A stretch of DNA of 48,806 nucleotides from Candidatus Hydrogenedens sp. GTDB lineage: Bacteria > Hydrogenedentota > Hydrogenedentia > Hydrogenedentales > CAITNO01. Below are positions 1 through 48,806 of this stretch, in pieces; the first letter of the stretch is position 1; the number at the start of each line of letters is the position of its first letter. The position numbers were made by a program, and so were the translations under genes. The notes beneath the pieces are model-generated. The model had not been told where the DNA came from and made no database searches. It saw only the letters and a list, made by a program, of their open reading frames with translations. The DNA is taken from assembly GCA_012522755.1 (NCBI GenBank), contig JAAYJV010000114.1, positions 1 to 48,806 on the forward strand, read 5' to 3'.

Positions 1-288
1 GTCAGTTCCCCTGAATATGACGCCGGCAGAGTGACAACTGATGCCCTGATTGATCATCGTTTTGTGATTGAGAATCGGGGCAACAGTCCTTTGGCGTTGA
101 CGGGCGTCAAGAGCTCCTGCGGATGTGCGGCTGCAATCAGCGCAGGGGTGGCCGACACACAGTTTGAATACCTTATGGGCGGTCCTTGGCACTCGCTGCA
201 AAAACGAAGTGAAAATGGGCGAGGGGAAAACGGCAGCCCATTTTATGCAATTAACCGAACCAGGCGAATTCCAATGGCACCTATTTGA
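1..288 (+). pseudogene. DUF1573-domain fragment, truncated at both ends
   Basis: The frame is open from the first base of the window. It reads a classic DUF1573 core: a His-Arg-Phe-x-Ile-x-Asn strand, then NRGNSPLALTGVKSSCGC, the Ser-Cys-Gly-Cys signature of these Ig-like periplasmic domains. After the CGC motif (about base 125) the resemblance stops, and the last 45 or so residues look like out-of-frame translation of the transposase-like tail that overlaps here. The upstream part of the gene lies outside the window. I read it as a DUF1573 gene destroyed by an insertion or deletion junction. Family assignment is fairly sure; the pseudogene status is inference. Confidence 0.5.
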
Positions 289-310
289 TTTGCTGGGACT
301 CAAGCCATAA
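125..310 (+). pseudogene. possible IS transposase C-terminal remnant
   Basis: In the second frame, overlapping the DUF1573 fragment, is a short open stretch ending in TEPGEFQWHLFDLLGLKP and TAA. The pattern of Thr-Glu-Pro followed by Gln and a Leu-rich 'LFDLLGL' end resembles the C-termini of IS4/IS1634-superfamily transposases. There is no convincing start site, and nothing upstream in this frame looks like the catalytic domain. It is best read as a remnant left by an old insertion that interrupted the neighbouring gene. Recognition is weak because only about 50 residues remain. Confidence 0.3.
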
Positions 311-524
311 AGCTGTGTACCCAGTAAGTGCGCATTTGTTTTTTGCGAAAAGACCTGATACTATTGGACAAAACCACTTTTGGCCTGTGAACTCCGGTCA
401 GAGCTGTGCTCAGCCCACCCTCTTTTCTTCACCGGCCATCGTAATATGACATGAATATTCGAGAACACAACTCTCCGGAATTTTTCATGCCCTTCTCGGG
501 CACATTACCCAAACACTCAGTTTT

Positions 525-553
525 TTGGAAGCACGGGCCTAAATGTCTATAAT
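525..553 (+). promoter_or_regulatory. sigma-70-like promoter for the secreted-protein pair
   Basis: TTGGAA (525-530) and a perfect TATAAT (548-553) are separated by 17 bp. The expected start lies near 560, giving a leader of about 80 nt before the gene at 643. The rest of the 311-642 gap shows no gene. Confidence 0.55.
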
Positions 554-642
554 AATACCCTTATATAGACGCCACAGCCCCGGGCACCGGGCCTTGCACC
601 TTTTCAACCCCTGTATTTTTTAGAGGATCCAGAAATACCATC

Positions 643-2421
643 ATGCAGTTTATTTCTTCTTCCACCCGTGCAATCACCGCACTCCTTCTCCTGACCGGAC
701 TTCTTGTCGCAACGCCTCTCCTGGCTCAGGATCCCAACCCGCCTTCCATCCGGGGAGGAGGCGCCTGGCCCATCCGTCGGCAGTGGACACCGGCCGAAAC
801 AAAACACTATGCCCGTTGGGTGGAGAATCTCTTTGATAAAAAGACCACGGGCACTGTGGAGCAACGCACAGCCAAACTGGAATACCTCCTCAAAGATCCG
901 GAGATGAACCTTCTGCAGGATCCCGCCTTTCTCGGAGAAGGAGGCAACCCCCAGATGCCCGCCGGGCTCATGCGCTCCATGCACCATCTCATGGATTGCG
1001 GCAAGTTCACAGCTTTTATCCCCGCGTACTATGCCTACAGACGCGCCCTGCCCTGGATGACCGCCACAGTCAGTACCGGTCAACGGGGCGTGGATGTGCG
1101 CATTGCTGATTTCAATATCCCCTATGGCGGAACGAGCAGCCACACCAGCCCTTCCCTCAGCCACTTTTTCAATAATGCCGTGGGACATTTCATTTCCGGA
1201 AACTTCCGGATCAATCTCAACGGGAAAAATGCCGAACTTTCCGATACACTCCCCGTTGCCTTGAACCGCGACCAACTCCTGCCGGGATGCATGAACTATC
1301 TCGATGGGCACTGTCTGGTTCTTGCCAAAGTGACTGAGTATGGCGAACTGTACTTTCTCAACTGCAGCACCACCACGTCCCGGGATATATTCACTTACAA
1401 CGGCATGAATGTTGTCGGAGGCGCAACGCCCCGGGGCAGTGATCCTGATGACGAATGGGCCGGCTGCTACCAGGGGCTTCGCGTGCTCCGTTATCCTATC
1501 GCTGAAACGGACAGCCGGGGCAATGTGACCCGTGTCCGCCGCCGAACAGATCAGGAAATGGTGGAATTCGGATTCAGTACGGAGCAATACGATCTGACCC
1601 GGGAAATGTATGACAACCACTTTATCGAAGAAGGTGACCTGCGTCCCTCCAGCATCCACGATCTCATCAGATTGCGTATGAAAACACTCGACAGGATCGC
1701 GCCGGCACCCTTCATCCGCCAGTATTGCGATGAACTCCTGCAGGCTTATATTGAGCGGGAACGTTTCATCCAGGATGCCTGGAAGGACGTTCTGCGCAAC
1801 GGCCCCATCGTTTATCCCGAAGATCATGAAAAGGATAATATCTTTCAGGCAACAGGACGCTGGGAAACCTGGAGCTCCCCTTCCTCTGACGTGGACAGAC
1901 GCAATAAATATTTTTATCTGGCCGACTGGATGGAATATGCCATACGCATGTTTGAGATGAAGCCCGATTTCATTGATATGACCGGGCTGGAATCCTATGG
2001 CATACGCAGCCAGGCGGATCTCGCCGCGGCCATGATCGCTGAAAAGAACAAACACTTCGAAAAACTTTCTCTGGACTATGTCAATTCGAAAGGACAGAAG
2101 GTCACCCTCACCCTGAAACAAGTTGAGGAGCGCCTGTATGATCTTTCCTTTGATCCCAACCACCCGCCGGAATTGCGCTGGGGTGCTCCCTTTGACAGCG
2201 ACGAGTTCGCCGGAGCACCTTCCCGGCCCACACCCTTGCCCGGAGGCCATAAAATGCCCATGGACGAAGCCTTCAAACTTCAGGCTTTTTATCGCAGCCT
2301 CTGTCAGCGCGAAACTTCAACAAGCTATCTGCGCGGCATGTTTACCGCAGGATATCCCATCCGTGATAAACTGGATGCGCAGGTAGGAAAATGGTCCTAT
2401 GCCACAGATGCCCTGCTCTGA
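643..2421 (+). CDS. secreted putative papain-like cysteine hydrolase (paralogue 1)
   Basis: The 592-residue protein begins with a Sec signal peptide (Arg-9, hydrophobic 11-26, likely cleavage after the Ala of LLAQ), so it acts outside the cytoplasm. I do not recognise a named family. It is about 45-50% similar by eye to the next gene. Both share an N-terminal RQWTPAET block, a Cys in a DC-x-K context followed by YYAYRRALP (Cys119), a DGHCLVLA strand (His223) and FLN (Asn240), then a C-terminal DPNHPPELRWG block. Cys, His and Asn/Asp in this order and setting suggest a papain- or transglutaminase-like fold. That function is inference. The start is the only Met ahead of the signal peptide, and no strong ribosome site is close to it. 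Confidence 0.8.
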   Translation: MQFISSSTRAITALLLLTGLLVATPLLAQDPNPPSIRGGGAWPIRRQWTPAETKHYARWVENLFDKKTTGTVEQRTAKLEYLLKDPEMNLLQDPAFLGEGGNPQMPAGLMRSMHHLMDCGKFTAFIPAYYAYRRALPWMTATVSTGQRGVDVRIADFNIPYGGTSSHTSPSLSHFFNNAVGHFISGNFRINLNGKNAELSDTLPVALNRDQLLPGCMNYLDGHCLVLAKVTEYGELYFLNCSTTTSRDIFTYNGMNVVGGATPRGSDPDDEWAGCYQGLRVLRYPIAETDSRGNVTRVRRRTDQEMVEFGFSTEQYDLTREMYDNHFIEEGDLRPSSIHDLIRLRMKTLDRIAPAPFIRQYCDELLQAYIERERFIQDAWKDVLRNGPIVYPEDHEKDNIFQATGRWETWSSPSSDVDRRNKYFYLADWMEYAIRMFEMKPDFIDMTGLESYGIRSQADLAAAMIAEKNKHFEKLSLDYVNSKGQKVTLTLKQVEERLYDLSFDPNHPPELRWGAPFDSDEFAGAPSRPTPLPGGHKMPMDEAFKLQAFYRSLCQRETSTSYLRGMFTAGYPIRDKLDAQVGKWSYATDALL

Positions 2422-2532
2422 GTCCCTATGTTTTTTCACGGAACAAATCAACCCTGCGACGATACACTGATCCCATGCCTCAACTCCTGCAAGCGATGCG
2501 GGAGGATCAGCCATCACGGGAAAGGATATGCA

Positions 2533-4353
2533 ATGCTCCGTTTTTCTGGAATCCTTACAGCCCTCGCCCTGCTCTTTGTTGTTTCTCTAACGGCGACGGC
2601 AAGCGATCCCAACCCCGCAACCATCCATTCCACCCGCGGTGCCTGGCCACTCCACAGGCAATGGACACCAGCGGAAACGCGACACTTCGCCGCCTGGGTC
2701 TCCAATATTTATGACCGGAAAGTGAATGGCAGCAAAGAGCAGCGCCTGGCAAAACTGGAACATGTTCTCACCGATCCTGAAATGAACCTCCTGCTGGATC
2801 CTGAATTTATCGGAGAACCCTCCAATCCGCAACTGGAACAGGCGACTATCCGCGCACTCCACCATATTGTGGATTGCCACAAACTGCTCATGTCTCTGGG
2901 CGGTTATTACGCCTGTCGCCGGGGATTGCCCTTCATGTACAGCTCCGTGCGCTCTTCAGACGGGACGGATATACGGACGGCGCCCTCCACGCAGCCGGCT
3001 GGAACAGCCAGTTCCTTTGAATACCTTTCGGCGCACCAGTTTTTCGTGGATCTCGTAACAGGGACCTGCACAGGCAATCTGCGCGTGGAGCCGCACAGCA
3101 GAAACTCTGAGTTGAGCGATACCTGCCCTGTTGCCATCACTCCTGAATTCCTTATACCGGGATGCTCTTTTTATCTCGATGGTCACGTCCTGGTTCTCGC
3201 CGAGATCGAATCCGGCGGAGGCGTGCGCTTTCTCGATGCGACCACATCACCGACAAGAGACCTCTATACCTTCAACGGAATGAATGCCGTCACAGGAATC
3301 ACTCCCAAGGATTCAACCAGGGAAGAGAATCCCTATGCAGGATGCTTCCGCGGATTCCGGGTGCTTCGCTATCCTCTGGCCGAAACGGACAAAGAGGGAA
3401 AGGTTACCCGTGTCCGCCGGCGAAGCGATGAGGAAATGCTGGAATTCGGCTATAATCTGGAACAATATGACCGTATGGAAGAATTGACGACCAGGGGAAG
3501 TATCACCGAAAAGGGCTTCACTCTGGGAAGCATGCACCAATACATCCGCTTTCGCCTCAGAGAAGACAAGCCCATCGCACTGATGGCGATCATGGAGCGC
3601 TTTCTCCGTGATTTCGAAAACACCCTGCTCATCCGCGAAGAAAAAGTTCAGAAAGCCTGGGAAAATCGCTGTGCTGAAGGAGCCATCGAATTTCCGGGAG
3701 GAACGGCCTCACGCAATATCCATCATACAGGCGGACGGTGGGGGATTTATGCCACAGCCCTGGAAGATGCCGAAATGCGGGGACGGTATTTCGCATTCCT
3801 GGAAGAAATGGACGCAGCCATCCAATGGTTTGAAGTGGCTCCCTCCTTTCTCGACCTCAAAGGCCTCAATCTTCATGCCGTCTGGAGCGCCTCCGATCTC
3901 GCTGTTGCCGCCCTCCACGCGAAAAATATGCTCTTTGAAAAACAATTCCTGAATATCAGGGACAGTGAAGGACAAATACAACGCCTCTCTTTTCTTGATC
4001 TGGAAAAGCGTATCTATGACCTCTCCTTCAATCCCAACCATCCGCCTGAAGTCCGCTGGGGAAGTGCTCCGGACGCCCTGTCCCCGGAATTGATCCAAAA
4101 ATGCGCTACACCTGTGAGCAATAGAAAAGAAGTGTCTCTGGCGGATGCATATAGAATGGAGCGCCCTTACAGGAGCCTCACACGCAGAGAAATTGAAGAC
4201 ACACCCATGAGCGAAGTCGCTGATGGTGATCATTTTTTCAGAGAGGTACTGGACAGTTATCTGTGGCCGAAATGGCAGGGACATTTCTCGCCACCCCTCG
4301 TACCTCACGGCGGAAAAGTTGCCTATGAGCGTCAGCTGGCATCCCGCCGATAG
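2533..4353 (+). CDS. secreted putative papain-like cysteine hydrolase (paralogue 2)
   Basis: This is a tandem paralogue of the preceding gene, 606 residues from the chosen ATG. That ATG has AAAGGA 7 bp upstream and starts directly with a signal peptide (hydrophobic 7-20, ending ATASD). The earlier in-frame ATG at 2428 would put a Cys-rich non-signal segment in front and is unlikely. The conserved sites match paralogue 1: WTPAET, Cys115 in VDCHK followed by YYACRRGLP, DGHVLVLA (His218), FLDA (Asp235) and NPNHPPEVRWG near the end. The two genes lie 111 bp apart and probably share the promoter at 525. The substrate is unknown; the hydrolase idea rests only on the Cys/His/Asp order. Confidence 0.8.
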   Translation: MLRFSGILTALALLFVVSLTATASDPNPATIHSTRGAWPLHRQWTPAETRHFAAWVSNIYDRKVNGSKEQRLAKLEHVLTDPEMNLLLDPEFIGEPSNPQLEQATIRALHHIVDCHKLLMSLGGYYACRRGLPFMYSSVRSSDGTDIRTAPSTQPAGTASSFEYLSAHQFFVDLVTGTCTGNLRVEPHSRNSELSDTCPVAITPEFLIPGCSFYLDGHVLVLAEIESGGGVRFLDATTSPTRDLYTFNGMNAVTGITPKDSTREENPYAGCFRGFRVLRYPLAETDKEGKVTRVRRRSDEEMLEFGYNLEQYDRMEELTTRGSITEKGFTLGSMHQYIRFRLREDKPIALMAIMERFLRDFENTLLIREEKVQKAWENRCAEGAIEFPGGTASRNIHHTGGRWGIYATALEDAEMRGRYFAFLEEMDAAIQWFEVAPSFLDLKGLNLHAVWSASDLAVAALHAKNMLFEKQFLNIRDSEGQIQRLSFLDLEKRIYDLSFNPNHPPEVRWGSAPDALSPELIQKCATPVSNRKEVSLADAYRMERPYRSLTRREIEDTPMSEVADGDHFFREVLDSYLWPKWQGHFSPPLVPHGGKVAYERQLASRR

Positions 4354-4452
4354 TTTTCGGGGACACTGTCAGGCCAGGCCTGCAAGCTGGTCACAAACAG
4401 TGGGGTCTTATTTCACAAGGCCTGTCCCTGATTTAAAGAAAAGGAGTCTGCT

Positions 4453-5796
4453 ATGTCTTGGAATGTGTTTAAACCGGCGCCGCATATACCGCGATTGCCT
4501 GATGACGAGGTAAAGCGGCTTTACCCCCGTTTCCGATGGCGGATCATGGAATCCACCTTCATGGGTTATGCCGCTTTCTATCTGGTTCGCAACAACCTCT
4601 CTGTTGTCGCACCCGAGTTGATGGAAACCCTCAACTACAGCAAATCCGATATCGGCAGCCTTCTCGCTGTTACAGCCATTGCCTACGGCATAGGCAAATT
4701 TGTCATGGGTGCTGTTTCTGATCGCAGCAATCCGCGCTATTTCATGGCCTTCGGTCTGCTGCTCACCGCCCTGTGCAACTTCGCCTTTGGCTGGATTAAT
4801 ACCTTCTCCGTTCACTTCATCCTCTGGGCTCTGAACGGCTTCTTCCAGGCCATGGGCTGGCCTCCCTGCGGACGCTCTCAGGGACACTGGTTCAGCGAGC
4901 GGGAACGGGGGCTCATGTTCAGCATCTGGAATACGTCACATAATCTGGGTGGCGGTGTCGCCGGCTATGTGGCCGCCTGGGCAACGAGTTATTACGGCGG
5001 CTGGCAATATGCTTTCTACGTGCCGGGCTTCCTGGCGCTCATCGGCTCCGTGTATCTCCTCCTTCGCCTCCGGGATACCCCTCAGTCTGTGGGTTTGCCA
5101 CCCATTGAAGAATACAATGACGATTATCCTCAGGGCCGGGAAGACTGTGAAGAGCGCGAACGTGAGCTCACCATGAACGAACTGCTTTTCAAATATGTAT
5201 TGACCAACAAATTCGTATGGCTTCTGGCCTTCGCCAATTTCTTCACTTATATCGCCCGATACAGCATGCTGGACTGGGGACCCATGTATCTGCGCGAGAT
5301 GAAAGGCGCCTCCCTGCAGAGCGGCGGGCTGGCTGTTCTCGCCATTGAATTCGGCGGCATCCCCTCCACCATTCTCATGGGCTGGTTTTCCGATCTGGCC
5401 GGAGGACGGCGGGGCATGCTTTCTGTTCTCTGTCTCATACCGGTCGTCGGCGCCTTTACAATCATGCTCTTCACACCGGCAACCCTCATCTCCCTGGATA
5501 TGATTCTGCTGGCGATCATCGGGCTTTTCGTTTATCCCGTCATTAATTTCATTGTCATTATCGCCCTCGACATTATCGGTAAGAAAGCCATCGGCACTGC
5601 TGCGGGCTTTATCGGTCTTTTCGGTTATCTGGGCAAAACGGTGCAGGCGAAAGGATTCGGCTGGATTCTGGATTACTCCACGCCACTGTGGGGCCCGGAG
5701 ACAGCCTGGAACCTGGTCATTATCTCCATCGTGGGTTGTACCGTTCTCGCTGCAGCACTTCTCGCATTCACCTGGAACCTGAAACCGCGCTCATAG
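4453..5796 (+). CDS. glpT: GlpT/UhpT-family organophosphate:phosphate antiporter
   Basis: The 447-residue product is a major facilitator of the organophosphate:Pi antiporter family, with about 12 hydrophobic segments. It matches GlpT closely in the loop after TM1 (AAFYLVRNNLSVVAPEL, with the substrate-binding Arg), in GWPPCGRSQGHWF, in the central loop TPQSVGLPPIEEYNDDYP, and in the ARYSMLDWGPMYLREMK segment, whose Arg corresponds to the second phosphate-binding Arg. It should exchange glycerol-3-phosphate or a related phosphoester for phosphate across the inner membrane. AAGGAG sits 7 bp before the ATG. Whether the substrate is glycerol-3-phosphate, hexose phosphate or a sensor ligand (UhpC) cannot be told. 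Confidence 0.9.
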   Translation: MSWNVFKPAPHIPRLPDDEVKRLYPRFRWRIMESTFMGYAAFYLVRNNLSVVAPELMETLNYSKSDIGSLLAVTAIAYGIGKFVMGAVSDRSNPRYFMAFGLLLTALCNFAFGWINTFSVHFILWALNGFFQAMGWPPCGRSQGHWFSERERGLMFSIWNTSHNLGGGVAGYVAAWATSYYGGWQYAFYVPGFLALIGSVYLLLRLRDTPQSVGLPPIEEYNDDYPQGREDCEERERELTMNELLFKYVLTNKFVWLLAFANFFTYIARYSMLDWGPMYLREMKGASLQSGGLAVLAIEFGGIPSTILMGWFSDLAGGRRGMLSVLCLIPVVGAFTIMLFTPATLISLDMILLAIIGLFVYPVINFIVIIALDIIGKKAIGTAAGFIGLFGYLGKTVQAKGFGWILDYSTPLWGPETAWNLVIISIVGCTVLAAALLAFTWNLKPRS

Positions 5797-5813
5797 CTCG
5801 TTTCAAGATGAAA

Positions 5814-5843
5814 TTGGGCATTGCAAAGAGGCTTTGCTATACT
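5814..5843 (+). promoter_or_regulatory. promoter of the greA-like gene
   Basis: TTGGGC (5814-5819), 18 bp, TATACT (5838-5843). It lies just after the transporter stop, and the expected transcript start is about 60 bp before the greA-like ATG. Confidence 0.45.
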
Positions 5844-5913
5844 TTTCTGATTGCCGGGAAGAACCCGCTCTTGCCGGCACTCTGTATTTTATTTCAATGA
5901 GGATCAAACCATC

Positions 5914-6387
5914 ATGTCCCACCAGACTCTTTACGTGAGTGCGGAAGGCCTCAACAAAATGAAAGCCGATCTGGCCGCCCTTTTTAAAAGAAGGACCGTC
6001 GTTGCTGAAGCCATTGAACATGCCCGCAGCCTGGGCGACTTGAGTGAAAATGCCGAATACCATTCAGCCAAAGAAGAGCAGGCTTTGATTCATGCGCACA
6101 TACGGGACCTGGAAGATAAAATAGGTCGGGCCGCCCTCCTTCCCACGGCAAACCGCGATACGAGCAAAGCCTTTCTGGGGGCGACCATCCGTGTCAAAAA
6201 CCTCAAACTCCAGCAGGAATCCCTTTATATTCTCGTGGACCCGGCCGAAGCGGATATCATGACCGGAAAAATTTCAGCCCAATCCCCTGTAGGAAAAGCT
6301 CTCCTGGGAAAAGCTGTGGGAGAAGAGGTAACGGCACAAACTCCCGCCGGCCCCATGGCTCTCGCCATCCTCGAAATTACCTACTGA
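5914..6387 (+). CDS. greA: GreA/GreB-family transcription elongation factor
   Basis: A 157-residue cytoplasmic factor that rescues backtracked RNA polymerase by stimulating transcript cleavage. The N-terminal half is the Gre coiled coil. The acidic tip motif LGDLSENAEYHSAKEEQ carries the Asp and Glu residues inserted into the polymerase secondary channel. The C-terminal half, including GKISAQSPVGKALLGKAVGEEV, is the FKBP-like domain. Length and motif order are normal for the family. The ATG at 5914 is chosen because it has GAGG just upstream and begins exactly at the conserved domain; the open frame extends 21 codons further 5' without similarity. The gene has its own promoter and a strong terminator. 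Confidence 0.92.
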   Translation: MSHQTLYVSAEGLNKMKADLAALFKRRTVVAEAIEHARSLGDLSENAEYHSAKEEQALIHAHIRDLEDKIGRAALLPTANRDTSKAFLGATIRVKNLKLQQESLYILVDPAEADIMTGKISAQSPVGKALLGKAVGEEVTAQTPAGPMALAILEITY

Positions 6388-6465
6388 TTACCTGAAGCTC
6401 CGGTTCTCTTCGCTCCGGACTCTGCATCACAACATCTCCGTCATCCTTCTGCGCATAAAGCATAC

Positions 6466-6497
6466 AAGCCTCTTTTCTCCTGGAAAAGGGGCTTTTT
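6466..6497 (+). terminator. rho-independent terminator after greA
   Basis: A 12-bp stem (6466-6477 with 6483-6494, one G-U pair) with a 5-nt loop is followed by a T run. It ends the greA transcript 79 bp past its stop. Confidence 0.8.
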
Positions 6498-6528
6498 CGC
6501 CTTCTTTTTATGGAATATGGCTTTGAGA

Positions 6529-6556
6529 TTGACTATCCTCCATGTTTCCTTATAAA
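6529..6556 (+). promoter_or_regulatory. promoter of the DUF1846 gene
   Basis: TTGACT (6529-6534), 16 bp, TATAAA (6551-6556), placed between the greA terminator and the next ATG at 6592. Confidence 0.55.
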
Positions 6557-6591
6557 ATCCTTTTAACCCCCCCTTGCAACTGGAGATAGAG

Positions 6592-8115
6592 ATGTTACCA
6601 TCCGGCCCGGCCTTTGATGCGAAAAAATATCTGGAAGAGCAGACCCGAGAAATCCTTTCGCGAATGGAACACTTCAATAATAAACTGTATCTGGAATTCG
6701 GTGGAAAACTGCTTTTTGATTACCACGCCTCACGTGTGTTGCCCGGTTACGATCCCAATGTCAAAATGCAACTGCTCCATCAGTTTCGCGACAAGATCGA
6801 TCTGATCCTCTGTATCCATGCGGGAGATATCGCCCGGAAAAAAATACGGGCCGATTTCGGTATCACCTATGATATTGATGCTCTGAAACTCATTGATGAC
6901 CTCCGTATCGATTGGGGACTTGAAGTGACTGCTGTTGTCATCACCCGCTTCGATGATCAGGTCAGTGCACAGACCTTCAAGAACAAACTGGAACGACGCA
7001 ATGTCCGGGTCTATACGCACCGGGCCACAAAAGGCTATCCCACCGATGTGGACACCATTGTCAGTGATGAAGGCTATGGCTGCAACAGCTATATTGAAAC
7101 GACTCATCCTCTTGTGGTTGTTGCGGGACCCGGTCCGGGCAGCGGAAAAATGGGTACCTGCCTCTCGCAGTTGTATCACGAATACAAGCGGGGGCGACAG
7201 GCGGGCTATGCCAAATTCGAAACCTTTCCCATATGGAATCTGCCCCTGAAACATCCCGTGAACCTGGCCTATGAAGCAGCCACGGCCGACATGAAAGACG
7301 TCAACGTCATTGACCCCTTCCATCTCGAAGCCTACGGAACCACAACGGTCAATTACAACCGCGATGTGGAAGCTTTTCCCCTCCTCAACCGCATTTTCCA
7401 CAAGATTACCGGAAAAGAAAGCTTTTACAGTTCCCCTACGGACATGGGCGTGAACCGCATCGCTTTCGGTATCATTGACCACGAGGCCGTTGAGGAAGCA
7501 GCGCGCCAGGAAGTGATCCGACGGGTTCTGCAGACACGCTGTGATTATATTCTGGGACAAAGCGACAAAGAAGAGGTGGAACGCGTGGAGCTGCTCATGA
7601 ACGAGCTGGATGTTCAGGTGGAAGGCCGTCCTGTGGTGCTTCCCGCCCGTGATGCCGCCGAAAAAGCGCGCCAAAAAAACAAAGGCAACCAGGGTGTTTT
7701 CTGCGGAGCCGCCCTCCAACTCAAAGACGGTGAGATCATCACAGGTAAAAACTCACCTCTCATGCACGCTTCCACCAGCGCCATTCTCAATGCCATCAAA
7801 CATATGGCCGGTATCCCCGGTCAGATCCATCTCATCACTCCGGGAATCATTGATGCCATCGGCACCATGAAATGGGAGGTGAAAGGTGCGGAGAGTGTGA
7901 GTCTGGATTTGGAGGAAGCTCTCATTGCCGTGGGCGCCTCTGCACAGGGCAGCGATGCAACCAAGAAGGCCATAAAACAACTCAAGCATCTCAGAGGATG
8001 CAGCATGCACCTGACCCATATCCCCTCTCCCGGCGATGAGGCCGGCCTGCGAACCCTGGGAATCGATGTGACCAGCGACCCCCATTTCGCTACAGAATGC
8101 CTTTATATCACTTGA
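6592..8115 (+). CDS. DUF1846 family protein
   Basis: The 507-residue product has the family's usual length of about 500. It is recognisable from FDAKKYLEEQTREILSR at the start, LYLEFGGKLLFDYHASRVLPG, the DVDTIVSDEGYGCNSYIETT segment, and VVAGPGPGSGKMGTCLSQLYHE, a P-loop-like Gly-rich stretch. The family's biochemical role is not established to my knowledge; a nucleotide-binding function is suggested by the Gly-rich loop. The ATG at 6592 has GGAG 8 bp upstream, which decides it over an in-frame ATG six codons earlier. The gene stands alone, with its own promoter and a long empty region after it. Confidence 0.9.
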   Translation: MLPSGPAFDAKKYLEEQTREILSRMEHFNNKLYLEFGGKLLFDYHASRVLPGYDPNVKMQLLHQFRDKIDLILCIHAGDIARKKIRADFGITYDIDALKLIDDLRIDWGLEVTAVVITRFDDQVSAQTFKNKLERRNVRVYTHRATKGYPTDVDTIVSDEGYGCNSYIETTHPLVVVAGPGPGSGKMGTCLSQLYHEYKRGRQAGYAKFETFPIWNLPLKHPVNLAYEAATADMKDVNVIDPFHLEAYGTTTVNYNRDVEAFPLLNRIFHKITGKESFYSSPTDMGVNRIAFGIIDHEAVEEAARQEVIRRVLQTRCDYILGQSDKEEVERVELLMNELDVQVEGRPVVLPARDAAEKARQKNKGNQGVFCGAALQLKDGEIITGKNSPLMHASTSAILNAIKHMAGIPGQIHLITPGIIDAIGTMKWEVKGAESVSLDLEEALIAVGASAQGSDATKKAIKQLKHLRGCSMHLTHIPSPGDEAGLRTLGIDVTSDPHFATECLYIT

Positions 8116-8650
8116 GTCACAGGGTATGTCATAAGCACTACTGACCGATCTGACCGACCTTCAGGGATACCAGTGATCCCCCCAGGTCTCTTATACCCGA
8201 CCCTAACTTCCGCCGTCTTCTCGTTTTATGGTACCGAGGACGGTCTGTACCAACAGACGAAGCATCTCCAAAAATAAATCCTGTTCACCACTTTCTTGTA
8301 TTTGATCAAAAACTTCTATACTCTTTACTGGTCATCCCTTGCTTGCCTTTTGATTAGCCCAATAGGCCGGTTTTTGTATTCACCAAGAGTGTGCCAACGA
8401 TCACCCCCTTTATCCAATCAATTTACAGAAACTTCTTGACATAACCGATACGTTATCTTTCCGCCAATATCTACCTTTATGCATGCTCATATGTTTCTCC
8501 TGTCTTTTCCTTTTTATAATACGAAAACAGTATCGCTTCCTTACATATGGACTTCTACAGGCATTATCTATTTGGAAAACAGCGTATTTATCCTGTAGTC
8601 TTATGATGGATTGGTGTGTTGTTGTGGTTACTAAGGAAGGATCTGTTGCT
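8116..8650. other. 535-bp gap without a recognisable gene
   Basis: AT-rich in its second half. It holds a short direct repeat of CTGACCGA (about 8141-8158). A TTGACA at 8436 has no well-spaced -10 partner. I see no RNA gene or hairpin of note. It marks the change from housekeeping genes to the defence locus. Confidence 0.5.
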
Positions 8651-9319
8651 ATGCCAGTCAAAACAGCTGTAATAAATCGTGCGGTGCCGGGATCGGGAAA
8701 AACCACTATTTCCAACTGTATTGAGTCATACTTGAGTAAAAAAGGACTATCTGTCACCCTGCATTCGACAGATAGATATTTTATGACTGCTGAAGGGCGC
8801 TATGCCTTTGATATCAGTCAACTCTACGATAATCATTTGAAAAACCTGATGGATTTTACTGAAAGCATCAAAGAGGAAACGGACGTTGTTATCTGTGACA
8901 ATATCAATCTCAGTCCGTGGCAGACAGAATCCTATACCCGTGTCTGCAGGAAGTTTGGATATCAGATTGTCATGGTGTCTTTTTCACCAAGAAACTTGCA
9001 AGACCATGTACGATCTCAGCAGGTTACACCGGAGAAGCCCGATGCCCATGGTGTACCGGAAGAGGTATTGATCCGCTTTATCGAGGAATGGAAAATTTAT
9101 ACGCCTCTTTTGAAGAAAAGTACACCTATCGATCCGACAGTACACAAACATTATTTTTGGAATGAGCTTACCCATGAGAAAGAAGAAAGTAAAGAATCAT
9201 GCCGACATTTTGACTTGGATCATCTGATCGAAATCCAACCAGACACTTATCACTTCATGAAGCGCTCAATAGGCTCACTGGTATACGATTATGTTATGAA
9301 CCGCCATCCCATATCATAA
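8651..9319 (+). CDS. P-loop kinase-like ATPase (N4BP2/PNKP-like AAA_33 type)
   Basis: A 222-residue protein. The N-terminal Walker A is RAVPGSGKTT (Lys17), followed by a HSTDRYF motif, YAFDISQLYDNHLKN, and VVICDNINLSPWQTESY, which takes the Walker B position. This layout (STD-x-YF, then FD, then DN-x-N) is that of the zeta-toxin/polynucleotide-kinase-like P-loop proteins related to N4BP2, which phosphorylate nucleic-acid ends or small molecules. The ATG at 8651 has AAGGAAGG about 11 bp upstream. The frame runs further 5' but without conserved sequence. It is convergent with the CRISPR operon end 61 bp away. Its substrate is unknown, and a link to the CRISPR locus is not shown. Confidence 0.75.
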   Translation: MPVKTAVINRAVPGSGKTTISNCIESYLSKKGLSVTLHSTDRYFMTAEGRYAFDISQLYDNHLKNLMDFTESIKEETDVVICDNINLSPWQTESYTRVCRKFGYQIVMVSFSPRNLQDHVRSQQVTPEKPDAHGVPEEVLIRFIEEWKIYTPLLKKSTPIDPTVHKHYFWNELTHEKEESKESCRHFDLDHLIEIQPDTYHFMKRSIGSLVYDYVMNRHPIS

Positions 9320-9380
9320 CTTATGAGGGGATACCGACTTTTAATTGGGCTCAAAAGACAGATACTATTCAAAACACCTC

Positions 9381-10748
9381 TTATTTCAAACGCAATATTG
9401 TCTCCAGGTCATTATAAAACTCTTTATCTTCGCGATAAAAGCGAATACCTCTTTTCTTACGAGACTTCGGCCTAAGATCGTTATCCAATTTTACAATAGC
9501 ATTCATTCTGTTTCTGATCTCAGCGGGTCTTGTTTCTGGGTTCCCTGGCTCTGGTGGAAGATCTTCTTTTATCCAGGGATATAAATAATACAGTTCTGCG
9601 AAGTGCCCCCCTGCTTGTGTCACACTGGACCGCTGAGCGCGATAGTTTCTTCTTCCTGCTGATTTAAAATCTATGGCAATAAATCGTCCCCGAGGAGTAA
9701 TCATGAGACAGTCGAATTCGGCAGCCGATTCAGGGGGACGCGTTCCGTATTCCGCCTGATAGTTTATACCCTCCACCATCACTTCAAAAGCCAGGGATGA
9801 AACCAAGTGTTTGCCTCTGGATAAATACCAATTCATAATACGTTTTCGAGCATATTGTTCAAAGAGTTTACCCGAAGGCTGCTCTTCAAAAATAATCTTC
9901 TTTTTCTTACGTAATTTTTGGGAGTTCATTGCCTGTGCAAAAAGACATTTGCAGAGTTTTTCTCCTTTCGCCACCTTCAAGGCTTTCAAAAAGTCTCGTA
10001 CCTCTGGCTGCGGATAGCTTCCTTTTTCAATGATTCTCTCAAATGCCTGTTCGGTATGTGTAAGAATGTTGTTGGAAAGCGGATCGGAAACAAGTTTGAG
10101 TATATCATCTTGGGCAAAAGCAGGTTCAGCTTGAAGATTTTTAAATTGAGTTACAAAATCCGGAGGCTGCCATTCCCTCCTTCTTATATTCTGATCGGTC
10201 AAAAAACCCTTCAATTCTGCTTCATTACTCAATTCAGGAGCTTTTCTGTTTTCTTTTACGGTTAGTCCATGGATTGTCAAAATATCTTTGGCATCCAAAG
10301 GAGCAGAAAGAGAGGTTGCTTCTTCAATTCCATCGATATAAAAACGATCTTGATTGCCATCAGTGTAAACAATTTCATGTTTTTCCGGATCAGTATTTTT
10401 GTATTCTTTCGCCAACAGATATAAGGCTGTACTGTGTGGTTTCTGACCACCAGCCCAGGCCCAGATACATTTACCCTCACTGCTCTGTATTTTGACTTTC
10501 AGCAGCTGGTGAAAAATATCTTTAAATTTATCCACGTCCATAATCGGTGCGGACTGAAAAATAAGTTCTTCAAATTTTTTTCCAAGCAATTCACGAAAAC
10601 CGTAACACCAGTTATTCGACCTGGCGAGCTCACTGCTCAGGGCAATAGTCTTTTGGGGAGAGTAATGCAGATAGACCTTGTAATTGGCAATTTGCGCCTG
10701 AGTAGAAATCATGATCATCAAGTCAGCATGTGTTGCATAAGATTGCAT
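9381..10748 (-). CDS. Card1/Can2-like CARF + PD-(D/E)XK nuclease
   Basis: Last gene of the effector operon, 455 residues. The N-terminal third resembles a CARF sensor domain, with a short beta strand (MIMISTQAQ) and a Gly-Gly-Gln-Lys turn (100-103, AGGQKPHST) where DUF1887 CARF domains carry their GGTK ligand loop. The C-terminal part is a restriction-endonuclease fold: EFD (344-346) and IDFK (359-362) give the D-x(13)-D-x-K catalytic set. Proteins of this architecture are cyclic-oligoadenylate-activated DNA/RNA nucleases that help type III systems. Its AGGAGG ribosome site overlaps the end of the ring-nuclease gene, so the two are co-translated. The match to Card1 is by motif only, and the middle section (about 170-300) is unassigned. 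Confidence 0.7.
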   Translation of the reverse strand: MQSYATHADLMIMISTQAQIANYKVYLHYSPQKTIALSSELARSNNWCYGFRELLGKKFEELIFQSAPIMDVDKFKDIFHQLLKVKIQSSEGKCIWAWAGGQKPHSTALYLLAKEYKNTDPEKHEIVYTDGNQDRFYIDGIEEATSLSAPLDAKDILTIHGLTVKENRKAPELSNEAELKGFLTDQNIRRREWQPPDFVTQFKNLQAEPAFAQDDILKLVSDPLSNNILTHTEQAFERIIEKGSYPQPEVRDFLKALKVAKGEKLCKCLFAQAMNSQKLRKKKKIIFEEQPSGKLFEQYARKRIMNWYLSRGKHLVSSLAFEVMVEGINYQAEYGTRPPESAAEFDCLMITPRGRFIAIDFKSAGRRNYRAQRSSVTQAGGHFAELYYLYPWIKEDLPPEPGNPETRPAEIRNRMNAIVKLDNDLRPKSRKKRGIRFYREDKEFYNDLETILRLK

Positions 10749-10755
10749 AATAAGA

Positions 10756-11097
10756 TTATCCTCCTATTTCAACCAGATACCAGTGAATCCTTGCTCCATC
10801 AGGCAGCTGACGGGCTCCCTCTTCCAAACGTGGTCCACGATATTGGCCCAGCACAGCTCTGTCGCCCGGATGCAGTTCTATCGTAATACGTTGCACGGGA
10901 ATGGTTGTTTGCAAAACTCTTGAAAATATTTCGGCCGTTTGTCCGTGGCCCACAGCCGAGCAATATCCTTCGGCCAGAACTTCCTGCACCTCTGACACTG
11001 TCTGTTCTGTAAATTTAACTGCAGCTGGGAACGACCCCAACTGATTTACAGAGAAGGCATTTAATAAATATAATGGATTGGTCTGAATGGAACTCAT
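10756..11097 (-). CDS. crn2: Crn2/AcrIII-1-type ring nuclease (DUF1874)
   Basis: The 113-residue protein matches the DUF1874 family along its whole length: LYLLNA at 9-14, SAVGHGQTAE at 47-56 with the catalytic His51, VQRITIELHPGDRAVLGQYRG, and an acidic C-terminus. Members bind cyclic tetra-adenylate as dimers and cut it quickly using this His. Viruses use them as the anti-CRISPR AcrIII-1, and bacteria as Crn2 to reset the type III response. It lies inside the operon, 8 bp before the Card1-like nuclease, so the signal destroyer is made together with an effector. That position argues for a host regulator and not a viral inhibitor. Assignment is firm; cA4 preference is family knowledge. Confidence 0.88.
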   Translation of the reverse strand: MSSIQTNPLYLLNAFSVNQLGSFPAAVKFTEQTVSEVQEVLAEGYCSAVGHGQTAEIFSRVLQTTIPVQRITIELHPGDRAVLGQYRGPRLEEGARQLPDGARIHWYLVEIGG

Positions 11098-11136
11098 CTA
11101 TGAAAACTTTCCAGACTTATGTCTTATCAGTGGAAA

Positions 11137-13278
11137 TTACCAAGGTTTGGCATCCTTTGGAAGCGGCAGCGGATAGTCACTGTTCTGCCAAGGTTGATAA
11201 TCTGACCAGTTTTTCCAATAGTCCATATCTGTGAGCCCAGTGGGTATAGAGGTCAGCACTCCCATCTCCTCCCAAACAGTGTCCTTCCAAGACCGACAAT
11301 AATAATTAAAGGCTTTACGTGCCGCAGAAATCTGCTGCTCTTTTATTGTTTCAATTTTCCAGAGATCTTTTCCAGAATACAGTTTTGTTATAGCCAGTGT
11401 AGTATCCCACAACTTGATGTCTTTGATTGTCAACAAAACGCTGCCAAAACCCAGTGGCTTTGCCCGCCCCAGACGATGGCAATGGGCTGGAGTTTCTCCA
11501 GGCTTATTTGCAAGTTCGATGGCTTTGAGAAGCGCACCTAATTCAATGTCTGTAAGATTTTCAAAGCGTATGGAAAAACGGAAGCGTGAGCCGGGTAGAA
11601 GGGGCTTGACCCAGGACTTGGTATCAGGCTGTGAGTTCCTGTGCCCTTTCACCCGATCTCTGAAGCACCGAATTGCCTGCTGCACTGTCTGATCATTCCA
11701 AAGAGCGTCCTGAGACGGAGCAGCGGCTATTTTGTCGCGCATCCAGGCTAGGCTTTGAGCTCCTTTCCTTCCTGGTTCACCCAGACTGTGGGACCAGTAC
11801 ATTTTTCTGCCCCGGGCTTCAGAATTTGGATTATCGTATTTATCGACTTTCCCGTTTTTTGGTCGAAGATACAGTGCTTCACATTTGGCCTTGGCACCCG
11901 AGGGACGGGTAAGTGTTTTTAAAAACCAATATTCATCGGCTGAGCGAACGGTAGACTCACCATCTTCGTTCCAGCCGCTGGCTTCGGAAATCCGGACACG
12001 TCCACGTAATGCAGGAATAGCACTGTCATTTCGTGCCTGCGGACTGTCTTCCTTGAATACACGTCCAAAAAGACAATCGGCCAAACTCAAAGTCCGAAGA
12101 TTTTCTTCCGGATTTACATGGCTCAGTTTGTCCCAAGGAGTAAAGCCCCGTGTCACCCAGCGCTTCCAATTGCCTGCAGGGCCTTTCCCTGTCCAATGAT
12201 AGGTATACAAAGTCACGTTTAATGGACTGATACCTCTCGCAGCGCAACGATGATTGGTTCGGGAATGCATCCTTGCATTCCCTTCGTCTTTATCTCCTTT
12301 GAGGCTGGCGGAAAGAGAACCCATCAGACTGAGACTGTATGCTTCTAAATAAGATCGCAACATTCCCTTTAGTGAGGTTGCCGGCAAAGCATATTTGCCG
12401 GGTGCAATTTGCCAGGATGGTCTAAAGCGAGACAGCAGCCTTTCTTTTTTTGCGTCGTCTTCTTCCTTTGGAGTATTCCCCTTTTTCTTTTTGATTTTCT
12501 CTATGGTCCCATAGATTTTTTTATTCACTGCATCGTTATAAACGTTATTCAGTGAGGCAATTTCTTCTCGCGACAGTACAGCGTCTCTGCCAGGTGGATG
12601 AGATACCAGTAAAGGTGATAAGGCTGTGAGTTCCAATTCTATAATACCGCTGTGGGTTCCTGCCGCAAAGTGCCCGTGATCCAGATGTGGGTAATTATTA
12701 AAGAATCGTAAAATTCTCTCTGCTTGCGCAGTCTTGTTTTGTTGCACTTGGGGCACTTGCAGATAGGGCCTGTCCTTTAATCTTGGTGCTGAAACAAAAT
12801 TAAAAGGATAGCATTGTGGATTTTCGCTGTAATAATCAGTACGCCTAAGCTTATTGTTAACAATTTCAACCCGAGCTTCTTCAGCAGTATCAAATTCACA
12901 AATAACAGTGTCTTTCTTGACAAAAGTTCTATTGTCTGTGAGCAATGCCTTATTTTCTCTAATCTGTCTGATTCGAAGATTGCTTGTCTGTCTGGTGGGA
13001 GAGCTGTGTGGTGTTGTTTGTCTGGCTGGTTTCCGTTTTCGACCAGGTTTTTCCCAAGGAATACCTGGCTCAGATACTCGTCTTATTGCGCCTTTGCCGC
13101 CTTTCTCGAACTGTACTTCTTTTCTGTTCAATTCTTCCGGATTCTTCAGATAAATATCCAACAAAGCTTGGCTCAATTCTTCTTCGACCTTGAAATCCTG
13201 AGCATGATTACCTGCTTTGAGACGCAGCTTCAGTTTTGTACCGACTTTCTCGTACAAAAGAATACCTTTCAGTGCCAT
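11137..13278 (-). CDS. TIGR03986-type RAMP protein (Cas7-like), second copy
   Basis: The 713-residue protein belongs to the RAMP superfamily. About residues 1-190 are variable, with a basic Pro/Arg-rich stretch near 75-110. The core has LPATSLKGMLRSYLEAY, ALRGRVRIS, GRKMYW, FSIRFENLTDIELGALLKAIEL, and a Gly-rich end HRLGRAKPLGFGSVLL. These are the landmarks also present in the RAMP gene at 19413-21650, so it is a paralogue. TIGR03986 proteins accompany Cas10/Csx10 systems and are thought to be backbone or accessory subunits of the complex. GAGGTGAT sits before the ATG. It lies 27 bp after the Csx19-like gene. It is the last gene before the cOA signalling pair. Confidence 0.8.
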   Translation of the reverse strand: MALKGILLYEKVGTKLKLRLKAGNHAQDFKVEEELSQALLDIYLKNPEELNRKEVQFEKGGKGAIRRVSEPGIPWEKPGRKRKPARQTTPHSSPTRQTSNLRIRQIRENKALLTDNRTFVKKDTVICEFDTAEEARVEIVNNKLRRTDYYSENPQCYPFNFVSAPRLKDRPYLQVPQVQQNKTAQAERILRFFNNYPHLDHGHFAAGTHSGIIELELTALSPLLVSHPPGRDAVLSREEIASLNNVYNDAVNKKIYGTIEKIKKKKGNTPKEEDDAKKERLLSRFRPSWQIAPGKYALPATSLKGMLRSYLEAYSLSLMGSLSASLKGDKDEGNARMHSRTNHRCAARGISPLNVTLYTYHWTGKGPAGNWKRWVTRGFTPWDKLSHVNPEENLRTLSLADCLFGRVFKEDSPQARNDSAIPALRGRVRISEASGWNEDGESTVRSADEYWFLKTLTRPSGAKAKCEALYLRPKNGKVDKYDNPNSEARGRKMYWSHSLGEPGRKGAQSLAWMRDKIAAAPSQDALWNDQTVQQAIRCFRDRVKGHRNSQPDTKSWVKPLLPGSRFRFSIRFENLTDIELGALLKAIELANKPGETPAHCHRLGRAKPLGFGSVLLTIKDIKLWDTTLAITKLYSGKDLWKIETIKEQQISAARKAFNYYCRSWKDTVWEEMGVLTSIPTGLTDMDYWKNWSDYQPWQNSDYPLPLPKDAKPW

Positions 13279-13305
13279 GATATCACCTCTTTATCTCTAC
13301 CAAAA

Positions 13306-13902
13306 TTAACCCTGTTTTTTAGTGAACAAGTCCAGTCCGCATAAACGCTCAGCAACCACAGAGCAATTGCCGTGCTTATCGGTTACAGCAATGTATTCCT
13401 TGACTGTTAATCCCGCTTTTCTTCCTGACTGTGGGGCTTCCCGTGAAAGCAAAGATTTTGGAATGGTCAGATCGCCGACTCTGTGTTCAAAGAAAACATA
13501 GTCGTTATCTTCAGCTCTCTCGTATTCACCCCATAAAGCGTAACAATCACCTCGGGTACACACACACTTATCTTCACTCTTCTCCCAGTTCTCCAGCGCA
13601 TCAATTTTTTCTTTTTCTGTCAGATAAACAGCACTTCCCGGATTTTTTGTTCAGTTGTTCGCATCAAAACTTTTTGTGTCAGCAAGCCAGCGTAATTCTC
13701 CATTGGAATTGAAAATACGAAGCTCAAAAGGAGCAGCGTTGTTAAACGTATAGTCTTTGAGTTCCTCGAAAGTCATTACCGTGCAGCTCATAGCACTGTA
13801 GCAGAGCACGGCAGCTCCGGAGAGTTCGGCGTCCCAAGCTGTGTAAGCTTCTGCCAGTGTAATTGAAGTGTTTCCATATGAATAAAGTGTAGTAGAGTTC
13901 AT
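13306..13902 (-). pseudogene. csx19: Csx19-like (TIGR03984) gene with in-frame TGA
   Basis: Read in one frame, this makes a 198-codon gene with a single TGA at 13651-13653 (codon 84). The first part has a SITLAEAYTAWDAEL helix and FELRIFNSNGELRWL. The second has CYALWGEYE, FFEHRVGDLTIPKSLL, and LTVKEYIAVTDKHGNCSVVAERL. These are the marks of the Csx19/TIGR03984 family of subtype III-D, and the family similarity continues on both sides of the TGA. TGG to TGA (Trp to stop) is the simplest cause. No good ribosome site or ATG follows the stop, so a second polypeptide is unlikely. The ATG overlaps the preceding stop (ATGA). A sequencing error cannot be excluded. Confidence 0.7.
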
Positions 13903-15383
13903 TTGTATACCTCATTATCCTTGATGAATGTGTTCCAGGCTGTTTGTAAATCAGCATCCCGCAGGACTTCCTTAAGAGAGCCTTTATAGAGTCCTTCAAG
14001 CGTAATATTTTGAATCTTATAATCTCCCAGCCCGCGTGTGCTTCCAAAACCAAGGGGCACCCAGCCCGCTTCCATATCTCGAAGTACTAAAAGTAACAGG
14101 GCAATCATCTGTTGTTTGCTTAAGGTAGACAGCTCTTCAGGTTCTTTGTCTTCGTCTAAATCTATTTCAGTTCGGGGTCGAGAAAAATCTATATGAAGCG
14201 TGATATTATCCCACTTTTTTTCTCGTTTAGGAGTGCGCATATTAAATAAGGCAGAATCAGAAGCTCCACCGGTAAAACGATCGATGGCCACATGGTCATG
14301 ATGGTCTGTAGTCCTATTCATAATATCCTGGTCTTCATCATACCAAGCACCAAAGTCGATCTTATTCTCCGATTGATACACGTCATGAACCGTCAGTCGT
14401 CCCGCAGATTTTGTAGAACCGAAAAGTTCATATAAGATGTAGTCCGGCTCCTTATCCACCTCGGGAAGCTCGGCCTTTGTCACACTTCGAAGAATTTTGG
14501 CGGCTCTGGAACGGAGAATGCCTTTAATACTGCTTCCAGGAATTACCGGTGTCACTTCCCCCGATGCGTAGCCACTTACCAATGGCAGCATATCCGCAAT
14601 TTCCCCTTCGGTACCGCTTTTCACCATGACAGGTGATAAAGGCTGCCATTGAATGGTTGTTTTTAAGGTTTCTTTTTCGTGAGACCAGGGATATATCACT
14701 TCGTCACAGGGAAGAACTTTTTTGTAATCTTGCAACGGCCTTGTATTATCCAGCCAGAGATCCATATCATTTGGAAATTTATACCAGACTGCATTGATTT
14801 TTAGTGCTTTCACGTCGCCTAGTCCGCGTGTTTTCGCAGCACCAAGTTGCAATCCATCTTGCGATATGCCATCCAGAAGCCACTTCAGGGCTTTGACAAA
14901 ATTGTTTGAGTCAATTGATGATTCGTCTTTAGATTGATCTTCAGGCTGTTTTGGCAAGTCTAATTCCAAAAGTAGCGAAAAACTTGTTCCTCGCGGTAAG
15001 ACGGCTCGTGTATACTTCATGCCATCGTCAGTTGCTCCAGTTTGTGGATTTATGCCAATGCCATCGCGAATCTCTCGATCCAATCCAGCAGGAACTGTAA
15101 GTTCGGCATCATCAACTATGAGATAACTCGCATGTCCCGTATTGTTTTTTTCATTTTGAAAACCGAACATGCTATCTGCGAGAGACTCCAATTCGGAGCA
15201 GGCACCAAAGCGGGCGCGGAGCGCACCCATAAGTCCTGTTCCCGGGATAAACCAATTGTCTCGCCCATTTCTGGCGAGTTCTAAATCAACTGCATCCCCG
15301 GGGCCGATCCCTCCAACACTGATGGGGGTCTGGGCTTCCATCTTTGCTTCAACAACAATTTTTCCAGAAATTTTTCTAGCCAT
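13899..15383 (-). CDS. double Csm3-like RAMP (fused Cas7-Cas7)
   Basis: 494 residues with two Cas7/Csm3-like domains in tandem. Domain 1 (about 1-200) has PISVGGIGPGDAVDLE, with Asp33 in the place of the Csm3 target-cleaving Asp, then FIPGTGLMGALRARFG, VDDAELT and TRGLGDVKAL. Domain 2 (about 235-480) has PVMVKSGTEGEIADMLP, PVIPGSSIKGILRSRAAK, the Csm3 hallmark HVAIDRFTGGA, and STRGLGDYKI. Such proteins form the backbone of the type III complex, bind crRNA, and cleave target RNA at 6-nt steps. Fusion of Cas7 units is typical of III-D/III-E-like systems. Overlap with the Csx19-like gene indicates coupled translation. Catalysis at Asp33 is inferred from position. Confidence 0.85.
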   Translation of the reverse strand: MARKISGKIVVEAKMEAQTPISVGGIGPGDAVDLELARNGRDNWFIPGTGLMGALRARFGACSELESLADSMFGFQNEKNNTGHASYLIVDDAELTVPAGLDREIRDGIGINPQTGATDDGMKYTRAVLPRGTSFSLLLELDLPKQPEDQSKDESSIDSNNFVKALKWLLDGISQDGLQLGAAKTRGLGDVKALKINAVWYKFPNDMDLWLDNTRPLQDYKKVLPCDEVIYPWSHEKETLKTTIQWQPLSPVMVKSGTEGEIADMLPLVSGYASGEVTPVIPGSSIKGILRSRAAKILRSVTKAELPEVDKEPDYILYELFGSTKSAGRLTVHDVYQSENKIDFGAWYDEDQDIMNRTTDHHDHVAIDRFTGGASDSALFNMRTPKREKKWDNITLHIDFSRPRTEIDLDEDKEPEELSTLSKQQMIALLLLVLRDMEAGWVPLGFGSTRGLGDYKIQNITLEGLYKGSLKEVLRDADLQTAWNTFIKDNEVYK

Positions 15384-15397
15384 GATACAACCCTTTA

Positions 15398-15928
15398 TTA
15401 TCTTTTACCAGCATTCTTTTTCATCTCATCAAAAAAAGCCTCACACATATAATCAAGAAGATGGCGAACTGCAAAACCCCAGAGAGCGGATTTAACCTGA
15501 TCGTCAAACTTAACATTGTCATTTTCTTCGTAATATTGCCAAATTGCTGTCTCTTTAGATGCAAGGCAATAGAACTGTTCTCGTAAAGTTCCCCAGGCTT
15601 TCTGGCGTCTATCTGGCCAGGGATCTTTGGGAGTTTTCTTTTTCGTATTGGAATCCTCTTGAGAATTATCATGTGTCTTGGGGGGCTCCTCAGGTGCATC
15701 TTCAGGCACCTCTTTTTTGCCAAGCCAGGCAATAAAGACGGAAGAGCCTGACTCAAAATCATTAGGTAATTGGGAAATAGTGCGCCGCAGCTTACCCCAC
15801 TGGGTGGTTGTCCTGGGGTAATCGCTGGTTCCCAGGAACTCCCTTTTTTTAACCATATCGTAGGCCTGATGGCGTGCAATACGACGGATATCTCTTTTAG
15901 CAGCCTCTACCTTGAGATGGTGTATCAA
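15398..15928 (-). CDS. small type III subunit, possible Cas11
   Basis: The 176-residue, mostly helical protein sits between the Csx10-like and Csm3-like subunits, where small subunits (Csm2/Cmr5/Cas11) are usually coded. It has a basic N-terminal helix region (RDIRRIARHQAYDMVKKREF), a charged low-complexity linker at about 75-105 rich in Pro/Glu/Lys, and a C-terminal helical region (SALWGFAVRHLLDYMCEAFF). I recognise no signature sequence, so Cas11 is inferred from size, helicity and position. Its likely start is a TTG that overlaps the TGA stop of the preceding gene (TTGA); no good internal ATG has a ribosome site, so translation probably depends on coupling. Confidence 0.6.
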   Translation of the reverse strand: MIHHLKVEAAKRDIRRIARHQAYDMVKKREFLGTSDYPRTTTQWGKLRRTISQLPNDFESGSSVFIAWLGKKEVPEDAPEEPPKTHDNSQEDSNTKKKTPKDPWPDRRQKAWGTLREQFYCLASKETAIWQYYEENDNVKFDDQVKSALWGFAVRHLLDYMCEAFFDEMKKNAGKR

Positions 15929-17682
15929 CTGTCGTCTTCCTTCTGCTGGGAAACAGTGATTTCTGCACTAAAAAGCCAGGGTGGATTAAACTGCACACGT
16001 CCAAAGCCTTCTGCTCGACGCTGCCCAACCCCTGCTATAGCAATTTTTTTCAGGATCTTTTTGTCAATCTCTTTATCAGATTCAAAAACATAGACACTGC
16101 CAGCCTGTATCGCAGGTAAAGATGGCTTGGGCAGATTCCACTTTGTCTGCCAGCCTTCATGACGTCTGCCACGGCCTATGGCATTGATCAAGTGCTTGTC
16201 TCTGAATACCAAGTTAGCTTGACACTCGTGTTGTATCAAGAGTTTTTCCAGTTCCGTCTTTAAATCGTTTGGGTTGGCTGAATAGCTAAGAAAACGATCT
16301 CGAACCAACACATCGGATTCCAAATATACTACGAGGGTCTTTGCATCCTTGGTAGCAATGTCCGAGTATTGGAAGACCTCAGCTTTGCCACCGCTGATAC
16401 GAACCCTTCCATAATCATCTTTTTTGGAAGTACCAAGACGAAATTCTTCAGAAAACGACTTGTTTTTCAAGATCTCGTATACCTCAGCTGTGCAGCGGAT
16501 CTCACCCTGGAACTTTGTTCCACGTTGTATCGCTCCATAACTGAAAACGCCACCCACATCTTCATCCGGACGTTGTGTTTTATCTTGTACGGTATTATGC
16601 ATGCGCAGAGTGAGTGCAGATTCGGTGCTGATTCGAATTGTGGAGCTCGTTTCATCCTGTTTCGCAATGTAAAAATAGCCCGATCGCAGTCCTTTTAATT
16701 GCTGTGTTTTGTCTGAAGGCGGAGTTATTAATCGGTTTATAATTGTGTTTTCATCCCCTTTGGGTTGAAAGAAAACCTGTGGAATCGGCAGAACGGATGA
16801 TTCATCAATCTCCGGAAGAAAATCAGATATTTGCAGGCTTCCTTTGGCGATGGCATTACGAAGATCGCTACGCGATACTTTGGCAATGTAAGGAAGAATC
16901 AGATATCCTGGGATAAAATCCCTTGTTTCTACTGTATTCCCCAGTGTTTCCTTATGAATCTGGAGCATTTCAAGTGCCTCCAGAGTGAGCGGGATTCGGA
17001 ACCAACCCGTTGTGGGTTCTGAATCTTCAACAGAGAAATTAAATGACTCATTATCTATTGCTTTCCAGTCTTCGCCTGATTTCCAAGCCAAGGTACAACG
17101 TCCCGCTCCGCGACGACGTTTGCCTCCTATGCGACGAACGGCCTTAAGTGTTTTATCAAGAAATTCACGCAGCTCTTTATCGTCACCCGTAGAATCAAGA
17201 AACACATCTGCCTCTAAAACAACAGTCGAGCGCACCTGTTCAATGGAAAAGAGGTGATCATCCTTGGCCCGACCTGTATTGGGTTCGATCTTAACATGAG
17301 GTTGAACAATAAAAAGCGCATTTTTGTCTTGAGGAGTGTTCAGAGTTTTTCGTCTGTCTGCCTCGCTGATTCGTGCGGGCCGGACAGACAAGTGCGCTTT
17401 TTGAGTAGTTTTCTTTTTGCAGCCCCCATGATCAGGAATCTGCCTTCCGAAAAGAATCTCTTGATGTTGTTGATTTGTTTCCTGATGATGTTGATCCATG
17501 CTGCCATTTTCGACAAGCCATTCTGCAGCATCACGGAGGATACCTGTCAACGTTTTAGCGGGGACATAGGGCAACCCATCAACATCACGAACAACTTGAC
17601 GATCTACGGAACCGGGAATTCCGGCACCGCTGCCAATCTGCCAATCAGAATGAAATGTAATCTGCAGGGTTCGTTTTTGCAT
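15925..17682 (-). CDS. csx10: Csx10-like RAMP (Cas7-Cas5 type subunit)
   Basis: 585 residues, two RAMP regions. The N-terminal one is Csm3-like: IGSGAGIPGSVDRQVVRD (Asp27), GLPYVPAKTLTGILRDA, and a Gly-rich KRRRGAGRC loop at 189-196. The C-terminal half resembles Csx10, with DYGRVRISGG, LVVYLESDVLVRD at 450-462 and a closing Gly-rich GQRRAEGFGRVQF. Csx10 is the Cas5-like subunit of subtype III-D and binds the 5' end of the crRNA. The start ATG shares a base with the Cas10 TAA (TAATG), and its own stop overlaps the next start. I place the complex in III-D mainly on this gene plus the Csx19-like one. Confidence 0.78.
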   Translation of the reverse strand: MQKRTLQITFHSDWQIGSGAGIPGSVDRQVVRDVDGLPYVPAKTLTGILRDAAEWLVENGSMDQHHQETNQQHQEILFGRQIPDHGGCKKKTTQKAHLSVRPARISEADRRKTLNTPQDKNALFIVQPHVKIEPNTGRAKDDHLFSIEQVRSTVVLEADVFLDSTGDDKELREFLDKTLKAVRRIGGKRRRGAGRCTLAWKSGEDWKAIDNESFNFSVEDSEPTTGWFRIPLTLEALEMLQIHKETLGNTVETRDFIPGYLILPYIAKVSRSDLRNAIAKGSLQISDFLPEIDESSVLPIPQVFFQPKGDENTIINRLITPPSDKTQQLKGLRSGYFYIAKQDETSSTIRISTESALTLRMHNTVQDKTQRPDEDVGGVFSYGAIQRGTKFQGEIRCTAEVYEILKNKSFSEEFRLGTSKKDDYGRVRISGGKAEVFQYSDIATKDAKTLVVYLESDVLVRDRFLSYSANPNDLKTELEKLLIQHECQANLVFRDKHLINAIGRGRRHEGWQTKWNLPKPSLPAIQAGSVYVFESDKEIDKKILKKIAIAGVGQRRAEGFGRVQFNPPWLFSAEITVSQQKEDDS

Positions 17683-19397
17683 TACTGTGCCTCCCTTTGG
17701 GTTTCAATAGCATTGTTATTTTTAGGGCTGACATAGAAATCTTGGGCTTCCAGAACATCGAGGAAAAGCGTATACAACGGCTTCGCTCCTCCCTCTTTGC
17801 AATCTGCTGAGTCGCATGAAGTCAATGGGCGATAGAGATCTTTACATTCATCAATGGACCATGCTGCTCCAAATTTGGGATAGCGGTCGCATAGAAATTT
17901 CCATTCTTCTTCTTGCGTACTTGTTGTTTGTTCAAAAAGATTTTCGCGGACAGCATAGGCCTGACTGGAAGGCAGACACGGTTTTTTGTCCCTCTTTTCA
18001 TCTTTTTTCTGCAATGCCTCTGCAGCTTGTTTGAATTTTTGCCAGTCATGTTCATTACACCAGCTGCTATGCTTAGGGTCTCCGACACTTTCAACCAAGA
18101 ATGGTTTGGCAGTCAAAACTGTATTACGTATAATGAGTTTTTCTCGTATAGACTTCAGATCGACAGCGGTAGAATCATAGAGGATATGAAAGTCCAGAGA
18201 AGCCGAGGCAAAGTTTGCTTTATCTTTGGCTTTCTTTGCTGATTGACACAGATCTTCAGCCAGGTTATAAGCGGTTGAAAAAGGGAAGTGAGGTTTGCAA
18301 ATACAAATTCCGGCAGCCATGCCCAGACGGGCAGCTCCCAAAATACCGGCGGCCTTCTCACAGATGGGGCTGATAATGTCACTGACTGAAGTGAGCTGAC
18401 AAAATTCCTGAATAAATGTTTCAGCAAAGCGGATGGCTTTCTTACCGTCTATGACAACAGTAAGATCGTCACCAGCTACAACAATAGGCAATATGGGTAA
18501 ACCGTCAGATTCCTTCTTTACTGTCTCATCTTTTTTATCTGCGATTCTTTTGATTCCAAATACTTTACAAACGGTTTCCCGGTAAGCTTCTGTGGAAATT
18601 GAATCAAGTTCTTTGGAAAAAGCTCCATATTCTTCTGCATATTTGGCTCCATTTGCTTCTATATAGCGATGAAAATTTATAAACAGTTGCCCCAGTCCGT
18701 TTCCATCGGCATGAATGACTGCAAGCCAATCACAGTTATCCAGTCTGGAAACATCTGGGTGTGGAACATCACTGAGACCAGCATGCAACTTCTCGTTCAA
18801 GTGTTTTTTTGCCTCTTTTTCAGTCTCTTTGGCTCGTTTTGCTGCGACTGGGCGCGATATCAAGGTGTCCTTGGATCCCTCCTTTTCCCATTCACTGGCA
18901 CCGAGACTGGAAACCTGACAGGGAGCAACTATGGGTAAGCGTTGGAAGCGTGCCAGAGGTGACGGCCGCAGACTTCGTGCTTCTTCAAATTGCTGATGCG
19001 CCTTTTCAATGGCAACAGCAATACCGTGATCCTTATTTTTGCAATCGACTGAGGGGTCATAGGGATCATCTACGATCACAGCGGTGGCGTCAAGACCGGG
19101 AGTCTTTGTGAGAACAAGCCGACTCCAGGCCGTAACAAATTTCCTGGCCTTATCTTTGTCATCAAAGGCAAGCATTGCCTTTCCGGAAGTTTGCAGGATG
19201 ATGCGCTCATCGCTAATCGGTTCACCCCTTTTAATCAAATCCCGAGAATATCCTAAAGCTTCCCATACAAAATCCAAGCCTGCCTGACGGATACACTGCG
19301 ATGCACCCAGGATATCCCGCCGTTTGTTGGTGGCAAATACATAGGCCTGGTTTCCCGAGGTCTCAAGTAAAACAAGATATTTCTTATTATCTGACAT
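17682..19397 (-). CDS. cas10: Cas10, HD-less, with AGDD palm motif
   Basis: The 571-residue large subunit is short for Cas10. It starts directly with the Cmr2-type N-terminal strand and RRDILGASQ motif, so the HD nuclease domain is missing. A first palm-like site has VIHADGNGLGQLF (Asp231). The active palm has VVAGDDLTVV (Ala308-Gly309-Asp310-Asp311), with Ala replacing the first Gly of the usual GGDD but both metal-binding Asps kept. It should make cyclic oligoadenylates from ATP on target RNA binding but should not cut DNA itself. The ring nuclease and CARF effectors nearby agree. AGGAG lies 9 bp before the ATG. Confidence 0.9.
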   Translation of the reverse strand: MSDNKKYLVLLETSGNQAYVFATNKRRDILGASQCIRQAGLDFVWEALGYSRDLIKRGEPISDERIILQTSGKAMLAFDDKDKARKFVTAWSRLVLTKTPGLDATAVIVDDPYDPSVDCKNKDHGIAVAIEKAHQQFEEARSLRPSPLARFQRLPIVAPCQVSSLGASEWEKEGSKDTLISRPVAAKRAKETEKEAKKHLNEKLHAGLSDVPHPDVSRLDNCDWLAVIHADGNGLGQLFINFHRYIEANGAKYAEEYGAFSKELDSISTEAYRETVCKVFGIKRIADKKDETVKKESDGLPILPIVVAGDDLTVVIDGKKAIRFAETFIQEFCQLTSVSDIISPICEKAAGILGAARLGMAAGICICKPHFPFSTAYNLAEDLCQSAKKAKDKANFASASLDFHILYDSTAVDLKSIREKLIIRNTVLTAKPFLVESVGDPKHSSWCNEHDWQKFKQAAEALQKKDEKRDKKPCLPSSQAYAVRENLFEQTTSTQEEEWKFLCDRYPKFGAAWSIDECKDLYRPLTSCDSADCKEGGAKPLYTLFLDVLEAQDFYVSPKNNNAIETQREAQ

Positions 19398-19412
19398 CAG
19401 ATTATCTCCTGA

Positions 19413-21650
19413 TTATGGTTGTTTGGGCAAAGGATTAATATTCGCAGCATTGGGCAAAACATACCCCGGTACCTGTCGCTGCACCGATTTTTCGTTTGAA
19501 ACGAACCATTTAAAGCTGAGTGTCTCATTATTGTTCGGATCTCTATCATCTGTACCCCGTGGATAATGTACGGGATAGTTATCCTCAGGTCCTTTTGCAA
19601 TCGCTGTGAATGCTCGTACAAAAGGCAAGTCAGTCCAGTTCTTTTTATTGAAAGCTGTTGCCATTTCTTGCTGGAAGCTTTGTTGAAAGGTATTCATCTC
19701 TTCCGATGTTGTTATGTCGCTATAGGAAATGGCAGACAAATTCTTATAAAAGTTCTGCCACTTATCAGCGGTGACAATTCTAGGTGCTTCTCCAAGGGAA
19801 ATCTGCAGACACCCAAGTCCAAAAGGTTTTCCCATTCCCAACCGCAACACAGCTTCTTTACCGGCCCAACTTGAAAAGTTAATGAGGGTCAGAAGCGCAC
19901 CTACTTCTTCTTTTCGAAGGTTTTCAACTCGCAACGAAAAATGGATTTCTGTGCCCTGACGAATCCATCCGGTAATAGAGCGATTTTGATTACTTTCACA
20001 ATTATTGCCGTTCGGCTGTCTATATTCCTGATGATAACCTTCGACACTGCGTTGGGTTCTGTCCTCCCAAGGTTGTGTCCAATAGGGAGCTTGTTCCGGG
20101 CTCGTTAAGAGTCGTGGCGTAAGATACATCTTTCTCCCACGTATGCGCTTATCCCTTGTATAGCCTACCTGTTTTTTATCTAATCCGTGAGGTTGTGCAT
20201 CCCCATTTCGATTGCCCACATAAAAACGTCCTTGTGATGGCTTTGGAGCGCCTAAAATAGTTAAAGGCATGGACCGTTGGAATCTTGCAACAGCAGATAT
20301 TTGATCGGGATGAGAGGTAGAGAGAGAAGTAATTCTTACTTTACCCCGCCAAGCTCCTTGGCCATCAGCGTTAACCCAGCCAAAAAGCCTTTCTGCAGGC
20401 GATAAAGTATCCAAAGATGTGGGTGGGCGCAGACTTGAATCCAAGCAATCCCAAGGACTGGCATCATGAAGATCTCGGGAAATTTGTACAGGAAATATTT
20501 TACGCACTGTTCGTGAAGTTTCGTGTGGATTATTAAAAGAAACATAAACAAAATCACCAACACTCAAATTATGCTCATCGGTTATGTGTGATCCTTGCAC
20601 CACACCCGGGCCGGAGGCAGGGCAAGCCCCGTGTTCATGGACTTTTCTATAATCTGCAAGTAGATTGTTATAATCATCTTGAACCGAGTGTGGGATTGGC
20701 ACATTAGGCTGAACTCTCGCTGAATTAATATTAAAGAACAAACGCTCATCATGTTTAAATCTAATAAGCCTTCGTGATTTAACAACATATCCTTCGACTT
20801 CTTTGAATACGATTTCCCTATCGTATCCCCATCGGCCTCTAAGATCGGGCAAATCTCTTTCTGAGACGTGTGGAAGCGGTTGATTAACAGGTGCGGCCGC
20901 CACTACACGCCAAAAAGTCCATTGGCGTTGGTGTTTGCAAAAAACAAGCTTGGCTTTAACACGCTCTCCATGTACACAATATTCGTGGCCTGGAAAATGC
21001 CTTTCTCTAACGCCATAAGCAGGAATCCAAGCAGCGAACTGGGAGCCGTCTGGTTTTCCTGCTGAATTAATACGTGATGTGCCACAGAACAACTTAAGTG
21101 CAAGTCCCCCGTTGTCTCCTGCAATTACTCGAGCTGGCACGACATCTGTTTGTGCCTGAAGACGCAAGCCTAATTTTTTCTTATGCTCATCGTTAAAGAC
21201 ACCGTACCTGCTATTTGTGATTGCTTCATAGGCACTTCGAAGCATCCCTTTGATAGATGTGGCGGGGACTTCGTCGACACAATCGTAGGTCTTATGCCCG
21301 TTATTATTTTCTGCGACCTCTGGTGTTTTAGCAATGAAGAGCGGTGTTTTTACGGTAAGTTTTACTGGGATCTCGCCTGTATACAGATCAGGCCATAGTC
21401 GCGAGTGATCCTCTTCGTGATTCACCGGATTATAATCTCCGGCAAAACAGTTATCCGGCAGGCTTGATCGTGTCGGGGTGGGAACGAAGTTGTATGGGTT
21501 ATGAAAGTGCGTTGTCTGTGGGGGAGGCCCTTGCTGGCCTCTATGATGCTGGTTCCCCGGCCTTCCTCTATTTTGTCTCCGGCCACCACTATGTCTTTGG
21601 CCTCCTCCTGGTCTGTTTCCGCCAGGTCGATTTCTCTGTCCGTTTGGCAT
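19413..21650 (-). CDS. TIGR03986-type RAMP protein, first copy, with Gly/Arg-rich head
   Basis: 745 residues. The first 45 are low-complexity Gly/Arg/Gln/His (PGGNRPGGGQRHSGGRRQN and similar), likely disordered and RNA-binding. The RAMP core follows with VPATSIKGMLRSAYEAI, WRGKVRITSL, RIRGRKMYLTPRLL, FSLRVENLRKEEVGALLTLI, and LRLGMGKPFGLGCLQI. The order of landmarks matches the paralogue at 11137-13278, but the central part is longer. It is expected to be part of, or attach to, the Cas10 complex. A strong AAGGAGG site precedes the ATG, and Cas10 starts 15 bp after the stop. Family assignment is good; exact role in the complex is not known. Confidence 0.82.
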   Translation of the reverse strand: MPNGQRNRPGGNRPGGGQRHSGGRRQNRGRPGNQHHRGQQGPPPQTTHFHNPYNFVPTPTRSSLPDNCFAGDYNPVNHEEDHSRLWPDLYTGEIPVKLTVKTPLFIAKTPEVAENNNGHKTYDCVDEVPATSIKGMLRSAYEAITNSRYGVFNDEHKKKLGLRLQAQTDVVPARVIAGDNGGLALKLFCGTSRINSAGKPDGSQFAAWIPAYGVRERHFPGHEYCVHGERVKAKLVFCKHQRQWTFWRVVAAAPVNQPLPHVSERDLPDLRGRWGYDREIVFKEVEGYVVKSRRLIRFKHDERLFFNINSARVQPNVPIPHSVQDDYNNLLADYRKVHEHGACPASGPGVVQGSHITDEHNLSVGDFVYVSFNNPHETSRTVRKIFPVQISRDLHDASPWDCLDSSLRPPTSLDTLSPAERLFGWVNADGQGAWRGKVRITSLSTSHPDQISAVARFQRSMPLTILGAPKPSQGRFYVGNRNGDAQPHGLDKKQVGYTRDKRIRGRKMYLTPRLLTSPEQAPYWTQPWEDRTQRSVEGYHQEYRQPNGNNCESNQNRSITGWIRQGTEIHFSLRVENLRKEEVGALLTLINFSSWAGKEAVLRLGMGKPFGLGCLQISLGEAPRIVTADKWQNFYKNLSAISYSDITTSEEMNTFQQSFQQEMATAFNKKNWTDLPFVRAFTAIAKGPEDNYPVHYPRGTDDRDPNNNETLSFKWFVSNEKSVQRQVPGYVLPNAANINPLPKQP

Positions 21651-21664
21651 AAGACTATACCTCC

Positions 21665-22300
21665 TTAAGTTTCTATGGACTGGTTTTCAGACTTGTAGTT
21701 TACACCTATGACATGTCCGCTATTTCCAGGTGGGACACCAACTATGAGCCTGCTCTTTAGTCCACGGTTTCGCAATTCTATTGTTCTTTTGTTTTCATAA
21801 AAACTTTGGATCTCTTTTTCAGAAAATTCACTCTCCTGAGAGATGTAAATTTTTTTATTGGCTGAGCCACAGAGCCCTTTCCCTGTATTCATGGCTGAGA
21901 TATAGGGTCCTCCAAGAAAAGCGTCTGCAGCCTGCAACAATCTCTTTTGCGGTGTATTTTTGTGTTGTAAAATTTCTTCCGGATAAAAGCCGGAAAAGAT
22001 AAGCAAAGTCCATTCAGGCCGGGATTTTTTTATTTCTTCCCAAAGAGTGAGAAGCCCTGAGGCTTGAAGCATGGGCTCTCCCCCGCTAAGAGTCAATCCC
22101 CGGTCTTTCCCATTGGCCGCCAGAATATGAGCGAGGGAAACAGGGTCGATAAGTGTGGCTGCTGTTATTTCCTGCCACTCTGGAGACCCACATCCCGGGC
22201 ATCCTTTCAAGCAACCCTGAGTCCAGATCACACTTCGGCTCCCAGGGCCGAGATTGGTTATACCGGCTGCCCACTCTGCAATATTCAACATTTTATTCAC
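21665..22300 (-). CDS. NrdG-like radical SAM protein
   Basis: A short (211-residue) radical SAM enzyme. The cluster motif is CLKGCPGC (Cys30, Cys34, Cys37), after a typical GSRSVIWTQG, and the SAM-binding motif is LTLSGGEPML. It resembles NrdG, the activase of anaerobic ribonucleotide reductase, but no nrdD is near. The C-terminal 60 residues (NKKIYISQESEF to the end) are unlike NrdG. It overlaps the stop of the coiled-coil gene (GTG start at 22300; an ATG at 22291 is equally possible) and lies 15 bp before the first RAMP gene. It therefore appears to be a component of this CRISPR operon, perhaps activating a partner by a glycyl-radical or modification reaction. That role is inference. Confidence 0.82.
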   Translation of the reverse strand: MNKMLNIAEWAAGITNLGPGSRSVIWTQGCLKGCPGCGSPEWQEITAATLIDPVSLAHILAANGKDRGLTLSGGEPMLQASGLLTLWEEIKKSRPEWTLLIFSGFYPEEILQHKNTPQKRLLQAADAFLGGPYISAMNTGKGLCGSANKKIYISQESEFSEKEIQSFYENKRTIELRNRGLKSRLIVGVPPGNSGHVIGVNYKSENQSIET

Positions 22301-23654
22301 GAGTCTTCTTTTCCCGAACCTCAGTCAGATCAAATACTGATTCAGGTGCGTTTTTAGTCCACACTTCCCCTGGCATAGGTGTAAAGGAGGTCTGGATATC
22401 ATAAACAGACGAAAGCATTTCGCTGATATTCTGTATTTTTTCCCGACGCCGGACTTCACTGGGCGATTTTTCTGAAAAATTGATTTCCATCTGGTAACCT
22501 ACCTGTCCATCAGGCTCCACGACAGGGCGGATAACAACGGCTATTTTTTCATCCGTAAAAGCACTTTTCATAACAAGATGATTGCTTTCTCGCTCATCAT
22601 TTCCTTCCCAGGCATTATCGACAAGTACGAATCCGGATTCTTTCAGCTTGTCATAAAAACTCAACTGCATATCCTCGCGCAGCACAGAAGCATATGCAGC
22701 TCTTTGTGCGTTTCTGATAGTGTTTTCCAACTCCTCGAGCAATACCGAAGTGTTCTCCGAAGCCTCTTCAATCTGTTCCAGACTCAGAGGGTTGTTTGTA
22801 TCTTCCAGTCGAAGCTTCAAGGCATCCAGTTGTTCTTTAACCTCCGTCCAAGCCCCACCGCTCCAGAAATCGACAGGAAGCATCAGATGCTCATCAGTAA
22901 AATCAGCCTGATATTCTTTGCTGTCTTCCGTAACTGTCAAGGCGGCTTTCACCGTTGTCAGAGCCAGACCTTGGGCGGCTTCCCATTGTTGCTGGTAATT
23001 TTCGAGGTGCAAATGCATGTCTTCCGCCTCCAGCAACGTTTCTTGCGCCAGCGATAAAGCCGCTGCGCCCTGACCAAGCTGAATATTTTCCTCCACCCGC
23101 CGTAAACGCTCTTCCATCAGATTCAGGCTTCCTGAAGAGATGCTGCTATGCATGGAATATGTTTTACGCAAATAGTTGACAAGAAAGGAGGCTGCGCCGG
23201 CTGTATTTTTTGCCAGCGTAATTGCATCGCCTGCTATCTTCTCCAGTTTATTGATTCTTTTGCGTTCTTTTTGCAGGGCGGCTCTCTGTTTATCAAATTC
23301 TTCATTAAAGTCTGAACGCAATTCTTTCACCTCGCGGCGAAAGCTTTTTTCCAGAGCATCATGGCGTTTCTTGGCTCTTTTTTCAGATTTAGCCAATTGA
23401 TTTTTAAAAGAGCGTCGCATGTCCTCCTGACGGGCACGGGTATCCTGAATATAATATTGATACTCATTGTGCAGAGAATTGATCTGATCCTCCAGATCGC
23501 GGGCCCTTCTTTCCGCTTGATATTCTACATCCTCCAACTCCGAATAATAGCTATTCATTCTTTGATTGACCATCTGCTCAGCCTGTTGTCGAATATACTG
23601 CCTCTGACTCACAGGGTGATGCGGACGTGTGTAACTTTGTTTTCTTCCACTCAT
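22293..23654 (-). CDS. long coiled-coil protein, operon head
   Basis: 453 residues, no family I recognise. Residues 20-150 form a highly charged continuous coiled coil (many Glu/Arg/Lys/Gln heptads such as RARQEDMRRSFKNQLAKSEKRAKK), with a second helical region at about 190-340. The last 110 residues look globular, with a strand-rich KIAVVIRPVVEPDGQVGYQMEINF. GGGAGGG sits 9 bp before the ATG, and the end overlaps the radical SAM start, so the two genes are coupled and probably act together. As the first gene of the effector operon it could be a scaffold, or the substrate of the radical SAM protein. Both ideas are inference. Confidence 0.75.
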   Translation of the reverse strand: MSGRKQSYTRPHHPVSQRQYIRQQAEQMVNQRMNSYYSELEDVEYQAERRARDLEDQINSLHNEYQYYIQDTRARQEDMRRSFKNQLAKSEKRAKKRHDALEKSFRREVKELRSDFNEEFDKQRAALQKERKRINKLEKIAGDAITLAKNTAGAASFLVNYLRKTYSMHSSISSGSLNLMEERLRRVEENIQLGQGAAALSLAQETLLEAEDMHLHLENYQQQWEAAQGLALTTVKAALTVTEDSKEYQADFTDEHLMLPVDFWSGGAWTEVKEQLDALKLRLEDTNNPLSLEQIEEASENTSVLLEELENTIRNAQRAAYASVLREDMQLSFYDKLKESGFVLVDNAWEGNDERESNHLVMKSAFTDEKIAVVIRPVVEPDGQVGYQMEINFSEKSPSEVRRREKIQNISEMLSSVYDIQTSFTPMPGEVWTKNAPESVFDLTEVREKKTRE

Positions 23655-24116
23655 GAATAAACCCTCCCAAAAATAAAAGTCTCTGGTACCTGATAGGTAA
23701 AGTGGTATTCACTTTCATGCCATCTGCAAAAGAAAAAACCGGCTGAGCAACGTGAAGTTGGTGACAACTTGCACAGGACTTGTCCGCCGGTGTGGTCCCC
23801 CGCGTTGAACATTGCATTCTTTTGTGATCGATGCATCTCAACAATCCCCTCCAATATTTTTATTGGCAAATAAGGCAGCGTATTTTATTACACTTTTACA
23901 AGTATGCCTATGAGCACGATTAAAATCAAATGTACAAACCTTCTACTTGTTACTCCTCTTCAAAACAGAAACTTACACAACTTTTACGATTGTTGTTACT
24001 GTAATTGCGACCATAGAAAGCTCGACACGAAAATCACATCCGTTTCATTAATAGCTGTGCCCGCGACCATGTGCCCTGAGACACGCTTCTTTTGACACTT
24101 GGGTTCTCAAAAATCC
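23655..24116. other. intergenic region upstream of the effector operon
   Basis: About 460 bp with no gene I can support on either strand; short frames here lack family features and ribosome sites. It contains the probable effector-operon promoter and ends at the terminator of the Csx2-like gene, so it isolates the two transcription units. Confidence 0.5.
23901..23929 (-). promoter_or_regulatory. candidate promoter of the type III effector operon
   Basis: On the minus strand, TTGATT (23929-23924), 17 bp, CATACT (23906-23901). Only 4 of 6 bases match at each box. It would leave a leader of about 240 nt before the coiled-coil gene. Confidence 0.3.
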
Positions 24117-24144
24117 AAGCACAGCTCTTTTCAAGACTGTGCTT
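24117..24144 (-). terminator. rho-independent terminator after the Csx2-like gene
   Basis: The ends AAGCACAG and CTGTGCTT pair over 8 bp, with an inner TCTT/AAGA stem above a one-base bulge. On the minus strand the hairpin is followed within 4 bases by a run of five T. It touches the stop codon at 24143. Confidence 0.7.
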
Positions 24145-25414
24145 ATTTATTATCAAAATAACGATGAATGAGTTCAAAGATACCTTTTAAAAAACTGATC
24201 ATTTGGGAACGATTTTCCATAATCCTTTGGATTGATCTATTAGGACTCTGTTGGCTGTGAGCCAAACCATTTCGCAGCCATCTCAATTGATTTAATTGCT
24301 GTCGTTCCGCCTTGGTTAGATATTTTATGGTCCACACCTTTGTTTTTGCTTTTATCTGCTTTGTTTCCTCCTCCGTTTTTCCTGCTTGATATGCTCCATA
24401 GACCTTCTTCTGTGTATACAGATAGAAGGCTTCCTGAAGCATGATAATACTCTTGTAAAATTCATCACGACGAAAGAGATTTTCCGCCAGGGCAAGCATA
24501 CGTTGATGAAGTTCTATGCTGTGACTCCACTTCCATTCTTGAGTGAGTTTTCTGGCGGCTGCAGTTAGCCAGGCATCATCTATTGTTTCTTCCATCTGTG
24601 AAAAATTCTGATACAGTTTCTGGGCATGTGGTTGGGCTGCATGGATTTGGCCTATATTTTCATAATAATCCGTCAACAAAATTTTTTCGTTTTGTTTCGG
24701 AAAAAATTGAGCCAGCGCACCATATCGACCCGTTATTTCAAAAGTGGCGTAGGCTGCTCCCTGTTCAAACAGGGTGGCGGCGTAGCCTAAATTTACGACC
24801 GGTACAGAAGGAATACCATCAGGTGACGCTTTCTTCATCTCCCAAGCACCATAAAACACATCGTGAACTGTCACATTAAGCAGCCACCTTAAAGACGTAA
24901 CTAAAAAGGACGCCAGTACCGGCAGATGGCGATAGCCATGGGTAACATCAAGAATCACCTCATCGCCCGGTTCCAGATGAGATAAGAGGATGCGGCAAAA
25001 GCTCTTTATATCTTCGCTGTTACGACAATCAGGGATGATATCCATCTTCAAATAAGAAGCAAAGGGCAGGAAAGAGAAGGGTTCTTTTCGAACATCCAAA
25101 TCTTTCATTGTCGTCTGTTCCCCTACACATATTTCATGCAGACTTGTTTTCCAACTACTGACTTCTTCAGATGCCTTAACAGCATCCGGTAGCACCTCCC
25201 ACAAAGCATCCCACATGGAGCCTGTTGTCCCCAGTAAAACCAAAGCGTCGGGCTCACGCAAATCATTTTTCAACCACTTCCATAGGCTGTGGGTAAAAAA
25301 GGTACTTTCCTGTTCATACCCGTCTTCAAAACAATATTTGGCACGGGAATACCCTGTGCCGTCTTTTTCTTCCCGACCACGTCCCAGGATGCTTACTAAG
25401 ACTTTCCTTCCCAT
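24143..25414 (-). CDS. Csx1/Csx2-family CARF-HEPN RNase (DxTHG motif)
   Basis: 423 residues of the TIGR02221/Csx2 type. The N-terminal CARF domain opens with KVLVSILGRG and a Tyr/Arg-rich strand typical of the family, has VLLGTTGSMWD at 59-69 and the hallmark DVTHGYRHLP at 156-165. The C-terminal domain is HEPN, with the RNase motif R-N-G-L-A-H (Arg381, His386). Such proteins are non-specific RNases switched on by cyclic oligoadenylate. It is coded outside the main effector operon, as the second gene of a unit starting at 27912, and ends at a clear terminator. GAGGAG lies 10 bp before the ATG. It is the second cOA effector of the locus. Confidence 0.9.
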   Translation of the reverse strand: MGRKVLVSILGRGREEKDGTGYSRAKYCFEDGYEQESTFFTHSLWKWLKNDLREPDALVLLGTTGSMWDALWEVLPDAVKASEEVSSWKTSLHEICVGEQTTMKDLDVRKEPFSFLPFASYLKMDIIPDCRNSEDIKSFCRILLSHLEPGDEVILDVTHGYRHLPVLASFLVTSLRWLLNVTVHDVFYGAWEMKKASPDGIPSVPVVNLGYAATLFEQGAAYATFEITGRYGALAQFFPKQNEKILLTDYYENIGQIHAAQPHAQKLYQNFSQMEETIDDAWLTAAARKLTQEWKWSHSIELHQRMLALAENLFRRDEFYKSIIMLQEAFYLYTQKKVYGAYQAGKTEEETKQIKAKTKVWTIKYLTKAERQQLNQLRWLRNGLAHSQQSPNRSIQRIMENRSQMISFLKGIFELIHRYFDNK

Positions 25415-25539
25415 AGACTTTGCTCCTCTATTCTTTTCATGTTAACCTGTCATATATCGCTCAATTCCATAATAAGCCGCACTCTTCAAAAGAAACAATC
25501 TATCCGAATTTCCATCTCGAGACTTTGTGAAAAACCAGG

Positions 25540-27912
25540 CTAATGATAATTAAAAGGGCAAGTGGCCAAGGCCTGTGCAATGGAAGATTCAGTGGGTGCG
25601 GCAAGTATTTGGTGCAAGGAAGAAATTGCTGAAGCCGCATGGGGCATAAATGGTGACACTTGTGTCAGCATTGTTTCGGCTTGTGTCTTGTATTTCTTGT
25701 CACTCAAGGCACAATAAGCCACAACTGCAATCATGGCCCCAATCAATTTCAGTGTATTGCCGTGTTCGTCGAAACAACATATATCCAAGGCATGATCGAA
25801 CCATCGTTTGGCTTCATCACGACTTGTATGACGTAAAAATAAAGCGCGATACATGCATATCAACTCCCATGGATGCTGTTTATAGTACCTCCACTGATTT
25901 CTCTGTTTGATATAGCATTGCTGCAAAGAGGTTATTGATGGATTATCCAGCAACCATAAAGATCTTACCAGCAAATGATGCAGATATTGTTTTTGATAGG
26001 TACCATCCACTGACATTGTGCCAACACTATTTTCTGTCAAGGAAATGGTCTGCTCTACCAGTGAGCGGGCGTTTTGAAATTTCCCGTTCACGGCATTGAT
26101 TGCACGATAAATTCTTGTCTGCTCCATCTCTTTTTTGCGAAGATCATTGCTGTGATGCATCCTTGCGAAATATTTCAGGGCAGTCTCAAAGGAATATTCC
26201 GCTTTCTCCTGCTCTCCCGACATGGAGAGGTATTGACCCTGAGCGCTATACGCCCGCCCTTTTTCCTGCGATGAAAGCGCTGCAAAACCTGGATTCTCTA
26301 AAATCTCCCGGATCAACAGCAAAGATTGTCGATAATTGAATGCATCTGCGAAACTGACGGCCAGGTTAAGATCTGTATAGGTTGTAAGGGTAAACTCTTC
26401 TTCTTTCAATTGTTTTCGAAACCTCAGATAGCTGTTTATTAACGGTTGTATTCTTTCAGAGGCTCCGTGATGGTTAGCTTGCTGAAATTTAATGAGTGTG
26501 TGCATTAAGGCTGTTCGAGGAGAAATTTCGGCAGAGGCCGCCCCAATGAGTTCAAAAGTAATATCTGTCAACAAGCGCAGCCGTGCCAGATTCCGTTCTT
26601 TTTTTTGAAATTCTTCCTGCAGGATGGTTAAAAACTTTTCCCGCCATTCAGGGTATTTGCTGATGTTCTGTTTTAAATTATCTGTAACTATCTTCGAAAA
26701 GTGTGTGCCCCACTGGTCATATAAAAATTCCAGAATAGAAATGCCTGTATTCGATTCAGACAGTGTCAGCTCATTCAGTTGCCGTGATAGTCGAGTGGTT
26801 AAATGCAGGTAACCTGGAAATTCCTTTAATCGTGTCACTTTCATAAGTTCGTGTGTATCAGGATTTTTTTCCAGAGCTATGTATGCCAGAAGATCGCCAT
26901 AGGGCACATACCCGAAGTCTTTCACCGTATGCTCAACTCTGGATATTTCCCACGCTTCAAAACGGTCACGGTCATAATTTTTAAAGGCACTAAAATACCC
27001 TTTGATTTGATCTGTAATATCGGATCCTTCTACATAAGTCCCTATACGTTCAAGATAGATTTCTACGGAATGTTTTCCCCGATTTGACCGTGGCAAAAGC
27101 CAACCTAAAAGAAGTTTTATGGAAGTCTCCCGTAACAGATCATAATGAGAACTTGCTGTCCCTTGTTCATCAGACAGTTGTATTGGCAGGATAAAGGGGA
27201 AAACACCCGGAGTTTGAAAGAGCGCTGTCAATGCTTGTCTGGCTTGATTCAGTGTACATTGAGAGCGACTTCCTCCTTGCAACAGATGGGTTTTCATTGC
27301 GGGCAAGTGAGGTATAGCACTACCGCGAGAGATTATAGCTACCCCGGCAATAATACCAGTTGTTGAAGACTTCCAGGATTCATCGATGTATATCCGATAT
27401 AACGCATTGGAAGGTACGGTATGTTTGGAGCTGCGGGCATCACTGGCTGCCTGTCTCAAACTCTCAAGTGAAGAAGGGAATGACTCCAGCTGAACGGTAT
27501 CGACACTTACTTCTGGCTGGTCTGTTTCGACTTTATGTTTTGCAGGTTGTTTTACAGTTGTTTTTTTCTGCGGACTGTTCGCTGCTGCTTTATCTCTGTC
27601 AGTTTTCTTAGCTGAGACTCTGCGTACGGTTCCGAGCATCTCATCGGAGAAGATAGTGTGGAATCGTAATGTTTTGCGCCCGGGAGCTATATTCACACCA
27701 ATCCGAGCATGAAAAGAATCTCCTACGTCTAAAGGTACTAAGGTGAAAAGGTTCTTAGAAATTAATATTTTGCCGGAAAAATGAGGGGACGACCCAAAGC
27801 CTCGTTCTCCTTCAAAGCTGCATACTGTTACTTTGAATTTCTTTTTTTTTAATTGTGCCCGAAGTCTGGCAATAGCGGCATGATCATTAATGGATGGAAG
27901 TCTGTACAACAT
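25540..27912 (-). CDS. RNase H-like (DUF3800-like) protein with TPR tail and OB-like head
   Basis: 790 residues from the chosen ATG, which has GAGG 8 bp upstream; an earlier ATG at 27978 has no ribosome site. Residues 25-90 resemble a cold-shock/OB barrel (RGFGSSP, GKILISKNLF, DVGDSFHARI). A Lys/Pro-rich linker follows. Residues 170-380 look like DUF3800: YRIYIDES (Asp177, Glu178) followed by a hydrophobic strand, and later FGYVPYGDLLAYI, which matches the closing Asp motif of that RNase H-fold family. The last 400 residues are helical repeats of TPR type (for example SAQGQYLSMSGEQEKAEYSFETAL). A nuclease controlled by a TPR sensor is plausible. It precedes the Csx2-like gene by 125 bp on the same strand. 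Confidence 0.65.
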   Translation of the reverse strand: MLYRLPSINDHAAIARLRAQLKKKKFKVTVCSFEGERGFGSSPHFSGKILISKNLFTLVPLDVGDSFHARIGVNIAPGRKTLRFHTIFSDEMLGTVRRVSAKKTDRDKAAANSPQKKTTVKQPAKHKVETDQPEVSVDTVQLESFPSSLESLRQAASDARSSKHTVPSNALYRIYIDESWKSSTTGIIAGVAIISRGSAIPHLPAMKTHLLQGGSRSQCTLNQARQALTALFQTPGVFPFILPIQLSDEQGTASSHYDLLRETSIKLLLGWLLPRSNRGKHSVEIYLERIGTYVEGSDITDQIKGYFSAFKNYDRDRFEAWEISRVEHTVKDFGYVPYGDLLAYIALEKNPDTHELMKVTRLKEFPGYLHLTTRLSRQLNELTLSESNTGISILEFLYDQWGTHFSKIVTDNLKQNISKYPEWREKFLTILQEEFQKKERNLARLRLLTDITFELIGAASAEISPRTALMHTLIKFQQANHHGASERIQPLINSYLRFRKQLKEEEFTLTTYTDLNLAVSFADAFNYRQSLLLIREILENPGFAALSSQEKGRAYSAQGQYLSMSGEQEKAEYSFETALKYFARMHHSNDLRKKEMEQTRIYRAINAVNGKFQNARSLVEQTISLTENSVGTMSVDGTYQKQYLHHLLVRSLWLLDNPSITSLQQCYIKQRNQWRYYKQHPWELICMYRALFLRHTSRDEAKRWFDHALDICCFDEHGNTLKLIGAMIAVVAYCALSDKKYKTQAETMLTQVSPFMPHAASAISSLHQILAAPTESSIAQALATCPFNYH

Positions 27913-28053
27913 AAAAAACCTCGAAATTAAAGAAGATAAGGCACGATGGACAAGCAGAGCAAATGCCTTTAAGTCCATTAAATCAAATTTCTATGCATTT
28001 CTTATATTCGCATCCCTAAACTCTATTCTTTCAGATCTGTCAAAGCTACTGCT

Positions 28054-28082
28054 ATTGTAATACCTGTGATGTATGTTGTCAA
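28054..28082 (-). promoter_or_regulatory. promoter of the RNase H-like/Csx2 unit
   Basis: On the minus strand, a perfect TTGACA (28082-28077), 17 bp, TACAAT (28059-28054). The start would be about 135 nt before the ATG at 27912. Confidence 0.6.
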
Positions 28083-28264
28083 AGCAGTCTTTCATCAGGT
28101 CCATCAGTGGGAGTTTATTCAAGTCTGTATTGCGCTCCGACTATCAAAACGGCCTGAACTGAAAACGAAAATCTATCACTCTTATGGCAATCCTTCCTCT
28201 TAAATCCTCTGGTTGATTTTTTTGTTATCTTGTTGCTCACCGTGTTTTTATCAGGTTTTTCCTC

Positions 28265-28293
28265 TGGACTCAAATGTCTTGCTATACTATAAT
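28265..28293 (+). promoter_or_regulatory. promoter of the plus-strand trio
   Basis: TGGACT (28265-28270), 17 bp, perfect TATAAT (28288-28293). The expected start at about 28300 lies 45 bp before the first ATG and supports the start chosen there. Confidence 0.6.
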
Positions 28294-28345
28294 TGATTGT
28301 GATCGCATAGACAGTAGAGATTATTTGTGGAAGGGTTCTTCATTT

Positions 28346-29311
28346 ATGGATCTGACAAAAGAGAATTTAGAATCGACTTTAATTGATATTAAAGCCGCCA
28401 TACGAAATACTCCAGGCCGTCCGGCAACTTTTGCTACAGATGCTACAGATTCCTCAGCCTCTGAAAAAGTTCTACAGATTCTGACTTGGCATGAAGCGAT
28501 TCTTGTTTCCTCTGTGCGAAAAGACCTTCCACAGGAAGACAAGAGAAACATTATCAACTCCGCTTATATGTATGCCGTACAGCCTCCTATTGTAAAAGAT
28601 CCTTTAAAGTCAAAGCGTAAAGAATTTCTGCGCCTTCAGCCGTGGATAGATTGGTTACTGGAAGAGAATCCTACTCTGGATAGCTTTCAAATATGTTTCC
28701 GCACCTGGTCGGGGATTTTTGCTCAAGAATTCAAGAAGATGCAAAATCGGCAGAATACGGACACCGTTATAATGGCTTTTACGCCCCAAGAAAAAACTCG
28801 TACTCTCAAAAAACAGGAAAATCTGGTTCGTTTTGAAATGGAGCCCAGTCCTGAACCTGACGAAGAGTCTATGGTTCCGCGATATTCCACAGAGCAATTC
28901 TCGCATACTGCAAAGCAGCTTCTCGACGATCTGAACAATGAAAAAAAGAGCAAAGTGGCCGCCTTGATGTTCTTGCTCCATTATTTGCAGTGGAAAGAGA
29001 TACCCTCTTTTCCTAATCTGTGTGAACAAGTGTTGGAAAAATGCGTCATCTGGAGCGGTCGATCATTTGAAGATCTGGGCAATGACCTTAAAGAACAAGC
29101 TCAGGAATTGGACGTAAAAAAAGAAGTCTTGGCCGCCAGACGGATCAACAAAGATTATCCGCTTCTGTCTTATGCCAAATTATTGCCTCTTCTGGACATA
29201 AAGGACACAGACTGTAACCGATACTATGTGGCTATCAGCCGATATCGTCGATCATTGAGCAAACTTGCAGGAACACCTGAGTTCATCAATATAAAAGATC
29301 TTCAAGAGTAA
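28346..29311 (+). CDS. unknown helical protein, first of three
   Basis: 321 residues from the ATG that follows GGAAGGG by 10 bp; the frame extends 24 codons further, but that ATG lies before the likely transcription start. I do not recognise the family. The protein is mostly helical, with an acidic middle (MEPSPEPDEESM, about 185-200). The C-terminal 80 residues end in a run of helices with RYYVAISRYRRSLSKL, which could be a helix-turn-helix, but this is weak. It starts a three-gene plus-strand operon placed between minus-strand units. Nearly the whole body is free of Cys or signal sequences, so it is cytoplasmic. Confidence 0.7.
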   Translation: MDLTKENLESTLIDIKAAIRNTPGRPATFATDATDSSASEKVLQILTWHEAILVSSVRKDLPQEDKRNIINSAYMYAVQPPIVKDPLKSKRKEFLRLQPWIDWLLEENPTLDSFQICFRTWSGIFAQEFKKMQNRQNTDTVIMAFTPQEKTRTLKKQENLVRFEMEPSPEPDEESMVPRYSTEQFSHTAKQLLDDLNNEKKSKVAALMFLLHYLQWKEIPSFPNLCEQVLEKCVIWSGRSFEDLGNDLKEQAQELDVKKEVLAARRINKDYPLLSYAKLLPLLDIKDTDCNRYYVAISRYRRSLSKLAGTPEFINIKDLQE

Positions 29312-29326
29312 GGGAGGGCCTCTATT

Positions 29327-29989
29327 ATGTCACTGGTATTTCACACCTCAGAACATCACTTTCACCAGCCCCAAACCCTTCATATTAAAATGTTCAACTC
29401 GAAATCAACTCTGATCAGGCATTTGTGTGATCATATCTGGAATGAAAATGAACCTTGGGATCGGCTTCTCAATAAACGAATGCTTTCTCAGGCCCGTAAG
29501 AAATGGGAAGAACAAGGAGTAATAGAGCAAGGGTTCTATGATGATCTGGTCAAGATGCTTGATGAAAATCTGATCTCTTCCGCTCAAAAACCTCTGTATG
29601 TGTGGGCGCTTCAACAGCGGGACGGTGCCATTTGTAAAAGTTTATTTGCCCTGGGTCGTAAAGGGCTTATCATGGTGGTTTCTGGCAATGTATTAAGAAC
29701 AGCCTATTTTACGGGAAGTCAAAGCAAAAATAGTGCCTCAGGGCAAAGATCAAATTACGATCTTTTCGAGAAGGCCTGGTTTGACATAAAACGAAAATTG
29801 TCCTGGAGAGAATATGACGACAGCAAGGGAGATATCAGAGTTGTCAACCTGAAGAATCACTGGTTTTCAGAAGAGAATTGGGATAAATGTCCCAACCCTT
29901 ACAAGCCTCCGAAGAAAAGAACACAAATGCGGGAAAAATCTCCGGAAGAATTAGTTTTTGAGTGGTATTCTGATAAAGAAGAGTGGTAG
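29327..29989 (+). CDS. unknown protein, possible small nuclease-type toxin
   Basis: 220 residues, family not recognised. The start has AGGGAGGG 8 bp upstream. After a helical first half, residues 90-130 contain ICKSLFALGRKGLIMVVSGN then VLRTAYFTGSQ. That strand pair, with an Arg-Thr-Ala-Tyr-Phe turn, is reminiscent of BECR-fold ribonuclease toxins, which end strands this way, but no complete active site can be assigned. The C-terminus is rich in Trp, Lys and Pro. It lies 15 bp after the first gene of the trio and 4 bp before the third. A toxin-like role flanked by two unknown partners is a guess. Confidence 0.65.
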   Translation: MSLVFHTSEHHFHQPQTLHIKMFNSKSTLIRHLCDHIWNENEPWDRLLNKRMLSQARKKWEEQGVIEQGFYDDLVKMLDENLISSAQKPLYVWALQQRDGAICKSLFALGRKGLIMVVSGNVLRTAYFTGSQSKNSASGQRSNYDLFEKAWFDIKRKLSWREYDDSKGDIRVVNLKNHWFSEENWDKCPNPYKPPKKRTQMREKSPEELVFEWYSDKEEW

Positions 29990-29993
29990 ATTT

Positions 29994-31082
29994 ATGGAAC
30001 AAAAAAATAATTTCATTGAAATTCATAAAAGTGCCTTGGCTGACTATATTACTTTCTACAGGGATGAGGAGGCACGCCAGGAAGCCCAAATGTCCAAGGG
30101 CGAAGCGGCCGCCGGTTTGTTGTTGCATACCGGAATGCTTTATCGCTACACAGGCAGTGAAGAGCTGATCAGCAACTTTCTCCAAGCATCACAGGAGAAA
30201 AGAAAAGAGTTGGCTTTGAATGCGACAGCCTATCTGCTCGATCTGGACTTGCTCACTCTGGCAGAAAATCTCTACTCTGCTGATATTCTGGAAGATGATC
30301 TGTTTGACCAGGCTGAATCTCTGTTTTTCCGGAGAGACGAACTCGCTGTCATGATCGATCTGGTGCGCTCTTTGGCCTTTGAGGCTATTCAGCAGGAAGA
30401 TGCTGCAATTTATCCGTCTTTTCGCGAATTAATCAAAAAAGAAATAGCACTGGACAGGCTTTTACGGTCGGATCCCGCCCTGGCGGAACTGGCGAGTATT
30501 CCGCTGCGTGCCCTCATGCCTTTGTATGCCCCTTCGGCCATAGAACCACATCACTGGTGGTTGAGCAGCTGGGCTTCTGATGCTGTAGAAGCAGAGGCCG
30601 CCGCCTTTGGAAAATCGATCACAGATTCCGTAACTGATTCTTTATCCGCTGCAAAAGCAATGTTCGAAAAACATGTGACGGGCTCTTTTGAATCAGAATT
30701 TGAAGTGAATCCCGATGTGCTTGATATTCTGTCGGACTCCCATTCCCCTTATCCCCACGCTCTGGTCTTTGCAGATGGCGGGCATCGTTTGCATGCCACA
30801 TTGGCTGAGAACAAAGAAGTGATGATTCTCTTCAGGTGGGAAGATGAACAAATCAAGTTATCCATCCATGTGGCCGACAACTCAGATGACTATAACATTT
30901 GTCAGGTATACTGTATGTTTCGGGATGAGGATGGAGATCATTCCGAGAGAATCCAGATCAACAATGCGACTGGTATATTCCCTGCAGAATGGATGCATAA
31001 GGAAGGGTGCTATTTCGCACTGGAAGATAACAGCGGGAAATCCGATCTGATCATTTTTGAGAAAGAGGAAGACGTAGAATAG
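29994..31082 (+). CDS. unknown acidic protein, third of the trio
   Basis: 362 residues from the ATG four bases after the preceding stop. An upstream ATG at 29958 would overlap the previous gene by 32 bp. No known family. The first 210 residues are helical and acidic (for example LLTLAENLYSADILEDDLFDQAE), with a WWLSSWASDAVEAEAAAFG stretch near 182-200. The last 100 residues look like a beta domain (HALVFADGGHRLHATLAENKEVM and later strands). It ends 4 bp from the convergent protease gene, with no obvious terminator between. An inhibitor or carrier for the preceding gene would fit its acidity and position, but nothing proves it. Confidence 0.65.
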   Translation: MEQKNNFIEIHKSALADYITFYRDEEARQEAQMSKGEAAAGLLLHTGMLYRYTGSEELISNFLQASQEKRKELALNATAYLLDLDLLTLAENLYSADILEDDLFDQAESLFFRRDELAVMIDLVRSLAFEAIQQEDAAIYPSFRELIKKEIALDRLLRSDPALAELASIPLRALMPLYAPSAIEPHHWWLSSWASDAVEAEAAAFGKSITDSVTDSLSAAKAMFEKHVTGSFESEFEVNPDVLDILSDSHSPYPHALVFADGGHRLHATLAENKEVMILFRWEDEQIKLSIHVADNSDDYNICQVYCMFRDEDGDHSERIQINNATGIFPAEWMHKEGCYFALEDNSGKSDLIIFEKEEDVE

Positions 31083-31086
31083 CTTT

Positions 31087-32976
31087 TCAGAAAAAAGGCA
31101 CCGCTTCCGCCAGCTTTTCTATATCATCGACGTTGATTCTTGAACAAGGCAAATGTGTGGCAAAAAGCGTGTGCCACCCGGGGAAATCGTTTCGTTTCAA
31201 TAAGACGCTTGTCCTGAGAAGACCCTTCCTCCATCTCGCCAGCTCTTCTTGATCGTCCTGTAGCGCATGATAATATAATCTGGTAATCCCTCTCAGAAAA
31301 GTCACATGATTGATTTGATCTGCTTTACCAACAACCCGGCTGCTACGGGGATGTCGGATCCGTTCGCAATATGCCAGTCGTGTTTCCAAAGGATGAGCTT
31401 TGTTGCGGGCACAATTGAAATACAAATAAATCAGGACCTGTTGATAAGGAGAGCTTTCTGCGACCGTTGGTTCGTATGCTTCTCGCCGGAGCCAGGCAAT
31501 TTGAGTGTGCAGGCGTTCGCAGAAAAGAGCGTGGCTCTTGAAAGCAATTTCCGTTGTGCGAGGTGCAAAACTCCTTTCTGACTCTGTCAATAAACGCTCC
31601 GCCTCTTCCAGAAAAGTATCCTTTTCCACACCGTAGGCTGTCTCTGCTTTTCTCAACCAGGTATGAACCAGGTAATTTCTGTATTGCCCGGAATAATCCG
31701 TATTCCCAAAATCAGCTGTAGCTATGGCCTGTTTGTAAAAATACTGAGCTTCATCCACCTTCCCAAGGAAATAAAGGCTTCGGCCATAAGTGGCTTGAAA
31801 ATGTGCGCGCAGTGCAGGAGCCACATCATTCAGGTGTTTCAGATGCTCATCAAGAAAAGAAATTGCTTCTTCAGCGTCAAGACGGGCAAGAGCATTGTTT
31901 GCTTGTTCTGTCTGAAACTGTAGACAACTCTCTCGCCCCAAAGACAGCCCCTTTTCAGATCGGGATATGTTGAATCTTTTTGTTATCTGTGTTGCCACTT
32001 TCGCCGCTGATAAAACATACCCCTGGCTGTTCAGCAGCTGCATTTCCGCCAGGTGTATCTGAACTCTGTGATAATCGCTGATCCCGGAGTTTCCCGGAAA
32101 CCCCTTCAACCAGTTCTGGAACAATGCAGCATCACCAAAATTCAACGCTGTCCGACGCCTTTGCATCTCTTGAATAAGACGATTCATTTCTGTGATATGT
32201 GGCAAAGCGAGAAGACTCGTTTTTAAGCCGGGTATTTTTTCCACTAGCTCACTCACCGAAGCTATATAAATAATGGAGGAGAAAAACTTGTCAACTCCTG
32301 CTTTTTCCATATCAGTTTGATGACACCGGGGTAATATGGCTGAACGCCTTGGACCATACTCTCGCACAAACCCCTGCGCCTTTTGAATGATTTTATTCAC
32401 TGGCAAAAGACTCCCGGGGCACACGCTTCGCTCACAGAGTTCGCCACTGGAAAAAACGGGTCCTTTGAGAAAGCCTGATCCTTCCTGGCTTTGCTCTGCT
32501 ATTTCCCTGCACAAAGCGACTATCAATGGAAGCTGCAAACTTCTCCCACCAATTGTTTCCAAATGCACAGGAACCGAAAGAGAAATATCAAAGGCATATC
32601 GGAAAAGAATAGGCGCAATGGGCTGAGTTTCGCCAAGCGTCTTGGAAAACTCCTTTTGGATAAGACCTATCAGGCATGTAAATGACTCCCAGACAGAGGA
32701 GTCCTTGTTCTTTCCTGCAAAGCGACCGAAAGCATCGGAAATATGCCAGGTGATAGCGCGCTTTATTGTAAAGGGCACCATGAGACCAGAATCGCTTTCC
32801 GAGTCAACTACAGGAAAGACATGTTTTGGCTTGGATCTGATCTCTGCAAGAACAGAGCCTCTTTCTTCAATAAACCTGGGATTATAAGGGGCTATGTCCT
32901 GATAAAATTTTTCCAGGTAGGACAGATTTATAACGCTTTTGTTCTCTTCTTTGCGTCCCATAAGCAACTCAGCCAT
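31087..32976 (-). CDS. Lon-like (S16) protease domain fused to TPR repeats
   Basis: About 629 residues from the ATG at 32976; a GTG at 33036 and an ATG at 32961 are alternatives, and none has a strong ribosome site. Residues 130-217 follow the Lon protease fold: SVPVHLETIG, GRSLQLPLIVAL (Ser146, as in Lon GPSAG), PVFSSGEL (like MTGE), GSLLPVNKIIQKA (Lys199, like GGLKEK) and GPRRSAILP. The Ser-Lys dyad is therefore in place, so I call it active. There is no AAA+ domain. The remaining 400 residues are TPR-like helices. It is the last gene of the signalling run. Lon-type proteases work in some type III systems (CalpL), but no CARF or SAVED sensor is fused here. Confidence 0.65.
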   Translation of the reverse strand: MAELLMGRKEENKSVINLSYLEKFYQDIAPYNPRFIEERGSVLAEIRSKPKHVFPVVDSESDSGLMVPFTIKRAITWHISDAFGRFAGKNKDSSVWESFTCLIGLIQKEFSKTLGETQPIAPILFRYAFDISLSVPVHLETIGGRSLQLPLIVALCREIAEQSQEGSGFLKGPVFSSGELCERSVCPGSLLPVNKIIQKAQGFVREYGPRRSAILPRCHQTDMEKAGVDKFFSSIIYIASVSELVEKIPGLKTSLLALPHITEMNRLIQEMQRRRTALNFGDAALFQNWLKGFPGNSGISDYHRVQIHLAEMQLLNSQGYVLSAAKVATQITKRFNISRSEKGLSLGRESCLQFQTEQANNALARLDAEEAISFLDEHLKHLNDVAPALRAHFQATYGRSLYFLGKVDEAQYFYKQAIATADFGNTDYSGQYRNYLVHTWLRKAETAYGVEKDTFLEEAERLLTESERSFAPRTTEIAFKSHALFCERLHTQIAWLRREAYEPTVAESSPYQQVLIYLYFNCARNKAHPLETRLAYCERIRHPRSSRVVGKADQINHVTFLRGITRLYYHALQDDQEELARWRKGLLRTSVLLKRNDFPGWHTLFATHLPCSRINVDDIEKLAEAVPFF

Positions 32977-33085
32977 ATCGAAAACTGTATGCACTTTCAC
33001 GAAAAAGCCACAATGAGCCTGTCTGCAACAATTCACTGCGGCCGTCCGGGCTTATTCTGTACAATTTCATGAGAGGAACAAGTAT

Positions 33086-33742
33086 TTATCGATATCTTTG
33101 TCGCTGTAGCTTGCGAACCATGCCCCAAGGATTCATGCTCTTGAGGTTCCTGTGGCGTTGTGAGCCCGGAACAGTATGACGAAGCAACTTCGCAGCTGTC
33201 ACCAGCATTCTGTCTGTGGACACAAGAAAACAAGTCGTCTCGGGATTCTGCTCCGCCACAAGAATGGCCTCTTCAAAAATTGCCCCATCCATCCCATCAA
33301 GAAATTTCGGATCACTGGGATGAACAAAACTCGTACGGGCTCCTTTTCTCGGAATTTCTCGCAAATACAAATTATGGATGGGCTCAAGAACCCGGTTGGG
33401 AATACGCGATCCTCTTGGAATTTCCTTTTGCAGCGTAATATTGGATGCCGACAAAATAGGATGGAGCAATCGTGCTTTAAAAATAAACTTCCTGCTTTGA
33501 TACCAGCGCTCATAGTTTTCATGATCAATGTTTGTTTGAAAAAACTGGGCGCTGAATTCCAGAAAGGCATGAAAAGGTATGACTACTCGATAGTCTCCGT
33601 TAAGCAGATATTGACAAAAATTCTGAACCTGCTTATGAATATCATCTTCCTCAGAACCAATGGGCTTAAAGCCAGCCTCACCGCGTAAGGCCGAATAGAG
33701 TACGCTCGTATCCGTAATATAGATGTCTTCTTTCCGAAGCAT
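33086..33742 (-). CDS. PIN-domain nuclease
   Basis: 218 residues. The N-terminus has the PIN motif YITDTSVLYSAL, with the first metal-binding Asp at residue 11. An acidic residue follows at about 62 (IPFHAFLEF), then LDGMDGAIFEEAI, and then FLVSTDRMLV with the third Asp, which is the expected order of the PIN acidic quartet. PIN proteins are Mg-dependent RNases, often toxins. The gene is 50 bp upstream of the protease gene. It lies 87 bp after the response regulator, and GAGG precedes the ATG. No antitoxin of the usual small type is next to it, so control may come from the kinase system or the protease. Confidence 0.75.
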   Translation of the reverse strand: MLRKEDIYITDTSVLYSALRGEAGFKPIGSEEDDIHKQVQNFCQYLLNGDYRVVIPFHAFLEFSAQFFQTNIDHENYERWYQSRKFIFKARLLHPILSASNITLQKEIPRGSRIPNRVLEPIHNLYLREIPRKGARTSFVHPSDPKFLDGMDGAIFEEAILVAEQNPETTCFLVSTDRMLVTAAKLLRHTVPGSQRHRNLKSMNPWGMVRKLQRQRYR

Positions 33743-33829
33743 AAAAGTATTCCTCGTAAGTTAAGTTCAAAAACAGATGAACTGCCAATTTACATAAGGC
33801 CCTTCAACTAATCTCATGAAAGAATACCT

Positions 33830-34843
33830 TCAATCAGTCGGCTCTTCCAGATCTTCATCATCACCTTCATCGTCTGTATAGGCACAACGGTCATATTCTT
33901 CAGCCAAAGCAGAATAATCCACATATTTTTCAGCCTCATGAATATATTCGATGGCTGCTTTAAAGGTTTCCCAGCCATCGTACCAGTGAAAAGCCTGCTT
34001 CAAAGCATCTGTCACAGCACCCTCAGCATTGACTGCTCCGAGATTCACCAATTTGAAAGGACGGAGATTCACCAGATCGATAAGGACTCCTTTGGCACTC
34101 TCATCGTCTGAAATATCACAGGCAATAACCAGATGTGGGCGGGGCTGAAAAACGGCCAATTTTCGCAAATAAGGAATGTGGTGTACACTGAATTGTTTTT
34201 CAGCCACTACCACAGCATGATAATCTTCAGTGCTCATACGTTCGGGCGCATCTTTGATCGAAACAAAGTCGACACTGGCCAGATCGCCTACAACTGATTT
34301 CCACTGGGTGCGATCAAAGGGCATGCCTCCGGTTTCTACCACCAAGATTTTTCCTCCTTGGCGAGGAGAAGGGAGACGCAAATCATGAGTTACCGCTTCT
34401 TGCGCTTTACTCACCATATTTAACAGATTGTCAATCCCGCGGTCTCCTTTGGCAACATACCCGAAGGAATGATAATTGGCAAGTTTCAGCATGTCCTGAC
34501 TGGTTCCTGCGCCACTATATACAATGATGACACAGCCATTATCCAGTGATTTGTAGACTTGTGCCAGATCACTGCCACGATAGGCCTCCTGAATAGCCCG
34601 CGGACTGCCGTCCTCACCCTTTTGAAAGGCATCCGCCGTAATGACCTTATGCATATCCAGATCCATGATGAACAGGTCAAATATGGTGGATTGAAAACGA
34701 TCCAACGCATCCTGAAGAGTGGTCGTCACCGTTACTTCATGACCTTTCTCACGCAATTGCTCGACTGCATCAGCCAGATGCGCCGGTGCATTGTCGCTCA
34801 GCTCATCATCCATAAACAGAATGGACAGGCTTCGTTTTTCCAT
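33830..34843 (-). CDS. response regulator with two receiver-like domains
   Basis: 337 residues. The first receiver (1-140) is complete: acidic pair Asp12/Asp13, phospho-acceptor Asp61 (LFIMDLDM), Ser110 (VYSGAG) and Lys132 (AKGD). The second region (165-270, KILVVETGGMPFD onwards) resembles a degenerate receiver without the phospho-Asp. The tail is strongly acidic. There is no DNA-binding output domain, so it should act by protein contact. It follows the histidine kinase by 40 bp, with AGGAAG before the ATG, so the two form a pair. Confidence 0.82.
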   Translation of the reverse strand: MEKRSLSILFMDDELSDNAPAHLADAVEQLREKGHEVTVTTTLQDALDRFQSTIFDLFIMDLDMHKVITADAFQKGEDGSPRAIQEAYRGSDLAQVYKSLDNGCVIIVYSGAGTSQDMLKLANYHSFGYVAKGDRGIDNLLNMVSKAQEAVTHDLRLPSPRQGGKILVVETGGMPFDRTQWKSVVGDLASVDFVSIKDAPERMSTEDYHAVVVAEKQFSVHHIPYLRKLAVFQPRPHLVIACDISDDESAKGVLIDLVNLRPFKLVNLGAVNAEGAVTDALKQAFHWYDGWETFKAAIEYIHEAEKYVDYSALAEEYDRCAYTDDEGDDEDLEEPTD

Positions 34844-34883
34844 GACTCAACTTCCTTTCTCGGTTTCCTGTTTCTTGCAAAAC

Positions 34884-36317
34884 TTATAGATTAACTGTGA
34901 AGTCCATGATAAATTCAGCACCATGATCAGGCTGATTGTCCGGATCATAAATCAGCTTGTAGCCCTGCATAAGCATGGCTCGCGATGCCTGAGGCAAACC
35001 CAGGCCCCGATCGCTTTGAACCCCTTTTTCTGAAACATAGGCCTCAAAAATATTTCCAGCAATTTTTACGCCACCAGCAAAATCACGGTAAATCACCCTG
35101 GAATTCATATAGTCTACAATAAATTCACAGGGAGGATCGGGTATCGTTAACTCGCGGCGCACATAGGCCTCATCGCTGTTGGCAACCAGATTCTGAAGCA
35201 CGATCCCCATTTGGCCTCGCCCGAAACGCCATTTGTCAGGCGCACCTTGTCGTTTGATGGGCGCCCGGGCGAATAACGGCCTTAATACGGAAACATGTTC
35301 TTCAATAAAGGGAGCAATATCTTCTTCAACAGAAGAGTCGATACTTAACGAACCCACAATATTACCCGAAATCTCATGCAAATCGATCAAAGCCTGCAGC
35401 ACTTCGACCTCTGAACGAATGGCGGCGATATTCTGCTGAACTGCCTCGCCTTCCAGATGTTTGAAGCGATCCAGATACCCGCTGATCTTTCCAATGCGAG
35501 ATCGTGTATCATGACGGAATCCCCGAATCTGAAGGGTGGTTGTCTCTAAACGGCGGATATTGTTTTCCATCGTTTTGGCAAACTGACTCGTCGGATCATT
35601 TTCCAGAGATTTCTCAAGATATTTTCCTACAAGCGAAAAGCGCTCCTGATCTGTTGTATCCTGCTCTGAAAAAAAATAGGCCGTATCCGCCAGAAGATTA
35701 TAAACGCTGCTTCGCAGATGGGCAAAGTCTTTATCCTCTCCCAGTACGGACAAGAAGCTTTCGGCCAGAAAGAACACCATCTTATGAAAATTGCCACGAC
35801 CGACATTACGTCGTACTTTTTCCAGAACTTGCATCCAACGGTCGCAAAGGTCTCGCTTTAACACCCGGCCCTGTGTCTTTTCCAAAAATTCCGCCAACAT
35901 TGTCTGCAGCTGGGTTGCTACCCTGTTCAATGTATCAGGATCTGTTTCCTCCCAGGGAAGAAGAAATGACAAACGATTGCTAAAGAGAGTTAAAATAACG
36001 TCAGGAACAATCTCTGTCTGAGGAACAGACTGAATCACTTCCATATAACGCTCATAGTAGCTCTGTTCTTCTTTAATTTGATCTTTGCTGTGAGACCCTT
36101 CCATATCCTTATAAAGTGAATGGATACTGGTCAAGATGCGCCACAAACAAACCAGACGATCTTTAGGAGTGATTTCCGAGGGGTCCGCCTCTTCATACTT
36201 GACCAGAAGTTGTTTATTAATAGCCATTGCTTCTGAATAGTTGTGTGCTTTAAAATATGACAGTGCTTTCTGGCCTAATGTTGCAAATGGATCTTCCTTC
36301 ATTTCTTCTGTACTCAT
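34884..36317 (-). CDS. soluble histidine kinase with TPR-like sensor region
   Basis: 477 residues, no membrane segments. The first 250 are helical, probably TPR-like (ALSYFKAHNYSEAMAINKQLL). The dimerisation helix carries the phospho-acceptor in GFRHDTRSRIGKI (His269). The ATPase domain has an N-box VLQNLVANSDEAY (Asn376, Asn380), G1 box RDFAGG (Asp412) and G2 box SDRGLGLPQASRAM (Gly438, Gly440). It should phosphorylate the neighbouring receiver. Being cytosolic with a protein-interaction front, it probably senses an internal partner. It lies 3 bp after the pseudokinase stop, in the same operon. Confidence 0.85.
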   Translation of the reverse strand: MSTEEMKEDPFATLGQKALSYFKAHNYSEAMAINKQLLVKYEEADPSEITPKDRLVCLWRILTSIHSLYKDMEGSHSKDQIKEEQSYYERYMEVIQSVPQTEIVPDVILTLFSNRLSFLLPWEETDPDTLNRVATQLQTMLAEFLEKTQGRVLKRDLCDRWMQVLEKVRRNVGRGNFHKMVFFLAESFLSVLGEDKDFAHLRSSVYNLLADTAYFFSEQDTTDQERFSLVGKYLEKSLENDPTSQFAKTMENNIRRLETTTLQIRGFRHDTRSRIGKISGYLDRFKHLEGEAVQQNIAAIRSEVEVLQALIDLHEISGNIVGSLSIDSSVEEDIAPFIEEHVSVLRPLFARAPIKRQGAPDKWRFGRGQMGIVLQNLVANSDEAYVRRELTIPDPPCEFIVDYMNSRVIYRDFAGGVKIAGNIFEAYVSEKGVQSDRGLGLPQASRAMLMQGYKLIYDPDNQPDHGAEFIMDFTVNL

Positions 36318-36319
36318 CC

Positions 36320-37303
36320 TTAAAATGACCTCCGGCTGGTTGTATAATTACTCTTTTTATTCTTTTGGGAATGATGTTTTTGAAAGGGCCTTTTCTTAAT
36401 CTCCCGGCCGGTCAGCAAGGTAAGAAATTCATCAGGCGTTTGAGTACGCTTTTTCGGGTCAGACAGCAACGCAAACTTGAGCGTTCGTATTAAATCCGTG
36501 GACAACTTGACCTTTCTTTTTTTCTCAATGGCAACCAGATGTTCAATAACCTGACGCTCATTCTGGATAGGCTCTGTAATCTCTGCTCCCATCAGCCGCA
36601 ATAGCAGAATACCCAGAGCAAAAACATCCGTTGCCGGAGTAAGTATATCTGTTGAAAAACACTCCGGTGCGCAATATTGTTTTTCCAATACAAGATGGCC
36701 TTTATGGGGATCGAACTGATTACCGTGTTTGCCAAATCGACACAGCGAAAAAAACTCTGCAAGGATAAAAGTTCTTGTAGTCCGTTGAAGACGGAGGTTT
36801 TCAGGCAAGACCTGACGAACGGCGATACCATGGTCGTGTAAGGCACGCATTGTAAATGCAACACTGTAAGAAACTCTCTTCAGGTAAGCCTGAATAGCCC
36901 CTATATTTGCATCCTTCCAAAGATGTACGAGAGCTGTATCGCTATAGTGGTAGACACAAAAGGGCATTGTTTTGCGCAGGTCTTCGGGTATGTTACCGTC
37001 GGTATTGTGAAAGAAGAAGCTATCAATACATTCCGGCAAGCCGGCTACATTTTTGGAGGCACACAGCCAAGCCTCTTCCAGTTGACTCTTGAGGCTCAGC
37101 ATATGGAGCGGATCATCCATACGATAGAAGTCCGGTGTGGCACCATAGACAATCCGACTTAATGGTTCTTGTAAACGAGTGTCCTCCAATTCAAAACAAG
37201 TAAGCTTATCTCTTCCCTCCCACTTTTTTAACTTCCAGTCGGTGTCAATAACATTGCGCCCCTGTTCAAGCGACTTGATTATCATGTTGGACTTGTAGTA
37301 CAT
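36320..37303 (-). CDS. pseudokinase (Ser/Thr kinase fold, catalytic residues lost)
   Basis: 327 residues. The fold is recognisable in the C-lobe: the catalytic loop reads HGIAVRQVLPENL, where the HRD Asp is Gln164 and the following Lys is Leu166; the DFG is EFF (183-185). YCAPE (activation segment end) and DVFALGILLLRLMG (helix F) are intact. The basic C-terminus (KRPFQKHHSQKNKKSN) may bind nucleic acid or acidic protein. It should be unable to transfer phosphate and may bind or regulate its neighbour, the active kinase, 18 bp upstream. A strong AGGAGG precedes the ATG. Confidence 0.82.
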   Translation of the reverse strand: MYYKSNMIIKSLEQGRNVIDTDWKLKKWEGRDKLTCFELEDTRLQEPLSRIVYGATPDFYRMDDPLHMLSLKSQLEEAWLCASKNVAGLPECIDSFFFHNTDGNIPEDLRKTMPFCVYHYSDTALVHLWKDANIGAIQAYLKRVSYSVAFTMRALHDHGIAVRQVLPENLRLQRTTRTFILAEFFSLCRFGKHGNQFDPHKGHLVLEKQYCAPECFSTDILTPATDVFALGILLLRLMGAEITEPIQNERQVIEHLVAIEKKRKVKLSTDLIRTLKFALLSDPKKRTQTPDEFLTLLTGREIKKRPFQKHHSQKNKKSNYTTSRRSF

Positions 37304-37321
37304 AATTCCTCCTGCATTGAA

Positions 37322-38311
37322 TTATTTCACCTTGGAGAGATCCTTCCATAACTCATCAAGAGTCTGAAAGCGATCCTTTGGCTTGTCCTCTGTACACTTG
37401 TCAAGGATATCAGTCAAGGTCTTCGAAACCTTGACTTTTGACAATTTAATACAGTGCTTCAAGGTCATTCCTATGGTATAAATGTCCCAAGTAGGTGCAA
37501 CAGCTTTTTCCTGATTCAACGGCACTGCTTTGGCTTCGGGCGGTGCAAATTCTTCTGTAAAGACTCCGCCATTCAAAATCCGGTCGTCTGAAGAGCGGGC
37601 CGCCACCCCGCCGAAATCTATGAGACAGTATCGCTTTTCTTTGGGCGAAATCATGATATTGGCTGGTTTCAAATCCTGGTAAATAAAATGAAGTTGTTTG
37701 TTATCTTGCTTTGTTTCTCGATGAAAGGCTTGAAGGGTCTTAACCAAATATCGGGCAACAAAACTGAAATATTCTGTCGGTTTATTGGTAATTTGATGGG
37801 GTGTAAGTTTTCTGCCACAAAATTCATCCAACTGAACCCCATCAAAGAAGCTCAACACAAGATACACCATTTCCTGCCAGCAAGCCGGGTCTTCATGGTA
37901 AAACTCCTGGCCTTGAGCCTGGTGAGGTCCTCGAATGGTCGGGTTGATATCCTTGAGCCAATCAATGAGAATAGGAATTCCACTGATCTTCCGCATTTGG
38001 CCATGAAGAAGAAGATTGCGTTCCATGCCATAACGTACATTCACTTTTGCAACAAGATCCGGCAGTGCCGCATTGTTACGCACAAGTAAATCTTTGTCTT
38101 CCAGAAAACCTGTCTTGACTAAAACCCGGCGATTAAAAATCTTTCGGTCTTGAGCGGTAAGCAATACGCCGAAGCCACTGACAGTCAAAATGGATTTGAT
38201 CTCAAAACGTTCCGCGAGCACATGTGGGAAACGCCAGACTCTTCCTTTGAAATGAAACTCGATGATTTTCCGTTGAAAAAAATTGTCTGAGTAAACGCGA
38301 CCATTACTCAT
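37322..38311 (-). CDS. active Ser/Thr protein kinase
   Basis: 329 residues. All key sites are present: a Gly-rich strand (TVSGFGVLL), the ATP-anchoring Lys66 in VLVKTG, the catalytic loop IYQDLKPANIM (Asp213, Lys215, Asn218), DFG at 232-234, and APPE at 256-259. The kinase is soluble and lacks sensor domains, transmembrane segments or PASTA repeats, unlike typical PknB proteins. Its start overlaps the FHA gene stop (ATGA), so it is translated with the phospho-Thr reader. It is probably opposed by the PP2C phosphatase in the same operon. Confidence 0.9.
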   Translation of the reverse strand: MSNGRVYSDNFFQRKIIEFHFKGRVWRFPHVLAERFEIKSILTVSGFGVLLTAQDRKIFNRRVLVKTGFLEDKDLLVRNNAALPDLVAKVNVRYGMERNLLLHGQMRKISGIPILIDWLKDINPTIRGPHQAQGQEFYHEDPACWQEMVYLVLSFFDGVQLDEFCGRKLTPHQITNKPTEYFSFVARYLVKTLQAFHRETKQDNKQLHFIYQDLKPANIMISPKEKRYCLIDFGGVAARSSDDRILNGGVFTEEFAPPEAKAVPLNQEKAVAPTWDIYTIGMTLKHCIKLSKVKVSKTLTDILDKCTEDKPKDRFQTLDELWKDLSKVK

Positions 38312-39549
38312 TTATGTATCCTCCTCAGTTGCAACGACAAGCCTCCAGGTAATTGCAAGAGAACAGCCGGATCCCAGGCTATCCAGTTTCCCGGAGAAAT
38401 CCGTGTACTGTTTTCATCGGCAAAATAGACGCTGTTTCGGCCTGTGTTTTTTACACAAACAGCATCATCCATCCAATAAATATCCAATTGCTGTCTGGAG
38501 CACTTCTTTTCCTCATCACGGGAGAAAAACTGGTCAGATAGTGACAAGTCGCAACGCACATCCCGACCCACTGTCGTTGTTCGGTCTCGTGCCAACTGCG
38601 CCTCAAGGCCTGAAACCAGGACATTGTTACGCAAAAGAATCACTTCGAAATCTCCGTCTAAAACAGGAAGCACTTGGGTGTTCTGAGGCGAAACTGGCAC
38701 TGGAGCCGGTTGCAAATCCGGTGCTTGCGGAATATTATGAGCAGGAAAGTCTGGAGTTTTTATCTCTTGGAAATCTTTTCCAACCTGAAAATTCTCTTGT
38801 ACTGGAGGTGCCTGAACGGACTGAATCGGATCTGGTGCAGGGCTTACCACGGGTCCTGGCTGAATAGGATCCGGCACAGGCACCGGCTTTGACTGAAGCG
38901 AATCTGCAGCTATTCTCTCCGTTTGCATGATATCCGGGTGGTTCAACGCTTCCCAAAGTTCCATGGGCGGTTCCTTCATGGAATTCTCCCACCCTTCCGC
39001 CGCTGTCTGCGGTACGTCCGTGATCAGCTGAGATGCCGCCGTATCGCCTTGTGTCTGGGGCTCAAGAGTACGATTCTCAGAAAACGCCTCCGTCCCAGCC
39101 CTATGACCCTCAGCATCACCACCATTCTTTTGCGAAGCGACAATATCAAAAGGTCTTTCCTCCGGCTTTTCAACTTGTGTTGCTTTCTCTTGAAATACAG
39201 CAGACGCAACAGCTGCTTCAGCATGTGCCTTTGAAGGTACAGATCCACCCGGTTGATCTTTTGATGGTGTTGATGAAACGGATACTTCAGTTTTTACACG
39301 CACCAGATATCTTTCCGATTTCACTTCCTGGCCCGTATCACGCCTTATTATCTGTACATTCAACACGTAAAAACCAGATCGTAAGCTTGCACTGGCCGGA
39401 TAGAAAATCCGAAGAGCCTCTTCTTCAGTCTTCTCGACATAAGGCTCCAGCTCTTTCTGACTTTGCCAGACCATCTCGCAACCATCCGGTATATCCAACT
39501 TCAAGACGAAGGGACTGTCAGCACTGAGACTTATTTTGTGTTCCTTCAT
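38308..39549 (-). CDS. FHA-domain protein with N-terminal beta domain
   Basis: 413 residues. Residues 1-90 look like an Ig-like beta domain (FVLKLDIPDGCEMVWQ, SGFYVLNVQIIRRD). Residues 90-295 are a disordered Pro/Gln/Ala-rich linker with many Thr and Ser. Residues 300-413 form an FHA domain, with TTVGRDVRCDLSLSD (Gly328-Arg329), CSRQQLDIYW (Ser351-Arg352) and VKNTGRNSVYF. FHA domains bind phosphothreonine and would read the work of the kinase. The final His of the SxxH motif is replaced by Gln/Leu. AGGAGAG precedes the ATG. Confidence 0.85.
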   Translation of the reverse strand: MKEHKISLSADSPFVLKLDIPDGCEMVWQSQKELEPYVEKTEEEALRIFYPASASLRSGFYVLNVQIIRRDTGQEVKSERYLVRVKTEVSVSSTPSKDQPGGSVPSKAHAEAAVASAVFQEKATQVEKPEERPFDIVASQKNGGDAEGHRAGTEAFSENRTLEPQTQGDTAASQLITDVPQTAAEGWENSMKEPPMELWEALNHPDIMQTERIAADSLQSKPVPVPDPIQPGPVVSPAPDPIQSVQAPPVQENFQVGKDFQEIKTPDFPAHNIPQAPDLQPAPVPVSPQNTQVLPVLDGDFEVILLRNNVLVSGLEAQLARDRTTTVGRDVRCDLSLSDQFFSRDEEKKCSRQQLDIYWMDDAVCVKNTGRNSVYFADENSTRISPGNWIAWDPAVLLQLPGGLSLQLRRIHK

Positions 39550-39557
39550 GATCTCTC

Positions 39558-40889
39558 CTAAAAATCCGCCCCCAACATGGAACTGCTGGGTTGCTTGCGA
39601 GCCATTTGTGACTGCGCCTGCGAGGTGCTCTGACTCAATTTATTTAAGTCGGCCTGAGTCAGAAGACCATTTTGCTGAAGCTGCCGCAATTGCGTCTCAT
39701 AGCCAGCCACCAGATCCAGACGATTCAAACTCTTCGCCCGTTTACACATGGAATCCAGGATAGCCCCTGTCCGTTTCCAATCGTTGGCCTGGGCCGCCGC
39801 CTGCATTTCTCCTTCCAACTTCATCAACGTTGCCGTCAGATACATATCATCAACATCGCTGCGCCGCACCTCATCATCAGGATTATTGGAAAAACTCAGA
39901 AACAGAGCATGTTTCGCTTCTTGAGAACGCAATTGACGAACAGGAACATCATAGGTCAGCCGTACACGGGCGAACAGGGAGTTGGATGCACTGCCTGAAG
40001 GAATATCCACGCCGGCATGGAGAACAAAATTATAAATATCCTGCTGGGCCAAAGCAGACAAATGCACTCTGAAGATTTTCATTTTCTGCACAGTACCCTC
40101 AGGAACACTTAAGTTGTGCTGCTGCGGGGTAGCCTGATAAAATTCCACGTCTCGAAAATGACTGGGCACCTCCAAGGTAAGGACTGCATTGGAAATCAAT
40201 GATTGTTGCGCTGTTCGCAGTGATTCTTCAAACAAGCCCGCTGCTTCATCAGGACTGGGCAGGTGATAGGCCAGACCACCGGAGGCTTGTGTAAAGCTCA
40301 GCATCAGATGGTGATCATAATCGCTGCCCACTCCAAAGCAATCCACCGTAACCCCTGCTTGTGCCAACTCACGATTGATTCGATGGGCAACATCTATCTT
40401 TCCACTCGTAGCATTACCGTCTGTTAAAAAAACAACTCGCTTGCTCGGTTGTTTCAGATTCCGTATCACCTGTTGTGTCTGCTTGAAGGCTTTTTCAAAA
40501 TTCGTCATTCCCCCATGGTCCCGGATTTTATCCAAACCAGAATTGATTCCATCCAAATCCGATGCGGGAACATCCTCCAGTTCAGTATAGGCCTTCGTAT
40601 CAAAGCAAATCAGACTGATGCGATCTCCCCGATTGCAATGACGAACCATTTCTTTGGCCGCTTGAATGACACCCTCTCTTTTGGAAATGGACAGTCCGTC
40701 AGTAAAAGGATCATCCATGGAACCACTTGTATCTACTACGAGCACCACATCACAAAGTGAAACCGGGTGCTGTTGCACAAAGGATTCAGATGTTTCTATA
40801 CGAAAGCGGGCATTGACAGGCTCATTACTGCTGCCGCGCATCAGATTGTCCCGACTTAAAAAAGCATCTACCAGGATTTCTTCACTCAT
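39558..40889 (-). CDS. von Willebrand factor A domain protein
   Basis: 443 residues from the ATG with AGGG upstream; an earlier ATG lies inside the phosphatase gene. The vWA domain is complete: VVLVVDTSGSMDD (Asp53-x-Ser-x-Ser metal site), then GGMTNFEKAF and VVFLTDGNATSG. After it comes a beta-rich region (LTLEVPSHFRDVEF, FRVHLSALAQQDIYNFVL) and then a C-terminal helical tail rich in Gln and Ser. The protein is soluble, without signal peptide. vWA proteins paired with AAA+ ATPases usually bring substrates or bind Mg-dependent partners. It overlaps the PP2C stop by 8 bp. Confidence 0.88.
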   Translation of the reverse strand: MSEEILVDAFLSRDNLMRGSSNEPVNARFRIETSESFVQQHPVSLCDVVLVVDTSGSMDDPFTDGLSISKREGVIQAAKEMVRHCNRGDRISLICFDTKAYTELEDVPASDLDGINSGLDKIRDHGGMTNFEKAFKQTQQVIRNLKQPSKRVVFLTDGNATSGKIDVAHRINRELAQAGVTVDCFGVGSDYDHHLMLSFTQASGGLAYHLPSPDEAAGLFEESLRTAQQSLISNAVLTLEVPSHFRDVEFYQATPQQHNLSVPEGTVQKMKIFRVHLSALAQQDIYNFVLHAGVDIPSGSASNSLFARVRLTYDVPVRQLRSQEAKHALFLSFSNNPDDEVRRSDVDDMYLTATLMKLEGEMQAAAQANDWKRTGAILDSMCKRAKSLNRLDLVAGYETQLRQLQQNGLLTQADLNKLSQSTSQAQSQMARKQPSSSMLGADF

Positions 40890-42588
40890 GCTGGGTCCCT
40901 TTCTCCTCATTCTGGTCATGTCGCACATGTACAATATTTACAGTGATGTTATCATTGGAACGCCTGCTGTCCGCCAGCTCAACAAGGGCGCAGGTCATTT
41001 CCCGAACAGTTTTTGACTCTTGAAGATGATCCGTTATCACCCTTTCAAGTTCATCCAGAGCCTTTATTTCATCGTAAGCATCAATACTGCGGATCAATCC
41101 GTCTGTTGCAAGAAGAAGGACATCACCATCTGACAGTTGCACAGTCAATTCAAAAGCCTCGTTATTGCGTGGCTTATAGCTCTCACCATCAAAAAATGCA
41201 CCGCACACACGGGTCAAAGCATCGGGCTTATTCTCTTTGCCATCACTGTCTGCTCCTGGACTTGTCCCACTTTCCATCGCTACTGTGTGATCTACACTGA
41301 GCTTCATCAACCGGCATGTCGCCGCGTGATACAGAAGAGCAGGTGAATCACCCACAGATTGAACATACGCCCGGTTCCCCACAACCAGTGCTACGGTGAA
41401 TGTGGAACACATGGGATTGGATACAGCCTGTTCCGGGGGATGTGATTTTGCCAGATCATTGAGTGCATCGGCTATCTCCAGATCCGCCTCTTTAAACAGA
41501 GCCCGTAAGGTGTTATGGGCTATCTCCCCCATTTGAGCTTCGTTATGCTGCATCTCTTTCATTTTCTCGTGCAACATGGAACGGTTCGCACGACGAACCA
41601 CATGTGCTATACACTCTGAAGCTTCCTGACCTGATCCCAGATCAGCCGTGGAAACACCATCAGCAACAAAAATAAAGTGTCCACCACGGAGCAGGCTGGT
41701 GCCAACATGATCCTCATTATCCGGATTCGCCTTATATTTGCCTGGCGTCGAATAGTGATGCTGTTCTCTTGAATACCCGGGCGAAAAGACCTCGGAGAGA
41801 TGCAAGGGATTAGCTTTAAAGCTTTGCATCAGAAGCAATGAAAAGTCCCGGCAACAGTTCTTTTTTGAATACTTGGAAGGATCAGAGAGCATCCCCTTGA
41901 ACAAGTCCACCGTTCCCGGCGAAATGTGCGGCTTGTAAAAGCGAAGCCTTTCCAGCTGATCCAATAATGACCGTTGTGTTCCAGAACGGATGCCCAACCA
42001 GGCATCAGCGAGAAAAAGAATCCATCCATAAAAAACACAGGCTTCCGGGGAAAGACCTGAAAGCGGTTCATCGCGCTGCAAGGAAGGATGTAGGTAGATT
42101 CTTGCAATATCCCGCTGGAAGCTGCTCAGTTTTTTGCTGTGAGTGCCCGCTGCCAGAAGGGACAAGAAACATTTTGATACCATGAGTTTCAGATCAGGAG
42201 AAACGAAAAAACCTTCTGGAAAAAATACGACAAGCATTTCTTCCTGCCCCGATTGAGCCTGCTTATCCAGAAAATCGGCAAGTCCCAATACAGGACGCAT
42301 GGAATCCCCTTCTATTTTTGCAGGATTCAACGATTGGACATACTCCTGCAGTGGGGTCCCTTCACAAAACAGATCTGTGGAAAAGTGCTCCTCTTTCAGA
42401 CCCGGCCAGCCCTGAGGTAAAAGAACATTCAGCAATCCGGCATGCAATTCACGCTGGCAGCACTCACGGGTCTCTTCACTCAACCCACGCCCGAAAAGCG
42501 CTGGAAGACTCTCCAGAGCTTTTGAAAGCCATTCATCCTGGTCAGAATGTACGCCCTTTAAAGAGCTTTTTGTCTTGCCGATTCCCAT
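40882..42588 (-). CDS. PP2C-family protein phosphatase with long N-terminal extension
   Basis: 568 residues. The phosphatase occupies about 285-560, with NEDHVG, FVADGVST (Asp310-Gly311), SVGDSPALLY, LLLATDGLI and SNDNITVNIV, which supply the metal-binding Asps. The first 280 residues are unassigned and helical; they may be a regulatory or docking part, and are longer than in most bacterial PP2Cs. It should remove phosphate from Ser/Thr targets of the kinase. The start lies inside the end of the coiled-coil gene, and GAGGAG precedes it. Confidence 0.9.
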   Translation of the reverse strand: MGIGKTKSSLKGVHSDQDEWLSKALESLPALFGRGLSEETRECCQRELHAGLLNVLLPQGWPGLKEEHFSTDLFCEGTPLQEYVQSLNPAKIEGDSMRPVLGLADFLDKQAQSGQEEMLVVFFPEGFFVSPDLKLMVSKCFLSLLAAGTHSKKLSSFQRDIARIYLHPSLQRDEPLSGLSPEACVFYGWILFLADAWLGIRSGTQRSLLDQLERLRFYKPHISPGTVDLFKGMLSDPSKYSKKNCCRDFSLLLMQSFKANPLHLSEVFSPGYSREQHHYSTPGKYKANPDNEDHVGTSLLRGGHFIFVADGVSTADLGSGQEASECIAHVVRRANRSMLHEKMKEMQHNEAQMGEIAHNTLRALFKEADLEIADALNDLAKSHPPEQAVSNPMCSTFTVALVVGNRAYVQSVGDSPALLYHAATCRLMKLSVDHTVAMESGTSPGADSDGKENKPDALTRVCGAFFDGESYKPRNNEAFELTVQLSDGDVLLLATDGLIRSIDAYDEIKALDELERVITDHLQESKTVREMTCALVELADSRRSNDNITVNIVHVRHDQNEEKGTQHE

Positions 42589-43145
42589 TGTTTCTCCTCA
42601 TCTTCAAGTTTCTGTTTCAAACACGCCTCTATCTTGTCTATTCTTTCTACGCATTCTTTTTCCAATTCTTTCAAGTGCGCAGCATCCGAAGAGGCCCGCT
42701 TCGACATGCTTCCCAGAACTTTGAGATAAGGCCGTGTCTCAGAGGCAAAAGCGGCCACAGAGTCTCGCAGCGCTGAAAAACGATTGAGCACCTCCAGCTT
42801 TTTAATCTCTTCACTGACAGAATCAATATCCCTTTGCAGCAGTTGTAACTGATGCTGATAGTCACTTCGCTTTTCGAGCGCCAACTTCAATGTCTCATTC
42901 TTTTCATATACAAGCCGGGAAAACAATTCAAGTTGTTTGTTCACCTGCTCATCCCCATCGGAAAGAAAAGAAATGCCTCGGAGAAGTTTAACCAAAGCTG
43001 ACAAAAGCAATATCAAATCTTCTGATGAGAAGCTGCCGTCCAGCTGTGCCAGAGAAGATACACACTGTTCGAAGTACTCCGCCAACTGTCGGGCCGCAAG
43101 GGAAGCTGCAGCTACATTCGCACTGTCGCTATTACCAGTCACCAT
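42558..43145 (-). CDS. small coiled-coil protein
   Basis: 195 residues, not recognised. Residues 75-120 and 150-190 form charged coiled coils (for example VERIDKIEACLKQKLEDEEKQW), and the N-terminal 60 residues are more hydrophobic and Ala/Ser-rich. It overlaps the PP2C start by 31 bp, and the AAA+ gene ends 31 bp upstream of it, so it belongs to the operon core and may link the ATPase and phosphatase. That role is inference. Confidence 0.7.
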   Translation of the reverse strand: MVTGNSDSANVAAASLAARQLAEYFEQCVSSLAQLDGSFSSEDLILLLSALVKLLRGISFLSDGDEQVNKQLELFSRLVYEKNETLKLALEKRSDYQHQLQLLQRDIDSVSEEIKKLEVLNRFSALRDSVAAFASETRPYLKVLGSMSKRASSDAAHLKELEKECVERIDKIEACLKQKLEDEEKQWESARQKAL

Positions 43146-43176
43146 GAAACAAGCCTGCTCTTTCTACTACATCCGT

Positions 43177-45684
43177 TTAGCATAACTGTAATCCCAGATC
43201 TTCGGCCGACAAAAAATCAAGATGCTCATCAGACAAGCCCTTGAGACGACTGGCATGACGATCCAGACATTCCTCATAGAAGTTCCTTACCGTACGCGCA
43301 TTGGCAAAGGATGCCCTGTTATGAATTTTCATCTCTGAAAAGATCCGCTGCAATGGTTCTGTCAAAGAATCGCCGGGCCAGTGCATGGAATCCTCTGTCA
43401 CAAAAAAATCAAAGATTTCTATCATTTCTGCCGCAGTGTAATCCTCAAAGAGAATCCGATTGCGAAAACGACTTTCCAGACCGGGATCGGCTTGTAACAT
43501 CTGATTCATCTCCTTTTCATAGCCAGCAAGAATAATGATACACTTTTGGCGATTGTTTTCTGAAAAGGGAACCAGAACCTCAAGAACATCTCTGCGAAAA
43601 TCGCTGCCCACACCAGCTGGATTCAGTTGATGGGCTTCATCAATAAAAATAAGCTTGCCCAAGCCCGCCTCCAGAAATGCTGTGGTATTTTCACGCGTCT
43701 GCCCTACAAAACCTTTCACAAATGAAGCCGCTGATTGCTCGTGAATATCCGGACTCGCCAGTAATCCCATGGAAAAAAACTGACGGGCTAGGATCCTCGC
43801 AACCGTGGTTTTCCCTGTACCTGGATTACCCGAAAAAATAAAATGACCCGAAAGAGAACAATTGGGACTTTCCGTCTCTTTCATACGGCGCTGTTTCACT
43901 TCTATACGATCCATCAGCGTAGCTATCTTTTCTTTTACCTGACCCAATCCGATCAACGCATCAAGAGCCTCCACAATACCAAGATCACTGGTCTCTATGC
44001 TCTCAACATATCGCACATATTCCTTGGGAAGATGACCCTTGTTTACTGATGCCGCCCCTTCGGCTACAGCTTTTTCAACCATTTCCCGCGCAATATTCTC
44101 CAGACTGCGGGCATTGGCATATTCATCATTCCTATTGCCATAAATACTGTTGCACAACTGCGGCAACAGACTGTCCAATTCTTCCTCCAAAGGCAAGTTT
44201 TCCGAAAGACGCAACAGCGCATTGCGCAGGATCTGCTCCATCTCATCCGGCTTGTAATCTTCTATTTCAAGAATCTGATCAAAGCGATCCCGCAATCCCG
44301 CATTGGCCGTCAGAAGGCGATCCATGTCACCAGGATAGCCAGCCATCACTACAGCCAGCCGCCCAGTCAGATCCGTCATGGCCTCAACCAATGTATCCAA
44401 TGCCTCCTGACCGAAACTGTCGCTTTCATGCTTATATAAAGCATAGGCATCATCGATAAACAGAATCCCGCCCAGAGCCCGTTCTATGCAGGCACGTGTT
44501 TTTGGAGCAGTAGTGCCCACATATTGCCCCACAAGATCCTGACGGGTGACCTTCACAACATGACCTAAAGGAAGCAACCCGCATTCTCTATACAAGGCAC
44601 CCAAAAGCCGACACACTGTTGTCTTCCCGGTTCCCGGATTTCCCGTCAGGATCAGATGAAGATTCAATTCCCGAATGCGGGGATCAACAGCTGGCGGAAC
44701 CAGACGTAAAAGATCCTGACGCCCTTGCTCAGCAACAACGCCCTCGGGTAAACGCCTGAGAAAACTGTTTTGCTTTCGGGCGATATATTCTTTGACCACA
44801 TCCAAACCCACCAATGATTTCAAAAGTTCGCTAGCATTACGCCCCATGTCATCTCCCACAACAGATTGGACTGTATCTGTCGAAAGCTCTTTTTCATCTA
44901 GAAGCTGCCCCAAGGCATTCAAGCTGTGATTATGGCGCTTGAGACTCGAAGTAAGTTCACGAACACATAAATCCCAATCCTCCCAGACAATCTCCAATGC
45001 TCCACGTAAATACTGGGAGAACAGCCAGTGCTCAACTTCATCTACATCTGGAGGGCCGATAAAACGCGCTTGAGCCAGACCAGGCCCATCATTGCACTGC
45101 AATAAATCTGACCAGCCCAACCGCTCCAGATGGCGGCCTGGATCCCCCGGAATATTCAACAAAAGAATATTTTTGTTGTCTGTAGGCAACTGACCCAGTT
45201 CATTCATGACCAGTGCATTAAAATCCAGACGCAACTGAGAATTGTGTTCTAAAAGACTGGATAGATGCAGATCGGAAAAAACAACCGCCGTACGCACTTG
45301 ATTAGCAAGTATCTCTCTAACCGTATCTACCAATTGACCTATCTGAGTCATATCTGGAAAACACCATCGCGTACCAGCAGGATCAGGCATTGAGACTCGT
45401 GGACGCGTCAAGCGGATACCCAGTGAATGACCTACTAATCCTGCTCCTTGGTTATCAAGAGCCTGTGGCGCACAATGTCTCAGAGACTGTTCATCAAAAA
45501 AATAGCATCCCCGATGCCCGAAAAAGGCGATGCATTCAAAACCATGACGACGCAAATGATCAAAGATAATCTCATCAAAGCGCAATTCCACACCAGTGAA
45601 ATGCATAAAGCGATCACTCGTGTTACCATGAGTAACATGCAACCGCGCACGGTTGGAAGAGAATGGAAAGTTCTCACTCATCAT
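43177..45684 (-). CDS. tandem-AAA+ CbbX/SpoVK-type ATPase
   Basis: 835 residues, first gene of the signalling run. AAA domain 1 has Walker A GNPGTGKTT (348-356) and Walker B ILFIDDA (407-413, Asp in place of the usual Glu), so hydrolysis may be weakened. AAA domain 2 has Walker A GNPGTGKTT (619-627) and Walker B LIFIDEA (678-684). Both carry the CbbX/CfxQ-type pore segment (VGQYVGTT and VKGFVGQT). The first 290 residues include a strand-rich part (TAVVFSDLHL, NILLLNIPG) that may be a degenerate P-loop domain. Related proteins remodel Rubisco or serve type VII secretion. Here it likely remodels a partner of the vWA or FHA protein. Confidence 0.88.
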   Translation of the reverse strand: MMSENFPFSSNRARLHVTHGNTSDRFMHFTGVELRFDEIIFDHLRRHGFECIAFFGHRGCYFFDEQSLRHCAPQALDNQGAGLVGHSLGIRLTRPRVSMPDPAGTRWCFPDMTQIGQLVDTVREILANQVRTAVVFSDLHLSSLLEHNSQLRLDFNALVMNELGQLPTDNKNILLLNIPGDPGRHLERLGWSDLLQCNDGPGLAQARFIGPPDVDEVEHWLFSQYLRGALEIVWEDWDLCVRELTSSLKRHNHSLNALGQLLDEKELSTDTVQSVVGDDMGRNASELLKSLVGLDVVKEYIARKQNSFLRRLPEGVVAEQGRQDLLRLVPPAVDPRIRELNLHLILTGNPGTGKTTVCRLLGALYRECGLLPLGHVVKVTRQDLVGQYVGTTAPKTRACIERALGGILFIDDAYALYKHESDSFGQEALDTLVEAMTDLTGRLAVVMAGYPGDMDRLLTANAGLRDRFDQILEIEDYKPDEMEQILRNALLRLSENLPLEEELDSLLPQLCNSIYGNRNDEYANARSLENIAREMVEKAVAEGAASVNKGHLPKEYVRYVESIETSDLGIVEALDALIGLGQVKEKIATLMDRIEVKQRRMKETESPNCSLSGHFIFSGNPGTGKTTVARILARQFFSMGLLASPDIHEQSAASFVKGFVGQTRENTTAFLEAGLGKLIFIDEAHQLNPAGVGSDFRRDVLEVLVPFSENNRQKCIIILAGYEKEMNQMLQADPGLESRFRNRILFEDYTAAEMIEIFDFFVTEDSMHWPGDSLTEPLQRIFSEMKIHNRASFANARTVRNFYEECLDRHASRLKGLSDEHLDFLSAEDLGLQLC

Positions 45685-45751
45685 CAGGCAACCCTAACCA
45701 TCTCATGAACACCTGCATTCATATCTCCCAAAAAACTCCTCTCTTTCCTCC

Positions 45752-45780
45752 AGTATACACAAAGCCCTGGAAACAGACAA
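45752..45780 (-). promoter_or_regulatory. promoter of the 11-gene signalling run
   Basis: On the minus strand, TTGTCT (45780-45775), 17 bp, TATACT (45757-45752), about 70 bp before the AAA+ ATG. Confidence 0.5.
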
Positions 45781-45870
45781 ATCTATCCTTTTCATAAATG
45801 ATACACACCAGGTATACGCATGTTCTTTCCCCTTTCTTACAGCAGCTGCTCATCATAATATAAAATAAGG

Positions 45871-45895
45871 CTGACAACACATCTTATGGTATACT
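45871..45895 (+). promoter_or_regulatory. extended -10 promoter of RT-cas1
   Basis: TATACT (45890-45895) preceded by TG one base away (45887-45888), an extended -10. A CTGACA at 45871 is too close to be a normal -35. The start would be near 45902, 93 bp before the ATG. Confidence 0.45.
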
Positions 45896-45994
45896 GACAT
45901 ATAAAGTCATTCAAAAAAAACACTGAAAGCAGTACCTTGCACTTGCAGCCGATACGATAACATCGATCGACGGGCGTTGAAAGGAATTGCCGTC

Positions 45995-47932
45995 ATGTTC
46001 ACTCGAAGCGAAATTGAACTCTCGTGGGAACAGGTTAGCCAGGGAGGGCCTGCACCAGGCGTTGATGGCATTGATATGCCGGCTTTTACAGCGGATCTGG
46101 ACGCACAACTCGATGCCCTCACCGCAGACCTTCAGGCACAGCGATACCAGCCACAACCTTATCGCGTCATAGAAGTACGGAAAGCTTCCGGAGGCATCAG
46201 ACGTATCGCCATTGCTACCCTCAGAGACCGTGTCGTACAAACCGCAGCACTCCAACAAATCACCCCCATCCTGGAACCTCATCTCACCTCAGCATGTTAC
46301 TCCTACAGAACCGGTATAGGAGTCCATGATGCCTTGCAGGCCGTGGCCTCCATACGCGACAATGGATGGCAATGGGGAATCTGTGCCGATATAGCACGCT
46401 TTTTTGAATCAGTTCCTCATGCTCCGCTCCTCCATATGTTGACCCGTTACGGCATCGACGCCACTGTCATACAAATGATTCATCGGTGGCTTATCACGCC
46501 CTTTGCCATCGGAGCCGTCCAGGAGATCAATACTATTGGACTTCCCCAAGGACTGCCCCTCTCTCCCCTCCTGTCAAACATCTATCTGACTCCTTTTGAC
46601 AAAGAAATGATACAAAATCAGTGGGCGCTCATCCGATATGCCGACGATATGGCTATATTCTTTCCCCATCCAGCCTGGGCCGATGAATGCGAAAAAGAAA
46701 TGGAAGAAAGCCTCGATGCCCTGAGATTGTCACTGGCACGTGAAAAAACAAAACGCGTTTCCTTTGAAGAAGGGTTTGAGTTTTTAGGTGCACGATTTCA
46801 TAAAGAAGAACTCATCCCCGCACTGCCACACCCCTACGAAAAAGACCAGACACCACCGCCAAGAAAAGAAAGACCCGCACCCATTCAAACCATTCCCCAT
46901 GTGGAAATGCGCACGCTATATCTTCAGGAACAGGGAAGCACACTCAGCGTCAACAATGGCCGCTTTGTCATCTTTCGAAAAGATGAGAAACTCATGGAGG
47001 TACATACACATAACATAGAACAGATCTTTATATTCGGAAGAGTACAAATGTCCACAGGAGCCAGAGCATATTGCCTTACCATGCGCATCCCCGTTTGTCT
47101 TTTTTCGTCCTATGGAAAATACTTCGGTATTCTTCGACCCGCCGACGACATCCCTGTCGCTCTACGGCGTGCACAATTCACACTCGGTGATGATCCTGAA
47201 GCAAGGCTGAACTTTGCAAAAGCGGTCGTCGCAAACAGAATCCGTGGGGAACAGAAACTGCTGCAACAACATGCCAATCACTATCCGGACAGCTCTTTGG
47301 ATGAAATGATTGGAAGACTGTATCAAGCCCGAGAAAGAATAAAAGAGGCCCAATCCGTAGACCAGTTGCGCGGAATGGAAGGAGCTGCCGCTGCTGCATT
47401 TTTCCATGGCTACGGAATTTGCCAGCGAGGCGCACTCTCCTTTACCCAAAGACTCCGAAGACCGCCCACAGATCCCATCAACAGCATGCTCAGCTTCGCC
47501 TATACACTCACTTTTTATAATATACTCTCCTATCTCCACGCCAGAAGGCTCGACCCGGGCCTTGGCATGTATCACGAACCACGAACAGGACACCCCGCCC
47601 TCGCAAGCGACCTGGCCGAGGAGTTTCGCGCGCCAATCACTGAAAAACTCGTCCTGTCTCTTGCAAACAGAAATCAATTCGGATCCGAAGACTTTACCTA
47701 TGATATAGACTATGCCCATGAGGCAAATCCAAACAATCCCCCCTGCAGACTCACCGATGATGCCAGAAAAAGATTTTTAGCAGCCTATGAAGAACATCTA
47801 TTGAAAAAAGTGCCACACCCGGACACCGTCGCAACGGTCACCTGGAGGCGCGTTATGGATCTGCAGGTTTTGCGATTGCGCAGATGGATAGAAGGGGCCG
47901 TTGACAGCTATCAACCCTATGAAGGAAAATGA
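45995..47932 (+). CDS. cas1: reverse transcriptase-Cas1 fusion
   Basis: 645 residues from the ATG with AAGGAA 9 bp upstream; a TTG six codons earlier is less likely. The N-terminal group-II-type RT (about 1-270) has ADIARFFESV (Asp132), GLPQGLPLSPLLSNIYL, YADD (215-218) and EFLGARF. The Cas1 integrase follows from about 305 (MRTLYLQEQG), with Glu462 (GMEGAAAAAF), His527 (YHEPRTGHPAL) and Asp539 (SDLAEEFR) as the metal ligands. RT-Cas1 with Cas2 can capture spacers from RNA through reverse transcription. No Cas6 domain is fused at the N-terminus, unlike in many RT-Cas1 proteins. All catalytic residues of both halves are present. Cas2 follows after 6 bp. Confidence 0.95.
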   Translation: MFTRSEIELSWEQVSQGGPAPGVDGIDMPAFTADLDAQLDALTADLQAQRYQPQPYRVIEVRKASGGIRRIAIATLRDRVVQTAALQQITPILEPHLTSACYSYRTGIGVHDALQAVASIRDNGWQWGICADIARFFESVPHAPLLHMLTRYGIDATVIQMIHRWLITPFAIGAVQEINTIGLPQGLPLSPLLSNIYLTPFDKEMIQNQWALIRYADDMAIFFPHPAWADECEKEMEESLDALRLSLAREKTKRVSFEEGFEFLGARFHKEELIPALPHPYEKDQTPPPRKERPAPIQTIPHVEMRTLYLQEQGSTLSVNNGRFVIFRKDEKLMEVHTHNIEQIFIFGRVQMSTGARAYCLTMRIPVCLFSSYGKYFGILRPADDIPVALRRAQFTLGDDPEARLNFAKAVVANRIRGEQKLLQQHANHYPDSSLDEMIGRLYQARERIKEAQSVDQLRGMEGAAAAAFFHGYGICQRGALSFTQRLRRPPTDPINSMLSFAYTLTFYNILSYLHARRLDPGLGMYHEPRTGHPALASDLAEEFRAPITEKLVLSLANRNQFGSEDFTYDIDYAHEANPNNPPCRLTDDARKRFLAAYEEHLLKKVPHPDTVATVTWRRVMDLQVLRLRRWIEGAVDSYQPYEGK

Positions 47933-47938
47933 AATACC

Positions 47939-48220
47939 ATGGAAAAATTCTGGGTCATCGCCTATGACATAGCAAATCCAAAAAGGCTACGAAGAGTCGC
48001 CTCGCTCATGACTCAATTTGGGACGCGCGTTCAAAAAAGCGTATTCGAATGCTGGCTCACAGAAGGAAACTTCAGGGAACTGCGACGAAGACTCGATGTC
48101 ATTCTGGATACAAAACATGATTCTGTAAGGTATTACCCTCTATGCGCTGACTGTAGAAAAATCGCAAAACAAACCGGAGAAGACCTCATTGAATCGCCAC
48201 AAACTTTTTATATCACTTGA
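47939..48220 (+). CDS. cas2: Cas2 integration subunit
   Basis: 93 residues, the usual Cas2 length. The first strand has FWVIAYDIANPKRLRRVA with the conserved Asp10, then FGTRVQKSVFECWL and a C-terminal YYPLCADCRKIAK. Cas2 dimers bridge two Cas1 dimers in spacer integration. It starts 6 bp after the RT-Cas1 stop. The CRISPR leader begins right after its own stop. Confidence 0.93.
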   Translation: MEKFWVIAYDIANPKRLRRVASLMTQFGTRVQKSVFECWLTEGNFRELRRRLDVILDTKHDSVRYYPLCADCRKIAKQTGEDLIESPQTFYIT

Positions 48221-48580
48221 AAAACAAAACACTGATTGATAAATGAAGCCTTTTCAGACTGAAAATTTTCAAAATAGAAAAAGAAAAAATAAATCCAAAA
48301 ATAAACGCTAAACCTCTTGACTTTTCGCCACTGATAGGCTATAGTAAGACAGTAAAGACGAACACAAAAGTTGAATCCCTAAATTCAAAAGAAATGCTGT
48401 TAATGCATGCTAATAATGCTGATAGTGATCCCGAGGTACGAAGCTATTGAAATCAAAGGACTTACGCTATTTCTAACTGCAAAAAACAATTAATCCAATG
48501 CACGTTTTTAATTGTTGACAAGAGGTTTAATTTTCACACCGCTTTCGACCAATGTTTATGCACCTCCCAGACAGGGTAAG
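48221..48580 (+). other. CRISPR leader region
   Basis: 360 bp, strongly AT-rich in its first third, between cas2 and the first repeat, without a gene. It should hold the array promoter and the Cas1-Cas2 docking site. A second TTGACA at 48515 has no matching -10. Confidence 0.7.
48317..48345 (+). promoter_or_regulatory. array promoter in the leader
   Basis: TTGACT (48317-48322), 17 bp, TATAGT (48340-48345). The crRNA precursor would start near 48352, about 230 bp before the first repeat. Confidence 0.6.
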
Positions 48581-48806
48581 GTGAATGAAGATGCCCCGAC
48601 ACGAGGGGATTGAAACATAGCTTCAAGGTCGGCATCAGTTACTTTCGGGGTGAATGAAGATGCCCCGACACGAGGGGATTGAAACTTTTCATTCTCGCCC
48701 GATGTTCGGGGGAACTATTACGGTGAATGAAGATGCCCCGACACGAGGGGATTGAAACTGCCGGGGGTATTTGGTGAGTTCGTGTGTCATTGGAGGTGAA
48801 TGAAGA
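48581..48806 (+). CRISPR. CRISPR array, 36-bp repeats, leader end (continues beyond window)
   Basis: Three full identical 36-bp repeats lie at 48581-48616, 48650-48685 and 48723-48758, and the first 11 bp of a fourth at 48796-48806. Each begins GTGAATGAAG, holds an inner CCCC/GGGG palindrome around GACACGA, and ends ATTGAAAC, the usual 8-nt 5' tag of type III crRNAs. The spacers are 33, 37 and 37 bp, all different. The leader lies on the left, so these are the newest spacers. Array and cas1-cas2 share orientation. The number of further repeats is outside the window. Confidence 0.97.

Follow-up and report, generated by a model that had tools for sequence, protein, structure and literature searches.

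Genes of a putative phosphorylation-controlled AAA+ module are interleaved with a type III-D CRISPR locus in Candidatus Hydrogenedens

The DNA analysed here, referred to below as the window, is an entire contig of 48,806 bases (JAAYJV010000114.1) from Candidatus Hydrogenedens sp., whose 4.0 Mb genome assembly is fragmented into 199 contigs. A type III-D CRISPR locus occupies 9.4-48.8 kb of the window. It contains a III-D Cas10 and III-D Cas7/Cas5 subunits (PADLOC Cas10, Cas7_IIId and Cas5_IIId), as well as adaptation genes (RT-Cas1 and a cas2-sized ORF) and an array with three repeats. The GC content is 0.45 throughout 8.3-48.8 kb and 0.53 in 1-8.3 kb, a contrast that matches the expectation for an acquired island. 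The CRISPR genes and array are:

9381..10748, minus strand: CARF protein with a PD-(D/E)XK nuclease, Card1/Can2-like (PADLOC CARF_PDDEXK, 4.5e-18)
10756..11097, minus strand: ring nuclease of the Csx16/DUF1874 type (STIV_B116-like, 1.7e-12; Csx16, 1.7e-13)
11137..13278, minus strand: Cas7, III-D (PADLOC, 4.9e-45)
13899..15383, minus strand: Cas7, III-D (PADLOC, 3.1e-94)
15398..15928, minus strand: Cas11-like small subunit, named by position alone, without a family match
15925..17682, minus strand: Cas7-Cas5 fusion, III-D (PADLOC Cas5_IIId, 3.7e-48)
17682..19397, minus strand: Cas10, III-D (PADLOC Cas10, 8.9e-104)
19413..21650, minus strand: Cas7, III-D (PADLOC Csm3, 1.3e-71)
24143..25414, minus strand: Csx1, a CARF-HEPN ribonuclease (PADLOC, 7e-64)
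45977..47932, plus strand: RT-Cas1 fusion (RVT_1, 2.1e-31; Cas1, 2.5e-81)
47939..48220, plus strand: cas2, named by the position and length of the ORF
48580..48806, plus strand: CRISPR array of three repeats and one partial repeat, cut by the contig end

The nearest solved relative of the Cas10 protein is Cas10 8s9t (E 4.7e-76). The palm motif of the window's Cas10 reads AGDD instead of GGDD, with both aspartates retained, and a Pfam scan gave no match to an HD domain. Because the locus encodes CARF effectors together with a ring nuclease of a cA4-specific family, it probably signals via cyclic tetra-adenylate. Scanning viral contigs with the three spacers and the repeat gave no useful match. 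Adjoining Csx1 is an 812-aa protein (25540-27978) in which a cold-shock-like start, a DUF3800-like YIDES stretch and C-terminal TPRs can be seen by eye; Pfam gives a weak TPR match and nothing more. Three overlapping or closely spaced plus-strand ORFs without a known family follow at 28274-31082. Another type III-D Cas10 operon, a divergent one without the module described below, is present in the same genome (G000:C20:13746-14972; L195/L196). Outside the CRISPR island, at 643-4353, are two tandem paralogous genes with three stretches that are 75-80% identical at the DNA level.

Between the type III-D effector operon and RT-cas1/cas2, where the initial annotation had placed an eleven-gene run, 31087-45684 is indeed taken up by 11 minus-strand ORFs, spaced -53 to +87 nt apart:

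43177..45684, minus strand: AAA2, a tandem CbbX-type AAA+ ATPase (Pfam AAA, 1.2e-33, in two stretches; AAA_lid_6)
42558..43145, minus strand: coiled-coil protein (weak coiled-coil matches only)
40882..42588, minus strand: PP2C phosphatase (PP2C_2, 2.6e-11; Stp1/IreP, 5.1e-17; metal-site motifs)
39558..40934, minus strand: vWA protein with a DxSGSM motif (VWA_2, 4.7e-15), kin to the vWA proteins of cyanobacterial cassettes
38308..39549, minus strand: Pro-rich protein with a C-terminal FHA domain (FHA, 3.9e-5, exceeding the cut-off)
37322..38311, minus strand: Ser/Thr protein kinase (Pkinase, 3.6e-13; VLVK with a VAIK-like Lys, YQDLKPAN and DFG)
36320..37303, minus strand: pseudokinase (Pkinase, 8.3e-11), without the catalytic Asp and DFG
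34884..36317, minus strand: histidine-kinase-like protein with a helical N-terminus (motifs only: H269, N380, D412 and GLGL, as H/N/G-box)
33830..34843, minus strand: receiver-like protein (Response_reg, 2.7e-6, 27.9 bits, below the cut-off of 30.2)
33086..33742, minus strand: PIN-like nuclease, tentative (PIN_4, E 0.019, 15.7 bits, below the cut-off of 21.9)
31087..33036, minus strand: 649-aa protein without a family match, read earlier as a Lon-like protease with TPRs

Not all of the protein identities first proposed for this run fared equally well. Those of the AAA+ pair, PP2C, vWA, FHA and the two kinases are supported by Pfam matches above curated cut-offs, and motifs agree with the assignment of one kinase as active and the other as a pseudokinase. 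The PP2C protein has complete metal-site motifs and an N-terminal region of ~280 aa without a recognised family. AAA2 matches PF00004 plus AAA_lid_6 best, and its nearest relatives are tandem CbbX-type proteins. The proposed two-component pair consists of a sub-threshold receiver protein adjoining a kinase recognised by motif only, with no HisKA or HATPase match in Pfam. The AlphaFold2 model of the PIN-like protein is unreliable (pLDDT 42). As for the protease, the 649-aa protein matches no Lon domain in Pfam, NCBIfam or PADLOC and no PDB Lon sequence at E=10, and the AlphaFold2 model of its Lon-like N-terminus has a pLDDT of 35. A Ser/Lys-like pattern is visible by eye, and the protein may have a remote Lon-like fold. 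It had no relative across 147 genomes, and AAA2 was likewise absent from relatives. Plasmid searches with the PP2C and receiver proteins gave no match, and viral contigs scanned with PP2C and AAA2 yielded nothing useful. Domain searches across the eleven genes returned neither a CARF nor a SAVED match; ~280 aa of the PP2C protein and the greater part of the 649-aa one belong to no recognised family.

The unit as originally drawn proved too narrow, since partner genes of AAA2 lie at 21665-23654, within the cas operon:

22293..23654, minus strand: p453, a coiled-coil protein with the N-terminus MSGxK, homologous to six cyanobacterial proteins encoded beside AAA2 homologues
21665..22300, minus strand: radical-SAM protein of the NrdG/PflA-activase type (Fer4_12, 6.5e-22; NrdG, 3.2e-18, below cut-off)

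The p453 gene is the first of the cas7-cas10 operon and the radical-SAM gene the second, and all genes point in one direction. They overlap by 8 nt, and the gaps from radical-SAM to cas7 and from cas7 to cas10 are 14 nt and 15 nt. AAA2, at 43.2-45.7 kb, lies some 20 kb from this pair (21.7-23.7 kb), so the three genes are not together in one place. They are on the plasmid of Calothrix PCC 6303, where homologues of radical-SAM, p453 and full-length AAA2 stand side by side. The Calothrix AAA2 protein (31.5% over 97%) is the only plasmid protein that covers most of AAA2, and it shares the N-terminal domain. Calothrix also provides the best plasmid relative of the radical-SAM protein; a tree groups the two (85/92), weakly, as the window branch is very long.

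A full-length AAA2 homologue occurs in 6 of 291 genomes of cyanobacteria, the phylum that contains the Calothrix genome and the genome G114 discussed below. The p453 gene accompanies it at all six loci and the radical-SAM gene at five, the contig ending beside AAA2 at the sixth; no cas genes were found at any of them. All three proteins of the window are homologous to this set, and the seven p453 proteins align end to end, each starting with MSGxK. From this co-occurrence and alignment we conclude that p453, radical-SAM and AAA2 are, by homology, a conserved triad, of which two members are in the cas operon of the window and AAA2 is in the island. A promoter motif common to the p453 and AAA2/RT-cas1 intergenic regions was sought, and none was convincing. 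Kinship of p453 to an MSGPK protein from Aristaeella was also considered, and a profile comparison did not support it. In three further loci (G000:C71, L155; L019; L021) an AAA ATPase gene accompanies a radical-SAM gene. L019 has DUF1257 and DUF2997 genes between the two, and L021 a DUF2997 gene; these are possibly the C-terminal part of p453 as separate genes.

We then asked how often the module accompanies CRISPR. RT-Cas1 was used to scan ~85,000 species genomes, and the best 80 RT-Cas1/Cas1 loci, examined at E 1e-4, contained no relatives of AAA2, p453, radical-SAM, vWA or PP2C beside CRISPR. Their only kinase/PP2C/vWA/FHA run (L105) was not accepted as CRISPR-linked, since the RT beside it lacks Cas1 and resembles those of group II introns. 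The nearest RT-Cas1 identified (48% identity, same order) comes from a 50-kb contig whose 4-50 kb part lacks a comparable island. Cas10 occurs at 28 other places in 386 genomes, of which we read 24 with as much as 20 kb of sequence on either side, in many cases cut short by contig ends; none contained the triad, PP2C or vWA, one had a kinase at a distance and one a weak AAA match. A radical-SAM match 15 kb from Cas10 in G160 runs into stops and overlaps an adjacent anaerobic-ribonucleotide-reductase-like ORF, and was set aside on that account as an ordinary NrdG.

Away from CRISPR, kinase, PP2C, FHA and AAA+ genes do recur, with or without radical-SAM and vWA, in an Aristaeella plasmid and in the genomes G114, G333, G323, G372 and G145. 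This co-occurrence of kinase, PP2C, FHA, vWA and AAA+ genes bears out the suggestion that they form one module. The Aristaeella plasmid (L015) encodes a kinase, an MSGPK coil, FHA, radical SAM, AAA, PP2C and a second kinase. The fullest counterpart outside CRISPR spans ~20 kb in G114 (G114:C1:2032437-2051810; L157, L220) and comprises vWA, FHA, PP2C, FHA, radical SAM, four kinases, a p453-like protein that starts MSGSPK and a ClpB-type AAA, without cas genes; the same genome has a III-D Cas10 1.3 Mb away. The remaining cassettes, in G333 (L167), G323 (L169), G372 and G145, also lie without CRISPR. No locus was found to combine a kinase cassette with the exact Calothrix-type triad; the closest approach is G114, where the AAA is ClpB-type and the p453 relative remote. 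Nothing in the other kinase-cassette loci corresponds to the histidine kinase, receiver, PIN and Lon-like genes.

A related triad is part of a conserved operon on plasmids of Leisingera, Polaromonas, Moellerella, Acinetobacter and Photobacterium (L016-L018, L020, L022), which encodes an SF1 helicase, a PIN protein, a ~375-aa coiled-coil protein, a ClpB-type AAA ATPase and a radical-SAM protein. PADLOC classes the helicase as Mokosh MkoA-like (checked for L016) but offers none of its models for the PIN protein, the coiled-coil protein or the radical-SAM protein, and the operon looks like an unnamed plasmid-borne defence candidate. Profile comparison identifies a remote p453 relative in these operons (probability 81-86%).

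Several described systems share parts of this gene set. The TerY-type triad consists of vWA, PP2C and a Ser/Thr kinase in one run, linked to TerD/TerC/TerB genes. The window has the same three together, but it lacks Ter genes and has a separate AAA+/radical-SAM/coiled-coil core. Among the main window ORFs scanned, the only match to a Ter family was a vWA-TerF-like model, on the vWA protein, and no T6SS structural family was found, in agreement with the initial statement that secretion and Ter genes are missing. Kaur et al. 2020 (PMC7159879) described conflict systems centred on GAP1-N2 GTPases, the third theme of which, kinase-PP2C-vWA, likewise encodes an active kinase, an active PP2C and a stand-alone vWA together. 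As published, that theme is restricted to actinobacteria. Such systems have TRAFAC GTPase and GAP1 genes; neither was recognised in the window, where the ORFs scanned gave no GTPase family match. Kaur and colleagues also described a vWA-MoxR system in which an effector gene is of the radical-SAM type. Compared with the vWA-MoxR ternary systems, the AAA+ protein of the window is nearest to the CbbX type rather than MoxR, and no VMAP match was obtained. The Calothrix plasmid and the five other cyanobacterial loci encode full homologues of the three core proteins, but instead of the kinase/PP2C/FHA/vWA cassette they have Hsp70 (several) and GTPase-like genes (some), and they lack CRISPR.

Among type III systems, CalpL/CalpT/CalpS, with a cA4-activated Lon protease (PMC11229360), resembles the window in the possible presence of a Lon-like protein, but in the window neither a SAVED domain nor a sigma or anti-sigma gene was detected. 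In its text, that 2024 survey of type III effectors does not bring up phosphatases, AAA+ or radical SAM; histidine kinases come up solely in the remark that a receiver-domain effector has none alongside it. Closest in setting are the vWA-related systems with kinase and phosphatase genes beside CRISPR reported by Altae-Tran et al. 2023 (PMC10910872; UAS-7, 87, 91, 100, 129, 139, 149 and 155), which reduce the novelty first claimed for a type III locus with such a set. The passage concerned outlines the vWA, kinase and phosphatase combination in one sentence and mentions neither the radical-SAM/coiled-coil/AAA+ triad nor insertion into a cas operon; the window locus could be one of these UAS groups. 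Our literature searches found no paper describing the p453/radical-SAM/AAA+ triad, which is not proof of absence.

Taken together, these observations favour a stand-alone phosphorylation-controlled AAA+ module that was recruited into one type III-D locus, with shared expression, a reading to which we assign a probability of roughly 0.6. Two core triad genes lie in the cas7-cas10 operon, and the AAA+ gene stands first in the phospho-island, beside RT-cas1. Counting against recruitment are the single sighting of the CRISPR association, in a fragmented assembly, its absence from the 80 RT-Cas1/Cas1 and 24 Cas10 loci, the lack of a convincing common promoter motif, the failure to find a kinase cassette beside the exact Calothrix-type triad, and the histidine kinase, receiver, PIN and Lon-like genes that other cassette loci do not share. 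Of the alternatives, the one that survives best is a dedicated CRISPR output arm, in which target recognition by the III-D complex would switch the kinase/PP2C module and release the PIN nuclease and the protease, killing or silencing the infected cell. The position of the island between effector and adaptation genes, p453 and radical-SAM in the cas7-cas10 operon, and the vWA-MoxR-VMAP systems coupled to CARF/SAVED and vWA systems with kinase and phosphatase reported near CRISPR (PMC10910872) are all in its favor. We nevertheless consider it rather unlikely: homologous modules occur without CRISPR, the locus already has cA4-type outputs in Csx1 and the CARF-nuclease, the run has no detected CARF/SAVED domain, and the protease is unsupported.

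Less likely again, the run would be an independent neighbour: a self-contained system for defence or stress, housed in the same genomic island as the CRISPR locus, with p453 and radical-SAM brought before cas7 by a rearrangement without functional meaning. The initial annotation had itself named homologous runs mostly away from CRISPR, with this one a chance neighbour, as speaking against its proposal. On the first point, every homologous run found elsewhere lacks CRISPR, and the CRISPR relatives lack the module; the absence from the best 80 RT-Cas1 loci and from 24 Cas10 loci, and the GC content common to the cas and module blocks and unlike the flank, as in an acquired island, also fit an unrelated neighbour. 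On the second, however, the cas7-cas10 operon begins with two AAA+ partners, in a tight arrangement with 14-15 nt gaps that would bring an unrelated system under cas regulation. The interleaving of the module with cas genes makes a chance neighbour unlikely, even though the CRISPR link is a single case, which in turn speaks against an established accessory of CRISPR. That a chimeric assembly fused a CRISPR contig with an unconnected locus is highly improbable: the genome is in 199 contigs and a contig end falls in the array, but module members lie at both 21.7-23.7 kb and 43.2-45.7 kb, GC is uniform and cas genes stand at both ends.

Building on the gene content, homologies, split triad, operon spacing and kinase/PP2C motifs observed here, we infer a scheme for the biochemistry, trigger and output of the recruited module. 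The core triad (p453, radical-SAM and AAA+) and the kinase/PP2C/FHA/vWA cassette would make up a modular phosphorylation-controlled AAA+ system, which the placement of p453 and radical-SAM at the head of the cas7-cas10 operon would have partly fused with the III-D locus. The kinase, predicted to be active from its motifs, and PP2C may together determine how far a client protein is phosphorylated, possibly the vWA protein or the coiled-coil one, and the FHA protein would read the result, with the vWA and coiled-coil proteins serving as a scaffold. AAA2 might then remodel the complex and free or activate an effector, perhaps the PIN-like protein, while the radical-SAM enzyme could modify a partner, possibly p453 at its conserved MSGxK start. 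Since the run revealed no sensor domain for cyclic nucleotides, coupling to CRISPR would come through shared expression or contact; the domain searches for CARF and SAVED lend no support to coupling of the run through cyclic oligoadenylate. An unlikely but far-reaching extension is that the phosphorylation-switched AAA+/radical-SAM module is a branch of type III signalling separate from cyclic oligoadenylate, in which the III-D complex, expressed together with the radical-SAM/coiled-coil pair, steers the kinase/phosphatase switch and the AAA+ protein frees nuclease effectors.

The locus suggests, short of proof, that phosphorylation signalling has been wired into CRISPR defence. If the coupling is real, type III CRISPR would use protein phosphorylation and AAA+ remodelling besides nucleotide messengers. 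The p453/radical-SAM/AAA+ triad itself recurs with kinase cassettes, with Hsp70 and, as a remote p453 relative, with helicase and PIN genes on plasmids, and it looks like a widespread uncharacterised module that is worthy of a survey.
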